From positions 8,804,001 to 8,868,000 of the forward strand of contig NC_135261.1 of the NCBI RefSeq assembly GCF_964204865.1: a stretch of 64,000 nt of DNA. The letters are read 5' to 3'. This document shows positions 1 to 64,000 of this stretch, one piece after another (position 1 is the stretch's first letter; every line of letters starts with the position of its first letter). The notes beneath the pieces were generated by a model, which worked only from the letters and a program-made list of their open reading frames with translations, ran no database searches and was not told where the DNA came from. A program made the position numbers and the translations under genes. The stretch comes from Styela clava. Lineage: Eukaryota; Chordata; Ascidiacea; Stolidobranchia; Styelidae.

Positions 1-308
1 CAGTCATTCGCTCCAAACTAAAATCTAGAGCCTAGCCGAGTATATTTGAGTACTTTGGACATGGTTTCCTACCATAACAAGGAAATCACCTCAAATTTAG
101 TATCATTCGGACCCAATATGATTGAAATTCCGATTCCGGAACTTTGTGAATTGTAAAATGCCGTCTCCATAGATGGCATAGACGACACAGTTCAAAATTT
201 TACAGCTCAAGTCAGTTTAAAAATACGATTCTCAACCCCCGAGTGAACAAAACTTTTTAGCATCACGTTGTGTTGTTTAACCTCGCTCTCTGAAATACAA
301 ACACTTAC

Positions 309-533
309 CTTGCGTTGCGGGCAACCACCCCTTCTTTCGACTTGGTGCCGTTGACGTTGTCGCAGTGCGTTCCAACTGGTCTGATTATAAAACATGCTCA
401 AACTTTCGGGTATTTCCTCGGGCATTAAACATTCAATATTAGCTTTAGAAGGTACTCCACCGGTAGTTTTCCCAAGCTTCATAAAACTTAGTATAATCAA
501 CACAAACGCCGTGTGTAATTTGTGTATAATCAT
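309..533 (-). CDS. first exon of a secreted Cys-containing protein, possibly IL-17-like (partial)
   Basis: Reading down from an ATG at 533, 75 codons end at a strong donor (CGC AAG then gtaagt) at 308. Residues 1-25 form a signal peptide: a short basic start, a hydrophobic run FVLIILSF, then small residues. The mature part has an N-glycosylation site (NQTS), a Cys near residue 35 followed by MPEE, a basic Arg/Gln-rich stretch, and a CP pair near residue 71. The order Cys, PEE, about 30 residues, CP recalls the N-terminal half of IL-17D-type cytokines. That match is weak, and the diagnostic second half would lie in exons left of the window or unrecognised in 1-308. Codons after the donor run into intron-like sequence. 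I am fairly sure of a secreted first exon and unsure of the family. Confidence 0.5.
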
Positions 534-2811
534 CGTTTTTCTACCTTGCTATAACAGATAAAATGTAACAGATTTTGATGATGTGATGAAGTCTATAAAT
601 AGAATAATCAATATCTTTAGCTACTACTTAAATTCAGCCAAAGATTCAGTTGAATTGGCCGCCGTTACTTAGACTCCACAAGAACTCGTAACTGTGCTCA
701 CTAATGTTGATTTTTATCTTTATTTCAACCATTTAGTTTAGAATGGCGGAAGAACTTTCTATATCACTTTAAGGTAAAATATTAATCTGTTCTGGCTCTG
801 GCGACCACCATTCATTCAGTGTACACTTCATTCATTTTTATAGGTCCCCCTCGTAGATAGCAAATTATATATGTGCAGTGAGAATTTCGCTCGCTCTACA
901 GGCAGTTTTATGTCATCGCAGGTCGGTATGAGTCAGTTCAAGTATATGGAACTATAACGAGTTTTATTATAAATCCATTCCATAACCAAGCCTATGGATG
1001 ACCGTGATTCGTGATATCATTAGGCCGCCAAATTAAATTCCTTCTCCTCTTGAATATGCATGAGAATTAAAAAATAAATAAAAATTGAAAATAAGACTGA
1101 ATTTGATTTCTCTGAGCTATAATGTTTTAAATATTTGGGAAGGCTAGCTATACCCTAATATAATAGTCAAGACTAAAAGTTGGTGTGAAAACGAGTATTA
1201 ACTGATAATAGCAAGCCTCAACATACTCAAAAAATACTAGATGTCTAAAATACCATAAAACCACGCTAAAAATATCAATATATTGAAAACGACCGGTTCT
1301 TTGCAGTTGGTTCGCCACGCAGAGCATTTGGAGAACAATTGCCATCACACCATTGATGACCCTGCGCGTGTTCCTAGGTTCCAATCTCTTCGGAAATGAT
1401 TTTAAGCAATGAGAATGCTGGGCTCGTTGCCGTTTCTCGTATGTCTAACACCGCGCTAGCTATAAGATTTGGCTATCAACTAACAGTGTAATGTTGTATA
1501 TGTTATTTGAAGGCATTTACGATTTCACCACATCGAACTACCCGTCTAACATTGCTTTTTGAACTAGATTTTCACTATACATAGCCCTCCTTACCTTATT
1601 GTCAACATCTCCAACCTGAGAAGCATTGACACGAACTTCAAAAAGCTCATGACTTCTATTATAACGGTTCGCGCATGAAGTGACTGTGTATAAGTATGAA
1701 CCTCATTTTTTCTCAAGCGATATCCGTTGTTGTCGTGTACTTCCAGCTACGTCAAACGCTATCTGTGTATATTGATGAACTTAATTTTTTCTCGGACGAT
1801 AGGCTATCCGTTGTTATCGTGTACTTTTGAATACGTCACATGTTACATGCTGTCTTTAGAAGAAGGGACATAATACGTGAATGAACTCCCTATTGAATGT
1901 CGTAGTTTACCTAGTGACTTACGTGCGATTTCTCTCATCGGTATATGTAATATTCAGAATATCTGTGATCCCAAATTGTATTAGTTTTTCATGAAATATA
2001 TATCAATAAATACAATATATAAAATTTATAAAAACCAATTTAATAAACGGAAAATATTGGTAAATTATGAGACACTAAATTGGATAAAGGCAGGACGAAA
2101 AACTTCGCGCCTTATCTTCGCGCGTTATCCTCATCTTGAAAGGCCAGCTCCTAATGTGATCAGGCAAGTGCCAACATGATTTTACAGCATTTAACTGTCG
2201 TGAAAATAAACGGGTTAGCCTACTTACAAAATTGTGTAGTCAGATTCAAAAATGTTAAGCATCAATCTTAGGAAACTTTAAGCATTTTCCGTGTTGCTGT
2301 CAAAGATAGAATTATTTGAAATGGACGGCGGACAAGAAACTTTTGTTATGAAACATTCACACCTTTAAAATAAATTTACACGTAACATAACAGTTAATGT
2401 ATACGATACAACATTCATGCATCTGGTAAATTTTGCACCAAAGGCGCTGTAACAATTTGCGCCTTTCGCGTTTGCCCAAAAGCAAAATGCCGGTAGCAAC
2501 TCAATACCAGTCATTCACTTGGTACTCGAAACGGCGTACGTATGCATGAGATAGATCTCTAGATGTTGTCGTAAAACTTATTAATTTATTGTTGAAGGTT
2601 ATTATTGGTTTATTTACTGAGAAAATTCTGCAAGCTTTATGCAAAGATGGTTCCTGTACTGCCAGTAATCGTCGCATTAACGACGGTAAGTTATGGGTGT
2701 TTACGTCGTCGTCGTTCGCCGATTCTGTTTGATTACATTGGAGATAGGATTTATTATGGTAAAAAAATAGTTCTCAGAACTTGTAATCCAACCATTTTTA
2801 ATCTATTGAAC
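534..2811. other. intergenic stretch, no gene recognised
   Basis: Short open frames here (for example 1148-1384 minus and 1991-2179 plus) have no splice context, signal peptide or recognisable motif. A TATAAATA sequence near 591 lies just upstream of the minus-strand gene but reads on the plus strand, so I do not call it a promoter. Confidence 0.5.
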
Positions 2812-3205
2812 CAGCGGTTCCTAAACTTTTTGTTCGTGCGGTGCCAAATTATCAGGAGAAAACTCAAGACAATGTTAACTTTTATTCCGCCTGATTTTCC
2901 TTTGAAATGCTAAAAAATCACTCATGTTCGCTAAACTCGGTTCAACATTTAAATAAACTGCAGCTCACAAAATTGCATCAAGAATTGTCTAGCTCTGTTG
3001 TTATACGTAACAGGTACGTACAAATAGATGCATTCCATACGTATACAAAAAGTAAACGACAAAGAAAGGTAAAAACTAAAAAGAATTTATTGTTTAATAT
3101 ACACGGCATTTAAAATAAGAAACAATAAAACATTTATAATAAATATAATATAAAAAATTCTATAAGCAATTGTCAAATCGCCGCGGCGTACTTTGAGAAC
3201 CGCTG
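2812..3205. mobile_element. non-autonomous hAT-like element, 394 bp
   Basis: The left end reads CAGCGGTTCCTAAACTTT and the right end, inverted, CAGCGGTTCTCAAAGTACG. These are typical hAT terminal inverted repeats. The 8 bp on each side (tattgaac and tatcaagc) agree at 5 of 8 positions, as expected for an old target-site duplication. The interior is AT-rich with no transposase. A second, partial copy of the right half lies at 10124-10322. Confidence 0.65.
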
Positions 3206-3654
3206 TATCAAGCAGAGCTTTCTGACTTAAATATCCTATAAAAGTTTTAAATATGTAAGAATAATAATAAAAGAATAATGACACAATATACCTAATTTTG
3301 ATCGTTTGGCTGAAGACTGTATAAATGTAAGTAAAGAGTATGTACGTTGCATGTAAGAATAGTTATCCTGATGGCGACCTAAACTAAGTTGATATAAGCG
3401 GGGTCTGCTATTTTGTCTAGGATAACCCTAAAATAAGGAAAATGCACTAAGCTATTGCTTCTGGGCTAGGCCAATTTCAGTGCGATTTTGACCTCTCCAA
3501 TAAGAATCACTGATGCGTGACTGTTCATAATAATCCTACCCTTGCTGCCATTTTATCACATTCATGTTGATTTTTTTCAACAAATAATACTTTACCTTTA
3601 AGAACAATGGTATGCTTTGTGAACAAAAGACTGTGAATTTGTAACTATTGACAG

Positions 3655-5237
3655 GCTTTTCTTCTGGCAGTCTTCGCATCAATCTACCACACGAGTGCAA
3701 AAATTCCACTGAAACTAACATCCAAACGACAGGACGAAATAGATCACGATAGTTCAGGTATGTTCATTTTAATTGTACGTTTTGTGTTTCGATGAAGCTT
3801 TGTATTGAGAACTAAAAGCGATTCATGATTGTGGTCTGCAGGACTGATCACACTGTACTAGAATTGTAGTTCCAGCGAGCGATGTCGCCGATATGACATG
3901 TTGGGAAACGCGACATTATACTATTTGTGTTAAGAAGGTGATGACATACATGTATATATATTTATTTGTGAGCTTGACTAAAAGAAATCGGGTGGACCTA
4001 ATTTACTACGAAAGGGCACTCTGTACCAACCAACAGTGGAAAACCGCCGTTTTTTGAATGTAAAGATACATAACAACATAAAAGGATTAATTATTGTTGC
4101 ATAAATAAAAATAACATAATCTCTTGAGAGATTATGTTATTTTTATTTATCTTCATAAGACTATCTCAGTCACGCATCCTTGTGGCAACAGCCACATACG
4201 GATCCGGAACAGAAAGTAAACAAGGAGAAAGGACCTGCAGTTCGATACACAATACCCTAGTACAGGGGTGTGCAAAGTGCGGCCCGCGGGCCGAATGCGG
4301 CCCGCAATGGAAAATTGTGCGGCCCGCGGAGAAGTGCCAATTTTGAATGGTGCGCGGCCATCTAAACTAGTTTTGAAATTTGGTTGGATCTGATTTCCTT
4401 TGCGTTGCAAATCTTATATCCGAGTTCAATTTATTATCTATGCCTATGACTTACAGCGTCCTAACAGCGAGGCGAACAACGCGATTCACAAAGCTGTCCC
4501 TTGCTGAGCAGTAAACAATTTAAGGAAAATGCGGAGAATACGCTAATGAATTTGTAACAACGGGCAATTGAAGATTAGGCACTTGGAAAGCAGTTTAAAA
4601 AAATTTAATATTATATAGATACAAAAGCTAAATGAGTTTTGGTTCCAGCCTATCAATTGATTTGGTCTAAATCTAATCTGGAATAAGATTTGACAGAAAA
4701 TTATTTGGAAATGAATCTTACCGAAAACACCAAGATAACTTTCCACATGTTAAAAAAGTCATGGCCTCAAATATGGCACTTTCCGGTAACATATTTATTT
4801 CTAAAATGAGCTATTTTGTGCCTGCAACTAATAGAAAGCCTATGTTAAATGACGGTGCGGCCCGCGGTTTTACTCAGTTATTGATATTTGGCCCGCCCGC
4901 GAAAAAGGTTCCACACCCCTGCCCTAGTACACCCCATATTGTTGCATACATAACATTTCAAATTTCTCCAATAATTTCGTAGCATTGTTTTGCAGACGAA
5001 TCCAGCATTTCTTCATCAACAACAGATCAATCACCGGAAGAAGATGATTCAGTGGTTGATATACTTCATAGATCAATAACAGATGCTAATTCTTTCCAGT
5101 GTGGAGAATCAATTTGCATAGGCAATGAAAAACGATCAAATGAGAATATTCATCTTCGGGAAGACACAGAATCTTCATGCTTAGAAGAGGATACCGAGGA
5201 AGGGGTAGTTCAAAATTTACACAAAAATTCTCGATGA
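3655..5237 (+). CDS. small acidic secreted protein, exons 3655-3757 and 4996-5237 (5' exon not found)
   Basis: The first recognised exon starts after the acceptor ttgacag and opens with a hydrophobic segment (AFLLAVFASIY, then HTSA) that looks like a signal peptide core. It runs into KLTSKRQDEIDHDSS and ends in phase 1 at gtatgt. The next acceptor (tttgcag at 4995) continues in matching phase with an acidic Ser-rich stretch (DESSISSS, PEEDDS), two Cys (QCGESIC), a further Cys and a TGA stop. The joined piece is about 114 residues. The initiator Met must sit in an upstream exon I could not identify. A complete hAT element sits in the intron. A similar two-exon arrangement follows at 6388-8083. 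No family is recognised; it could be an extracellular acidic matrix or peptide precursor, but that is a guess. Confidence 0.35.
4101..4150. repeat. 50-bp near-perfect palindrome
   Basis: Two 24-bp arms are exact reverse complements of each other around a 2-bp centre (CTCT TG AGAG). The arms start ATAAATAAAAATAAC. It lies in the intron of the acidic secreted-protein gene, about 105 bp before the hAT insertion site. Confidence 0.9.
4263..4921. mobile_element. complete non-autonomous hAT element with exact 8-bp target-site duplication
   Basis: The left end begins CAGGGGTGTGCAAAGTGCGG. The right end, inverted, begins CAGGGGTGTGGAACC. The direct repeat CCCTAGTA flanks the element exactly at 4255-4262 and 4922-4929. 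The subterminal region carries GCGGCCCGCGGGCCG motifs typical of a widespread hAT group. The 659-bp interior has no transposase frame, so it moved in trans. The exact duplication suggests a fairly young insertion, into the intron between 3757 and 4996. Confidence 0.93.
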
Positions 5238-6387
5238 TCAGCAATGATAAAGCAATTAACGAATGATTGAGCATGTTAGGCGTAATTCATATAGCTGGGT
5301 TACATTCTCTGAGAGCGGGACGAAATGAAAATAGGTGGAATTAGGTCAAAAAAGCGGCAAACATTGCTAGTTGCGTGAAAGTTACAATTGGTACAAGACA
5401 TATATCCTAAAACTCCGGACAAGTTAAACAATACAAAACATTCTTGCGTCGTATGGAGTTATTCTATGAACATAGAAGTTTATATATATAAAGTGCATAT
5501 GTTACCTGAATACAAGGCGCGATGCAATTCATACTTTAAACATGCGTACAAACATATATAGAAACCTCAGTAAACACATTTTGTGATTTTCAAGAAATCA
5601 ACATGTACGTCAAACGTGAATAACAAGTTTACTAGTCCGCTAATTACCACAAATCACAATTCGAATTTACAATATTCATGGAATTTTGCTGTCCATCTAA
5701 ATAACTGCTTTAAATGCTTTCATATAAGTTATTTTCAATTGGATTATCGAGTGTGAAAATTGTTCTTCTGTTTAGTACTCATCAGATCGAGCATGGTTTC
5801 ATCAATTTTCAATTTTTGACACTGTCACAGGGTTTGAGATCAAGTCGTGTATTTTTAATGGTATTTGAGATTAAGTTTTAGATAAAAAAAAATCATCATT
5901 ATAAAATCAAAATCATAAATATTTGTGTTTACTTTTAATTTAAACCTACTTTGGGTTTCAGTTCTGTGTTGTCTGGTACGAACCGAAATAAGGCTTGCAA
6001 CTATGCAATGACAGTAGCTATACAGTCCAGTGATTTCACATTTTTCACATGCCAAAATTAATAAATAAAATCCGGTACGCTAAAAATGACTTAAAAATAA
6101 TAATTCTGTACCAAACACTTCTCTTCTGAAACAGTAGTTGCGTATGTATAAAGAAAAACTTAAGCGGCGAAACATTCTGCAATATTTGTTGCAAGTAGCA
6201 TTAGAAACTAATAAATCAGATCAAAATTATGATTAATGGCGAAGATGTATATCACATCTGTTTATAGTTTATGTTAATCTATTTAAGAGCCAGATAATTT
6301 TAGGTTTCTGTTTGTGTTTATTTGATTTTTTTGATAAATATATTCAGGATTAAATTTGCTTATACAACATACAAAATTATATTTCAG

Positions 6388-8083
6388 TGGCTTGAAGAAA
6401 TTGAGAGCTCCACGTCAATCAATTATTCAGACGATGAATCATCTTCGACTGATCATTTTACGGAAAACACAGGTTTGATTTGGTCTCACTAATTTGCTAC
6501 TTTTTCATAATAAGCGTCATAATAGGATCAATTTCAAATAAAACACCCAATGACTAACCGCAGTACCGGTCGCATATGCGAATTACACTGAAATCCGTTA
6601 TCTGACCAATCAAAAGCTTCAGATCAAAATTGCAACTAAAGTCCCATCGCCAGAGCAATTTACATCGGTACCGGCAAGATCGCAGTGGACCAGTGGGTCA
6701 CGACTGTGTCGTGAAAATTCCGATCGGTCTGTGATTTGGAAACTAACTATTGGACCAATAGTTTCGGAGAATTTCCAACCACGAGTACATTATATTGGGT
6801 GCTCCCGAAGTATTCGTAGCAAGATGGCGCACAACCTGAACATGGTATGTGTACCAGGTTAGGGTTGTTCAGATTGTGCGTCATCTTGGTACGAATACTT
6901 CTGGAACGCCTCATATTGTTCAATCCAAGCACAGCACCTCACATAGAGTAAAAATTTGCATAATATGTCCCCAACTAAAATAATAATAATGGTCTTCAAA
7001 CCCAAAACCTCTTGGTCTGAGCGACCACTGTATAAAAATAGAAGTGTTGTACATTCCTTAAGGTTGGTAGAATGTATCGGTTTGATAATGAAATCATTTT
7101 ATTTGGTCATGCACCATTTCAAAAACTTGTGTCGGTTTTGGCAAGATTGAAACCGAGGAATCGATAAAAGAATTTTTTAATCTTCGGCGTTGTGGCGTAT
7201 GTAACAATGGCATACAAAACTTACTACCTGTCTCTTGAACCAACGAGTTATACTAATAAACACTTTTCATGTTCACACCAAGCATGTACTGAGTTTTGAC
7301 AACTGTAGCTTATGTAGAACTTGATCAAGTTGATAATAATTTTGGTAATAGTATCCATTGGCATTTTTGATAACAATTTTGAAAATCTCAATATACAAGC
7401 CGTGGAAGTACCCAGTGGGTCGGTCATTGCGTGAGATGAAACCAGGTTAACAATAGGTCAGGTGTGAAGAGTTCAAACTCCAGCGCTATCCCAATATTCA
7501 ACTCGGATTAGGTTGGGGGTATTGACCCACCTTCTAACATACCCTGACCCATTCCAGAATACATATAGTCAAACGAAACATATCAGAAATAGTGTTGGCT
7601 CAATAAACCGGGTGGTACCCAAACTCCACGCTCTGCAAATCACCCAAAGTGTTTTAAATCGGCTAGGCCAAAATGAAATATGTCACTTTTTACGTATAAG
7701 TAGATCTTATTTGGATAGTAGATAATTGTGACACAGACTCCCATCGCCAAGCCAAAATACAGTATAATTTTCTGAAATAGAATTTTAAATGAAGCATGAT
7801 TCAACGTCTAGATATTCGTGACGATGAACAACAACTTACCAATGATGTGTCGAAGGAAACTGATCAACACTTTGACAATGAGAGGGAGGAATCACATGCA
7901 CCGTGCGAATTGCAAGAAAAACAAACTTCTTATCTGTTTTCCCACGAAGGAAGGTCCTTACACATTGATGAACGTGTGATTTTGAAACCAAGTTTAAAAG
8001 TCGAATGTAGGAGTAGCGAGGAAGAATGCGGCGTAAGGATTCAAAATGAGCCGAGTTACAAAGCTTTTGTTGCACACAAGTGA
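6388..8083 (+). CDS. second small acidic protein, exons 6388-6472 and 7812-8083 (partial)
   Basis: After the acceptor atttcag an 85-bp exon reads WLEEIESSTS..., then SDDESSSTDHFTENT, ending in phase 1 at gtttga. A phase-compatible exon starts after ctag at 7811 (DIRDDEQQLTNDVS...) and runs to TGA at 8083. It is rich in Glu, Asp and Ser with three Cys (APCEL, VECRSSEEEC). The exon phases and composition parallel the gene at 3655-5237, and both terminal exons carry an ESS/SSEE acidic patch with Cys. I read them as a diverged tandem pair. The 7812 acceptor has a poor pyrimidine tract and no start exon or signal peptide was found, so the model is tentative. Confidence 0.3.
6798..6910. repeat. fold-back MITE, family R2
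   Basis: The two halves are inverted copies: GAAGTATTCGTAGCAAGATG on the left against the inverted right arm GAAGTATTCGTACCAAGATG. Between them lies 'ggtatgtgtaccaggttagggtt', shared with the R2 copies at 25189, 30091, 36371 and 37326. Confidence 0.7.
7405..7540 (+). repeat. possible tRNA-derived SINE fragment
   Basis: A GAGTTCAAACTCC motif near 7470 resembles the pol III B box (GGTTCRANNCC) within a tRNA-like T arm. The A-box region is poor. No second copy was recognised in the window. Confidence 0.25.
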
Positions 8084-9890
8084 AGATGTTTTGTCTTCAG
8101 CACCCAGTCACCATGCCACTGTACCACGAGTGTAGATTTAAAACCCCTTTCGGATCCTGAATCTAATGTTGTTTGGTATAATGTCTTCTGAATATTGCTC
8201 AAAAAAACAATGGCCTCTACCCTGGCCGACTAGCAAGTTTGCCTTCTATTTGTTATTTAGCAACAGGCGGTTGCCATGGTTATTCGTCTATTGTGTCTGG
8301 GGTCGTTTGCTTTCATTGTTATGAACGAGATTCGGATATCGGGTCGCCTGCATGTGTTTCATTTCCGGCTCTTCTCAACATTTGGGTGTTCGATTTTTTC
8401 CTTCAGCATAATTTAATGTTAGACTCCCTCATAGGTGACGTTGCTTGATAAACATTGCTAGTTTATCGCGTCTCTCTTCACGCTGAAATGCATTTTTTTC
8501 ATTCTGTAATGTGTATTTTCGGCATGTGTAAAATTATTTACTGATTACTGTTTTCACATTTTCCTATTTAAATGAATATTATCATTTTATTTGTTTGGTA
8601 TAATTTTTATTTGTTATTTTAACTCTATCTTGAACAAAAGTCATCAATGTTAATTACGGTATGCAGTATTGTGATTTTAATCAGAAACACTCTTCAAGAA
8701 AATTTGATTATTTACCCAATGTTTATAAATTATTTAATGTTTCGTTATTTGTCAATAAATTTGAAGCAGTGATAAAAAACTTGGAATTTAAAGTTGATGT
8801 ATTTATTGGTCATTTACGAATATTTTTATATATACTGGAATTTAAATTTTTACTTTTTTGTATTTTTGTATTTGATATACTTTTGAGAAAAACCAAAAAA
8901 AATAAATATGTTTCTTTTATATTAATATCAGGCATGATCGTCACTTTTTAAGATTTTTTCTAGCTTTATTTAGCCTGGAGAGTGGAGACGATTCGATAAT
9001 CACTTCTTATTTGAGAGAGAGGGCGACAGAGAAAGTCAGAGCAAGAGTCAACCTCGTTCCGGTTCTAGGACCGGTTCAGAAGCAATATATTTACATACAA
9101 AATGGCAATACACTGAAATACGATATAGCAAAACATGAATTTTCTCAACACATACTAAGAGAGAAAATCTCGAATATATATATAAACAGTAGTTTAAAGT
9201 AATACAGAGCGATCATAAAATCAGCGATCCCCGCTCGGGCAATGCAACGATTAACATCGGTACCATTAAGGTGGATGAACACGGGATTTGTCAGAAAGAT
9301 TGATCAACAAAGCTGAATTTGGGTGAAATATATATCAGAAAAAAACTGACTGTTTCTTGCATCTTTAAGTACCGACAATGTGACATCGATTGGTCCATTA
9401 GTTACAATTTTTTTAAAACAATAAAAACCCCAACGACGTCTAAGAGAACAGCAATTTAGCGAGCGGCTTATTACATGATTGAATGATCAAGTACGTTTTT
9501 GACCTTTTGATCTAAGCCAAGAAAATATGCTAGGATCAGAAGGTAGCGCCAGGGAGCAGACGACATAACACGATTTTGAGGGTAGGCGAATGATGGACAT
9601 CATTTATCTATCTGTCGCCTACACTCTACACACCCTATGTAAAAGTTGTTTTTGGTATACACAAAAAGCACACTTTATTTTATTTTTTTAAATAGCAAAT
9701 CGCAAAAGATAATTCCTTAAAATAGCTTTCAGAAAACTGTAATACAATCCATTTCGTGTTTCATCTCTTTCTACGTGACTGAAGGATTGCATTACACACA
9801 AGAATTCATTTAGACTAGAAAACAAGCTGATTGTGGAATAATTCAGAAAATTAACGACAAAAATAATCGGGGCCCTGTTTGGATCAATAG

Positions 9891-10010
9891 TGCCACTCTA
9901 ATGTGCGATCTCACTTGCTTAACATGATCTCAATCGCATCAATTGCCGTTTCTGCCACTTTGGTATGCGTTTGATCTCATAAAGACGTTCTCATTGAATC
10001 TAACCCCTAA
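9891..10010. repeat. dispersed repeat, family R4
   Basis: Shares 'gatctcacttgcttaacatgatctcaatcgcat' type sequence, a TGCCACTTTGGTATGCGT core and a run of 'ctcataaagacgttctca' with 40390-40510. Confidence 0.6.
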
Positions 10011-10123
10011 CCCCAACTAAAATCACTGTCACATTATATTTCGACTCTACCTTTGGTTAAAAACCCACGGTTTAATTGAAAACTCTATTATTATGTAACA
10101 ATATAGGTAGACGCAACATAGCA

Positions 10124-10322
10124 GAAAGTAAACGACAAAAAAGATAAAATGAAATTATTGATTCATATACACTGCATTTAAAATATAAAACATTGAAACA
10201 TTTATAATAAATACAATATTATGTAAAATATTCATTCATATATTAGATATGTTTAACGCAATTCTGTTAATTTTCCTGGCGCATTTAGCAAGTTGCCGGG
10301 GAGCTCTCTTTGGGAACCGCTG
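10124..10322. mobile_element. right half of a hAT-like element related to 2812-3205
   Basis: Matches the other copy through 'agaaagtaaacgaca', 'atttataataaata' and the terminal 'gggaaccgctg'. The left inverted terminus was not found, so it is truncated or highly diverged. Confidence 0.6.
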
Positions 10323-13300
10323 ATCTAAGTGATGTAAGAGTATTTCTGCACACCAAGCATACGTATCACTTATATTCGATTTTTCTGTGACGCTCTTGCG
10401 GTACATGCATCCCCAATCGCAGAATTATAGAGGAAGGGTAAGTAGCGGGTCCGACAAAAACCCAAGGGATATCATACGAAATCCGATACCGCCTATTTTC
10501 TTCGTTTTAAGAATCAAAAGAAAAATGGGAATGTAAAATCACTCCCGACGCGTGTTTATGCTATTGTCAGCTGGCTATTCAATGAATCCATTACAAAAGA
10601 TTAGCAATTTGGTCAAATGTTCTGTTGCCTATAATTTGACACTACAAATTCCCACTACAATTTGAGATAACAGCCATTTCATTTCAGCGAACTATATGTA
10701 ATCCATACATAACTGACGCTACGTTTTCAATGACCAAGCTTGGTTGAGCGAAAACAATTTTTTCTCGAGCTTGGAGATCAAATTGCTTAAATGAACACCG
10801 TTGCTACGTCACAAGTTATGAAAGGTCAACTTTTCTATAGCATGGCTACAATAAAAGGCGTTCCAAAACAAGAAATAGGCGGGCTGAGGCGAAACAGACA
10901 CCACGCTCAACCTCCCGTTCAATATTTCTATTCTGTCAGTGGCGCATAAAGTTTATATTCAGCCTAAAATAGAAAAATTAAAAGTCGCCTAACGTAAGTT
11001 GTTATATCTTAATAGGCTGTATATTTGGGAATGTAAATATTGATTATATATGATTTACATACGTTTAAAAAGGGTTTAAAGTTCTTGAAGTTGTAGCTGC
11101 AAAAGGTGAAGCTGTTTATACTATTTCTACATAGCAAGTTAATCTAGCATGATTATGGATTTTAGATTACAATGCATGATTTTTTGCAATTTATTATTTT
11201 CTAATCTCTTGTCCTATTTCCACCACGTCGTCTTGATTGTAATGGCCAAATTGTTCTGTCACTGTACTTCCACTGTTGATAATTTTTGCAACAATAAAGT
11301 AACAAATTTATCAACGAACATTTTTCTCAATTGTTTGGTTGACTTCACAGACAAATCTTTGTATGAATAGAAAAGCAATACTGTTTATCGCTAAAAACGA
11401 CTTTATTATTTATTTTCGGACTCTTATTAAATCTTCCACTCAGTTGGAACAAATTCGAATTTCAATCACAAAAGTACACAACAATATACTTGAAAGCTCC
11501 CCCTTTGTACAAACATTTTGATGGTTACGTTAAGTTGTCTTCAAATAATTGAAAGAAAAAAAATGTTTATATGAGTTCTAAAGTGAAGAATGCCTTGGTC
11601 CATACTTGTTGGTGAATTATTTTTGAGTTATTTGCCAGATTTATATCTGGCCAGGCTTTCGTTTATGTTGATACTTTACTACTCAAAGAAGGGTAAATAG
11701 ATCATGTCACAACACAAGTGTACACTTGTTCATGATTTTGCACTTCAATGGTGCGATTGAGTGAAACTTCAGTCGAACGATGGGAATGTTTTGTAGATTC
11801 AGAGAAATAACAATAAAAACAGATCAGGCATTGATTAATCAAGGTCCGCCGTCTCAATATGCGTGCAAGAAATTGAGTAGGGCTAACCTGAAAAATTCAG
11901 CTTGACCCTTTTCATTCAAGATAGTGCTTGTATATATTGCTGTTTGGATAAAAAAATAATGTCAAACTTAGTGTCATAAAACTTCAAAGTTAGGAGTAGG
12001 GATGGTTTTGTGGTTATTTGAATGACCTCCTCTGTGGATAGCATATTGGGTTGCCATATAGATAGCATGTTTGATTTTTAAGGCAGCTAAACAAGACGCC
12101 TAATTTCAATCAAGTACAGTAGGCCACAGAGATTTACAATACGGCTGAAATATTAAAATATCATCAATTTACTTCACTTAGTGCATGTCTTGGTATGAAA
12201 GAGTGCGACAAGTAAAGTATTCAGGACTTCAAATTGGACCGCTCGAGATTTTGTTTCCTTTACTTTTCAGTGAAAACGCAAGGTTTTAGCTTAAAGTTTA
12301 TTAATTACATTTAGAACTCTATAATACCGAGAATTTGTTTTATGAAATGCTCCTTCATCGTCCAATTTATTGAATATTCATACCTCGAATTGCGAAGTTG
12401 AAGATTTGAAATTTGCGATAAATACGCCTAGCAACCTTCGTGAACTTTCTGAATTGTGTTTGGGAAGCGCATCCAAGGATATAGTAACGCTATTGATAAG
12501 TATATAACATTATAATAGCTTTCATTCACGAGAGACTTGAAGCTACCTTACACGGACCACTCAAGAGTGACCGAGTGCCCCGAAAAGAAATGAAATTACA
12601 CTTTACCCGGACGTATTTGGTCAGAAATTGGTTGTTTGGTTGTCACACTGTATTGAAGAGACAAGTTTTAGACTTACTTGAGTTTTATTCGAAAAAATGT
12701 AAATTTACTTGCAAATTATCGTTATCCAAACATTATAAAGATAATATAGTTAATGCAGCTTATCAACAAATGATTCACATAGTCACCAATGGTTACAAAC
12801 ATCACTATTATGAGAAAGGGATAGTTTTTGCTTGACTAGAGATGATTTACTGATAATCATGGAAAGACTATGAATGGATTAGTACAATGAGGTAGCAACA
12901 TTGAATGACGTAATCGAGACTTTTTTGTCCGTTCAAGGTATTGTGTTCACAGGTCTCACTAACCATATCTCAGTTGAAAATGATAGAGTGAATTAGCACA
13001 TGAGTATTCTCTTATGGAATATTTATAATGCCCGCAGTTTCAAATCTGTACACGTTCGCGAATCCCAATTTCCGCATTGAAACTCACGGAAAAGCTCTCC
13101 AAATGAGTTACCGTACTTTAATTTATAAGTGCTACAATAGTGTGAGTGTATCGACATATTGTGTCGATCACCCAAGTGCAGTCTGAGTCTAGCCTGGCCA
13201 TGCGATAGAAAATGCAGCCGCAAACCTTGCACAGTTGTACTATAGCTTGAAGTAGATTTCACGTCATAGTAGCACCGATTTATCTTGCTACTATCGTTCA

Positions 13301-13810
13301 GCCTAGTGTGGTCAGACAGTACTAAAGTTGGACAAATATTTTTTTCAATCTATATCAGTTTCAAGTTTTACTATTTGATCAGGTGAAAGTACAAATCATC
13401 TATATAAAAAAAAAATAAAACATATATTTAATTGTAATATTATGTGTTTTATTTACTTTTGTTCAAAATTTCTATTTGCAGACCATCGAGTTATTATTAA
13501 TATTCGACGATCATAAGTATCCCATGATTTATTCTATTTTTAATTGTATAATACTTTACATTTTTTTTTACCTAGACTAAACAAATCACTTAATAATTAG
13601 GCTATTTTAGACCCAGATGCTGATGAAATATTCATTTTTGGATAATCTGGAATGGGAATTGTGAACATATATCAATAAAAAGTCAAAAAATAAGCAAGTT
13701 CAAAATTTACAAGGTAAGATTTTTATTCAACGTATGTAAAGCACGAATTCCGTGCACACATATATATGACACGAAGTCAAAAGCCGGCATGTTCGGATTA
13801 TGTGATCTTT

Positions 13811-14024
13811 CTACAAAATCCCCGCCAAATACACCAAAGCTCAAAATAGGAAAATTAGTAATTATCTAGTTGGTGTTAATAATGCAGATTGCGCTGAAAA
13901 CTCAAATTTTCAAATCATTTCTAACGCTAACTGGATAATCACTATTTTTTATTATTATAAAACGTGGCGGGATGTTTCTCTCAGGTTTTTGCATTAGCGG
14001 CAGGAGCTTTGTTCAAAATATCTA
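13811..14024. repeat. dispersed fold-back repeat, family R3
   Basis: Ends are inverted relative to each other (ccccgcc near the start, ggcggga near the end). The body contains 'ctaactggataatcacta' and 'gcagattgcgctg' in common with 42412-42655 and 55150-55371. Confidence 0.6.
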
Positions 14025-15124
14025 GATTGTGATAGTGCTAAACTTTGTAGGAGCGAAACTATTTGTTCCCGTCATAGTTACAATCCATAATTTATTTAGA
14101 ACAGAATAATCCTCCGGACGAAATGCCGTGGCTTGTCATGTGATTGAGCCGTCCTATCAGCTTTCCTCTCATCCAGTATATATATATATATATATATGTA
14201 AACCTTATCATAAATGAACATAAATACTTGATTTATTGTGCTTGAAATATCTAACACAATTTCCATGAGGAAAATACAAGTCACAAATTAATTTGTTTAA
14301 TTTTCATTGCTCGGTATGAAATAATTTGACATTATTTTATCGAATGAAAATTTCGTAGTCAGAATTCAATATGAACGCAACTCCTAAACAAACTCGCCAT
14401 GCGAGTGTATTTATTGTTCGGGTCTTCGCGACGTCACGCACATCTGTCAAATGTAACTATCATCACATATTGTAATGGCTAGTCCTGTTTATACATATGT
14501 GGCTTTGTTATACATGTAAACCCTTTGTCGAGTATAGAGCTAAGAGATGTCTATAGAGTAAACAGGATGGTAGAGTACTTTTGAGCAGAAATCGTATTAT
14601 ATAGATGTATATGCTTTTCAAAATACGTTTTAGTATTCCGTATTTAAGCGAATTCAAGAACTATACATAAATAATATCTGCGTAAGAAAAAATGACATTT
14701 GTCGGAATGTGGAATAACATTGAACAGGGAGTGAAATTTCATTATGACCCTACATATCAAGTTACCTTCTATTGCATGATCATTTTACGCTTCCGTTTGA
14801 GTTTTATCGGGTTTTGATAGTACGATATCCAAAGGATTAGAATAATAGTAGTGGTGAATGATAGAAAGACCAGCCGCAAACAAAAAAGCACAATTAGAAC
14901 AAATTACGATTATCAACCTTTAATGTGCGTGCGATCTGTAACTCAAAGGGGATGTCTGAATTTCACGAATCAAGGCATTTGGATTCTATATCAAAACTCC
15001 CCTCACAGATATCATAGTATCCAAATATACAACGTCAACTGAACCAATTAGGACAAATTAGAGATTTTCACTGGTTGAAGATTGTATTCTTCGCTACGAG
15101 GCTATTCTTTTTATTTATCTTAAA

Positions 15125-15310
15125 ACTTTCTGCGGGCTCTATGGGATTCGTTTTTTTGGGCCATGATGTCATCAAACATTGCGCACCTTGTGGCGGTTTC
15201 GCGTTCGTGTTAGTCGTGAGGATTGTGGTACCGGTAGTGTACTGTTAAAGATTGCATTCCACATCATTTTGGACTCCGTGTCCATATATTTCAGAATCTC
15301 TTCTTTACTA
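15125..15310 (-). repeat. dispersed repeat, family R1, partial
   Basis: Shares 'gggctctatgggattcgttttt', 'atgatgtcatcaaa', 'gcgcac' and the end 'gtgtccatatattt' with the R1 copy at 45515-45840, in the same orientation. Confidence 0.6.
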
Positions 15311-16693
15311 CATACCTCAAATTGTATGTCAAAGTTAACAGCTTTAATTAGGCACGTCTATTGAATTGTTATGTCGTTGCTATTTGCTCATTAAACACAA
15401 AGCTAAAAGTGTGGTAAATTTACGAATTAATATCGGAAGAAAAACAATATGTAATCGACAAATTATCATGACACACTATTTCAAACAACCAGTTTGTAAA
15501 ATATTAATAAATCGTGTCTAGAATATATATATGGAAAATATATAAACGACGTGTGCGGATACCTATGCATTTTATTGGACCAACTGCGACATTAGGAATA
15601 CTATCTACAATTACCCCGTAATCCATACAGAGCCTGGGACCATCCTTTCAAAATTCGGAAATGAATCTGATTGATAAAAGTTGGGGTGGATTGACAGAAT
15701 TTTCCAAAATGTAACATCTCAGTTATGCAAACAAATTTGGTGAAATGTGGTCATGGTATTCGAATGTAATTACATACAGTAAATACCATCGCTGTCTTGT
15801 AGAAGCAATAGCTAACTTGTTGTCAAGCAATTGCACGTGATATAGCCTACCAGCATACATCTGGCGATGACGATACAAAATGGTATTTTTACAGTAATTT
15901 TATAAAGAAAACGGGCGACTGGTGATTTATTTTGTTATCACGATAATTTTATGAATTCCTTGATAATGTGAATTTTCAGTGTTCGATCGTAGGAAATGTT
16001 TTCAACCGATCTACTGTATTTGCGTTATACCTTATTCATCTATTGTAAAAGTATCAGCTTTTCGAAAACAATTCTGTGCTTTGAGTTTTTCCAATAATCT
16101 TTTAGCCAATATTTCTTCTCCATAGTCGATTCTTCTATCATAAAATGCAGGAATTTGTATAATTTCAGAAAACGCATACAACTACCCGAAAATTTGACGG
16201 TGTTTATGGCCCACCCACAAGCTCAAAACCGGAAAATTCACAATACCATCTTGTACATTTCACTTTATTGATATTTATATATATTATCATACAGTGTTAC
16301 ATACACGGCCTTGCATAATTGTGTTTATAAATTCAGTACACAAAGCAAAGCGAAAGAAAAACATTTCAGGATTACCAAGCCATCACAAAAGACCAAAAAT
16401 AATAGATTTTGAAAAGTAATACATGTTGATGCTCAAACATCATGTTACAAAACAAGACATAAGATCACACACCGCCCAAGCATATGGTTGGTGATTTTGA
16501 CACCATTCAGACCAAAAGGCAGACAACAATAGTGATATTTTCCAGTCGGCTTTATTAAGCGATATTGTTTATATTGTTTGTTCTATTTAAACTGATCGCG
16601 TTTGTAATTCGGTAAATAAAAACAATTGTTCTTCAAATTTTAATTTTACTTCATATCATATAGCCAATAATTCAGAAGTCAAGAAATAGAAAC
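15311..16693. other. intergenic stretch, nothing recognised
   Basis: AT-rich sequence without a supported exon, RNA gene or repeat match inside the window. Confidence 0.45.
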
Positions 16694-17065
16694 AAGAGAG
16701 CGATGCTCAAATATATGGACACGCAGACCAAAACGAAGTACATATAGTATGAGTATGCAATCTGTCACCCTAGACTACCGGTACCGCAGCTACGCAAATT
16801 CGCCTGAACCTCCGATGGCAGCGAACGCGGAACCGCCACTAGATGCGCAATTTTTTTTTTCGATGATATAATCGCACATAAAAAACGAATCCCATTCAGC
16901 CTACAAATATTTTTGAAATAAATAAATGTAGTGAGCTCCAAGAGACAACAACAATCTTTAGCCACTGAATGTTTCAAAGTATTGTGATTGGTCCAGTAGC
17001 TAAAGAAAAAACAGGAAGAAGAAAAGAATAATGACTAACAAGAACAAGAACATAATAATAAAACG
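16694..17065 (+). repeat. dispersed repeat, family R1
   Basis: Begins with the family signature 'gctcaaatatatggacac', contains 'gtgattggtccagtagctaaag' and ends with an 'aacaagaacataataataaaacgat' tract. The same order of blocks is seen at 52376 and 60590. Confidence 0.75.
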
Positions 17066-18258
17066 ATATATAAGTTCACTTTATCTTCAATAACTATTTA
17101 TGACTACGGTCGTGATGAGTAGCATCGGAAAAGAGATATTAGGGGTACAAATTTTCAACAATAAATTTAGAATCTCGTTTATTAAGTATGTAAATGTACA
17201 AAGGAAACAATTGGCTTTCGACTTGTTTTAGATATAGTTATTCACTTCAATATAAGCACATAATATTTATTAATAAGGAAATAGATTCATTTTAAGAGCA
17301 ACCTCCAAAATTCTGTATATGTGATATCGATTTTATAACCGCTGTTCGGATGACCCATATTTTTGGTGTTTGTCGTAGCACAGAGGGTTAAATAACATCT
17401 TGATCGGTTGCCCGCCTATCTTTATACTTCTAACGTTGGCGGATATTGAATTTTGATTCATTATTTAATAGTGTTTCGTTATGAAATATTCACAAAGCTT
17501 AGAAAAGCTTCCAGAATCAAACTTTTATGATTCAGGTGGAAAGTGCTACTTTTCAGCATGATTACTGTTTCGAATATATTAAGTTATTTTTAATGCAAGT
17601 ATATACAACAGTTAAGGCGTCGTTTGTTTGATTTGCGTTATGGATAGTAATGGCTACTGATGTGAATGTTTGCGTAGCCGTGTGTAAATATGTCGTAATG
17701 AAAAATATATTGCTGAACGATTACATTCAATGAATTACGGGCAATAGAGACATAGCGGTTAGTGAGCAAAGGATTTAGGTTTATACGAAGGGCTTGATTT
17801 TGCAATAAAAAAAGATCAATAATATGATTTTATTGAGACATAGGTCTTTCATTTGGTCCCCAGTTAAAAAAATAAGCAATTCTTCAGTTTGATGGTTTTA
17901 AAATGATCAAGTATTGGTGTTTATCTTTTATGGCATAATTATTTTACAGTCATATCATATAAATCCTTGTGCTGGCATTCTAAATTTTATTTTGCAATCT
18001 GGATCTAAGGAGGTAGATTTAGTATAGAAGCCCTAAGGAAATGAAATGTTCATTCGGTTACGGGCTCAAAGTTCACGAAAGTGGTTAGGGTAACAAGTTT
18101 ACAAATCTTCTATAGGTTTGTTTGTTATGATAAGTCGATTTTTGATTTCGTTATTGTAATTTAAATAGGCGATCGAAAAGCTTCCATTCAGCTCGGGGAA
18201 TATCTATCTTCAGTGAATTAGCTTACTTTTAGAGCAGGTCATCATATTAATATAAATT
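17066..18258. other. upstream region of the 18259 gene, nothing specific recognised
   Basis: No exon was identified. An in-frame TAA lies six bases before the ATG at 18259, so this stretch is 5' flank or untranslated leader. Confidence 0.4.
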
Positions 18259-21200
18259 ATGAAAATAGAGGAACTTTATCATCGCGATGAAGAAATTACG
18301 ACCGATCGTAATACCGTTACCATAAAAGCTACGCCGATAGTAAGGCAGGTTACATCAGCTCCCAAGACAAAAAGACCTAACATTGGCGGGAAAGGTAAGA
18401 AATCGTGTAAAAACTGCTAATTCTTTGATTTTTGGACACGAAATGGACATATGGACCGTTTTGTTATTATGTTGTTGTTGTTCTTATTGTTTCTCTTCCC
18501 ATCGGTATGAAAAAATCGCTTTTCCCATTAACTATTGGACCAATTTCTTTAAAATTTTCAGCGAATAAAGTTTGAATTCTTCACTAGAAAGTTATTATTT
18601 CATAGAAGTAATACTTCTCATCTTTAACGGGACGGAAAATACACCCATGCGAGAATAGGTACTCTCCAAATTGGAAAATATTTGTGTTCACTGTTTGTAC
18701 ACGATTTTGTGTTATGGTATATCTGTGTTTCAGAATATCACCCGAGTGTTTACGAATCGAAACCAAAATAAAACACCAACGGGGTAAATTTGAACTGTCG
18801 ATTCGAATTTCAAATATCGACTTCCACATTTTTAGAGCGCTTGAAGCAATCGGTGGCTGGAACGATAAGGATTAGTTTCAGAAAACGCTACTGTTACCTA
18901 GAGAAAAATATAAATTTGTCTTAGAGAAATTGAATAGAGTACAATCTTGTGTATAAAGGAAGTTTTCTTTTTGATAAAGAAAGAGATAAAAAGAGAAAAG
19001 GTTTCTTTCGTGATATTAATTTTTGAAACATACTGAAGATTGGAATGCTATGCCAACTATGTTGAAGGAGCTTCCCTTGCTTTTAAAGTTCATTTAAACA
19101 AGCTCATGAATAACGACACCAACAATGTTGTTTAGCAGTTTCATGAATATTTAAATTGTCAATGTTTTGTTGACGATATGTAAATGATGGCTTTTTCTAG
19201 TTCAGATATTTTGAATTGAAGTAAAATTTGTATTACATTTGGCAAGATTTTGACGTTAATTTTGAAAATCACTTTAAACGAATATTCCATTCAAAAAGTA
19301 TGAAAGTTGAGAAGTTCAATTCAGTCAAAGCAACTCGCTTTTGTTTACAGGAGCGTACATGACAGGGAATAGCCCTCAAGAAACTCGAAAGTAAAATGTA
19401 TTTGTTTTGTTGTCCACGAGTTGTCCAGTTATAGTATGGCTTCATGTACATCCACTTAAAAAATTCTGTCCATATGTAAAGACAATGAGCGTGTGTTAGC
19501 GTATTGCTGAGTGCCATCATCTTGGATTTGAAGCACTCGCTCGCCCTACTTGATCACAGATGAACCGCGTCTAAAACATAATGTTAATTCTGGAGTCAAT
19601 TCGAGTGTCATCTTCACGACACATAGATAATGCGACAACATGAAGCATATTCGGTCAGTTTGGCATAAAGCCAAGTTATGAATATAAAGGGATATCTGCC
19701 TAGAAGACATTATGTGATTATAACGTATAAGAAATCATATTTTTTATGAAGTTTAAAGTTAGTTTAAAAAATAAAATATGGATAAATGGATTATTGAATA
19801 TTGAATTATTAAACGTTTTATTGTTCGATTATAACCAAGCATCTGAACAAAAAGAGATAAACTATTTAATTGATGAATTAAAGGTTATATTTTAGTCTAG
19901 TACGCAGCTAACAAAAAGCATTAAAAGCTATAGTAGATTATTATCATAAGTCTGCTTATGAAACTTGGGTATAGTGATTATTAGTACGAATGACAAAACA
20001 GTTTATTAGGACACATTAGCTAGGTTTGTATCTCATATGTGTATCACTATAAAAGCGGCAATATAGTTTTACCTTATGGTTCCGATATTTGTCACGTGAA
20101 AGGTCTTGAGAATTTTAGACATCTTCATTGTGTTGTCAGCAACATATTATGCTTCTTAATAATCACATTTTGAAAAACAAATAGGTTTTCCATATTCCTT
20201 ATTTATATTGTCATAAAACGTTGATGATAAACATGCTTCACAGGCAACGATTTCGAGGTAAGATAATATTTGTAACATTATCGAATGTTTTGTTTACTGC
20301 GCTTCCCAGCTAAAATGTTTATCTTCTTCAAGCGATCTTACTTGAACCACAGATAAAGCAAGACGCCAAGTGTGGTTTATCCATGAACAAAGAAAGTAAA
20401 AAACATTTTCAGAATAACATATTGTGTTCAATTCGAAGTAAAGAAGTTACTCATTCAAGATATATAATTGTATTATTATACATGAGTTATAATGAAAGTA
20501 TTTGCAAAATTTATGTAGTAAAATTAGACAATTTTATTATAGTGATCTGTACATACAAGATTGGCATAAAGTAATATTGAAGTAATAAATGTTGAAGGGA
20601 ATTTATCATTTTAGCTACTAAACAACTTGTTGTTATAGGTTGTTCTCTATTTTTAGTAAATCTGACTAAGTCTTCGTTGAATTTACTTTTTCTTTGCCTC
20701 TTCTAAGTAAATAGCTGTAAGCCTTAAATTCAAACCCGAATTCGGCCTCTGATTTCTTTATGTCCGTGATAGGCAAGGGCGTTACATTATCGTCGTCATC
20801 TTACCTAGTAAGTGAATTATATTAATCAGAGTCGGACTGGACTTTTAGGATGGTTCGTGGCTTTGGATTTTTAAATCAGTAAACAAAAAGTTTGTTTGAA
20901 AAGTGATTGTAAGCTATCTTTTTGTAGATATATAACATGCGCCCCTAAGATTATAAACGATATAAAATTGGTTTCTCTATTTCACTATGTACTTAAATCG
21001 CACTTTATTTATCCGAGCCGACTTGTGAATTGACCGCATTTGACCCAACATAGAACAATTACTTTTCAATGCCTGAAGTAGGGGCAAAAATTGAATTGAT
21101 TCGATAAAAAAAAACTCCATCAATTCAATTTAACGACATAATGTTGCCATTAAAAACATTTATATTTCTCGCGTGTAACTTTTTGTCTAACAGAACGATG

Positions 21201-24200
21201 ATTAGAGTTTAGACGATCGAATCAATCTCGGTTCATTAAATCAAAAGTAATTCCCAGATTATGTTATATTAAAAAAATTATAATATATATTTGAATGCAA
21301 TTAAATTTGAACCCATTTATATTTCGATTTTTCTTACATTTCCGTCACAACACACAACAGTATAATTGAACAACGAACTATGAAAATATTCGTTAAAGGG
21401 TTGGATTTGGAATCAGTAGCCATAGTATCCTGTTAACCAAATTTTGACGCTCAGAAGTATTGTATTAAAATTGAACATAATAGCATATGATATATCGCCA
21501 TTGTGTCTTGAGATGTGTCGCGATTAAAGCACACATTCGAAAAAAACAGTAAAATAATTGCCCTTTTCACTAAACTGCGTTCCACATTGGCGATTTTCAG
21601 TAGTATCACACAAGTACTTTTTGTAGAACTTAATGTTTATCAGGCATATCATGTTAGTTTTACTTCTAAACGATTTTAAATAATTTGTGTAACTGAGAAA
21701 TGTACTTCACTTTACTGCCTATATAACTGATGTTTGCGGTATTACCTTTCCTTCTATTTAATGTCAAATATTGAATTTTGTTGATGTTTTTTTTATTATG
21801 CTGTCAAGTTTGATATGCATATAATATCTTATTTTTGCGACACGGCCATGTTAACTCGCGAGAATATTGGTCGGATAATGACACAATGTTAATTTAGGAA
21901 TGATTGTGGCGGGCAGTTTGATTTACAGATATAGTTACCATTTTCGTTTGTTCCCAACTAAGCGTTGCCATGCACTATGCTATTACAATGTTGGGATTTG
22001 TGAAAGGGCAAGTGCAAGTGAGATTGTTAAGGTGATTTGGATATAAATCGATGCAGATCAAGAATTAGATGTTAAGATTGGATAAATAAATGAATGGAAA
22101 ACGTGCGTGAATTACTCATTTATCAGAATAATTTTTTTTTAAAAGGATGGCACAATATAAATAGTTCAAAAACGAATTCCTTTTTTTTATTCCGAAAGTG
22201 GGGTAGCACGGAACCTTTTTCTTTGTTCTAGAATTATATCACATTGGATTGACTTCCCAAAATAGTGCATTGATAAAAATCGGTAGTCAGATGTAGATCC
22301 GATATCCATTGAAAATGATCAGTGCGGTCTTGATAGACTGATTATTTTATAATTTATTTTCGATCTAGCTTAGCTTGTTTTTCGGGAGTCAAAAAGCGAA
22401 TCGATTCACAAACTGAAAAAAAAAATTCTGGCTTGTTCGTTTCAATTGTATCGATGTGGTGTAGTGACTATATGCTACCAAGACGTCAAGGTGACTGTTT
22501 AAAAAAAAAACTCTTTTGTATCATTCGAGGGCACAAATCTGCTTACATAATAAAATTTGACTTATTACCACGCAACATTATGTTTCAGGTTCAAAGCTGA
22601 TAAAAAGGCACACGATATCTAACATGAAGCTAGAACAACTTAACAAACATGAAGAAATGTCGTACATGGAGGATGCTGAGGTTGGTCTTTCATTTTTGTG
22701 TAATTCATTAGCGATCTGTCATTGTATTGAACGTGCTTTTACATATTTCAGGCTAACGAGGCAATTCTGAAAAACACTATTTCAAAAGATGAACTCTGCA
22801 GATTTCTATCACCTCTAAAATTTTTGGAAATAGAGACATGGAGGAAGTGAGAGAAACTTTGAACTTTATATAAAGTGTTACTTTATTTTAGGGATTTATA
22901 ACGTATACCCGAATCGATACCTAATCAACTTCAACAATTTGTCCTTGACTAGCATTAAATTATTTGTCTTACAAATAATATTCGAAACAAAAAAGTGAAT
23001 AATTTTGATTAAAATTCGTAGTATCAATTATATGTTAAACAATGCAACCTAAGCAAAAAGCAGCAGTAAATTTGGCCAACATTTTGATTTATTTTGTTGA
23101 ACAGGAAAGTAAATGAAGCTCACTTCTAGGTTTGACCTGTTTATGGATACTATTCAGCATGCTAAATATTCTGTAAACAAGCCTATCGTTGATTAGACAA
23201 TTAGATACGAAATTTTACTGAACACATTTAGAGAAGTTCCCAGTGGAGACAACATTGATGAAGCAGAAATTGAACATAGAAAATGGAGAACACCGATTGA
23301 AATATTGATACCATCAGCTGGTCGAGAGGACGACACCGAGGACCTGTCCGGAAAGGGAAAGAATCAAGTGAATGAAGAAGAATTGAATTTGAGAAAGGTG
23401 GGAGTATATAAAGAATTTCTCAGCCATTGCTGCCATCCCAGACAAGAAATACTAAAATATTTAATGTTATTTTTAAGAAAAAAGCTGTTTCGGTGTACGG
23501 AAGACGGCGGAGATTTTTTGAAGATGTACAACGACAGAACGCACAAGTTTTACATAGGTATACAAAAATTAGGAGAATAATTTAGAGAAATTCAACCGGT
23601 TATGTGAAACTATCATTATCATTTGAAATAGGCAGTTAGCACATGTCTATTTGTAGGCTCTCGAGGTTGAAATGTTGTACGGGTCACAAAGTGTTATTGA
23701 GTATATTTATGTTCAATTTTTGTCAGAAAAAGTCACAAATTGGTTTTGTACCTTTGCAGGTCAAATTCCGATGCAACAAGTCCATATTTGATAAGACCTC
23801 GAACGCGAGAAGCAGTTTCAGCTGGAGGGAAATTAAATTCAAATCAAGATAATTCAAACAACAAAAAAACATCCAAACAAAATCAGAACTCTCCAGAAAA
23901 TCGCTTGAGAAGCGCGTACGAGGCGACCAATGGCATTAAAACAACGCCACAAAAGGAGAGTCGCACCACACATAGCGCCAAAGCAGTAAAAAGCAACAAC
24001 TCTGGACATATATACGTAAACCATGCTGCAAATGGCTCACCATTGACCCATGACGCGGTGATGACATCATATTTTGCTCCAGGGAGACCTGTAAAACTTT
24101 CGAAGCTTCGTAACAGAACAAGAACGGAGCCGTCGAGGTAAAGCAGTAGTGAATGTCTAGTATTTATCGTTTATTTGGATCATTTTGAACTCAATTTTAC

Positions 24201-26303
24201 ACGATTTATGATATCGCAGAGATACCATGGGATCTGCTGAGACCGGAGAAAGCTCAATGCGTCGTTTATCATCGTCAAACACAAAAAGCGGGCTAACGTT
24301 AACGTCAAATTCTGCGTCCTCACCACCACCATCTAACCGCAGAATATCGTCTTCATCTTGGCCAGCACCATCACAAGCAAGTAAGTAAAGTGATTTCATT
24401 GACCCATAACATATCATTATCTAGTTAAAAGTTTCTTATTGTTTACAGACAGGGACTCTTTCACTTATCAATGATTCACTATGGCCTTCTTATTAATTCA
24501 GGGAAAGACCAAATAAAAGATCCCTATCAAGACGTTCAAGTACTTCCATTTAATGCAGTCAGACCCCAAACTGCAGGCGAAGAAATGTTAAACGTTCAAT
24601 CCAGTGCATATCAGAGGCATTCAAAATTCAGAGGATCACAAAATAGAGTTAGCCTAAGCCGAGGATGGAGAACATGGAACAATAGGCGTGTTTTAGAAAA
24701 TAGCTTAAATGCAGCTTCAAAACTTTATCAAAATTCGATTTTTCCAAAAAAGATGGAATCTCCCAAAACGCTAGGGAAGATTAAAATTCGCGAATCAAAA
24801 ACACCACGAAAGATCAACTCTGTAGAGACACCTAGTGACAAGATACAGACGCACGGCACCGATCACAACAACAACAATGGAAAACCGATGCCAGATCCCG
24901 ATACGAAAACACCAAAGAGTAGCACATATCCCCTGACAAATCATGTAACTAAAATTTCGTTTGCTAATGGGCGATCGCAAGAAAATAAAATACCAACTAG
25001 TCCAACCACGAATAAACATGTCATGGGCCGTGTACAGCCCATACCACCCATTGATATGAAGGTTACATCCACAATAAATGGTGTGGCGGATGGCGCATCC
25101 AAACATATTACTCTCACAGGCGGAATAAAATATCTCAATTCTGATGGGTAAGATATTTTGTTTATATGTGCTTGAACTTTTTTTTACTGCGCTTCAGAAG
25201 TGTGTGTAGCATTATGGAGGTAACTAATTTTGCTCGCCTACTTTACATCAAGTTGTGTAAAGGGATTGAAACTTATGGCTGTATGGGCAAGTGGTTTATT
25301 TACTTGGCTAACACAGACAGTCCCCGAACTCGTAATAGAACTAAAATAAGGAAAATCGTAATAAAAGTATGGCCTAACCCTAACTTGGTACACACACTAC
25401 GGGAGTAGTGTTTTTCACCTAAAAAATTACTGTAGTGGCTGACATAACAGCATATTTTGCGTCGATTAATGAATTTATACACATGTGTGATGTTACCATT
25501 GCCTATCCACTATGTGTTTGCTTTTTAAAAATTGTAAAATATTTTTCACCATAAAAACTCGTATATTGCAGAATTATTCAATTGTCTCCACTTCAGAACA
25601 GAGGGAAAGGAAGTGGTTCGCCTTGGGTAGCTGAAGCATTCAATCCAATCTGGGCAGCAAGTGAGGGTTATTATGTAAGGTAAGTACTGGTATCATATTT
25701 CTCAGCAAATGATAGCTTTGAATGAATTTCCAGTTTCAGAGAGGCTTCGCGGTATATAATCACACCCAAAAAACGGATAATTTAATTAGTTAGCTTGTCC
25801 ACACAATCATGTTGGCAATGTATTGTAAAACTCACGCTCGTCGCTTCAAGTAGCAGTGTGATAAAATGGTGGTACGGAAGTAGGAATACAACTGTTGATC
25901 TAAGCAAGCAGCTTTACACATTTGAGTGGATGTTTGTATAATATAAACCTTACTCTGCATCGCGAGCACAATGATGTCTGTAAAAAATCTAATTATTGCT
26001 GATGCAAGAAGTGTACTTTTTCGCAACAGGTATGGGCTCTAGCTGCTTACATTTCACATTTTTATATTTCAGCTATTGCGCTTGGCTCATAAATTCAACA
26101 TTTTTGAAATTGCAAAATCCAGTCTCGCTGATTTATAAAGTATAATTAAAAAGAACTTACATACAATTCAATTTTCAGACAACAGACAAGACCAAATAAG
26201 ACAGTTACTTTTCGCCTTGGAACAACATAACATCACAAAACATGACGTTTCACGGCAAGGTGCAATACTGGGTCGATCGGGCTTTCTGAAAAAGCAAACA
26301 TGA
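18259..26303 (+). CDS. ten-exon gene for a 659-residue basic, mostly disordered protein of unknown family
   Basis: Exons: 18259-18394, 22589-22680, 22752-22846, 23232-23397, 23478-23557, 23760-24137, 24220-24380, 24502-25147, 25572-25679 and 26186-26303. Every junction has GT..AG and matching phase, and the frame stays open throughout. An in-frame TAA just upstream supports the ATG. The N-terminal 240 residues are charged and probably helical (SKDELCRFLSPLKFLEIETW; KWRTPIEIL). The middle is rich in Ser, Asn, Thr, Lys and Pro (SASSPPPS, NNNNGKP). A conserved-looking patch GSGSPWVAEAFNPIW precedes the helical tail IRQLLFALEQHNI. No signal peptide or membrane span is visible, so it is likely intracellular. 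I do not recognise the family. The first intron is 4.2 kb and carries an R1 fragment. The last exon has two acceptors 7 bp apart. AATAAA lies at 26453. Confidence 0.72.
18430..18545 (-). repeat. R1 fragment inside intron 1
   Basis: Reverse-orientation end of the family: 'tttttggacacgaaatggac', 'gttattatgttgttgttgttcttat', then 'aaaatcgcttttccc..actattggaccaattt'. Confidence 0.6.
25189..25408 (-). repeat. MITE family R2 copy in intron 8
   Basis: Reverse complement of the copy at 36371-36593. It starts 'gcgcttcagaagtgtgtg' and contains 'gtccccgaactcgtaatagaac' and 'cctaaccctaacttggtacaca', ending 'actacgggagtag'. Confidence 0.75.
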
Positions 26304-26452
26304 CTATTTGTGGAAGCGAAATACTTATGTTAGCAAATTATCTGAGGAGTATGGCAAAGAAAAAATTAAAACAGAAACCGAATACAAAGATATCAACATC
26401 ATGACTTCGCAAATATATATCTTTTACCTTTTAAGTTTATATTTTAATGAGA

Positions 26453-26458
26453 AATAAA
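26453..26458 (+). terminator. polyadenylation signal AATAAA of the 18259-26303 gene
   Basis: Canonical hexamer about 150 bp after the TGA stop. Confidence 0.4.
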
Positions 26459-26517
26459 ATATATATATATAAAAACACAAATGTTTTATTAATTTTGAAG
26501 CAGTTTTACATATAAAT

Positions 26518-27178
26518 AGGGTTACCATATTTTCTTGAGCCCTTAGCTGTGATCCTGTAACTTTATAGTTTCCGATTTTACTACGTAGGCCTGCATTTAA
26601 AGCCATCCCGACTGTCTTCATTAACCATATTGTCATCGGGAATTCATGCGCATATTCTCTGTCTAAATATCGGGTTCAGTTCGAAAAATAGAAAGGAGAA
26701 TAGACGCTAACGATACAAATGATACAAATTTAGATTTTTTTATGTACAGCAAAAGAAATAGAGAATAATGAAATAGTCTGTTGTTTTCAAGCATTATGAA
26801 TTTACGTATTCGCCCAAGCATGCTTTTCTGTAGATTACACCTTCAAAAAACGTTGTTCAATGTTACATTCACGTGAACGTCCCAACAGGACCACCTATAA
26901 TGGATTTTACATGTGATACGTTCGCTAACAATGTTAGCGGGAAAGAACGAAACAAACAAAATAACGCTTTCACCGTCGGTAAGTACGCTAGCGTTGCTTG
27001 TAGTTGCACGTTGTTTGTAGTTGTAAGTACGTTGTTGTTGCTACACAGCATGTTCGTGTATTATGCTGGATGGCTAAACGCCAAAGCGGGATTTTTGGCT
27101 GACTTGTCCTGACGGCGGGACAAGACGCTAAAAAGCGGGACTGTCCCGCCCAAAGCGGGACGTATGGTAAGCCTACTG
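26518..27178. mobile_element. degenerate hAT-like element with 8-bp target-site duplication
   Basis: The right end inverted reads CAGTAGGCTTACCATACGTC. The left end reads AGGGTTACCATATTTTC, lacking the first four bases. The 8-mer ATATAAAT lies directly at both flanks (26510-26517 and 27179-27186). GCGGGAC motifs repeat near the right end. No transposase. Confidence 0.65.
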
Positions 27179-27280
27179 ATATAAATATTTATAATATCAA
27201 ACCTTGTGACGATTCAGTGTTGGGACACACGCTGTCACATGCTCTATGTACGAAACGATTGCTATACGAGTGCTTGTTAC

Positions 27281-28010
27281 TTATCGATTTTAATCGGTAA
27301 GTATGTTGATAGGTATTTGTCTGTTTGTCTGTTAGATGCACGCGATATCTCACGAAAGCATGTTTGCAATTTTGCATGTGCATTCATCATAGCTCGGATC
27401 AGAAGCCTATTGATTTTCGATGAATTATGTCGTATAATTAGCGAGTTATTAATTAGTGATAAGACACACGGTGTCACTATGGAGTAAGAGCGCTGTTTTG
27501 GGGATCCCCTAACCTTCGATCGATAAGTCTTCGGTCTCCGACCGATATTTTCGTTACAGGATTATCCAATATCTGATTTTGAATTCTACATTTGCGCGAA
27601 AGAAAAACTAATGAGCAAACTTTAACATCATCTGTCCGCCAATTTCAACCACAAAATCCTAAATTTTGTGCTGCAAAGAGGCAATGCATGCAAAGAGGAT
27701 ATATAGATAGATCGTTTTGCTGATTGTTATTTATCGATATCGATAAGTATGTTGATAGGTATTTGTCTGTATGTTTGTCTGTTAGATGCCCGCGATATCT
27801 CACGAAAGCGAGGTTGAATCTGTTCCAAATTTTGCGTGTGCATTTATCATATTTCGGACCAGAAGCCTATTGATTTTGGATGAATTATGTCGTATAATTA
27901 GCGAGTTATTAATTAATTAGTGATGGGACATGCGGTGTCACTAACGAGTCATGAATCGAAACCGCAGTTTCAATCGATAAGTCTTCGGTCTCCGACCGAT
28001 ATTCTCGTTT
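27281..28010 (+). repeat. two direct copies of a 280-bp segment (27281-27556 and 27730-28010)
   Basis: Both copies run from a TTATCGAT..CGGTAA/ATAAGTATG start through 'gttgataggtatttgtctg', 'gatatctcacgaaag', 'ccagaagcctattgatttt' and 'gaattatgtcgtataatta' to 'aagtcttcggtctccgaccg'. Shared blocks are long and in order, with small indels. About 175 bp of unrelated sequence separates them. Confidence 0.85.
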
Positions 28011-28114
28011 ATTAGTTGTTGAACGTGTGAGTTTGAATATGTGAGATGAACTATAGTTATTTTTGCCTAATTAGTAGGCAAGATGATGAAAAGTCTCATA
28101 ATATGCAACTGTTC

Positions 28115-28191
28115 AGAGCACCTTCGTCGAACCCCTGAAACAACTCCACCGAACCCCAGGGGTTCGATCGAACCAAGGTTGAGAACCACTG
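28115..28191. mobile_element. terminal fragment of a hAT/Charlie-type element
   Basis: Ends in 'ccaaggttgagaaccactg', the inverted form of the classic CAGTGGTTCTCAACC terminus, preceded by 'gaaccccaggggttcgatcg'. No left end was found. Confidence 0.6.
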
Positions 28192-28362
28192 TTGTAAGGT
28201 TAACGCGACGACGAACAAAGAGCTTAAGACCACATGATCACGCCGTACTATCGGCCTTCCTCCCCCAGAATGAACATTTAAAATCATGTATTTGCCTACG
28301 AAATTTCATTGAAATGTTACAATTTTGCAATTTAACTAAAATCAAGAAGGTTTTCCAATGAA

Positions 28363-28368
28363 TTTATT
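28363..28368 (-). terminator. polyadenylation signal of the double-headed pseudoconvertase gene
   Basis: TTTATT on the plus strand reads AATAAA on the minus strand, 76 bp after the stop codon at 28444. Confidence 0.55.
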
Positions 28369-28443
28369 ATTTAACACGAGTCGATATTTGAATCTTTGGC
28401 TACAGTCAAAACTCGCCCGTAATATGATCAGCATTCCATCAGT

Positions 28444-31400
28444 TTAGTAGGTGCAAGAACACAAATAGTCCGAATCCACCAAGGCCTGAATGTTGCAGCT
28501 AGTTTTACAGGCTAGGTACCGGAAGTCTCGAAACAATTTTTGTCTCTGCTCCTGCTTCAGATCTGAAAATAATAAGTAGGCATAGTAAAAATAGTTCTGA
28601 ATGGGTAAATGAAGACAGAGTGGTAAATCTTAGTAATGTAGGATTGAATTGTTTTTATGTGGATGTAAATATAATAAAACCATTCGTCAACCGTATTAAA
28701 TTGTGTAAACATGCTGGGGTAATATATCAATTGACGTTAAAAAATCTTCGATCAAGAATTAATTTATTTGAGTTTGCATATTAGGAAATTTACCTTCTGG
28801 ATTGGTGTTAGTTACAGGCTTTGTTTCTTCAGTTGTAGTAGATTCTACAACCGGGGCCTGGTAGAAAATACAGATAAGAAGATAAAAAACTAATAAGAAG
28901 ACAAATACTAATCGAAGAATACCTATCAGTGCCCATATATTAATTGGAATTTCCATCCGATGGCTTTTATTGGATAGTGTTTCATGCCTATACAGTATGG
29001 TCCGTTTTAACAAGGTATAAACAATGTAGTTGTGAGCAGATGACATGAAAAAAAAGAAGCATATATGAAGACGATACTTCTGTGGTGTCTTCCTTTTGCA
29101 GTTTCTCCCAATCTTCCTCAAGAGTTCCGTATAAAGTAAGTACCATTGGTGACCGGATAGCTATCAAAATGAGAAATTAATTTTGGATGATGTTCTATAT
29201 TTGAATAATTATTGTTGATTGAAGCAGGCTGTAGAATTTCTTTTATATAGTCTTCATCTTTTTATTACCAGATGATTTAGGTGAAAACACCTGTAATTTA
29301 TATCAATTTGATGTATGAGTTTCATTGGTCTTGTGGTCGAAAAAAGTTGTATACTTGAAATACTACTTTACACAAAATTTTGGGGTGCCCATTGTGGAAA
29401 CAAAAGCATTTTTATTATTGTGAATGATGTTAAATAATAAAAATTGTCCGAGACGAAATATGCAATTTTGGTTTTATTTTGGCTCAAATTGATTACACTT
29501 CCTATCCCAATTTTTGCAATACATTTTGAAAATACAAGCATTATAATTTACATGAATGCTATGAAAAAACTTATTGTGTGTACATTTGTATACTTGATGG
29601 TGATATCTGTGAGTTGAGCATTGAATTCATCTTAGAACTAGCAAATGATCATAGATAGAAATTTTGCGGTAGACGATGACAAATATTTAACACATGATAA
29701 CTGGATAACTACATGTCGTAACTTTATTTCAGCTGAGCAATGATGAAAAAACTGAATAGTTGGCACATAATGAAACTTAAAAACATTTCGCATATACTGC
29801 CCAGATTTCATTTTATTATTCATTAAACATACTGGCGTAACTATCCCGTTCAAATCGTGCAATCCAATCTCCAACCGGATTTTCATCCCAAAATAGAATT
29901 GAAGTAAAGACCCAATTTTTGTAGCCATAAGATATTCGAGAACTTCCCCAAACCCTGAAATTTGAAATAACAATTACATTGTAGGCATAGAAAAACGGGA
30001 ATTTTGCAGACAATTTATTTAGCTCCAGCACTGATAGACCGTCAACTGGAAATTTGAACAATGCCTCGTTTTACGTTAAATTTCTCGAATGGTACTCCCG
30101 TAGTATGTGAACCAAGATGACGAACATCGAAACGTATTATGTGTACCAGATTAGGGTTAGGCCATAATTTCAGGTACATATACTACGGGAGTCATTTGAC
30201 TAGTCCCCGAACTCGTAATAGAACTAAATAAGGGAAATTGGAATGAAATTATGGCTTAACTCTAACCTGGTACACATTCTACGTTCCGGTGTCCGCCATC
30301 TTGGTTCGCATACCACATGAGTATCTCTCGAATATGTAAATATTTAAATAAAATATTGTGAATTTTGATGATTTTACCTCTGAGCAAGTATAGGAAATTT
30401 TGTACGAGATGGTGATTCCAAATACATTTTAATATCACCGAGATTTTGCGTGATATATGTTGATATCATGATCGTAACATGTTCGAGTCTATCTGGAATC
30501 CTACCACCATTTTCACAAACCGATGTCTGAAAGAATATAAGGAAAAATAAGTCAAAATGAACAAAAATGAAAATACTAGAATTCCCTAAAACAAAAGGTC
30601 CATTTCAAGTATATATATCCTCGCAATGCGAGTTATAAAAAACATATTCGGTTCATTTCTGCACTTTCCAATTTTTAGAATATTTAAAAGAATTAAACCT
30701 TCATATACTATCATGTTGGAAGCAAGGGGCAACGTACAAATTAGTATAACCACTGTTTTATCCACTTTTAGTATATTCAAACTGTTCACAGCCACGTACA
30801 AATGATTAAGATCCAAGTGAATAAAGTTCTGATGAAAGGTGATATTTGATACAATTTTAGCTCCATTTTAAAAACTGTTTCGTTAGAAACTGTCATACTG
30901 TAACCACAGTACGATTTTTTGTTTTATTTTATGTAGATTATGTTAAATTTATGAAATTTTTAGTTTAGTCAAAAATTACAACTGCTTATATTAGCTTACT
31001 GGTATTTGCACAATCTTTGGCCAACGAACATTCATGCTCCATCCTCCATCTCGTCTCAATGTGATTCTGCATGACACTTGTCGGGGTACCAACACCCAGT
31101 CGCGTGCTTTCTTGACCATTGCATGAGCATCCATTAAACCAAATCCAAAAGTGCGACTTACTAAAAAAAAAATTGAAAAAATTTCATTTACAGATGGTCC
31201 TTTTTTCTGGCGGACTATGTGAATGTTTCGAGTTTAAGCTGGAATGGAACCGATGAACTTTCTGTCCACTCAATTATTCAAGTCGCAACCACCAAATTAT
31301 GAGTTACATGTACCCGATTGGATGTTTCAAAATAATCGCATCGTTAGCCAGAGATTCAAATCCGCTACCCTATCCGCGGTGCAAGAAATTTTGATGGAAT

Positions 31401-34400
31401 TGCTGTGCCGGCAACATCTCAATAATTGGAAAACTTAGCGACTTTCTACAACTAACCGACTGCTCGAGCCTTGTTGAAACAATGGCATAAAAATAGTTAA
31501 AAATAACTTATTGTATTAGAAAATAGGAACTTTTTGAACGGAGAAACAAATGACAGTCTTCTAATAAAGAAAGAAAATATATTATAATGCACTTGTTAAG
31601 TTCTCTACATATTTTAAACAGGTAAGAATGAAACTAACTATTTCTTCCAGCAGCATTAATCCTCCAATCATCTGAAATCAATCCTCGTCGACTGGCAGTT
31701 TCAACAATCAGATGCTGCATGTCTCTCCAGGTTAAGTCCGGGCTGAAATATAAAATATTATAGGCATACGACTACTGTAATCAAGTCTTTTATTTTTCAC
31801 TTGGGCCATAAACCAATTAATTATCTCGACTAAAAACAATTTTGATCGTCCTACAGTCTTCGGCCGAATTTTTTTTTCGACCTTCTCAGACAATAACTTA
31901 AAAATTCAGAACGATTTTTTTTTATGTTCGATCGTTTTAACTGCGGTGCTGTAAATAGAAGTGACCGTTGACTGTTTCAGATCCCGTGTTCGAAGTCTGG
32001 AGCGCCCCATACTAATTGAAATGGTTTGAGAATTTTATTCATTGTATATTGTACTTGGCCTCTAACGCTAGTGCACATATTCCCGCAGCAACAGCAACTG
32101 ATCCACCATTTCCTTTAAATTCAGAAGTGCATTCACCATTTGGTTTGGTTGTTGCCTGTACAAAGAATAAAGAAATAATTTCCAATAAATGCATATTTAT
32201 TGGTATGCTACAAAGCATTCGAACTAGAGTACTTCCTAAACCCGAAAGTTTCAAATCGATCTAATCACAGTTTATATTAAAACATGATTTAGATATTTAG
32301 GTGTTGCTTTTAAATCTGAAAAAAAATCATTAATTATAAAAATTTTGACTGGTTCAATGAGTTGATAACCAGACTGAAAACCAGTTAAGTTATATAGTAT
32401 TGAACTATAAAATACAACTGACCATTGACCAATGAAGTGGAGTTCCGCTGCTGTAGGTAACTGCCATCATGGACGAGCACCTTTCTCCGTACCACGCCTT
32501 TTCCGAATCACTTGAAATACTTCCAATTCCTATTGTATAAATACTGTTGGAGTATCCGTCGCAGTTACAATCGTCATTGTTTTTTCCGCCATTTCCGGTA
32601 GACCACACGAAGATATTTCCTTTTCCGTCTCTTCCCTGAAAATAATTATTAGTAATTTCCGGTGTTCCACACCGTGTCCAGATTGTTTTCATTAACTTAC
32701 ACATCTTTTCATGAGCGGGAGGAAATGAGAGAATCCCATTATGGTAATTAATCTCGAGCACGTGGATGTCCCTCTCTCTTTTTCCTCCTCCTAGAATTTT
32801 CTCTCTCGCATTCAGTCAAATTCTCTCCTTTTATTAACCTCTCTTAAATCCGGTCAAATTTTCTCAAATTTTGTTAAGTACATATGAACGCAATCAACTT
32901 GTTTTGTATTCAGCTCTAGTTATTCATAAGTATAATCTTTATTAGTTATAACAGCTTTTTGAGAGATAATATGATAAATAACATATAATACAATGGAATT
33001 GATGGATTAATTATTGGATTTTGATCGGTTAAATGACAAACAACCTTTCTCAAAGCGTCTGAAATGAAAGCAATTGAAATTTTGCTATGTCTAGAATTTT
33101 GTGTATTTTTCACAGTGACATACCTCACGTATTGCTTTTTCAATTGCCATCTGCGTTTCTGGTCCCGGGCCGCCTATTGCAAATCCATCATCAACAGGCC
33201 CATAAGCTCCCATATAAATGTCAACATGATTGTTTGCAAAACCAAATGCACGTGATTCCAGATTATCACTCACTTCACCATCGAGAAGGCGAATTCCTGG
33301 CGAATAATAAGAACGAACAAAATTAAATCTAGTAAGCATCGTACAATTAGGCATTAAAGTTATGACACATGTTGGTACAAGCAACTATACATGTGATGAA
33401 ATCATCATATATCGAGGTTTAAGTTCCCTTGAAGATGACAATAAAAGGCTGCAGAAATGTTTTTTGTATCCTAAAATTTGATGAAAACAAAAAACTGCTT
33501 CCGTGATATGTGTACACATTCCGGGTAAATACATACAAAGCACAGGGTAAATACATAGATGTTAGAAGATATGCCAAACAATCTAATAGCGCAAACGCAT
33601 ACTGAAAAGTGTTAAAAATGAAACCTCCGATTCTTGCTTTAGGAGCGACCCCAACAGAACAAACGTCATTGTTCGCCGTTGCTGATATGAGACCAGCAAG
33701 TTGTGTGCCCACATTGTTTGCGTCTCCTGGTACGGGTCGGGGTGTTGGATCAGAATCATCATTGTTGAAGTCGTAAGATGCTGCTGGATCCTTTTTAGAT
33801 AGATAATATTAAAAATGATGTAGTAAGTTGAGACTTTAGCAGCGAATGTATGCGATTTCAATACTATTAATCTGTTAGTGACGGAAATCATATCTGCACG
33901 AACAAGAACAAGTAAGCTTATTCCTACATAGTTTTAATTTTTTAAATTTTATTTTGTGCAATATTAGCTTTACAAGTACAGACAGTTTTGTGAATGCGAT
34001 TTTGGTTTAGTTTGAACTTACATAATTTTTAATAATGTCCGGGTGGGCGTGGTCAAGTCCATCAGAAATAACAGACACAACCACTCCCTCTCCCGTGAAA
34101 CCTTCATTCCATGCTTCTTTTATATTCATGCTTGGATTGGTCTGGTCGCGCTAAAAAAATAGAGAACGGTTCGGTATTGGCTTTTCTGCATTTAACAAAC
34201 GAAAACTAATTTTTGGACACGAAGTGGACCTATGGATAGATTTGCTGTTGTTTTTGTTGTTAGGGTCTTTCTTGTCATTATTGAAAAATGAGATTATCAC
34301 TTTCAAATTTATTCAGAACTTGAAGATGGTTGAAGCGCTAAACAGCGCTTATAACATTTATTTTGTGACTTTTGAGAATTTTGCTTTTTCATTCAAATTT

Positions 34401-37400
34401 ATTGGAACACCGTTGTACAAAAATGGAATCACTTTATTTCGTCACCCTGGCGTGCGTCCGTCACGCTTATCCGCTGATATCAATGGCCTTCCCAAGTAGG
34501 CGAACAAAATTGGTTACCTCCGTATTGGTACACACACTTCTGGAGTGCCCTTTATTAATTGAACTTAATTGATTAATAATTATTAATTGAAAAAATACCA
34601 AAATGTCTTACTAAATGCCAGGCATCTTTCCAAAACGGATCATTAAAGTCTTGAATATCACAGTCACAAGATTGCTGTATCTGAAAGGAAGTTATGTGAA
34701 AAGTTAAATAATGATATACGTTATTTAAATCGGGAATATCGGTCATTTTGACAACATTTATTTAAATAATGAAATATCAAAATTAATATCAAATAATTCA
34801 GAATATATAGAATCGATATATTTATAGTGTGAATGTTTCAATTTACCGGTAATCGATTTATCAAGATTTTGACCTAATTGTATCAAGCATGCAACTTTTC
34901 TATATTATCCCGAAAAATGGCAATGGTAGCTTTTTGAGGATCCAAACAAGTCAAAGAGAATTTGGGAATTAGAAATTTGTAACTTGTAAAACATTCTACA
35001 ATACAATAAGTAATTTATGAAATCTCAGTAGTTTATTATTTGTTGAGTCTCAATAAATTACAAAATTTAATGGATGTGAAAATATATTTTTAAATTCGAC
35101 ATTTACCTGGTTCGTGTTTGATTCTTCTGCTGGTTCCTATAATAAAAGTGCAGTATGTAAGATCATATTGTTATTGACAGCACATCCAACATAGTTGTGT
35201 TTAAACTATATTTTAGATCGAGATTGACTGAAATTGTATGTTTCATGAAAATATAGTAACCTGGAGTCGACGACTGAATCGAATCTGAATATTTGTTTGA
35301 TATTTAGGAATTGAACTATGAACTAACTATACCTCATACTGAATTGGCTCGCGTGTCAAAGTAGTTTCCCAATCTTTTTCTAAAGTTCCATACAGGGTGA
35401 GGACCATTGGCGAAATAACAGCTGAATAAAAAATAAACGAACATAAATAAGTAAAGTAGGTTATGAGCTGAAATTTTCATTAAATTAGACTTCTCAGTGA
35501 GTAAATTGTTTATGGCTTCACATGTGAGGTTATCAGACATATTACCATAGAATTATGTACATTTTATTTTTATATAAACAAACTGGTGTATTACTGACTA
35601 AAAAAAACTATATTGATGTATTCATACTCGAGGGATAATACAAGTTCCGACTTTATTATTAAAACTTGTAGAACGAATAGAGTCATCGTTTTCTCAAATA
35701 TAAAATTAATTAGGACGTTAATACTCCATTGATGAATTAAATATTTTAAATGTATGCCTGAACCCAGTACCGATACCTGAACCAATTTTCGACCCGGGTA
35801 CAAGCAAATCATGCAAGGATTGGAGAACAAGGTCTCAACTCATTTAGGGTATATTCATATACTAATAGGACAAGTCGAGAATGATTGTATCAACATGTAA
35901 CGGGAAAGTATTAAAATATTTATTTACGAAAGAGTTGATTCAGTAATAGGTAAAAAACCCTCGACCACACAACGTTGAGATATCTAACATAGAGCAAATA
36001 ACTCTTGATGCTAAATTGGGTAAGTAGGCAGCAGTTTATGAACGGGAAGCAAAATAAGTAATTTGGATTACTTGAATAAGCGTCATGTTCCATGGTAAAA
36101 ACCCAATCTCCAACAGGATTCTCATCCCAGAATTGAACAGAGGTGAAATTCCATCGTTTATAAACATTGTACCTATCGTCTCTAAGTCTAAAGTAATTAC
36201 GACATTTTTTAAATAATAAGGTACAGTATTTTGATAATTATCTACTAAATACAATATGCTTTGTAATGTAAAATTTGCTTTTCTTGGAGAAATCCCGATT
36301 TCAATTTGGTGAACTTATCAAAATTATCACAAACAGATTGTTTAAAATTGATTTCAAAATAAATAAAATTGGGTAATCCCGTAGTATGTGTACCAGGTTG
36401 GGGTTAGGCCATAATTTTATTCCGGATTTTCCTTATTTCAGTTCTATTACGAGTTCGGGGACATCTGTGTTAGCCAAGTGTATATACTACCTGCCCATAG
36501 GCTTCAGTCCTTTTAGGCTTTTACACAACTTGATGTAAACTAGGCGAACAAAATTAGTTACCTTCATATTGATACAAATATTTCTGAAGCGCCTAAAATT
36601 GTACATATGGGCACCACATCTCAAGACGACAATTCCATAAACCAGACTCACCTATTCGCCAACAACTTAGATCTTGTTCGAGAAGGCGAATCCAAGTAAA
36701 ATGTAAAATGACTGATGTCTCGGCTCTTATATGTGGATATCATCAGACCAACATGCTCAAGTCGGTCCGGGATTACTCCATCGTCTTCACAAGGATACGC
36801 CTGAACAGCAGATATAATATTAGCGTACAGAATCGGAACTAAAGAATTGCAGCTGGATGACGCAAACGCCCACATTCGTAAAACCCATAAACCTAGTACA
36901 ATACAAGCATTGTGACTAATGAAGTGAGAATATCGTGATCCCAAAAATGGCTAATAATGAGTTTCTTTTTTTTTTAGCAGGCTCACAAAGCAACCTTTAA
37001 CACCAAAACGGACAAGTTTGAAATACTGCACAAGCAGAAAAACATTCTCAACATCTTGCTTACCGGAAGCTGTATGCTTCTGGGACGCCTGTTCACGCTC
37101 CAATTGTTAGAATTTGTAATTATTATTCTACAAGATGTTTGAGGCGGAACAGGAATCCAATCTTTGGCTCTTGTGACCATTGCATTAGCATCCATCATTC
37201 CAAATCCAAATGTACGACTGACTAAAAAGGGTTTTGAGTTCGGGAAAAAATATAAAAAATTATCATTTCAAAAGTTGGTTAAATCTACCATTAGTAAATT
37301 TACGCTTGAAATATGTTAACAGAAGAGGCGATCCAGTAGTTTTATTCCCATTTTCCAATTTAGTTCTATTACGAGTTCGGGGACTATAGCCAAGTAACTC

Positions 37401-40400
37401 CCGTGTTTTTTTTACCTGAAGTTATTGCCTAACTCTAACATGGTACACATACTACGTTTCGGTATCCGCCATCTTTGTTTACATACTACGGGAATACCAA
37501 ATTATCGAATGTAGACGTATATGATGTGACTAAAAAGTCATACAGACGTTTCGGGCCACGGTCGGGTTGGACCAGACATTTCGGCTCGCAATTACTCATT
37601 TCGTTCCTCAAAATTAATGAAAGTGAAGTATTTCGTTATTTTAGAATTCAATATTTTGTTATTTTAATTAATGAAAGTAGACGTAAACTTAAATAAAACA
37701 ACACGATCCTTGATTTTCAAACATGTTCGCCTGGTTAAATACCTACTACTCCAAAATACTGTTTATGAGAATTAAAAGTATATTGATATTTCCAATTTGT
37801 TGATTTATAGAAATTACTCATAATTTTCAGACAAACTGATATTTTATTAATAAAATTGACCTGTTCTGTCAGCTGCGTTAGTTATCCAGTCATCTGACTC
37901 CAAACCCGAAGGATTTGCCGTATTAACAATCAAATGTTGCATATCTCTCCAAGTTAAATTGGGACTGAGAAAAACAAAATTAAGAATTACTGAGAAATAA
38001 TTACAATTACAAGAAGAGATAGAGAGAATTTTTCTATTTTTCAATTTGTAAATATAGATAACATCTTTTCGCGGTTTTCTATCGAATCTTAACGTTCTGT
38101 AGCAAATGGTAAACAACTCGGCCATCGCTGATAAATGATCGCTGATATTAAAAAGCTAATATGATAGAGGCATGTGTTATATGTAGCTACTGTTCACAAA
38201 CATTCGATCCAAGAGAAGACAAATTTCAATTGCCAATGCAAAATGAAATCATTTTTAATATTCATCAAAAATCAAGTCTCGAGGTGAGTTTTTAACATGC
38301 GTTAGTGACGAGGATGTACCGGGGCAATTCATACCACATATCTATCCTCTTTCTCAACTATATTAATGTTTGAGTTCCAAAGACGACATGACGTGTGGCG
38401 TCATTAAAATCTCGGATAGGCAATGTATTAGTATATTCACGCCTACAAATGCTAATAAAAGAAAATCACTCATACTTGGCTTCCAATGCGAGCGCGCAAA
38501 TTCCTGCTGCCATAGAAACTGACGCACTGCTGCCTGTTTGTTTTGTAGTGCAGCCATGGCCAAGGCTTGTTGTTGCCTGGAAGTTATAAAACATCAACTG
38601 TTTGAACTATCATTTATTAGAAATGACATCGCTATTTGATTTCATATTACATTTGATGATTAATTTTGCTGGTAAAAAAAAATTAAGTGAAAGTTATCAC
38701 AACTTTAACCATAGAGTAACAGAAAGTTTCCAATTTGCAAAATACAGCAATAAAAATCGGCCCTGTCACAGTTTTGAAGACGATATTGAATGGAAATCGC
38801 CTTTAAAGCATATTTGAAATGTACATAACATTTAGATACAGCAATGGGAACTTTAGGTTCGCATAAACCAGTCAAGAACCAAATATAATACCATGTTTTT
38901 ATGTAGACTAGTTCCTCCACCGTATGTTACAGCTAACATTGATGAACATTTCTCTCCAAACCAAGCTTTCTTTCCATCACTAGAAATACTACCAACTGCG
39001 ATTGTATATATACTATTCGCATATCCGTCAGAATTACAATCATCGGTATTATTTCCATTTCCAGTTGACCAGACAAAAATATTTCCTTTGCCATTTCTAC
39101 CCTGGAATAAATTTAAAAATTTTTTTGGTAGTTTGGTGTAAGTCAAAACCCCTGCTTATAAAATGGGCGGAATGCTGCAAATTATGTAATTTTGGGACAA
39201 TCACTTATTCGTGAGAAAAGCGCATATTTATCACATCTCCATCAGTAAATTTAGCATATAACGTAAATTTATAAATCAAACTTCAATCCGTGTTGCAAAC
39301 GGGGTACAACTTTTTTTTAATATTTTTATGTCTTACATCCTTGGCGCACCACTAAAATGGACTTTTAACATGTATATATGACTACCTCCTTCACTGCCCT
39401 TTCAATTGCTTTTTGCGCTTCCGGTCCAGGCCCAGCAATGGCGAGTCCGTCGTCTTGTGGACCAAATGCACCCGCATATATATCGATATGATTGTTTGCA
39501 AAACCAAATGCTTGGGCTTCCATTTTGTCATCTTGTTTATCCACATGGAGTCTAATACCTTAAATTTGTAACATTCATATTATTTTCATTGGATACTTTT
39601 GTAAATTTAAGAATAAGATTCATTTCAAACCTCCAATGCTCGATTTGTGTGCGACACCGACTGAGCAGACGCTGTCATTAAAATTTCCAGAAATTAAACC
39701 CGCCATTCTAGTTCCCAGTCTATTTGCATTATCTGAAGTTACCCGTGGCGTTGGTTCAGCTTTGCCATCGATGAAATCGTATGAAGCCATCGAATCCTAA
39801 TACACAGAGAAAATACTTTACGTAGAATGCTATTGTATTTTCCAAAACTAGAAAAATTAAACTTACATAGTTGAGTGATAAGTCCGGGTGGCTCTGCTCG
39901 ATACCGTCGTTAAGTACAGAGATAACTACGCCTTTCCCAGTTAAACCTCGTTCCCATGCTTCATTAATTCTCATGCTCAAGCTTGTTTTTGTTTGCTATG
40001 AAGTAAATTTTGGCAAGAATCACGGTTTTTTACAAGAGAACAACAAATACAAATTTTATGACTTTAGATTTTAGAAATTTATCGGTCATGTAAGTTTTGA
40101 ATAAATTTAATAACGTAAAAAGTATGGTTATAACTCATATTTGAATTTCCATATCAAAATTTTCAATATTACTTACCAAATACCATGTATCCTTCCAAAG
40201 AGGGTCGTTGTATTTTGCTACATTGCAATCACAATATCTATCCACCTGAAGCATAATAAAACAATATACGATTAAGGAATAATTTTATGGCTATATCATC
40301 TTACAATTAGCAGCATTCAATACATTGGACGAATCATGGCTCAAAATAAAAATCTGCGAATTAGGACATTAAGCCTGCTCTTTTCAATTATCCATTCGGC

Positions 40401-40768
40401 GACATTTTGGTACGTGATCCCACTTGCTTAACGTAATCTCAATTGCATACCAAAGTGTCGCCAATCCTTTAATCTCATAAATACATTCTCACAGAATTCA
40501 GTTCCTAACTCTATCCCTGTCATCGTTGTACTAAGGTTAGATTAATACAAAATTCACTGAGATCACACAGCCGCTGAGATTGGGTAACAAAGCGGCACAA
40601 TCTTTTCGTTGCTCTGACCTTGAAATACCTGTATAGTGAACGTAATGAGGAACTATGTACCTGTTGTTCTATCGCGTCTTCCATAGGCATCCTTCGAGCA
40701 TCATTATAATGATGATATGCATTAGTACTCACGATGACACACAGAATGAAAATTAATCGCTTCTTCAT
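28444..40768 (-). CDS. double-headed furin/kexin-like pseudoprotease (two S8B-type units plus P domains, about 1084 aa)
   Basis: Twenty-six exons read in one continuous frame. Unit 1 runs from the ATG at 40768 to 35107; unit 2 runs from 34680 to the TAA at 28444. One signal peptide ([17 protein letters not shown]) precedes unit 1. No start or signal exon is visible before unit 2, and no terminal exon is visible after unit 1. A 30-bp exon (35107-35136, [10 protein letters not shown]) begins and ends in phase 0 and joins unit 1 to the phase-0 first exon of unit 2. The catalytic triad is mutated in both units. The family processes precursors in the secretory pathway; this protein should be secreted or lumenal and unable to cleave. 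It lies head-to-head with an intact paralogue (44242-52881). There is no prodomain, no furin Cys-rich region and no membrane span; the protein ends in a four-Cys tail. The alternative is two adjacent genes with unseen end exons. Confidence 0.72.
30091..30325. repeat. MITE family R2 copy in a unit 2 intron
   Basis: Bounded by 'ggtactcccgtagtatgtg' and 'cttggttcgcataccacatgagta'. The interior holds 'gtccccgaactcgtaatagaac' and two 'accagattagggttaggcc'-type blocks in opposite orientation. Confidence 0.7.
34208..34270 (-). repeat. R1 terminal fragment in a unit 2 intron
   Basis: Contains 'tttttggacacgaagtggac' and a 'gttgtttttgttgtta' tract as at 18430. Confidence 0.45.
36371..36593 (+). repeat. 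MITE family R2 copy in a unit 1 intron
   Basis: Starts 'taatcccgtagtatgtgtac' and ends 'tatttctgaagcgcc'. It is the inverted counterpart of 25189-25408 over its full length. Confidence 0.75.
37326..37496 (+). repeat. MITE family R2 copy in a unit 1 intron
   Basis: Contains 'gttctattacgagttcgggg', 'aactctaacatggtacacat' and the end 'catactacgggaatacc'. Confidence 0.65.
40390..40510. repeat. dispersed repeat R4 in the intron after the signal exon
   Basis: Matches 9891-10010 through 'cacttgcttaacgtaatctcaattgcat' and 'tttaatctcataaatacattctca' blocks. Confidence 0.6.
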
Positions 40769-41786
40769 TTCATGGATACGGATTGTATAACTGCTTTATA
40801 ATTAACATGAAGAACTGTTAATAGAAATAGAAAATGAATATGTTGATATACTTCGGGAATGACTGATTGCATAAATCTTTTCACAAAATTTGAAAGAAAT
40901 TGAAACGTACGATCATCATATGATGCTGATAATAATGCCTAATCTTGAATCTAGTTGTTTTTATATTGTACTGTCTGTCTGTCTTTATACTATACTGCGT
41001 TTATTCTGTCGACATACATCGTATGTATAATTTGTGACTCTGCTCTACTGATTTAAAACTATTTCACTTCAGATTTCTGCAACAAATCAATGCAATTCTT
41101 GAAAATACTATTCGGAAGTTGTTCTGCAATAGTTTCAAATAGTTGGGGAAATGGGACTGTTGCAAACTCACTCACGCATCGCAGTTTAAACAATATGCAG
41201 CAAGTACATTAGATTTGCAAGCCAGTTAAAATATTTTGCAGGCCATATCCGAAAGAAAACTTTGTTACAACATTACTATATTTAAAAGACGAAGTTATCT
41301 TATATAGCCTACACTTTTTTGCCTCTGGCAAAACAAGGAAATATCGTTTACTTCACTTCAAAATGATTAACATAATAAAGAGTGTCACTTGCAATATTAC
41401 GAAAAAAGCATGTTATTCTTAGCATATGTGATTTGAATTGGCCCGCATACTTGCAACACTTTGAGGTAAACACAGGTATTTGATTTTAGGTTGATATCTC
41501 GCAAAATCTCCGGTCGATCGTGTCAAATATCCGTCACGGAAAGTACCTCGGTGTAATGCCGGTTCAATTTAGCAAACTAAACGTTTCTTGCGTTTCAGTG
41601 TTGTAATATTAGATAATTTATTTATTTTCATGATATTGTTGAAGTAAGTGCAGTTTATGGAAGATATTATTAGTTTCCAGATATAAAATACTTAAACCAG
41701 GTATTCAAAATGTGTGCTAACCAATTTTTCTAAACCTGCAGAATGAGTATCACTTTTTTGTTATTCAGTACCTCCACTCAGATATA

Positions 41787-42001
41787 CAGAGTGGCCCAAA
41801 AGTAGGTATACAGTTGATAAACTATTTTATATGCTTTGAAGCTACTTGCAGTTCATTTTATGTTACTTGTTAAGTACCACAAAAAATGCTTATTTTTTTA
41901 GATAATAAATCTAGAGTGAATTTTACATTAGTTTTCTAGCTGCTTGGGAGGTAATAAAAAAATAAATAAAATAACTGTATACCTACTTTTGGGCCACCAT
42001 G
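41787..42001. mobile_element. mariner/Tc1-type MITE, 215 bp
   Basis: Terminal inverted repeats of about 27 bp: left CAGAGTGGCCCAAAAGTAGG and the inverted right end CATGGTGGCCCAAAAGTAGG, both continuing TATACAGTT. It is flanked by TA on each side (41785-41786 and 42002-42003). No coding capacity. Confidence 0.9.
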
Positions 42002-42411
42002 TATATATATAAAGAAAGAAAGCACATTATGCTAACAACATTTCTTCTTGTTTTTATAAACGATAGTTTGTTTTACTTATATTTAATTTTTCACTCACAC
42101 ACACACACACTGTAAAGTTTTTGTAATCTGTAAAAGTGTAAAGGTTGTAGCGGTTCATCACGAGTCAAATCGGTCTTGTGAGCTATGATTGTATTTAAAT
42201 AATATAGCCTATTTTGAAATTGAACAGGCCGTGTGAAGTAGTTCGTGATCACAGCTTATGTGCGGCTAATTCGACAGTATTTGCATCCATACGGAGAATA
42301 GAATTGATTTCAAACAGCCATGAATTACGCCTTGTCAAAACCATAACAAAATTTTCTGGAATGGTTAGCTAGACGAGAGTTGAATATCAGCGATAAAACG
42401 TTTGGGATCTT

Positions 42412-42655
42412 TTGTACAAAGCTCTCGCCACTAATGCAAAAATATGAGATTTGAGAATAACACCCCTGTCGCGTTTAAAATAGCAAATTAGTAGATTATC
42501 CACTTAGGGTTCGTTTAGGAATAATTTGAAAATTTAAATTTCCAGCGCAATCTACATTCCTAGCCCTCACCCTAACTGGATAATTACTAATTTTGTCATT
42601 TTGAGCGGTGGCTGGGATGTATTTTTCATGCGGGGGCGTTGTACAAAATATCCAA
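42412..42655. repeat. dispersed fold-back repeat R3
   Basis: Shares 'actaatgcaaaaatatgaga', 'tttccagcgcaatctacatt' and 'ccctaactggataattacta' with 55150-55371. The ends are inverted (ttttgtacaaagctctcgcc and gggggcgttgtacaaaata). Confidence 0.65.
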
Positions 42656-43544
42656 CGTTTGTACGACAGACGGAAGACACCTTTGTAAACCAGAACGCTT
42701 CGTATTTGTAGTAATCAGGGGATAATGAATAGAAGTGTGTACGAACTTGATATTAGCGAGTTGTAGTGATGTGTATGTATTTAGTTTGTTCATTTTAAAT
42801 GATAACTGATCCTGATGACTGATCATTTTTTTAAAAATTGATTCAAGTAAAATTGATGTCGGAAATGTGCTAAATGTGCACGTTGTTATTATTTTGAATG
42901 TTATCAATGATGAAGTAGATTACATGAAACTGGTAAAATCTGGAAAGCCCCAGTTTTCAGGCTAAATTCCAAATTCGTTGCAATTTTTTTAAACTAGTAA
43001 TTTGGGTCAATAAAATGAACAAAAATCGAAGGGGATATTTTACATTTTTCGAGCTAACTACGTATTTTCTCAACTACAATTGAAATCGCGTGGAAACACC
43101 CTATTGTCGGCGGCAATTAATTCTTCTGATTTTTTTTTTGCATAATTGCAAACAGAATATGCTTTTCATTGGAATTGATTGACCATTTACGGTCAAACAA
43201 TTTCTGACAGCACTCCAAAACTGGGCCAAACTGTGCAGTTTTATTAAATTGTTATTGCCCCAAAAGGTTACTTCAGTTTGTCGCATTGAAAGGACCAAAT
43301 AACTGCAGGCGAGAAATTTTGTCTTGTTTATGACTGGAAAATACCTTTTGGTTTGTCGTTCACGTAGGAGTTGATTTTGAAACAGATTACAAGTATCGGT
43401 ATTATTTTGGACTTAATTTAATAAATAGAAGTGTTGAGCCTGACTGCCAAACACCATTTCACAGTGAAAGGTGAAGCTGTGTCGTGATGAAGTTTGTACA
43501 AAAGCATTACGCGCTGCTAGAAGTTGAATAAGACTATTTTGTGA

Positions 43545-43615
43545 AGCGTAGCTCAATTAAGATAGCCGTGTTGGACTCTTCATCAGTGAACGCGCGGTTC
43601 CACTAAGTCGGGAAT
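43545..43615 (+). repeat. possible degenerate tRNA-derived SINE head
   Basis: 'gtagctcaattaagatagc' resembles a tRNA A box and D arm. A 'gcggttccactaag' block lies at B-box distance but deviates from GGTTCRANNCC. It does not fold into a convincing functional tRNA. Confidence 0.25.
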
Positions 43616-44241
43616 AACACGGAAAGGGGACCTAATTTTGTTGGGGCTACTTTTTTCCTCAACTTTTCTAAATGCTCTGTAGAGATACAATCATATATAC
43701 TTTGTTAAACAGTCTGTATGTACATCGAGGGCCTATGATTTAAACAAATTTAATTAAAGTTTTGTGATTGTCTGGGCTATTTTATTTTTAAATCGAACAC
43801 CACGATTTCCGTAAATCTGATCCTACTGTCTGCCTCACAACAACACAAACTTGGTGTGCGCTTGATAACTCAAAAAAAAAATTCAACACTTTAATTTGTT
43901 TTAAAATTGTAAATTGTAATTTAAGATATAATGTGAACGCCGAAGGCTAAATTATTGTTAGATGCCAAGCAATGTTATAGACGGTGCCTATAGACTTATA
44001 CCAAACATATCTTCTGCTTCAATCACGGGCCAAGAATAATTGAACGCAATATCATTTTATTTTATATAGAAAAGAACTTAGAGTTGGACATTTTTATTTA
44101 TTGTCAAAAAATATTATGCTGTTGTGTGGCTTTCCAGAAACTTATGATTCTGACTGTAGCATGGTATTCTTGTTATCAGGTCTGCGTAGCGTATGAGTTC
44201 GCTTAGTGTTACTTCCCAATCCTCGTGCATGGAAAGCTAAA

Positions 44242-47200
44242 ATGAGACGAGTTTTTCCAAGTGTGTTAATTGTGATGGCAATTCTAGCATTTGCGCCCAC
44301 AAATGGAGTGAGAAGACTATTGGAGTTTGTAGAACAAGATCAGGTAGGTTACAAATATTGAACTAGCGATCTTTTGCCATTAACGCGAAATTGTGGTAGC
44401 TCAGAGTACATTGAGATACCGTGCGTGGCTGATTTTACTGGTCGGCTCACCCTTCCTTTATTATTCCATTTTCAATTATGGGCCTGCGAGTTGAATTATA
44501 AATATATTTTTAGCTTGATGGACCATGTGATTGCAATGTCCGTGAACTCAATGACCCTTATTGGAAGGATTCTTGGCATTTGGTAATTATTTATTTTTAT
44601 TTACTTTATAACGATACCTTGTTATCACAACATTATCACTGTAATTTTTTTACTTCAGTTAAACGAAACTCAGCCAAGCATGAAAATCATCGAAGCGTGG
44701 GAAAAAGGCTTCGCAGGCAAAGGAGTTGTGGTGACTGTAGTCGACGACGGACTTGATTACCGACATCCAGATTTAATCAATAATTACGTAAGAAAAATAT
44801 ATTGCAACACTACGAATCATATTCATTCAAAGACATTACAAATAAGTATGTTATAAACATACACACAATTATATCAATTTTTCATGGGTGAGTTCTGTGG
44901 ATACGCTTAACTTACAAGAAAATTATTTGCGAGAATAAACTTCTACATAAACGTAGATTTGCGAGAACGAACTGCAAAAAAAAACAGTTTTGAAAATTGT
45001 ATTCAAAATTGTTGTACCACTATTCTTGTACTTGTTGTACTATTCTGCCACAAGAAAATCTTTTGCGAGAATAAACTTCTACGTAAACGTAGATTTGCGA
45101 GAACGAACTGCAAAAAAAACAGTTTTGAAAATTGTATTCAAAATTGTTGTACCACTATTCTTGTACTTGTTGTACTATTCTGCCACAAGAAAATCTTTTG
45201 CGAGAATAAACTTCTACGTAAACGTAGATTTGCGAGAACGAACTGCAAAAAAAACAGTTTTGAAAATTGTATTCAAAATTGTTGTACCACTATTCTTGTA
45301 CTTGTTGTACTATTCTGCCACAAGAAAATCTTTTGCGAGAATAAACTTCTACGTAAACGTAGATTTGCGAGAACGGACTGCAAAAAAAACAGTTTTAAAA
45401 ATTGTATTCAAAATTTTTGTTCTACTATTCTTGCACTTGTTGTACTATTCTGTCATTCATTTTATATCAAGTGGAGCCGCTAATTGAATATTCCTGTCCC
45501 ACATTATGTTTTAGGACACATTATGTTTTTATTATGTTGTTGTTGGTATCCTTGTTGTTGTTGTAAAAAAAATTGCTTCTTCCTCTAACTACTGAATCAA
45601 TTGCTTAACCTAGTGGTTGAATATTGTTGTTGTTGCTTTTATTTTTTTTGAAAATTTCTCTGGGCTCTATGGGATTCGTTTTTCACTTTGAAGTTTTGTG
45701 TGATGACGTCATCAAAATTTAAAATTGCGCACTGTGGGGCTGTTCCGCGATCTGGTGGCCAGGCAATACTGGTGCTGTAAAAGATTTTAGACTACTCCGT
45801 GTTAGCATTCGTGTACATATATCTGAGCATTGCTCTTTTGTTTTCAAATTCATAGGTCACTGATTTTAATATTATTTTTTGTTTCGTCACTAACGGATAT
45901 TTTCAAATTTTGCTTCCAATTGCAAGAGTTATTACGCAGAAAAGTAGAAGCAGGCTTGCTTACTTGATCATCAATTTTACTATCATCACGCTGCATCAGT
46001 TTTATAATTGGACAAATAATAATGAAAAACTAGTACTGCAACATGACACAACTGACAACTGCCGGTGCAACTTTATTACTGTGTCCAAGCTTTAGGTAAA
46101 GCCAATCTGTAATGTATTCAAGCTTTGGAGTTGTGATGTTTAAAATTGTATCAGTGTCTTTGTTGATAGAATTGTTTCATGACTTTGTTTATATCTTAAT
46201 CAGGACCCAGCAGCTTCGTACGATATAAACGATGGTGATTCTGATCCTACGCCTCGTCCCACTTATACTAATGAAAACAGGCATGGAACTCGGATGGCAG
46301 GAATTATATCAGCGACCGCTAACAATGAAGTTTGTTCAGTGGGAGTTGCTCCGAAGTCGACCATCGGGGGTAAGTATATTATTAGTTTCAGCAGCATCGG
46401 GGACAGGTTTTTAAACAGGAATAACCTAAACATACCTGAGTATTGAGTAATTGACAATATCACTGCAAAATCATAACATAAATTGATGTCAAAAATCAAC
46501 ACGCGCTTTACCATCTTTCGTTTTAAAATCTTTTGCAATTTTATATTAGACTTGGTAATATATACTTTTACAGGCATTCGCCTACTTGATGGCAACGTCG
46601 ATGACGATGCAGAAGCTGTTGCTTTTAGATTTGCTAATGATCATATCGATATTTATGCAATTGCATTTGGACCTGATGATGACGGTAAAACAGTTGATGG
46701 ACCGGGGCCAAAAGCAATGGAAGCAATAGCAAGAGCTATCAAAATGGTGTGATTCTTGTTTGGTCAATATCTTTTATCATCAGAGATTTGAATCTCATAG
46801 CAAAAATTATTTACAAGCTACAAATACACAACTGAGTTAGTTGCTAATATGTTATCTGAATATATTATCCGAATATGTTATCCGACGTTATCTAATCATT
46901 CAATCGCTTTAATTAAAACTGCAAATTGAGTCGCATCGCCGTAGTAATCCACATACGCTAGCTCTCTCCTCTCTCGTCGCACGTTAGCCCACATGGGCTT
47001 CTCAACGCTATTAAGTCTAGCACATGGAAACCTACTGTTAATATCGCTCTTAGCTGTTTATTGACGTAATGCCCTGATATGAGAGAAGCGATAAAACCTT
47101 CCAGCCGTGACGCAAAGTGCGAATCGTATAAATAGCGTGGATTTCAAAATCGCCTGTCAGACGTCTGAAAATGTCGACTCAGCCCAGACAGGAAATACTC

Positions 47201-50200
47201 CTTTATAGCGACTTATTATTGTTTTAGCATGTATTTTCAGTCATACTAACTATCCCTGATCATTCCTGGTGCTGTGTTGTTTTGATAAATATGATTTCGA
47301 CTGCTCCATAGTTGGCAGAAGTATGGAGATTTTTTGTATGTAGAAAAAAACGTAAAATTAATGGTGATTTTAACGCGTAAATGCGCGTATGGGATTGTTT
47401 ACGTCGTTCTACTCGCATTTCCGTCGAAAAAATTTAATTTTTTTGCATTGGGGGTGGTCTGTGCAGTAATAATAAGAGCTGTGACGTCATCAGTATCGGT
47501 AATTGGACCTTGAACTTGACAATACTGTAAATACAATTGTGAATTTCAGAGTAATAACCATTTATGCTATAATAGTCGTTTCGGTATTGTTATGTTAGGT
47601 AAAACTTGACGAAAACGTTGAAGAAAAAATTAATTAATTAGGAATTAATTATTAACCCTCTACTGTACACAGAATATCTCAAAGTCCAATTTTTTTTTTA
47701 GAAATTTTTGAAATTTTTTTGCAAATTTTTTTTTCGAGGAATGTGTTTTAAAGATATATTGCTGAATGGAACTCTAGCAGACGCTTTTAAAAAGTCATGA
47801 GTGAAGCTTAAGGGCTTAATGGTTGACAAAAAAATAAGTTTAAAAATACCCATAAAATGGTCAGGGATTGGAGCGGTCGGAAGGCTAGAGTAGTTGAGAA
47901 CTGGGTTTGCCAAGAAGATCGCAGGCTAGTCTGACGTAATATCACATGGTGGCGCGATATGCGCTAAAATTGAAAAATTTGGTTGAAATAGCGTGCCTTA
48001 CAAGACTATCAATAATAAATAATTTGAAAAGAGCCTACTGGCGTTTTATTTATTTTTATTACTAAAATTTGGAATCGATTGGTTCATTAGTTGCAATATA
48101 CATCGATATTTTACAACAACAAGAACAACAACAAATTCGTAAAACGATCCTATTACACATTTCGTGTCCAATGAATTTAGGGTAGAAATGGAAAAGGAAG
48201 CATAATCGTTTCCTCAACTGGAAACGGAGGAAGATATTTTGATGATTGTAACTGTGATGGCTATTCGAATAGTATCTACACAATTGGAGTAGGAAGCGTA
48301 ACGAGTAACTCAACACAGCCTTGGTTCGGAGAAAAATGTTCATCAATGTTGGCGGCAACATACAGTTCAGGTGGAACGAGGCACAAGGAAATGGTTAGAT
48401 GGATACAGTATATTATATATCTCATTTAACATTTGGCCAAGTTGCAAATTATATTAATTTTTTTTTTCTGATAAAAAAAATGCTTAAAGCAAGGAAACGC
48501 GGAAACGTGCACTCACTCAGGAATAAATAAAACTAATCCATGAGCAAAGTCACTGGCTATCATTGTGTTACGAAGATCTAATGAAACTACGCGTATTTAG
48601 TTGTCATAGCAACCGTGTCATTTCGGTAGTTTAGTCGGGAATCAATTAGCACTTATGTTTATTATCAAAAATGTATAAACATCGTATTCTTGCTATGTAC
48701 CATTGACTACTAACATTCTCTAAGTAACGATCCAATTAAAATCGTCATGATTAGCACCAATTTGATCCGTCTATGAATTAACAACACATTTTTGGAATAT
48801 TTCAGACAACAACAGATTTGAATAGCCGTTGCACCACTAAACACACTGGCAATAGTCCATCGGTATCGATTGCTGCTGGAATGTGCGCTCTTGCCTTGGA
48901 AGCAAAGTGAGCAGAACAAATTTGTACTTGAATAAATGGCGTGTAAAATAAACTATAACGTTTTTTCCAATTTGTAGCCCATATTTAACGTGGAGAGATA
49001 TGCAACATTTGATTGTACAAACCGCAAACCCATATGGCTTGAAGGTAGATGACTGGATAACCAATGCAGTAGGGAGAAAAGGTTTTCTATATACATTTAT
49101 GACTTCTTGTTGGGCTGTTAATTGTTAGACACCTTCCTTTTTTCCTGAACGTTAAAAGTAGTACTAATCCTATTTCACGAGTTTAATGTACTTCAACCAT
49201 TTGCTCCAATTTTTATATCTACCCCAGCATAAGAGCATCATGCTTCTTACCAGTTTTCTTTCTAATAAATTTCTGGTAAACACATTTCCCCTTTTTATTA
49301 TTTTGACGGCCCTAAATCGCGGTTATGTCGTGTAATATTTGATTATGAAACTGTGCAAACCAATATAAATGATAATCAGCAATTAGCATTTTTGTAAAAA
49401 ATCATCCACTCATAGTGGAAAAAGAGGTAACTTGTGCGTGTGCGATATGCGAACCATTCTGCCAAGCAGAAATCAGCACTGTTTTTCCATTAAATTAAAA
49501 CAACCAAACTAGTGTCTTGATCGGCTTTCCATATTGGGTATTTTGTTAACTAAAATCAATCATCTCGTAGTATTTTTAATGGCGTCTCATAGTTCTTCAC
49601 TTTCTTTTACTCTAATGCGATGTAGTTAGCCGTACATTTGGATATGGATTGATGGACGCTGATGCAATGGTGACCAAAGCAAGGAATTGGACCCACGTAC
49701 CCAAACAAGTGTCCTGTAGAGTAACAGTTCAAGGGTCAGAATGGTATGTCAACAACAATCGTCCTACAAGTGTACAGATTTCGGTTAGTACACTGCAACT
49801 TTTTTTTAGTATCAGTATCAAATTATGTTGAAACAAGTCTTTAATAGGCAATCTCGCAAAGTAACTTCCCATCATGAATGAAGGAAGCCCCCTAAAGGCT
49901 TCTTAATACTAATCTAGCTACTTGGTATAGTAAGTCTGACTTAGAAGAGACTCCATGCTCATTTTATTATCCGGGTGTAGTAGGAAACAGAAAAGATCCA
50001 ATCCTTGCACAATAAAGAGTAGCCGCTTGCGTATCAGCGACTGATCATACAGACTCTTGTCGGAGTGAAGTGCTGTAGGACGCCTCACAAAAAGTAATCA
50101 CAAAATTTTATTGCAAAGATGGCTTCAATGTTAATAGTCTTCCAACATTTCTCATTAAAATTCACCAGACATTTCCTTGCGAAGATGGAGGCATACTTCC

Positions 50201-52881
50201 CGATAGACTTGAACATGTTGTTCTAAAAATAAACACTCACAAAATCTATCAACTTGGATTGCTGTCGATTCATCTGGAGTCACCTTCACATACACGATCA
50301 ACAATGGTTGGAGAAAGGTGAAATTAAATTTCGTTTGAACAATCGAATATTAATGAACGAATTCTGACACCTTTTTAACGATGTATTATCATTAGTATTC
50401 TGTGATTTTTTAAGCTTTTCTGAGCCTATTTCAGATTTTGAATTTCAAACTATTTTTTATACCGTATGGCAAGTAAAAATCATACACTTGATAACTTTAC
50501 TTTGATTCGCTGTTTTTCTGAGCATTGCCATCTATCATAAATGATCTAGGAGTCTATTATTCCTATTTGTTCCACATTTTGAATCATATATACGAGGCTC
50601 AATATTCGCAGTGTTTACGAATGAAAATGGTAATTTACGATTTTATGCCAGTTTAATTTACATTTTAGAACAAAAATTGATAATCGATACAGAGGTTTTT
50701 TGAACTGGAATTTCACTTCAGTTCAATTTTGGGATGAAAATCCAATGGGTGACTGGGTTGTGATTTTCGAACGGAAGAATTACGTCGGTGAGCCAATATA
50801 AAAATACAATTCAATAAAAGATAACTACTACTGTACTGCTTTCACTTCAAATTAGTCAAGTCTAGGATTCGAAAAATTGGTTATTGGAATTTTCACAAAG
50901 TTATTTTATGAAAATATCTAGGATGCTCCAATTTTTATCTAGAGAACTGGTATGTTTTTTATACATATAACTATTTGCGAAATTATTATTCTTTTGAAAG
51001 TAATTTGCAATTTGATCAAAAAATTATTTCAATTGATAGCAAAAAATATCGCTGTAGTGAATGAATGTATTAGAACATTGAAACACTACGGTATACTATG
51101 TAGTCATTGATGCTCTGCTTTGATGTGCTTCATTTCATGTCTTCAATATTTTAAACGTCACATGTTTTGAGTTTTTTCCTTTTATTATTTCTTGTTTTTA
51201 TTTGTATCAAAAGCCATTAGAAGTCCGATTGTATTGACACTGCACGGTACTCTGGATGAAGACTGGGAAAAACTGAAGCCTCGACCAACAACTGCCCTTG
51301 AGGTAGGAATGCGTTTTAACAGTAATGTGGTTTGAAATCTGTTGTTTTTATGAATATTATCTTCATTTCAAATTTAAGCCATAGCCTAAATGAGTATGAA
51401 TAAGTTTTACCGCAAATCATGTCTGTATATTGTATGTGACCTAATACAATTTCAGCGTATTCTACACAACATGGTGGATTCTTCCCCGAGCATTGACAAC
51501 GTTGTTTTTTTCCGTTCCGTAAAATTTCTATGGCGACGCAGCAATCGAAAGTTTAACAGCCACTCAAGCTTCGTTAGACAAGTCTAAAATAAACTTTCAG
51601 TACTTTTTAAATGGAAGGTGGTTTGAAACTTTGAATCAGCTCAATGTTAAAGTGCACGAAGAAGTTTCCTGGAGTCAAGAGTCGGGGAAACATAGTTTCA
51701 GTACCATTACCTCATATTGCCATTGTTTTGTGTATTGATTTATTGTTTAAAACGAATTTGAGTTTGATCATGTTTGGAATTTGCTCATGTCGATATACAT
51801 CTCATGTGCGAGCTCGTTCAACCTAGTTTCAAATATGATTTGATTCATAATATTGAAAATAGAAGGGAAACAAACACAATCACAATTTGTTTTAAATTTC
51901 AGAAGCCATTGATGTACAAACGATATTTGTTCTAATAATTTTTCTGCTGAGGTTTGATAGAACTGATGTTACTGATACACCATAAAATTAGAAGCTGGTA
52001 TTAGCATGTGCTTTTAAAATTAACTAATTTGAAAAAAAATAAAAAAAAATTTGCACAAGCATAAATATATATACAAAAAAACTCTAATGTATTGAAAATA
52101 AATTTGTCAGTTGTACATTTAATTAAGATTTTGTATCCGTCTGTAATTCATGGCCGTTGTGAGTTTTCCACTCATGCTTCAAACCATGGGGGTTTTGTTG
52201 AATGTTCAAGTATTGGCCAAATCTTAATAATAATAAAAAAAAACACGTTGAACAGCTTTTTTCTGCCTTGTTAATAGGCCCCCGTAGAAGATGAAACAAC
52301 CGATAAGACAACCGTTACAGGAACTTCAATTGATCCTGAAGGTAGGTAGACCGAAAATCTCTATTATTAACAAGAGAGCTATGCTCAAATATATGGACAC
52401 ATAGCGCCACCCAATGGCAATAATTTTGATGACGTCATAGCGAGAGAAAAAAGTAATAGCTTTCTGGAGAAATATTTTTTCGTTGACCACTGAAAATTTC
52501 TAAGCAATTGGTCCAGTATTCGAAGAGAAAAGCGATTTTTTAAAAATGATGGAGACAAATAATAACAATAACAACATAATATTGAAACGATCGTTATGTC
52601 CACTACGGGTCCAATAACGTGTTCTAACACGCTAGATGCGATTTTACTTTATTACTTTTTTTATTGCTTAAGTTTATATTAGTGCTATATAAATTATACC
52701 AACTTTTGAACACGGTGGAGGGAATACTAATTATTCAATACTTTAGCTTCAACACAATTTTTCACTTACAGAAGAAAATAAACAAAAATTGCTTCGAGAC
52801 ATGAGATACATTGCTTGCAAGACTGGATGTCATATACAATCGTTGTTTGAACCGGACAAACCATGCAATTGTGTCTTTTAA
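44242..52881 (+). CDS. furin/kexin-like proprotein convertase with intact catalytic residues (581 aa)
   Basis: Fourteen exons: 44242-44343, 44514-44582, 44659-44787, 46204-46369, 46574-46746, 48181-48393, 48806-48906, 48978-49081, 49626-49783, 50169-50317, 50669-50787, 51214-51302, 52278-52341, 52772-52881. All phases match. A signal peptide ([14 protein letters not shown]) is followed by about 12 residues, then the mature-type start [13 protein letters not shown]. Catalytic Asp 86 (VVDDGLDY), His 127 ([10 protein letters not shown]), oxyanion Asn 228 (STGNGG) and Ser 301 (TGNSPSVS) are spaced 41, 101 and 73 residues apart, identical to furin. The S1 and S4 pocket motifs CNCDGY and DDGKTVDG are kept. 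A P domain follows ([26 protein letters not shown]), then an acidic Thr-rich linker and a four-Cys tail. Expected to cleave after basic residues in the secretory pathway or outside the cell. It lacks the usual prodomain of about 80 residues and any membrane anchor. Confidence 0.9.
44918..45463 (+). repeat. minisatellite: four tandem copies of a 135-bp unit in intron 3
   Basis: 'gagaataaacttctac' recurs at 44931, 45067, 45202 and 45337 (spacing 136, 135, 135). The inner copies are almost identical; the last has several changes. The unit length is a multiple of three, which keeps two overlapping frames open. This is why long repetitive open frames appear here. Confidence 0.93.
45515..45840 (-). 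repeat. full R1 copy in intron 3, reverse orientation
   Basis: Opens with 'aggacacattatg' and a 'ttattatgttgttgttgg' tract, holds 'gggctctatgggattcgtttt' and 'tgatgacgtcatcaaaatt', and ends 'gtacatatatctgagcattgctctt', the inverse of the family start. Confidence 0.75.
46747..48084. other. intron 5 of the convertase gene, no further gene recognised
   Basis: AT-rich with homopolymer T runs near 47690-47730. Short open frames on the minus strand have no support. Confidence 0.5.
48085..48178 (+). repeat. R1 end fragment abutting exon 6 of the convertase gene
   Basis: Carries the 'acaacaagaacaacaacaaattcgtaaaacgat' tract and terminal 'catttcgtgtccaat' of R1. The acceptor atgaatttag follows at once, and exon 6 starts at 48181. 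Confidence 0.6.
52376..52615 (+). repeat. R1 copy in the last intron of the convertase gene
   Basis: Starts 'gctatgctcaaatatatgga', contains 'attttgatgacgtcatagcg', 'aattggtccagtattcgaagag' and 'aataacaacataatattgaaacgat'. Confidence 0.75.
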
Positions 52882-52941
52882 TTAACGAACATCGATTGTT
52901 AATTGTGGATAAGACAGACCAAGTGTGTGACAAATATATTG

Positions 52942-52947
52942 AAATAA
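52942..52947 (+). terminator. polyadenylation signal of the convertase gene
   Basis: AATAAA about 60 bp after the TAA stop at 52881. Confidence 0.6.
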
Positions 52948-53029
52948 AGTTACTTTCTGAACTGCACAACGTGTGGAAATATATTTTGAGGAAAGGGCGT
53001 ATTAAAACGAGTAACTGAATTCAATATAA

Positions 53030-53300
53030 ATCGGCAGTTGCCGCATCGTTGCGATCGCACATCTGATTTTCCGGCGCAGATTCGCTGGTTTGAATCCGGC
53101 GATGGTTAATAATTATGTGAGAGGATTGCACCTCATCGTCGTGGTTCACGTACCCGTAGGTCGGTTACGGCTCCCTCCACCATCAAGTCGATGAATCTCC
53201 TAAAACAAATGAGAGAACGATGCTGAAAAATATGATCACAAAGGCCAAAAAGAAGCAGTAATCACCTCATACAGCACCTTACCTTGTCTGCTGTACGGTT
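53030..53300 (+). repeat. tRNA-derived SINE-like sequence
   Basis: 'cgctggtttgaatccggcg' is a good T arm with a B box. The preceding 60 bp could form a weak tRNA-like head. The segment ends in unrelated sequence without a clear tail. Confidence 0.35.
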
Positions 53301-55149
53301 CGGTCAAACAACTTACAACTTTCGCGTAGCACGAAACGTGTAATAATTGTTATACCATACCACATACCATTGTTACTAATCAGTATCTAATTTATAAAGT
53401 AAATTCTCCTAATACCCTATTTTTGCTCCCACGTTCGGCAGCTTATTACGTCAGTCTGTACCAGCCTAAACGTGCTCCTAGACGCGAGGAGTAATTTCAC
53501 GAATTTGCCGGATTTCAAATTGCCTGGGGGCTTAAATTCTATATTGCGCAAACCAGTTAGTTCACGCGTCGCTGTCGACAATATTTCGAGAATTTAGATT
53601 TTTATATAATTACTATTACGATGATATTTGGAACTAGATGAAATTCAATACGATTAATTGGAAATGGATAGCGTATAGATAATTTTGAGTACATAAGTTA
53701 GTAGAAAAAATAATGTTCATAGGCATACATGTGTGCTGAGAAAAAAACAGACTGGCCCAATTACCGAGATATTCTTTTTATGAATATCTCCCTTGTTGGT
53801 CGAAAATAAACTTCAAAATAAATATTTGTTATCTGAGATTGGTATATCTGTGTCAATGGGTTGAACCGGCACCATGGATCAGGTTTCTGCAACTGTACAG
53901 AGTTATGATTTGTGCATTAATGACGTCTTGAAGTAAAGTTTTGAGGCAAGCAGTGAAAATCTCTGTTTATACGTTAAATTATTCTGCAGGTCCAATACCT
54001 ACTGCGAAGTAATGACAACAGTTTTGTGAGATAATATTGAGTATTGTTAGTAGAAATTAGTTTTTCTGATCACGACAGACTAAATTAAGCAGCCGACTTA
54101 ATTTTCTAGCCTTTATGACGTTACTATCTTTGAGGTGATTGTATAAACGCTTGGGAGGAGTCCTCTTGTCATTAAATATCACAATATTTTATCTGCGGGG
54201 CGTGCCGATTAACCAACTAATTTACGCTTGCAATTTTAATTCGTTCCACTCCAGTAATTTCCAAAATCGCCTGGAGCCAAACACATTCCACTTTCTTTTG
54301 TTTGTTTCGCGAATGCCAGGACACGTATTGTCTATTGTAATTATTCATTTCAATTTGTTTTATCATCCCTATTGCACTTTCGCACTGAAATTTCATTTGA
54401 GTTAAAGACCCCCAAGGCATTTTCGTCTAAACAGTAAGCCGGTAACCTGTTGCCGTACTTTACACTATTACTATTTTTTGGTACCGTGACGTCACGTTCT
54501 TCAGCAATACCTAGTCGCGACATGTGAAATATGAGATGAAAAATATCCAAAATTTCAGCAAGATAGACAGACAGAAAAGCAGCTTGTCAAAGCTTAGATT
54601 CTGAAAGTGAAATTGCATCAAGTATAAACGATATGAATTGAGAATAAAGCTTGCAGTTTTTTCAAACATTAATAAATTCAATAGTTTTCTATTTCTTCCC
54701 ACAAGATTCATTATGGTCAATAAATCACAATGCTAACAATATAGTATTGTGACCTGAGTTTAGCTCCCGGTGTCGCTGCTCGAAAGCGAGTTGTGTACAA
54801 TTTCCTTGACCCTGAAATGCCTTTCTTCATTAGTTTTTTGTGTGGATATTCTCTGTGGCGAACCATAAACTAATGATTGCGGACTACTGGTTATTCAAAT
54901 ATCTATGTTTACTGGCTTGTACATGTTACATCGAAATCGGCAATTCAAATACCCATTTTTGGCATTAGCTGAGATTATATCCATACAATTTGTTTTAAGA
55001 TTAATTAGAACGTAGAAGTCAACGTTAGTAATTCTAAATGTGTCCCTGAGTAGATTTAATCCACTTCAATATTTCTTCAAATTACCAATAAGCTTGGGAA
55101 TGCCACGAGGACCTAGAAGGTGCCGAGTTCCGGTAAGTAAAAGGATCTT

Positions 55150-55371
55150 TTGTGAAAGGAAACTAATGCAAAAATGTGAGATTTCAAGAAAATTATCCCG
55201 TTACGTTTTAAACTAAAAATTTACGAAAGAATCCAGGTAGGGTTCGGAATGATTTGAAAATCTGGATTTCCAGTGCAATCTGCATTCTTAGCTCTAAATC
55301 TAACCCTAACTGGATAACTACTAATCTGTTTATTTTGAGAGGTAGCGGGGGATTTCTACATCCTAATATCC
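55150..55371. repeat. dispersed fold-back repeat R3
   Basis: Shares 'actaatgcaaaaatgtgaga', 'ggatttccagtgcaatctgc' and 'aaccctaactggataactac' with the other two copies. Confidence 0.65.
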
Positions 55372-55454
55372 AAGTTAATTAGATAGCTTTAAAATATTTC
55401 AATAATACTTTAGTATTCTGGCATATTTTTAAAATGGCAGTTCTTTTAACAAAC

Positions 55455-55735
55455 GAGTGAGCAGTATTCAAATATATGAAAACGAAGGACGCGCATAGGT
55501 ACCGGTACGGTAAGCCGTAACTGAAAACCGAATTTGGTGGGAAAATTAGCAGACAAGGGTGGTAGAATAAATCGTTCCCACGCGTAATATAAGTGTTCCC
55601 ACGCGTCATATATAGATAGTGCTCCCATGAATTAAAATAAAACTGCAAAACTTCATGTGAAACAACAATACAAATAATAGACTTATTCCAGACTGAAAAT
55701 TTGAAATCGGATGGTCCATTAATTAAGAAAAAGGT
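55455..55735 (+). repeat. dispersed repeat R1, diverged
   Basis: Signature 'gtattcaaatatatgaaaac', then 'cccatgaattaaaataaaactg' and 'gatggtccattaattaag' blocks in the same order as at 60590. Confidence 0.6.
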
Positions 55736-56023
55736 TATGTTTAACATGCTATCTAAAATTTCCCTCGTAATATTATCGTAATCTATATTGCCCTTTGAAC
55801 CTCAATGCCACTCGATGCAGGGGTGAATGAAATTATGAAGAAAAGCACCACACTTCAATTCTCAACGTAAATAAGTCTGTTGTTTATTCCTTGAATTCTT
55901 TTTGAAGTTAGGTAAAGTTAAAGTTAGGTGAAGTAAGGTAATTTATGTGTTATAACATGAAATGAATGTGTAGTACATTAAACCTTCTAACTATATTTTT
56001 TAAACCTTTTTTAGCTTGGGAAA

Positions 56024-59000
56024 ATGTTCCGGAAAAAACTTATAAAGCGAACGCTTGAATTAGTTGGAGCAGTGGCAATGGTCTACTTGATGTTGGAAAT
56101 TTTGGAAGCTCAAACGATGCAACGCCCGGAAAAAGACAGGGTAATATAATTAGTAATAAAAATTTATATTAAAATATGTATTCAGACACGAAAAAATAAT
56201 TTCCAAGTCTATGCATCTGAAACAAATCACAGGCTAACTGATCACCTAACCGACAGAACTGGTAACCGGACGAGAGGCGTGGTTCCCCATATGATTAAAC
56301 CGTCTTATCTGCTTTCTTCTCCTCTGGTATAATGATCTGGTCTGATAAGTATGTTAATCCTATCCTAATGTTGAATTTGGTGGAAATACAGTATATGTCG
56401 GGGTTATTATGTTTATTTATTATCAATTGATTATATAAACGCATTGGGACAGTACAGCAATATCTAAATAATAAGTTGTATCGTTTTTTTATGATCTGTT
56501 TATCAACCTCGTCCCTATCAAACCTTTCGATGTATTATGAATAGTTCGATAGCTTGATATTTTCTTGAGTATGTAGATCAGTGAACAACTTTCCGGCAGG
56601 GCTAGATACCTTTGCCAAAACATAGGTATTCTTCTCAGAAAAAAAACGATAGAAACACGGTCACCATTTTTGTAATATTGCACAGAACGTTCAAAGAATG
56701 GTGACACCAGAAGAAAGTAGACAAGAACAGCAACAAAATGTTGTCGAAAAGATAAAGGTATGATATGCAAATTGTATTGGTTAGTATTCGCTCGTCGCAA
56801 TTCATTGCTTTCATAAACGTCGCAATAAAACAGGACAAATGAATGATAAACTGACCTAAGACAAAATAGCTGCAAGGCGAATTAATTATGGATTTAACAT
56901 CTGTCATTAATTTTGGTAAATTGGGTCATCAAAGATTGTTATACAATGTTTCGCTTTTGTCTTTTGTTGTATCATTGAGAGGAAAACGTCACTTCAATTT
57001 TGCGATCTTACTTTCCTTTTCTCGTTTACATATTGCTAATCAAACTATAATAATTGAGGCAAATGGAGGTAGGAGACCAACAAGATGAAGATGGCAAGTA
57101 CTTGTCCATCTTCGCATAGCCTACTTACTTTTAACGCAGGTTGCTGCTCAAGTTATCACTCGTCAAGTTATTCTATTATTAATTTGTCTTCCAGGTTGAA
57201 GAAATTAAACGACAATCACCTGTTGAAGATAAAGCCCCGCCACCACCTCCTCCTAAACCAGTGGAAAAGGTGAAAACAATTCTAAATATTTAATAAAAAA
57301 TGATAAAGAATTTGAACATTGTCACTGCCTATAGCAGTGTCACATTTCTGAAAAAAGTTTATCAGACGTATTGCGAATAAAAACACACACTATGTTTTTT
57401 GATGCGGTTATTCTGCAACTCTTTTTAAAATTCAATCGCTCAATTTATTGACAGTTTCGGCATATTAATTCTATTAGAAATCCTCTATACTATAGAGTCT
57501 ATAGGTTTTGAATTACAATATATTTAAATTACAAGGAACTACAGTACACAAGCCTAATATGTGCATGAATTTCGTATCCGACCAAGATAAATTCAAAATC
57601 GACTGAGATCTTGCTTTGCTAGAAAAATAAAGAAGTAGATCGTTATATTCATAATTACAATCTACAAAATTAATGACTTCGTTTTTTTCTAGGAAAAGAA
57701 ACCTGAACCTGTACTTCCAGCATCGCCGAAAAAGAAAGAAAAACCTGAATCACCTCGAGTAATAGTTAAACCAGCAAAAGTAGTTAAAAAACCACCACCT
57801 AAAGGTAAACATAAAGTTTAATCAAGTAAACATAAACATAATCGGGGTTTGCTTGTTTTCGTTACACCCACTATTATCCAAATCACAAATATAAAATAAT
57901 AAAACTATAATTTCAGTTGGTACGAGGAAGCAAGATCCACAAGTCCAATTGCATAAATTATTTTATTTTGTGTCACGGGATAGCTTTGTCGTAAATGCGA
58001 TACTCGAAAATATTCAAACCATATATGATGGAGTTTTTCAAATGAAGGATTACCCATTCAACTTTGAATCATTATATTTTTGCAGAACCAAAGGGACCAC
58101 CTGCTGGTGGAGCAGGCAAGGGAAAGGGAAAAGCGGGACCAGATCTCGGTGTCAGAACCGATTTTACAAATCAAGATATTGTAAGAGATTTTTGTTCAAA
58201 TACAGCACCTCTCTTTTCCTAAGTTTATTCTAAATTAAAAATTAGATTGGGGAGTCAATAACTTCATGTCAAAATAGGTAATTTTATCGCGTATTTCTAG
58301 TTGCTGGCAACACATGTTAAACTTTTTTGGCCAAGCAATAATTGATATGTCTAATTTTATTGTGTCTTCGCCTTCGCGAGGGTGCAGCAAATCCGGTAAT
58401 ATTTGCCGAATCAAGAATACTCTGAGCTTGCAAATCCAGTAGATCTTTTATTTCAAGTAGTTGTTTGTATACTTCTGATGGAGAAATCTTTTTTTACAGC
58501 CAATGCCGAAGCTTAAATCAAGTGGATACGTATTGCCTATGTTATATTTTGATATGGGACCAAACAACTTATTTCGATTATTTCGTCAAGGTGTTGTTAC
58601 CGCGTACGAGATGGGGAGAAGTTCTGTTGTTCCAGTATTCCACAGGTGAATATTCAGCTCTGATTTATTTTCTTTCTACATGAATTGGATAGACATTTCT
58701 ATAGTGGTTTTCAAAATTGTAACAAGGTTTGCGCCCCACAGAAGAGATCGCTAAAGGGTAAATTATTATGGAGTGGTGAAATTGAAAGGGAAGCGACAAT
58801 TATTACATTTATTTTGTTTTCACATCATGCTATCCCGGTCCCGAGTGGTAGATGTATTATGGAACGCATTACCCATGCAAAAATACATACATTGCTGTTC
58901 TTTACAAGTGATATTACTTCTGTATTTTCTTACTGTATTTGGAATTCATCAATTATTTTATTATTCAAGGCATCCTCGTATGGGAGACAAAGCAAAGAAT

Positions 59001-62000
59001 CCGTTTGTTTTACCTATTTTTGATACAAACTATACGGTTGATCTTGTATGGCCGCCTATGGACACAATCGACATAGGGGTATTAAAAAAGGTAGGAATTA
59101 CTTCATTAGTAACATTTTTATACTTAAAATTATGATTTGAACATTTTCAAAGTATTTTATACAATTATCAAAATTATATTCCATACAGGTTGTTCCAACT
59201 ATTGGTATGAGAGAATTTCAGAAAGTCTGCAAAAGCAAACTTGACGCTATTGTCAAATGTGGAATATTCGATCAAAAACGAGACGACGGCATAAAACATT
59301 TTAGACGTGCAGCAAATCTCAAGGTGAACCCTTCTATCCTCATTTCGCAAAAAAAATTATTTCATTTTTATTCACGCCTTTTTGTTCTTCTCATTTAAAA
59401 AACATCATGCTTTCTTTTTCTGCTTATGTCTCCCCACTCTTTCTTCTTCTAGTTAATATGCATTATGTTCATTTACCTGTCCATATTTCGACGTTTGTTT
59501 GACAACAAGCTATTGTCACTTTTTCGTTCTTTTTTCTTATTCTCTTTCGTGATATTTTTGAGAAATATAGCATCTTAATGACTACTTCTATCAACAAACT
59601 ACACTTTGTTTAGTTCGACAAAATCATAGAGGTAAAAACATACGAAGAATTGGTTCCGAATGATTTGAGTGCAGGAGTTGTCGGACCTGATGAACACAGA
59701 TGTCTTGGCGTTGTTTATGGTAAAAAGTGTCTTCCAGATCAAGATCGATGGCTTGCAACATTTTCTCGTATATCAAAATCTTTTAAACGGTAAACATTGT
59801 TCATGAATTTATTTGCATTTGATGTTCTGAAGTAAACTAAATGACAATTCGCAACAATTCAGAAAATTTGTAAGGATTTGAATAAGCAGTGAAATATTAG
59901 ACAAAGATTAAAATCACAATCGAACCTAAAGTTTTTGTCAGAATAGATTGTTTTTATGATGCGATTCGATATTGAAACAATTTGACCAGTTCCCTCCGCT
60001 CCTAATGATGTTCCACATGAAATCACGCTTCATGTTTTCAGGCCGATGGCAATACGACAGTTCGCTCAAGATTTTATGGAAACAAAAATGGGAAATAAAC
60101 AGTTTATGGCGGTTCACTGGAGATACGAAAGCGATTGGCTGGACATGTAAGTCATTTGTTACATAATTGCTTCTCTGATCAGATGTACTTCGATGCTAAT
60201 TGAATGTGTATAATGTGTATTGAATGTGTCTATAATAGGACTTGGCGCACAGACGAGATCAATACAGATATCAAACGAAATTTCTTTTGTTTATATTTAG
60301 GTGTAAACCATCAAGACCAAAAGGTGCTCGAGAAAGAAACAAAGCAATTTGTAAGATGGTGATGGGATTAGACTTCGATGAAGATATTCGCAAAGATTTT
60401 GTTCAGAGGTTGAAAGACAAAATGGCAGATTATAACTTACAGAAAATATATTTAGCAAGTCCTCCAAATGTAAGTTTTTGTTTTTCGTGTTATCTATTTT
60501 CTAGTTGTAATGTTGTTTCTAGAAGTTGTCGCTGGATACCTAGAATCTCTGATAATATTAATATATGTCTGAATCGTTGTACAAACAAAAGAGCAATGTT
60601 CAAATATATGGACACGGAAGCCAAAACAAATCTTTTACATTATCCGTAGCCTATCCTAATCTTAACAAAAAAAAACTTCTGTCTTCGTGTACTTTACCTT
60701 TCACAATAACTGACTGAATCTAGTCTACAGTTCGTTACCGGTATCAAATAGCTTCAAATGCTCGCGTAGCATGAGTTCGCAAAATCAAAACAGAAGACAC
60801 CAGTCACGCTGTCATAAAAACATGTTCCCATGAATAATAATAAAACAGCGGAATTTCAGATGGAATATCAGATCTCATAGGCTTCATAGGAAATTCAGAA
60901 GCATATAAATAGCCCTCTAGCGACAACAACAACACAATTGGTCCAGTAGTGGAAACGAAAAGCGATTTTGTCATAAAAACGAAAAAAAGAAAAGAAAAAG
61001 CTCAACAAAATGGTCAACAACAACATAATAACAAAACGACTCATATGGGTATTTCGTGTCCAATAATGGAGATACAAAACTATTCTGAATGTTATATTTC
61101 ATTTCATTATTTCTCTTCTAGCAGAGCTAGATTTTCTAATGCTCCTATAAATCATAAAGTGACACGTGAACGCAATTTTCAGTTCATTCTATCTATGCAA
61201 ACACCTTTTACCTCCTTTTTAAAATTACAGAACATTGAGTTAATTCGATTGCTGAACGCAAGTTTTCCCGGAAACTTTTATTACGCCGAAGACGTGTTGA
61301 AATATGCTGAGAAAAAACAAGGGAAAGCATTCCTTGATAACAATTACAAAGCATCATTTGTAGAACAAGAAATATGTTTTAGTAAGTTATAAGTACAGTG
61401 AATTTTATAAAGTTTTTGTTGAGGGAACTTTTTATCTATTATTTTGAATCATGAATTCGTGATCCAGTATAATAAGCACCGTTTACCTCCCTCTCAATCG
61501 TTTCAAAGTTTGTTTTTATTCATGCAATCTTCATTCATTTACCATTCAATGCTAAACTCGTCATTTTTTCAGAATCAACATTATATCTAGGAGCCGCTTT
61601 ATCATCATGGACACAGACTGTCTTAACTGATCGACTATCAAGAGGAATAAAACGTCATGATAGTGTTCTTCAAGTAGTTGGAAACGGTAAAAACACATTT
61701 CCCTAATGACCCCTGGTGTTCCTGGGTCATTTTGACACCCTTCTATAATTTTTTTAATATTTCACCAACCAAAAATGCCAAAGACACCATTAATGTGTCC
61801 CTGAAAAGCTTATTTTCGTCGCTTTCCACTAAAACGCGCCCACATTACGTAGCGTAAATGCGTCCGACCATATGCCAGTAAGAAGAGAGAAAATTCAAAA
61901 AATTTCGAGAAAAAGTTTCTCACTTTTAACGCTGTGGTCGACACGTGATTGATATGCGAGAGAAAGAGTTCTCTTTTAGAAGAGCTATACGTCACCTTCA

Positions 62001-63323
62001 AGATAAAACAAGACTGGGATTTGTAAGTGAAGTGATATTCGTTTTATCGAAGAGCATTTGATCGCGTGCTGTCTGGTATCTTTGTTTGTTTATTATGAGC
62101 CGAAGAACGTTGCTCGCGCGTTCAAAATACTTCGTTTTCAACTAACAATAGATTATTTGGTTATTTTTAAGCTTTGAAATACTCATACAAATAAAATTGA
62201 CCTTGTTGCAAAATAAAAATTATACATAAAAAAAATATGATGACATCACCGTAATTAAGAACACTCGGATCAAGCATGGGTAATTTAAACTCAAACATTT
62301 TGAGTTTTGAAATTGGTTTTGTTCACATGCAGACCACTATGAAATACTATTGACCCCCCAAAATACATTTAATTTAGCCATAAACCCAAATTATGACACA
62401 GATCAGCCATTTATGGCAGGGCCGAAACCCTAGGGTTAATTTGGAGATACAAGTTCCATCTTACAAGGATGCATAGAAGCGTATTTAAGGGGTTTTATGC
62501 ATTGTCTATGCAAATAAGGCTTAGCACAAGTTGCGGTGTCTCAGAAATGGTGTGCCCAACTTGTCCCACGCCTGTCTTTCATTTACCCACTTGTACCGCA
62601 ATTGTCCTAATTCCTGGTATGTTCTGGGATAGAATAAATATAAAACTTGGGGGAAATGAAAAAAATGGTTCACATAGAATAGTTGTACAAGTGGGGTAAG
62701 TGTTGTACAAGCGAGATATGTGCGAGAATGGCACAAGTGGCATTTTTGAGACACCCGTACAAGAAGTCACTTATAGACATAGGTAAACAGGTTTTAGAAG
62801 ACACTTTCAACAAATTATTTCCTGTCTGGTATAGTCTTATTCATTTTACCAGCACGTATTATTCTATTCTTGGGTTGTGTAATGTGATATGAATGAAATC
62901 AAATATCCGAACTGCGATTCCCACATTGTTAGAACAGTGCGCTAACCAATTCGGAAGCGCACAATGTTACTACAAACACGTTCTCTCTTTTAGTGAAAAA
63001 TATATATTCTTCTACTTTTACAATTTCAATATACTGGTCGTTGGCTACCACAGAACAGTTCCAATACCTTGGTCGAATAGTAAAATCTACCAACGTATAT
63101 CAATCAAGTCATCCGGAAAGTTCGCAAAAAAGCTACAATGAACATTTCCGACATACCAGCAAAAAATTTGTTGATTATTTGTTTGAAGTAAACAAACCTG
63201 ACACATTGCATTAACATTTTATAAATTTTTATTGCAGGTGCTCCGGGATTTCCTGAACTCGTATTTCAATTTCCAGAGGGTAATTTTAATTTTGGGGGAA
63301 TGATTCCGGGAAAGAAGGTGTAA
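56024..63323 (+). CDS. O-fucosyltransferase-family type II membrane protein (557 aa)
   Basis: Fourteen phase-consistent exons: 56024-56140, 56686-56757, 57195-57269, 57693-57804, 58086-58180, 58500-58645, 58970-59090, 59189-59323, 59614-59789, 60042-60146, 60301-60469, 61231-61381, 61573-61686, 63238-63323. A short basic cytoplasmic tail (MFRKKLIKR) and a single hydrophobic span (residues about 11-27) mark a Golgi or ER type II protein. A coiled Gln/Glu segment and a Pro/Lys-rich stem (APPPPPPKP, VVKKPPPK) follow. The catalytic region begins near residue 160 with YFDMGPNNLFRLFRQG, the GPNN nucleotide-sugar motif of the PF10250-type fold, then PVFHRHPRMGD. The HxRxE-type motif AVHWRYESDW (His 375, Arg 377) matches the GDP-fucose binding site of POFUT-type enzymes. 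A late WTQTVLTDR segment resembles the C-terminal S/T-W-S motif. Which acceptor protein it fucosylates cannot be read from the sequence. Confidence 0.8.
60590..61070 (+). repeat. long R1 copy in intron 11 of the fucosyltransferase gene
   Basis: Starts 'gagcaatgttcaaatatatg', contains 'cacaattggtccagtagtggaaacgaaaagcg' and ends 'aacaacataataacaaaacgact..tttcgtgtccaata'. It is the longest copy seen (about 480 bp) and may be the nearest to full length. Confidence 0.75.
61687..63237. other. last intron of the fucosyltransferase gene, nothing recognised
   Basis: About 1.55 kb with no supported exon. A local alternation of 'cttgtcccac', 'cttgtaccgcaattg' and 'gttgtacaagtggggtaag' near 62550-62760 suggests a small inverted repeat. 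Confidence 0.4.
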
Positions 63324-63407
63324 CACAATACTGCCTATTAGTGAAATTTTCTACTTATTTGAGAACTTTTCTACGCACCATGTCCGGCCGAATATAACCA
63401 TCTATTA

Positions 63408-63413
63408 AATAAA
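63408..63413 (+). terminator. polyadenylation signal of the fucosyltransferase gene
   Basis: AATAAA 85 bp after the TAA stop (63321-63323). Confidence 0.6.
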
Positions 63414-63579
63414 TCACACCTTGTTAGAAGGATATTCAATCGAAATTTGAATTTATTACGCTTCTGTTTTGTTGATCATGGCACATTCCATTGAAATATT
63501 TTCCCGGGCAGCATTATATTTAAACGCAGTGATTTTTATTTTATTTTATGCATACAACACCATGAACAACCATATAGAC

Positions 63580-64000
63580 CAGGAGTCGGCAAACTACGGC
63601 CTGCGGGCCGGATCCGGCCCGCGGAGTACTATAATCCGGCCCGCGACGCTTTACTGAATTATAGTAACAAAACAGCTGTTTTGACGATTTTATTCTTTAC
63701 GTACTAGAATTTATTGTGAGACACTAATAGACTAAATTATATTATAACCTAGCAAGTATACAATTCACAATTACTCGTTTAATGAGTCTATAATTTAATT
63801 ATAATTAGACAAATAGCAACAAAACGCAGACAAGTTGATGCTAAATGCAAGTGGTTCAAAGGCGCCGAAAATATTTAAATGGAATTTCTCTAGATACGAT
63901 GCGATGAGGAAATAAATCTATATTCTATTCGAGAGATGTATCACTGCCTAATTTTTATTTTAAAAAGTATCATCTGTTCGTTTTCAATTTTCTAAAAACA
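63580..64000. mobile_element. left end of a hAT-like element running toward or past the window edge
   Basis: CAGGAGTCGGCAAACTACGG followed by 'cctgcgggccggatccggcccgcgg' is a typical hAT terminus with GC-rich subterminal repeats. The right end was not seen before base 64000, so length and exact end are unknown. Confidence 0.6.

Follow-up and report, generated by a model that had tools for sequence, protein, structure and literature searches.

A furin-derived clade with no recognisable prodomain, including a predicted double-headed pseudoconvertase, in the sea squirt Styela clava

The genome of the sea squirt Styela clava carries, at one locus, a furin-derived clade of three units with no recognisable prodomain, two of which are predicted to form a double-headed pseudoconvertase. 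Judged from its sequence, the clade is real and under selection, and so far it has been seen in one species. The prodomain of furin-type convertases is held to be necessary for folding and control. A chordate lineage has apparently dropped that domain; two of its copies are short of catalytic residues and appear to have been joined into one. A triad-bearing unit, C, and the dead double unit, B-A, adjoin head to head. Subtilase pseudoproteases are already known; the double-headed convertase form would be a new variant of them, and a partnership between C and B-A is plausible.

The window, the whole stretch of DNA analysed, spans 64,000 nucleotides (G000:C16:8804001-8868000) of a contig of 21,360,319 bases in a genome of 376.6 Mb. 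Exons placed from the raw sequence form two coding regions whose outer ends coincide exactly with 28444-52881, with the following features (residues numbered as in mouse furin):

44242..52881, plus strand: gene C, a single furin-derived unit of 14 exons and 581 amino acids (ATG 44242, stop 52881)
44242..44343, plus strand: C exon 1, the start, a signal-peptide-like stretch and RR, spliced directly to the mature N-terminus
44659..44787, plus strand: C exon 3, carrying D153 (VVDDG)
46204..46369, plus strand: C exon 4, carrying H194 (NRHGTR)
48181..48393, plus strand: C exon 6, carrying the oxyanion N295 (STGNGG)
48806..48906, plus strand: C exon 7, where the motif around S368 differs from its furin counterpart (HTGTSASAPLAAG)
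49626..51302, plus strand: C exons 9-12, the P domain
52278..52881, plus strand: C exons 13-14, an acidic/Thr tail, a four-Cys C-terminus and the stop
40769..44241, no strand: the head-to-head intergenic stretch, 3.5 kb, no Pfam match at E<=1 in six frames
28444..40768, minus strand: gene B-A, the predicted double-headed unit of 26 exons and 1084 amino acids (ATG 40768, stop 28444)
35333..40768, minus strand: head B (exons 1-12), with D153N and H194L, N295 and S368 kept, and a P domain
40661..40768, minus strand: B exon 1, a signal-peptide-like stretch and RR
40177..40245, minus strand: B exon 2, the in-frame choice in the splice model
35107..35136, minus strand: the linker exon, 30 nt, phase 0, 10 residues
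28444..34680, minus strand: head A (13 exons), with D153S, H194V and S368G, N295 kept, a P domain and a four-Cys tail

AG and GT stand at the exon edges inspected in both models, and the reading frames of C, B and A are open throughout. The homologous exons of the three units are nearly equal in length, bearing out the initial annotation, which had described three furin/kexin-type units with a common exon pattern. An alternative B exon 2 at 40451-40516 lay out of frame and was rejected in favour of 40177-40245. Spliced B+A is identical, letter for letter over all 1084 residues, to a protein predicted by NCBI (P0121; LOC120330211, uncharacterized). C differs from P0001, another Styela clava record of C that is named 'furin-1-like', at 16 of 581 aligned positions, one of them an indel; these are, in our judgement, many for a single species. 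Pfam assigns one S8 domain (PF00082) and one P domain (PF01483) to P0001 and two of each to P0121, in which nothing but S8 and P domains scores above cut-off; the convertase order of S8 catalytic domain followed by P domain is present in C (via P0001) and twice in B-A. Heads B and A and unit C all begin with a CxC element (CDC or CNC). The four-Cys tail occurs on C and A and is absent from B, where the CxC pair is left without the partner that it may have in C.

Comparison of the locus with itself gave 26 nucleotide matches, 14 of which pair homologous exons, the other 12 being a minisatellite and dispersed repeats; no homologous intron pair was seen among them. The minisatellite lies in C intron 3 (44914-45452; a 135-bp unit in 4.0 copies with 97% matches), and a fold-back repeat, possibly a small mobile element, is common to introns of heads A and B (30085-30331, 36380-36462 and 37337-37499). 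Rfam returned 0 matches within the window at gathering scores, and no Pfam match above a curated cut-off came from six open reading frames or from the plus-strand frames of 1-6002.

We aligned the units to mouse furin to examine their catalytic residues. C retains D153, H194, N295 and S368, the Asp, His, Asn and Ser already attributed to the plus-strand unit. At the same positions head B reads N, L, N and S, so that of the four just the Asp and His are lost and the oxyanion Asn and the Ser are kept, and head A reads S, V, N and G. The minus-strand units thus show a loss of catalytic residues, as previously ascribed to them, which proves to be D153N and H194L in B and D153S, H194V and S368G in A; they retain open frames and P domains. 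The GTS motif at the catalytic Ser is absent from all units, being GNS in C, GSS in B and GNG in A. From these residues we infer that both heads are inactive. Residues and dN/dS together make heads A and B candidate subtilase pseudoproteases, in which the triad is lost in a maintained gene.

The comparison set comprised 229 proteins listed from three protein searches, amounting to 236 matched heads, and D-H-N-S is present in 228 of these 236 listed heads. The eight that depart are both heads of P0121, that of P0012 (S368T) and one in P0123 (H194N), the other four being partial matches (P0002, P0008 and two in P0125). P0012, an unnamed ENA entry of 626 amino acids, is a convertase with a prodomain that keeps D, H and N, carries S368T and has GNT for GTS; it is likely to be an independent pseudoconvertase, and it was rejected as a relative of the clade, since it groups elsewhere in the tree. 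Within the Styela clava genome, Asp, His and Ser are kept in all seven other convertase loci with readable triad exons (C3:11.9 Mb, C4, the first copy on C9, C10, C14, C18 and furin). At the C4 locus Asp replaces the oxyanion Asn, which we take to mark PC2. Two further arrangements were seen in the same genome. A convertase-like open frame of 805 codons that keeps D-H-N-S (L001/L020, G000:C10:11.77 Mb) was matched in one piece and is a likely retrocopy. A set of convertase 3′ exons is also present three times, nearly unchanged and at a spacing of about 8 kb (L009-L011, G000:C9:9.99-10.02 Mb); exons for Asp, His and Asn were located just in the first of these copies.

The dead heads preserve much of the furin framework, with disulphide, calcium-site and similar roles presumably as assigned in furin structures. 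All six disulphide Cys (211, 303, 333, 360, 450 and 474) and all three Ca2 ligands are present in both heads, and calcium-site positions match mouse furin at 8 of 12 in B and 9 of 12 in each of A and C. C305 is Ser in B only. The S1 residues D258 and D306 are kept in both heads, as are E236 and Y308; the acids at 191 and 264 (S2/S4) are lost in both. C has the same S1, S2 and S4 acids as Styela clava furin.

The dN/dS ratio over the 495 codons aligned in all three units supports strong constraint on the dead heads. Pairwise omega is 0.021 for A-B, 0.055 for A-C and 0.070 for B-C, values to be taken as orders of magnitude given saturated dS (2.1-4.0 per branch). The firm part is the rejection of omega=1 in all three pairs (2dlnL 363.8, 314.8 and 272.5, respectively); the neutral value near 1 against which the initial annotation had proposed to check the units did not occur. 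In a three-branch model dN is 0.146 for A, 0.145 for B and 0.148 for C, so amino-acid change in the dead heads is no faster than in the triad-bearing unit, on branches that may include time preceding residue loss.

Both trees that we built recover A, B and C as one clade (100/100) among tunicate furins, within which A groups with B (99/97 and 99/98). The residues point the same way: at 10 positions A and B agree with each other and C is furin-like, and the corresponding counts are 6 for A with C and 3 for B with C. The clade sits on a long stem next to Styela furin, a pairing supported at 81/69 in one tree and at 95/87 in the other. A genome search with C, in which the best 69 candidates were scored, found members of the clade at this locus only, the rest being paralogue loci. 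The three protein searches covered 5.77 billion sequences, each scoring about 7,990 candidates and listing 120 of them, and the matches listed include no orthologue outside Styela clava; other ascidians are represented among them by Ciona, Phallusia and Clavelina only, and nearer relatives are not represented. Near the top of the listed matches are ordinary furins, along with entries of two domains that come from nematodes, one arachnid and one rotifer.

The absence of a recognisable prodomain is shared by the whole clade. At E<=1 the S8 pro-domain model PF16470 finds nothing in P0001 or P0121 and nothing in six frames of the intergenic stretch 40769..44241; Styela clava furin (P0003) has one such domain. 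The N-terminal S8 prodomain with an RXKR site that marks convertases was found in none of C, B and A. In the furin gene the prodomain occupies exons 1-3. C exon 3 and furin exon 4 are both 129 nt long and the boundaries of the exons that follow correspond, indicating that the gene layout of furin is preserved in the clade except for its prodomain portion. An RR follows shortly after the signal-like stretch in exon 1 of both B and C and is possibly the relic of a mini-propeptide.

We also searched the window by tblastn with seven prodomain queries, which reach E 5.8e-22 on the prodomain of Styela clava furin. The best match in the window is the following:

63041..63163, plus strand: a weak furin-prodomain-like stretch about 10 kb downstream of C, a lead and not a claimed part of the system

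This stretch is open (E 1.5e-4) and scores 17.6 bits with PF16470 against a cut-off of 25.5 (E 0.006). The next match, 46935-47207 on the minus strand in an intron of C, has a best E of 0.005 and two internal stops, and all further matches in the window have E 0.3 or worse. The best null value was 0.013 in 30 random windows matched for dinucleotide composition, and reversed real stretches (n=3) gave 0.14, 0.52 and 0.68; both window stretches thus beat the null, 46935-47207 narrowly. The 63-kb stretch sits in an apparently well-formed exon that may belong to a neighbour gene; a sulfotransferase domain lies in the flank downstream of it, and a comparison with the PDB gave just one weak, unrelated match. 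Together the two stretches leave a small chance that the prodomain has been lost from recognition rather than being absent.

The cleft of C also departs from that of other convertases. We compared the units at 141 columns, those with a conservation of at least 98% across 221 control convertases, namely the 229 listed proteins minus 8 (P0001, P0121 and six two-headed or fragmentary entries), with Styela clava furin included among the controls. That furin keeps 139 of the 141 residues, C 120, P0001 121, A 110 and B 106. The 21 departures in C include S251A, S253A, W254F, W291S, A292S, S293T, T367N, A369P, A371V and P372S, which fall in three stretches that we take to line the cleft. The plus-strand unit had initially been called an intact convertase; with no recognisable prodomain and with 21 departures in 141 columns, T367N, P372S, W254F and A292S among them, that label does not hold, and the proteolytic activity of C is in doubt for the same reasons. 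On our reading C may still cut.

Structure models agree with a furin fold. The model of P0001 (pLDDT 79, pTM 0.80) and that of the two-headed P0121 (pLDDT 68, pTM 0.52) both have furin as their best PDB match, with TM by target of 0.92-0.95 for the furin entries listed; 3wqb, the structure of the Aeromonas sobria serine protease (ASP), is also among the matches. Head B is poorly modelled, probably as a result of the aligned furins falling on head A, and the relative placement of the heads in the P0121 model is too weak to judge any interface.

The adjacency of a triad-bearing unit and a dead double unit, neither with a recognisable prodomain, suggested that B-A might replace the missing domain. 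Combining the precedents of ASP with its partner ORF2 and of the clostridial CspBA and CspC proteins, we tentatively propose that B-A is an external folding escort and reversible inhibitor, or a sensor, of C. Nascent C would fold against the double head B-A, which would hold it inactive in the secretory pathway until a signal sensed by the B-A pair released it. Linkage, the shared absence of a prodomain and constraint fit this proposal. Against it, tandem duplication alone would leave the same adjacency, and the cleft of C is altered at near-invariant columns, so that C itself could be inactive, with no need of regulation. What stands of the interpretation first offered for the locus is a triad-bearing unit placed head to head with a constrained, double-headed dead unit; the part that falls is the intact convertase.

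Two other readings deserve serious consideration, although we think each of them doubtful. In the first, B-A is a stand-alone secreted binding protein, a non-enzymatic convertase fold resembling PCSK9 and functionally unrelated to C. The retention of disulphide Cys and P domains while triad residues were lost speaks for such a protein, and the extra CxC and four-Cys elements would suit an extracellular binder. It leaves the head-to-head order and the shared absence of a prodomain unaccounted for, though both could be history. In the second, all three units are pseudoproteases: the ancestor of the clade would have lost its prodomain and normal cleft, and C would keep its triad without cutting. 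Substitutions such as T367N, A369P, A371V, P372S, S253A, W254F, W291S, A292S and S293T, all among the departures of C, are what this reading expects. For the Plasmodium protein PIMMS2, moreover, loss of HGT and GTS was taken as a sign of inactivity (PMC5520436), and C keeps HGT and is without GTS. Against an entirely dead clade, none of the four catalytic residues is missing from C, and its S1, S2 and S4 acids take the form that they have in Styela clava furin; pure drift would tend to erase such features. Given the altered cleft of C, we regard it as almost as likely as regulation of C by B-A.

A fuller version of our proposal, a split convertase, appears unlikely. Here the built-in prodomain would have been lost and a covalently pre-paired dead paralogue would have become its obligate chaperone, inhibitor and signal sensor from outside, possibly assisted by a separate prodomain-like exon 10 kb away. 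More improbable still is a role for B-A as a decoy that binds substrates, or as a dominant negative, acting on ordinary furin or on the animal's other convertases. The retention of D258 and D306 in S1, and of E236 and Y308, in both heads speaks for this reading. Against it, neither head has the S2/S4 acids at 191 and 264, and D258, which also binds calcium, may be kept for structure only.

We consider it very unlikely that B and A are separate products, whether through silence of A or through an early end of B within the linker intron, and that there is no double-headed protein. Reading on past the linker exon, 18 codons precede a stop in frame, and an AATAAA follows shortly after it, from which a short single-headed form is possible, and the double-headed NCBI model is itself a prediction. 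That model is nonetheless identical to our splice model, and the linker exon ends in phase 0, matching the phase-0 opening of the first exon of head A. Its counterpart in A and C, exon 13, is 64 nt long and closes in phase 1, and the last exon that follows it encodes the four-Cys tail. The 426-nt linker intron holds no convincing remnant of a signal peptide or a last exon (best E 0.5 in sense and 0.018 in antisense) and no signal-peptide exon for A was found there. The minus-strand gene had been described from the outset as double-headed, and the 30-nt phase-0 joining exon, the lack of a signal-peptide exon for A and the agreement with P0121 uphold this. B and A are accordingly predicted to be translated as one secreted chain, and the join could be the outcome of tandem duplication if B's last exon and A's first exon were lost. 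A merged-model artefact was rejected for B-A, which has no prodomain or basic prodomain end between its heads; the other two-headed entries, P0122, P0123 and P0002, do have a prodomain or its basic end there and look like merged tandem genes or repeats. Decay of the dead heads into pseudogenes, to which the loss of catalytic residues might point, is effectively ruled out by frames open over 1084 codons, splice sites, rejection of omega=1 in every pair and a dN no higher than in C.

To our knowledge, no split-convertase system with a dead external chaperone has been reported in an animal; if true, the split convertase would be the first. The locus would open several questions to testing: can a convertase that has no prodomain of its own still fold, can a dead paralogue take the place of that domain, and by what route do pseudoproteases come about? 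With a triad-bearing unit and dead heads side by side in a sequenced sea squirt, it would also offer a natural test of dead enzymes controlling live ones.

Known systems resemble parts of this arrangement. Among the papers listed by a literature search, with most subscription journals outside its scope, none dealt with a proprotein convertase that is double-headed or dead, or with the Styela genes described here. Furin (PCSK3) shares the catalytic and P domains, exon boundaries and disulphides and is the best PDB match, whereas the Styela units have no recognisable prodomain, another tail, an altered cleft and, in two of three, an incomplete triad. The iRhom/ADAM17 pair, invoked at the outset, resembles the proposal in that a dead protease homologue controls an active protease, but the fold is a rhomboid membrane fold and the target a metalloprotease; no rhomboid family was matched by Pfam at E<=1 in P0001 or P0121. 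The analogy is therefore a distant one, and the subtilase precedents are nearer. PIMMS2 is described as a subtilase-like probable pseudoenzyme encoded between its paralogues SUB1 and SUB3 (PMC5520436), and is thus likewise a probable dead subtilase adjoining paralogues; it differs in being a transmembrane protist protein with a single subtilisin-like domain.

One of the two closest parallels is found in Clostridioides difficile, in which the dead subtilases CspA and CspC are described as forming a stable heterodimer that relays germinant signals toward active CspB, and CspBA is made as one fused chain (PMC12880746). As in Styela, three subtilase units are linked, one active and two dead in that system, and two of the three are fused. 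The clostridial proteins are bacterial and not of the kexin type, and the cited passages name no convertase P domain (PMC12880746). Their fusion joins an active to a dead unit and is cut apart by YabG, whereas the Styela fusion joins two dead heads and leaves the triad-bearing unit separate. NCBIfam models score the Styela units far below cut-off (CspC 20.6 and 17.0 bits against 675; CspBA 13.0 and 10.9 against 1250). The other close parallel is ASP of Aeromonas sobria, a kexin-family protease called propeptide-deficient in a title cited in PMC5638518. ASP needs the chaperone ORF2, encoded just downstream, which is also a temporary inhibitor with its C-terminal tail at the active site (PMC5638518). 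That system is bacterial, and ORF2 is not called a dead ASP paralogue in the passages concerned (PMC5638518). The likeness to Styela is one of layout only, a propeptide-deficient kexin-type protease with an adjoining gene, and B-A would be the candidate for the role that ORF2 plays beside ASP.
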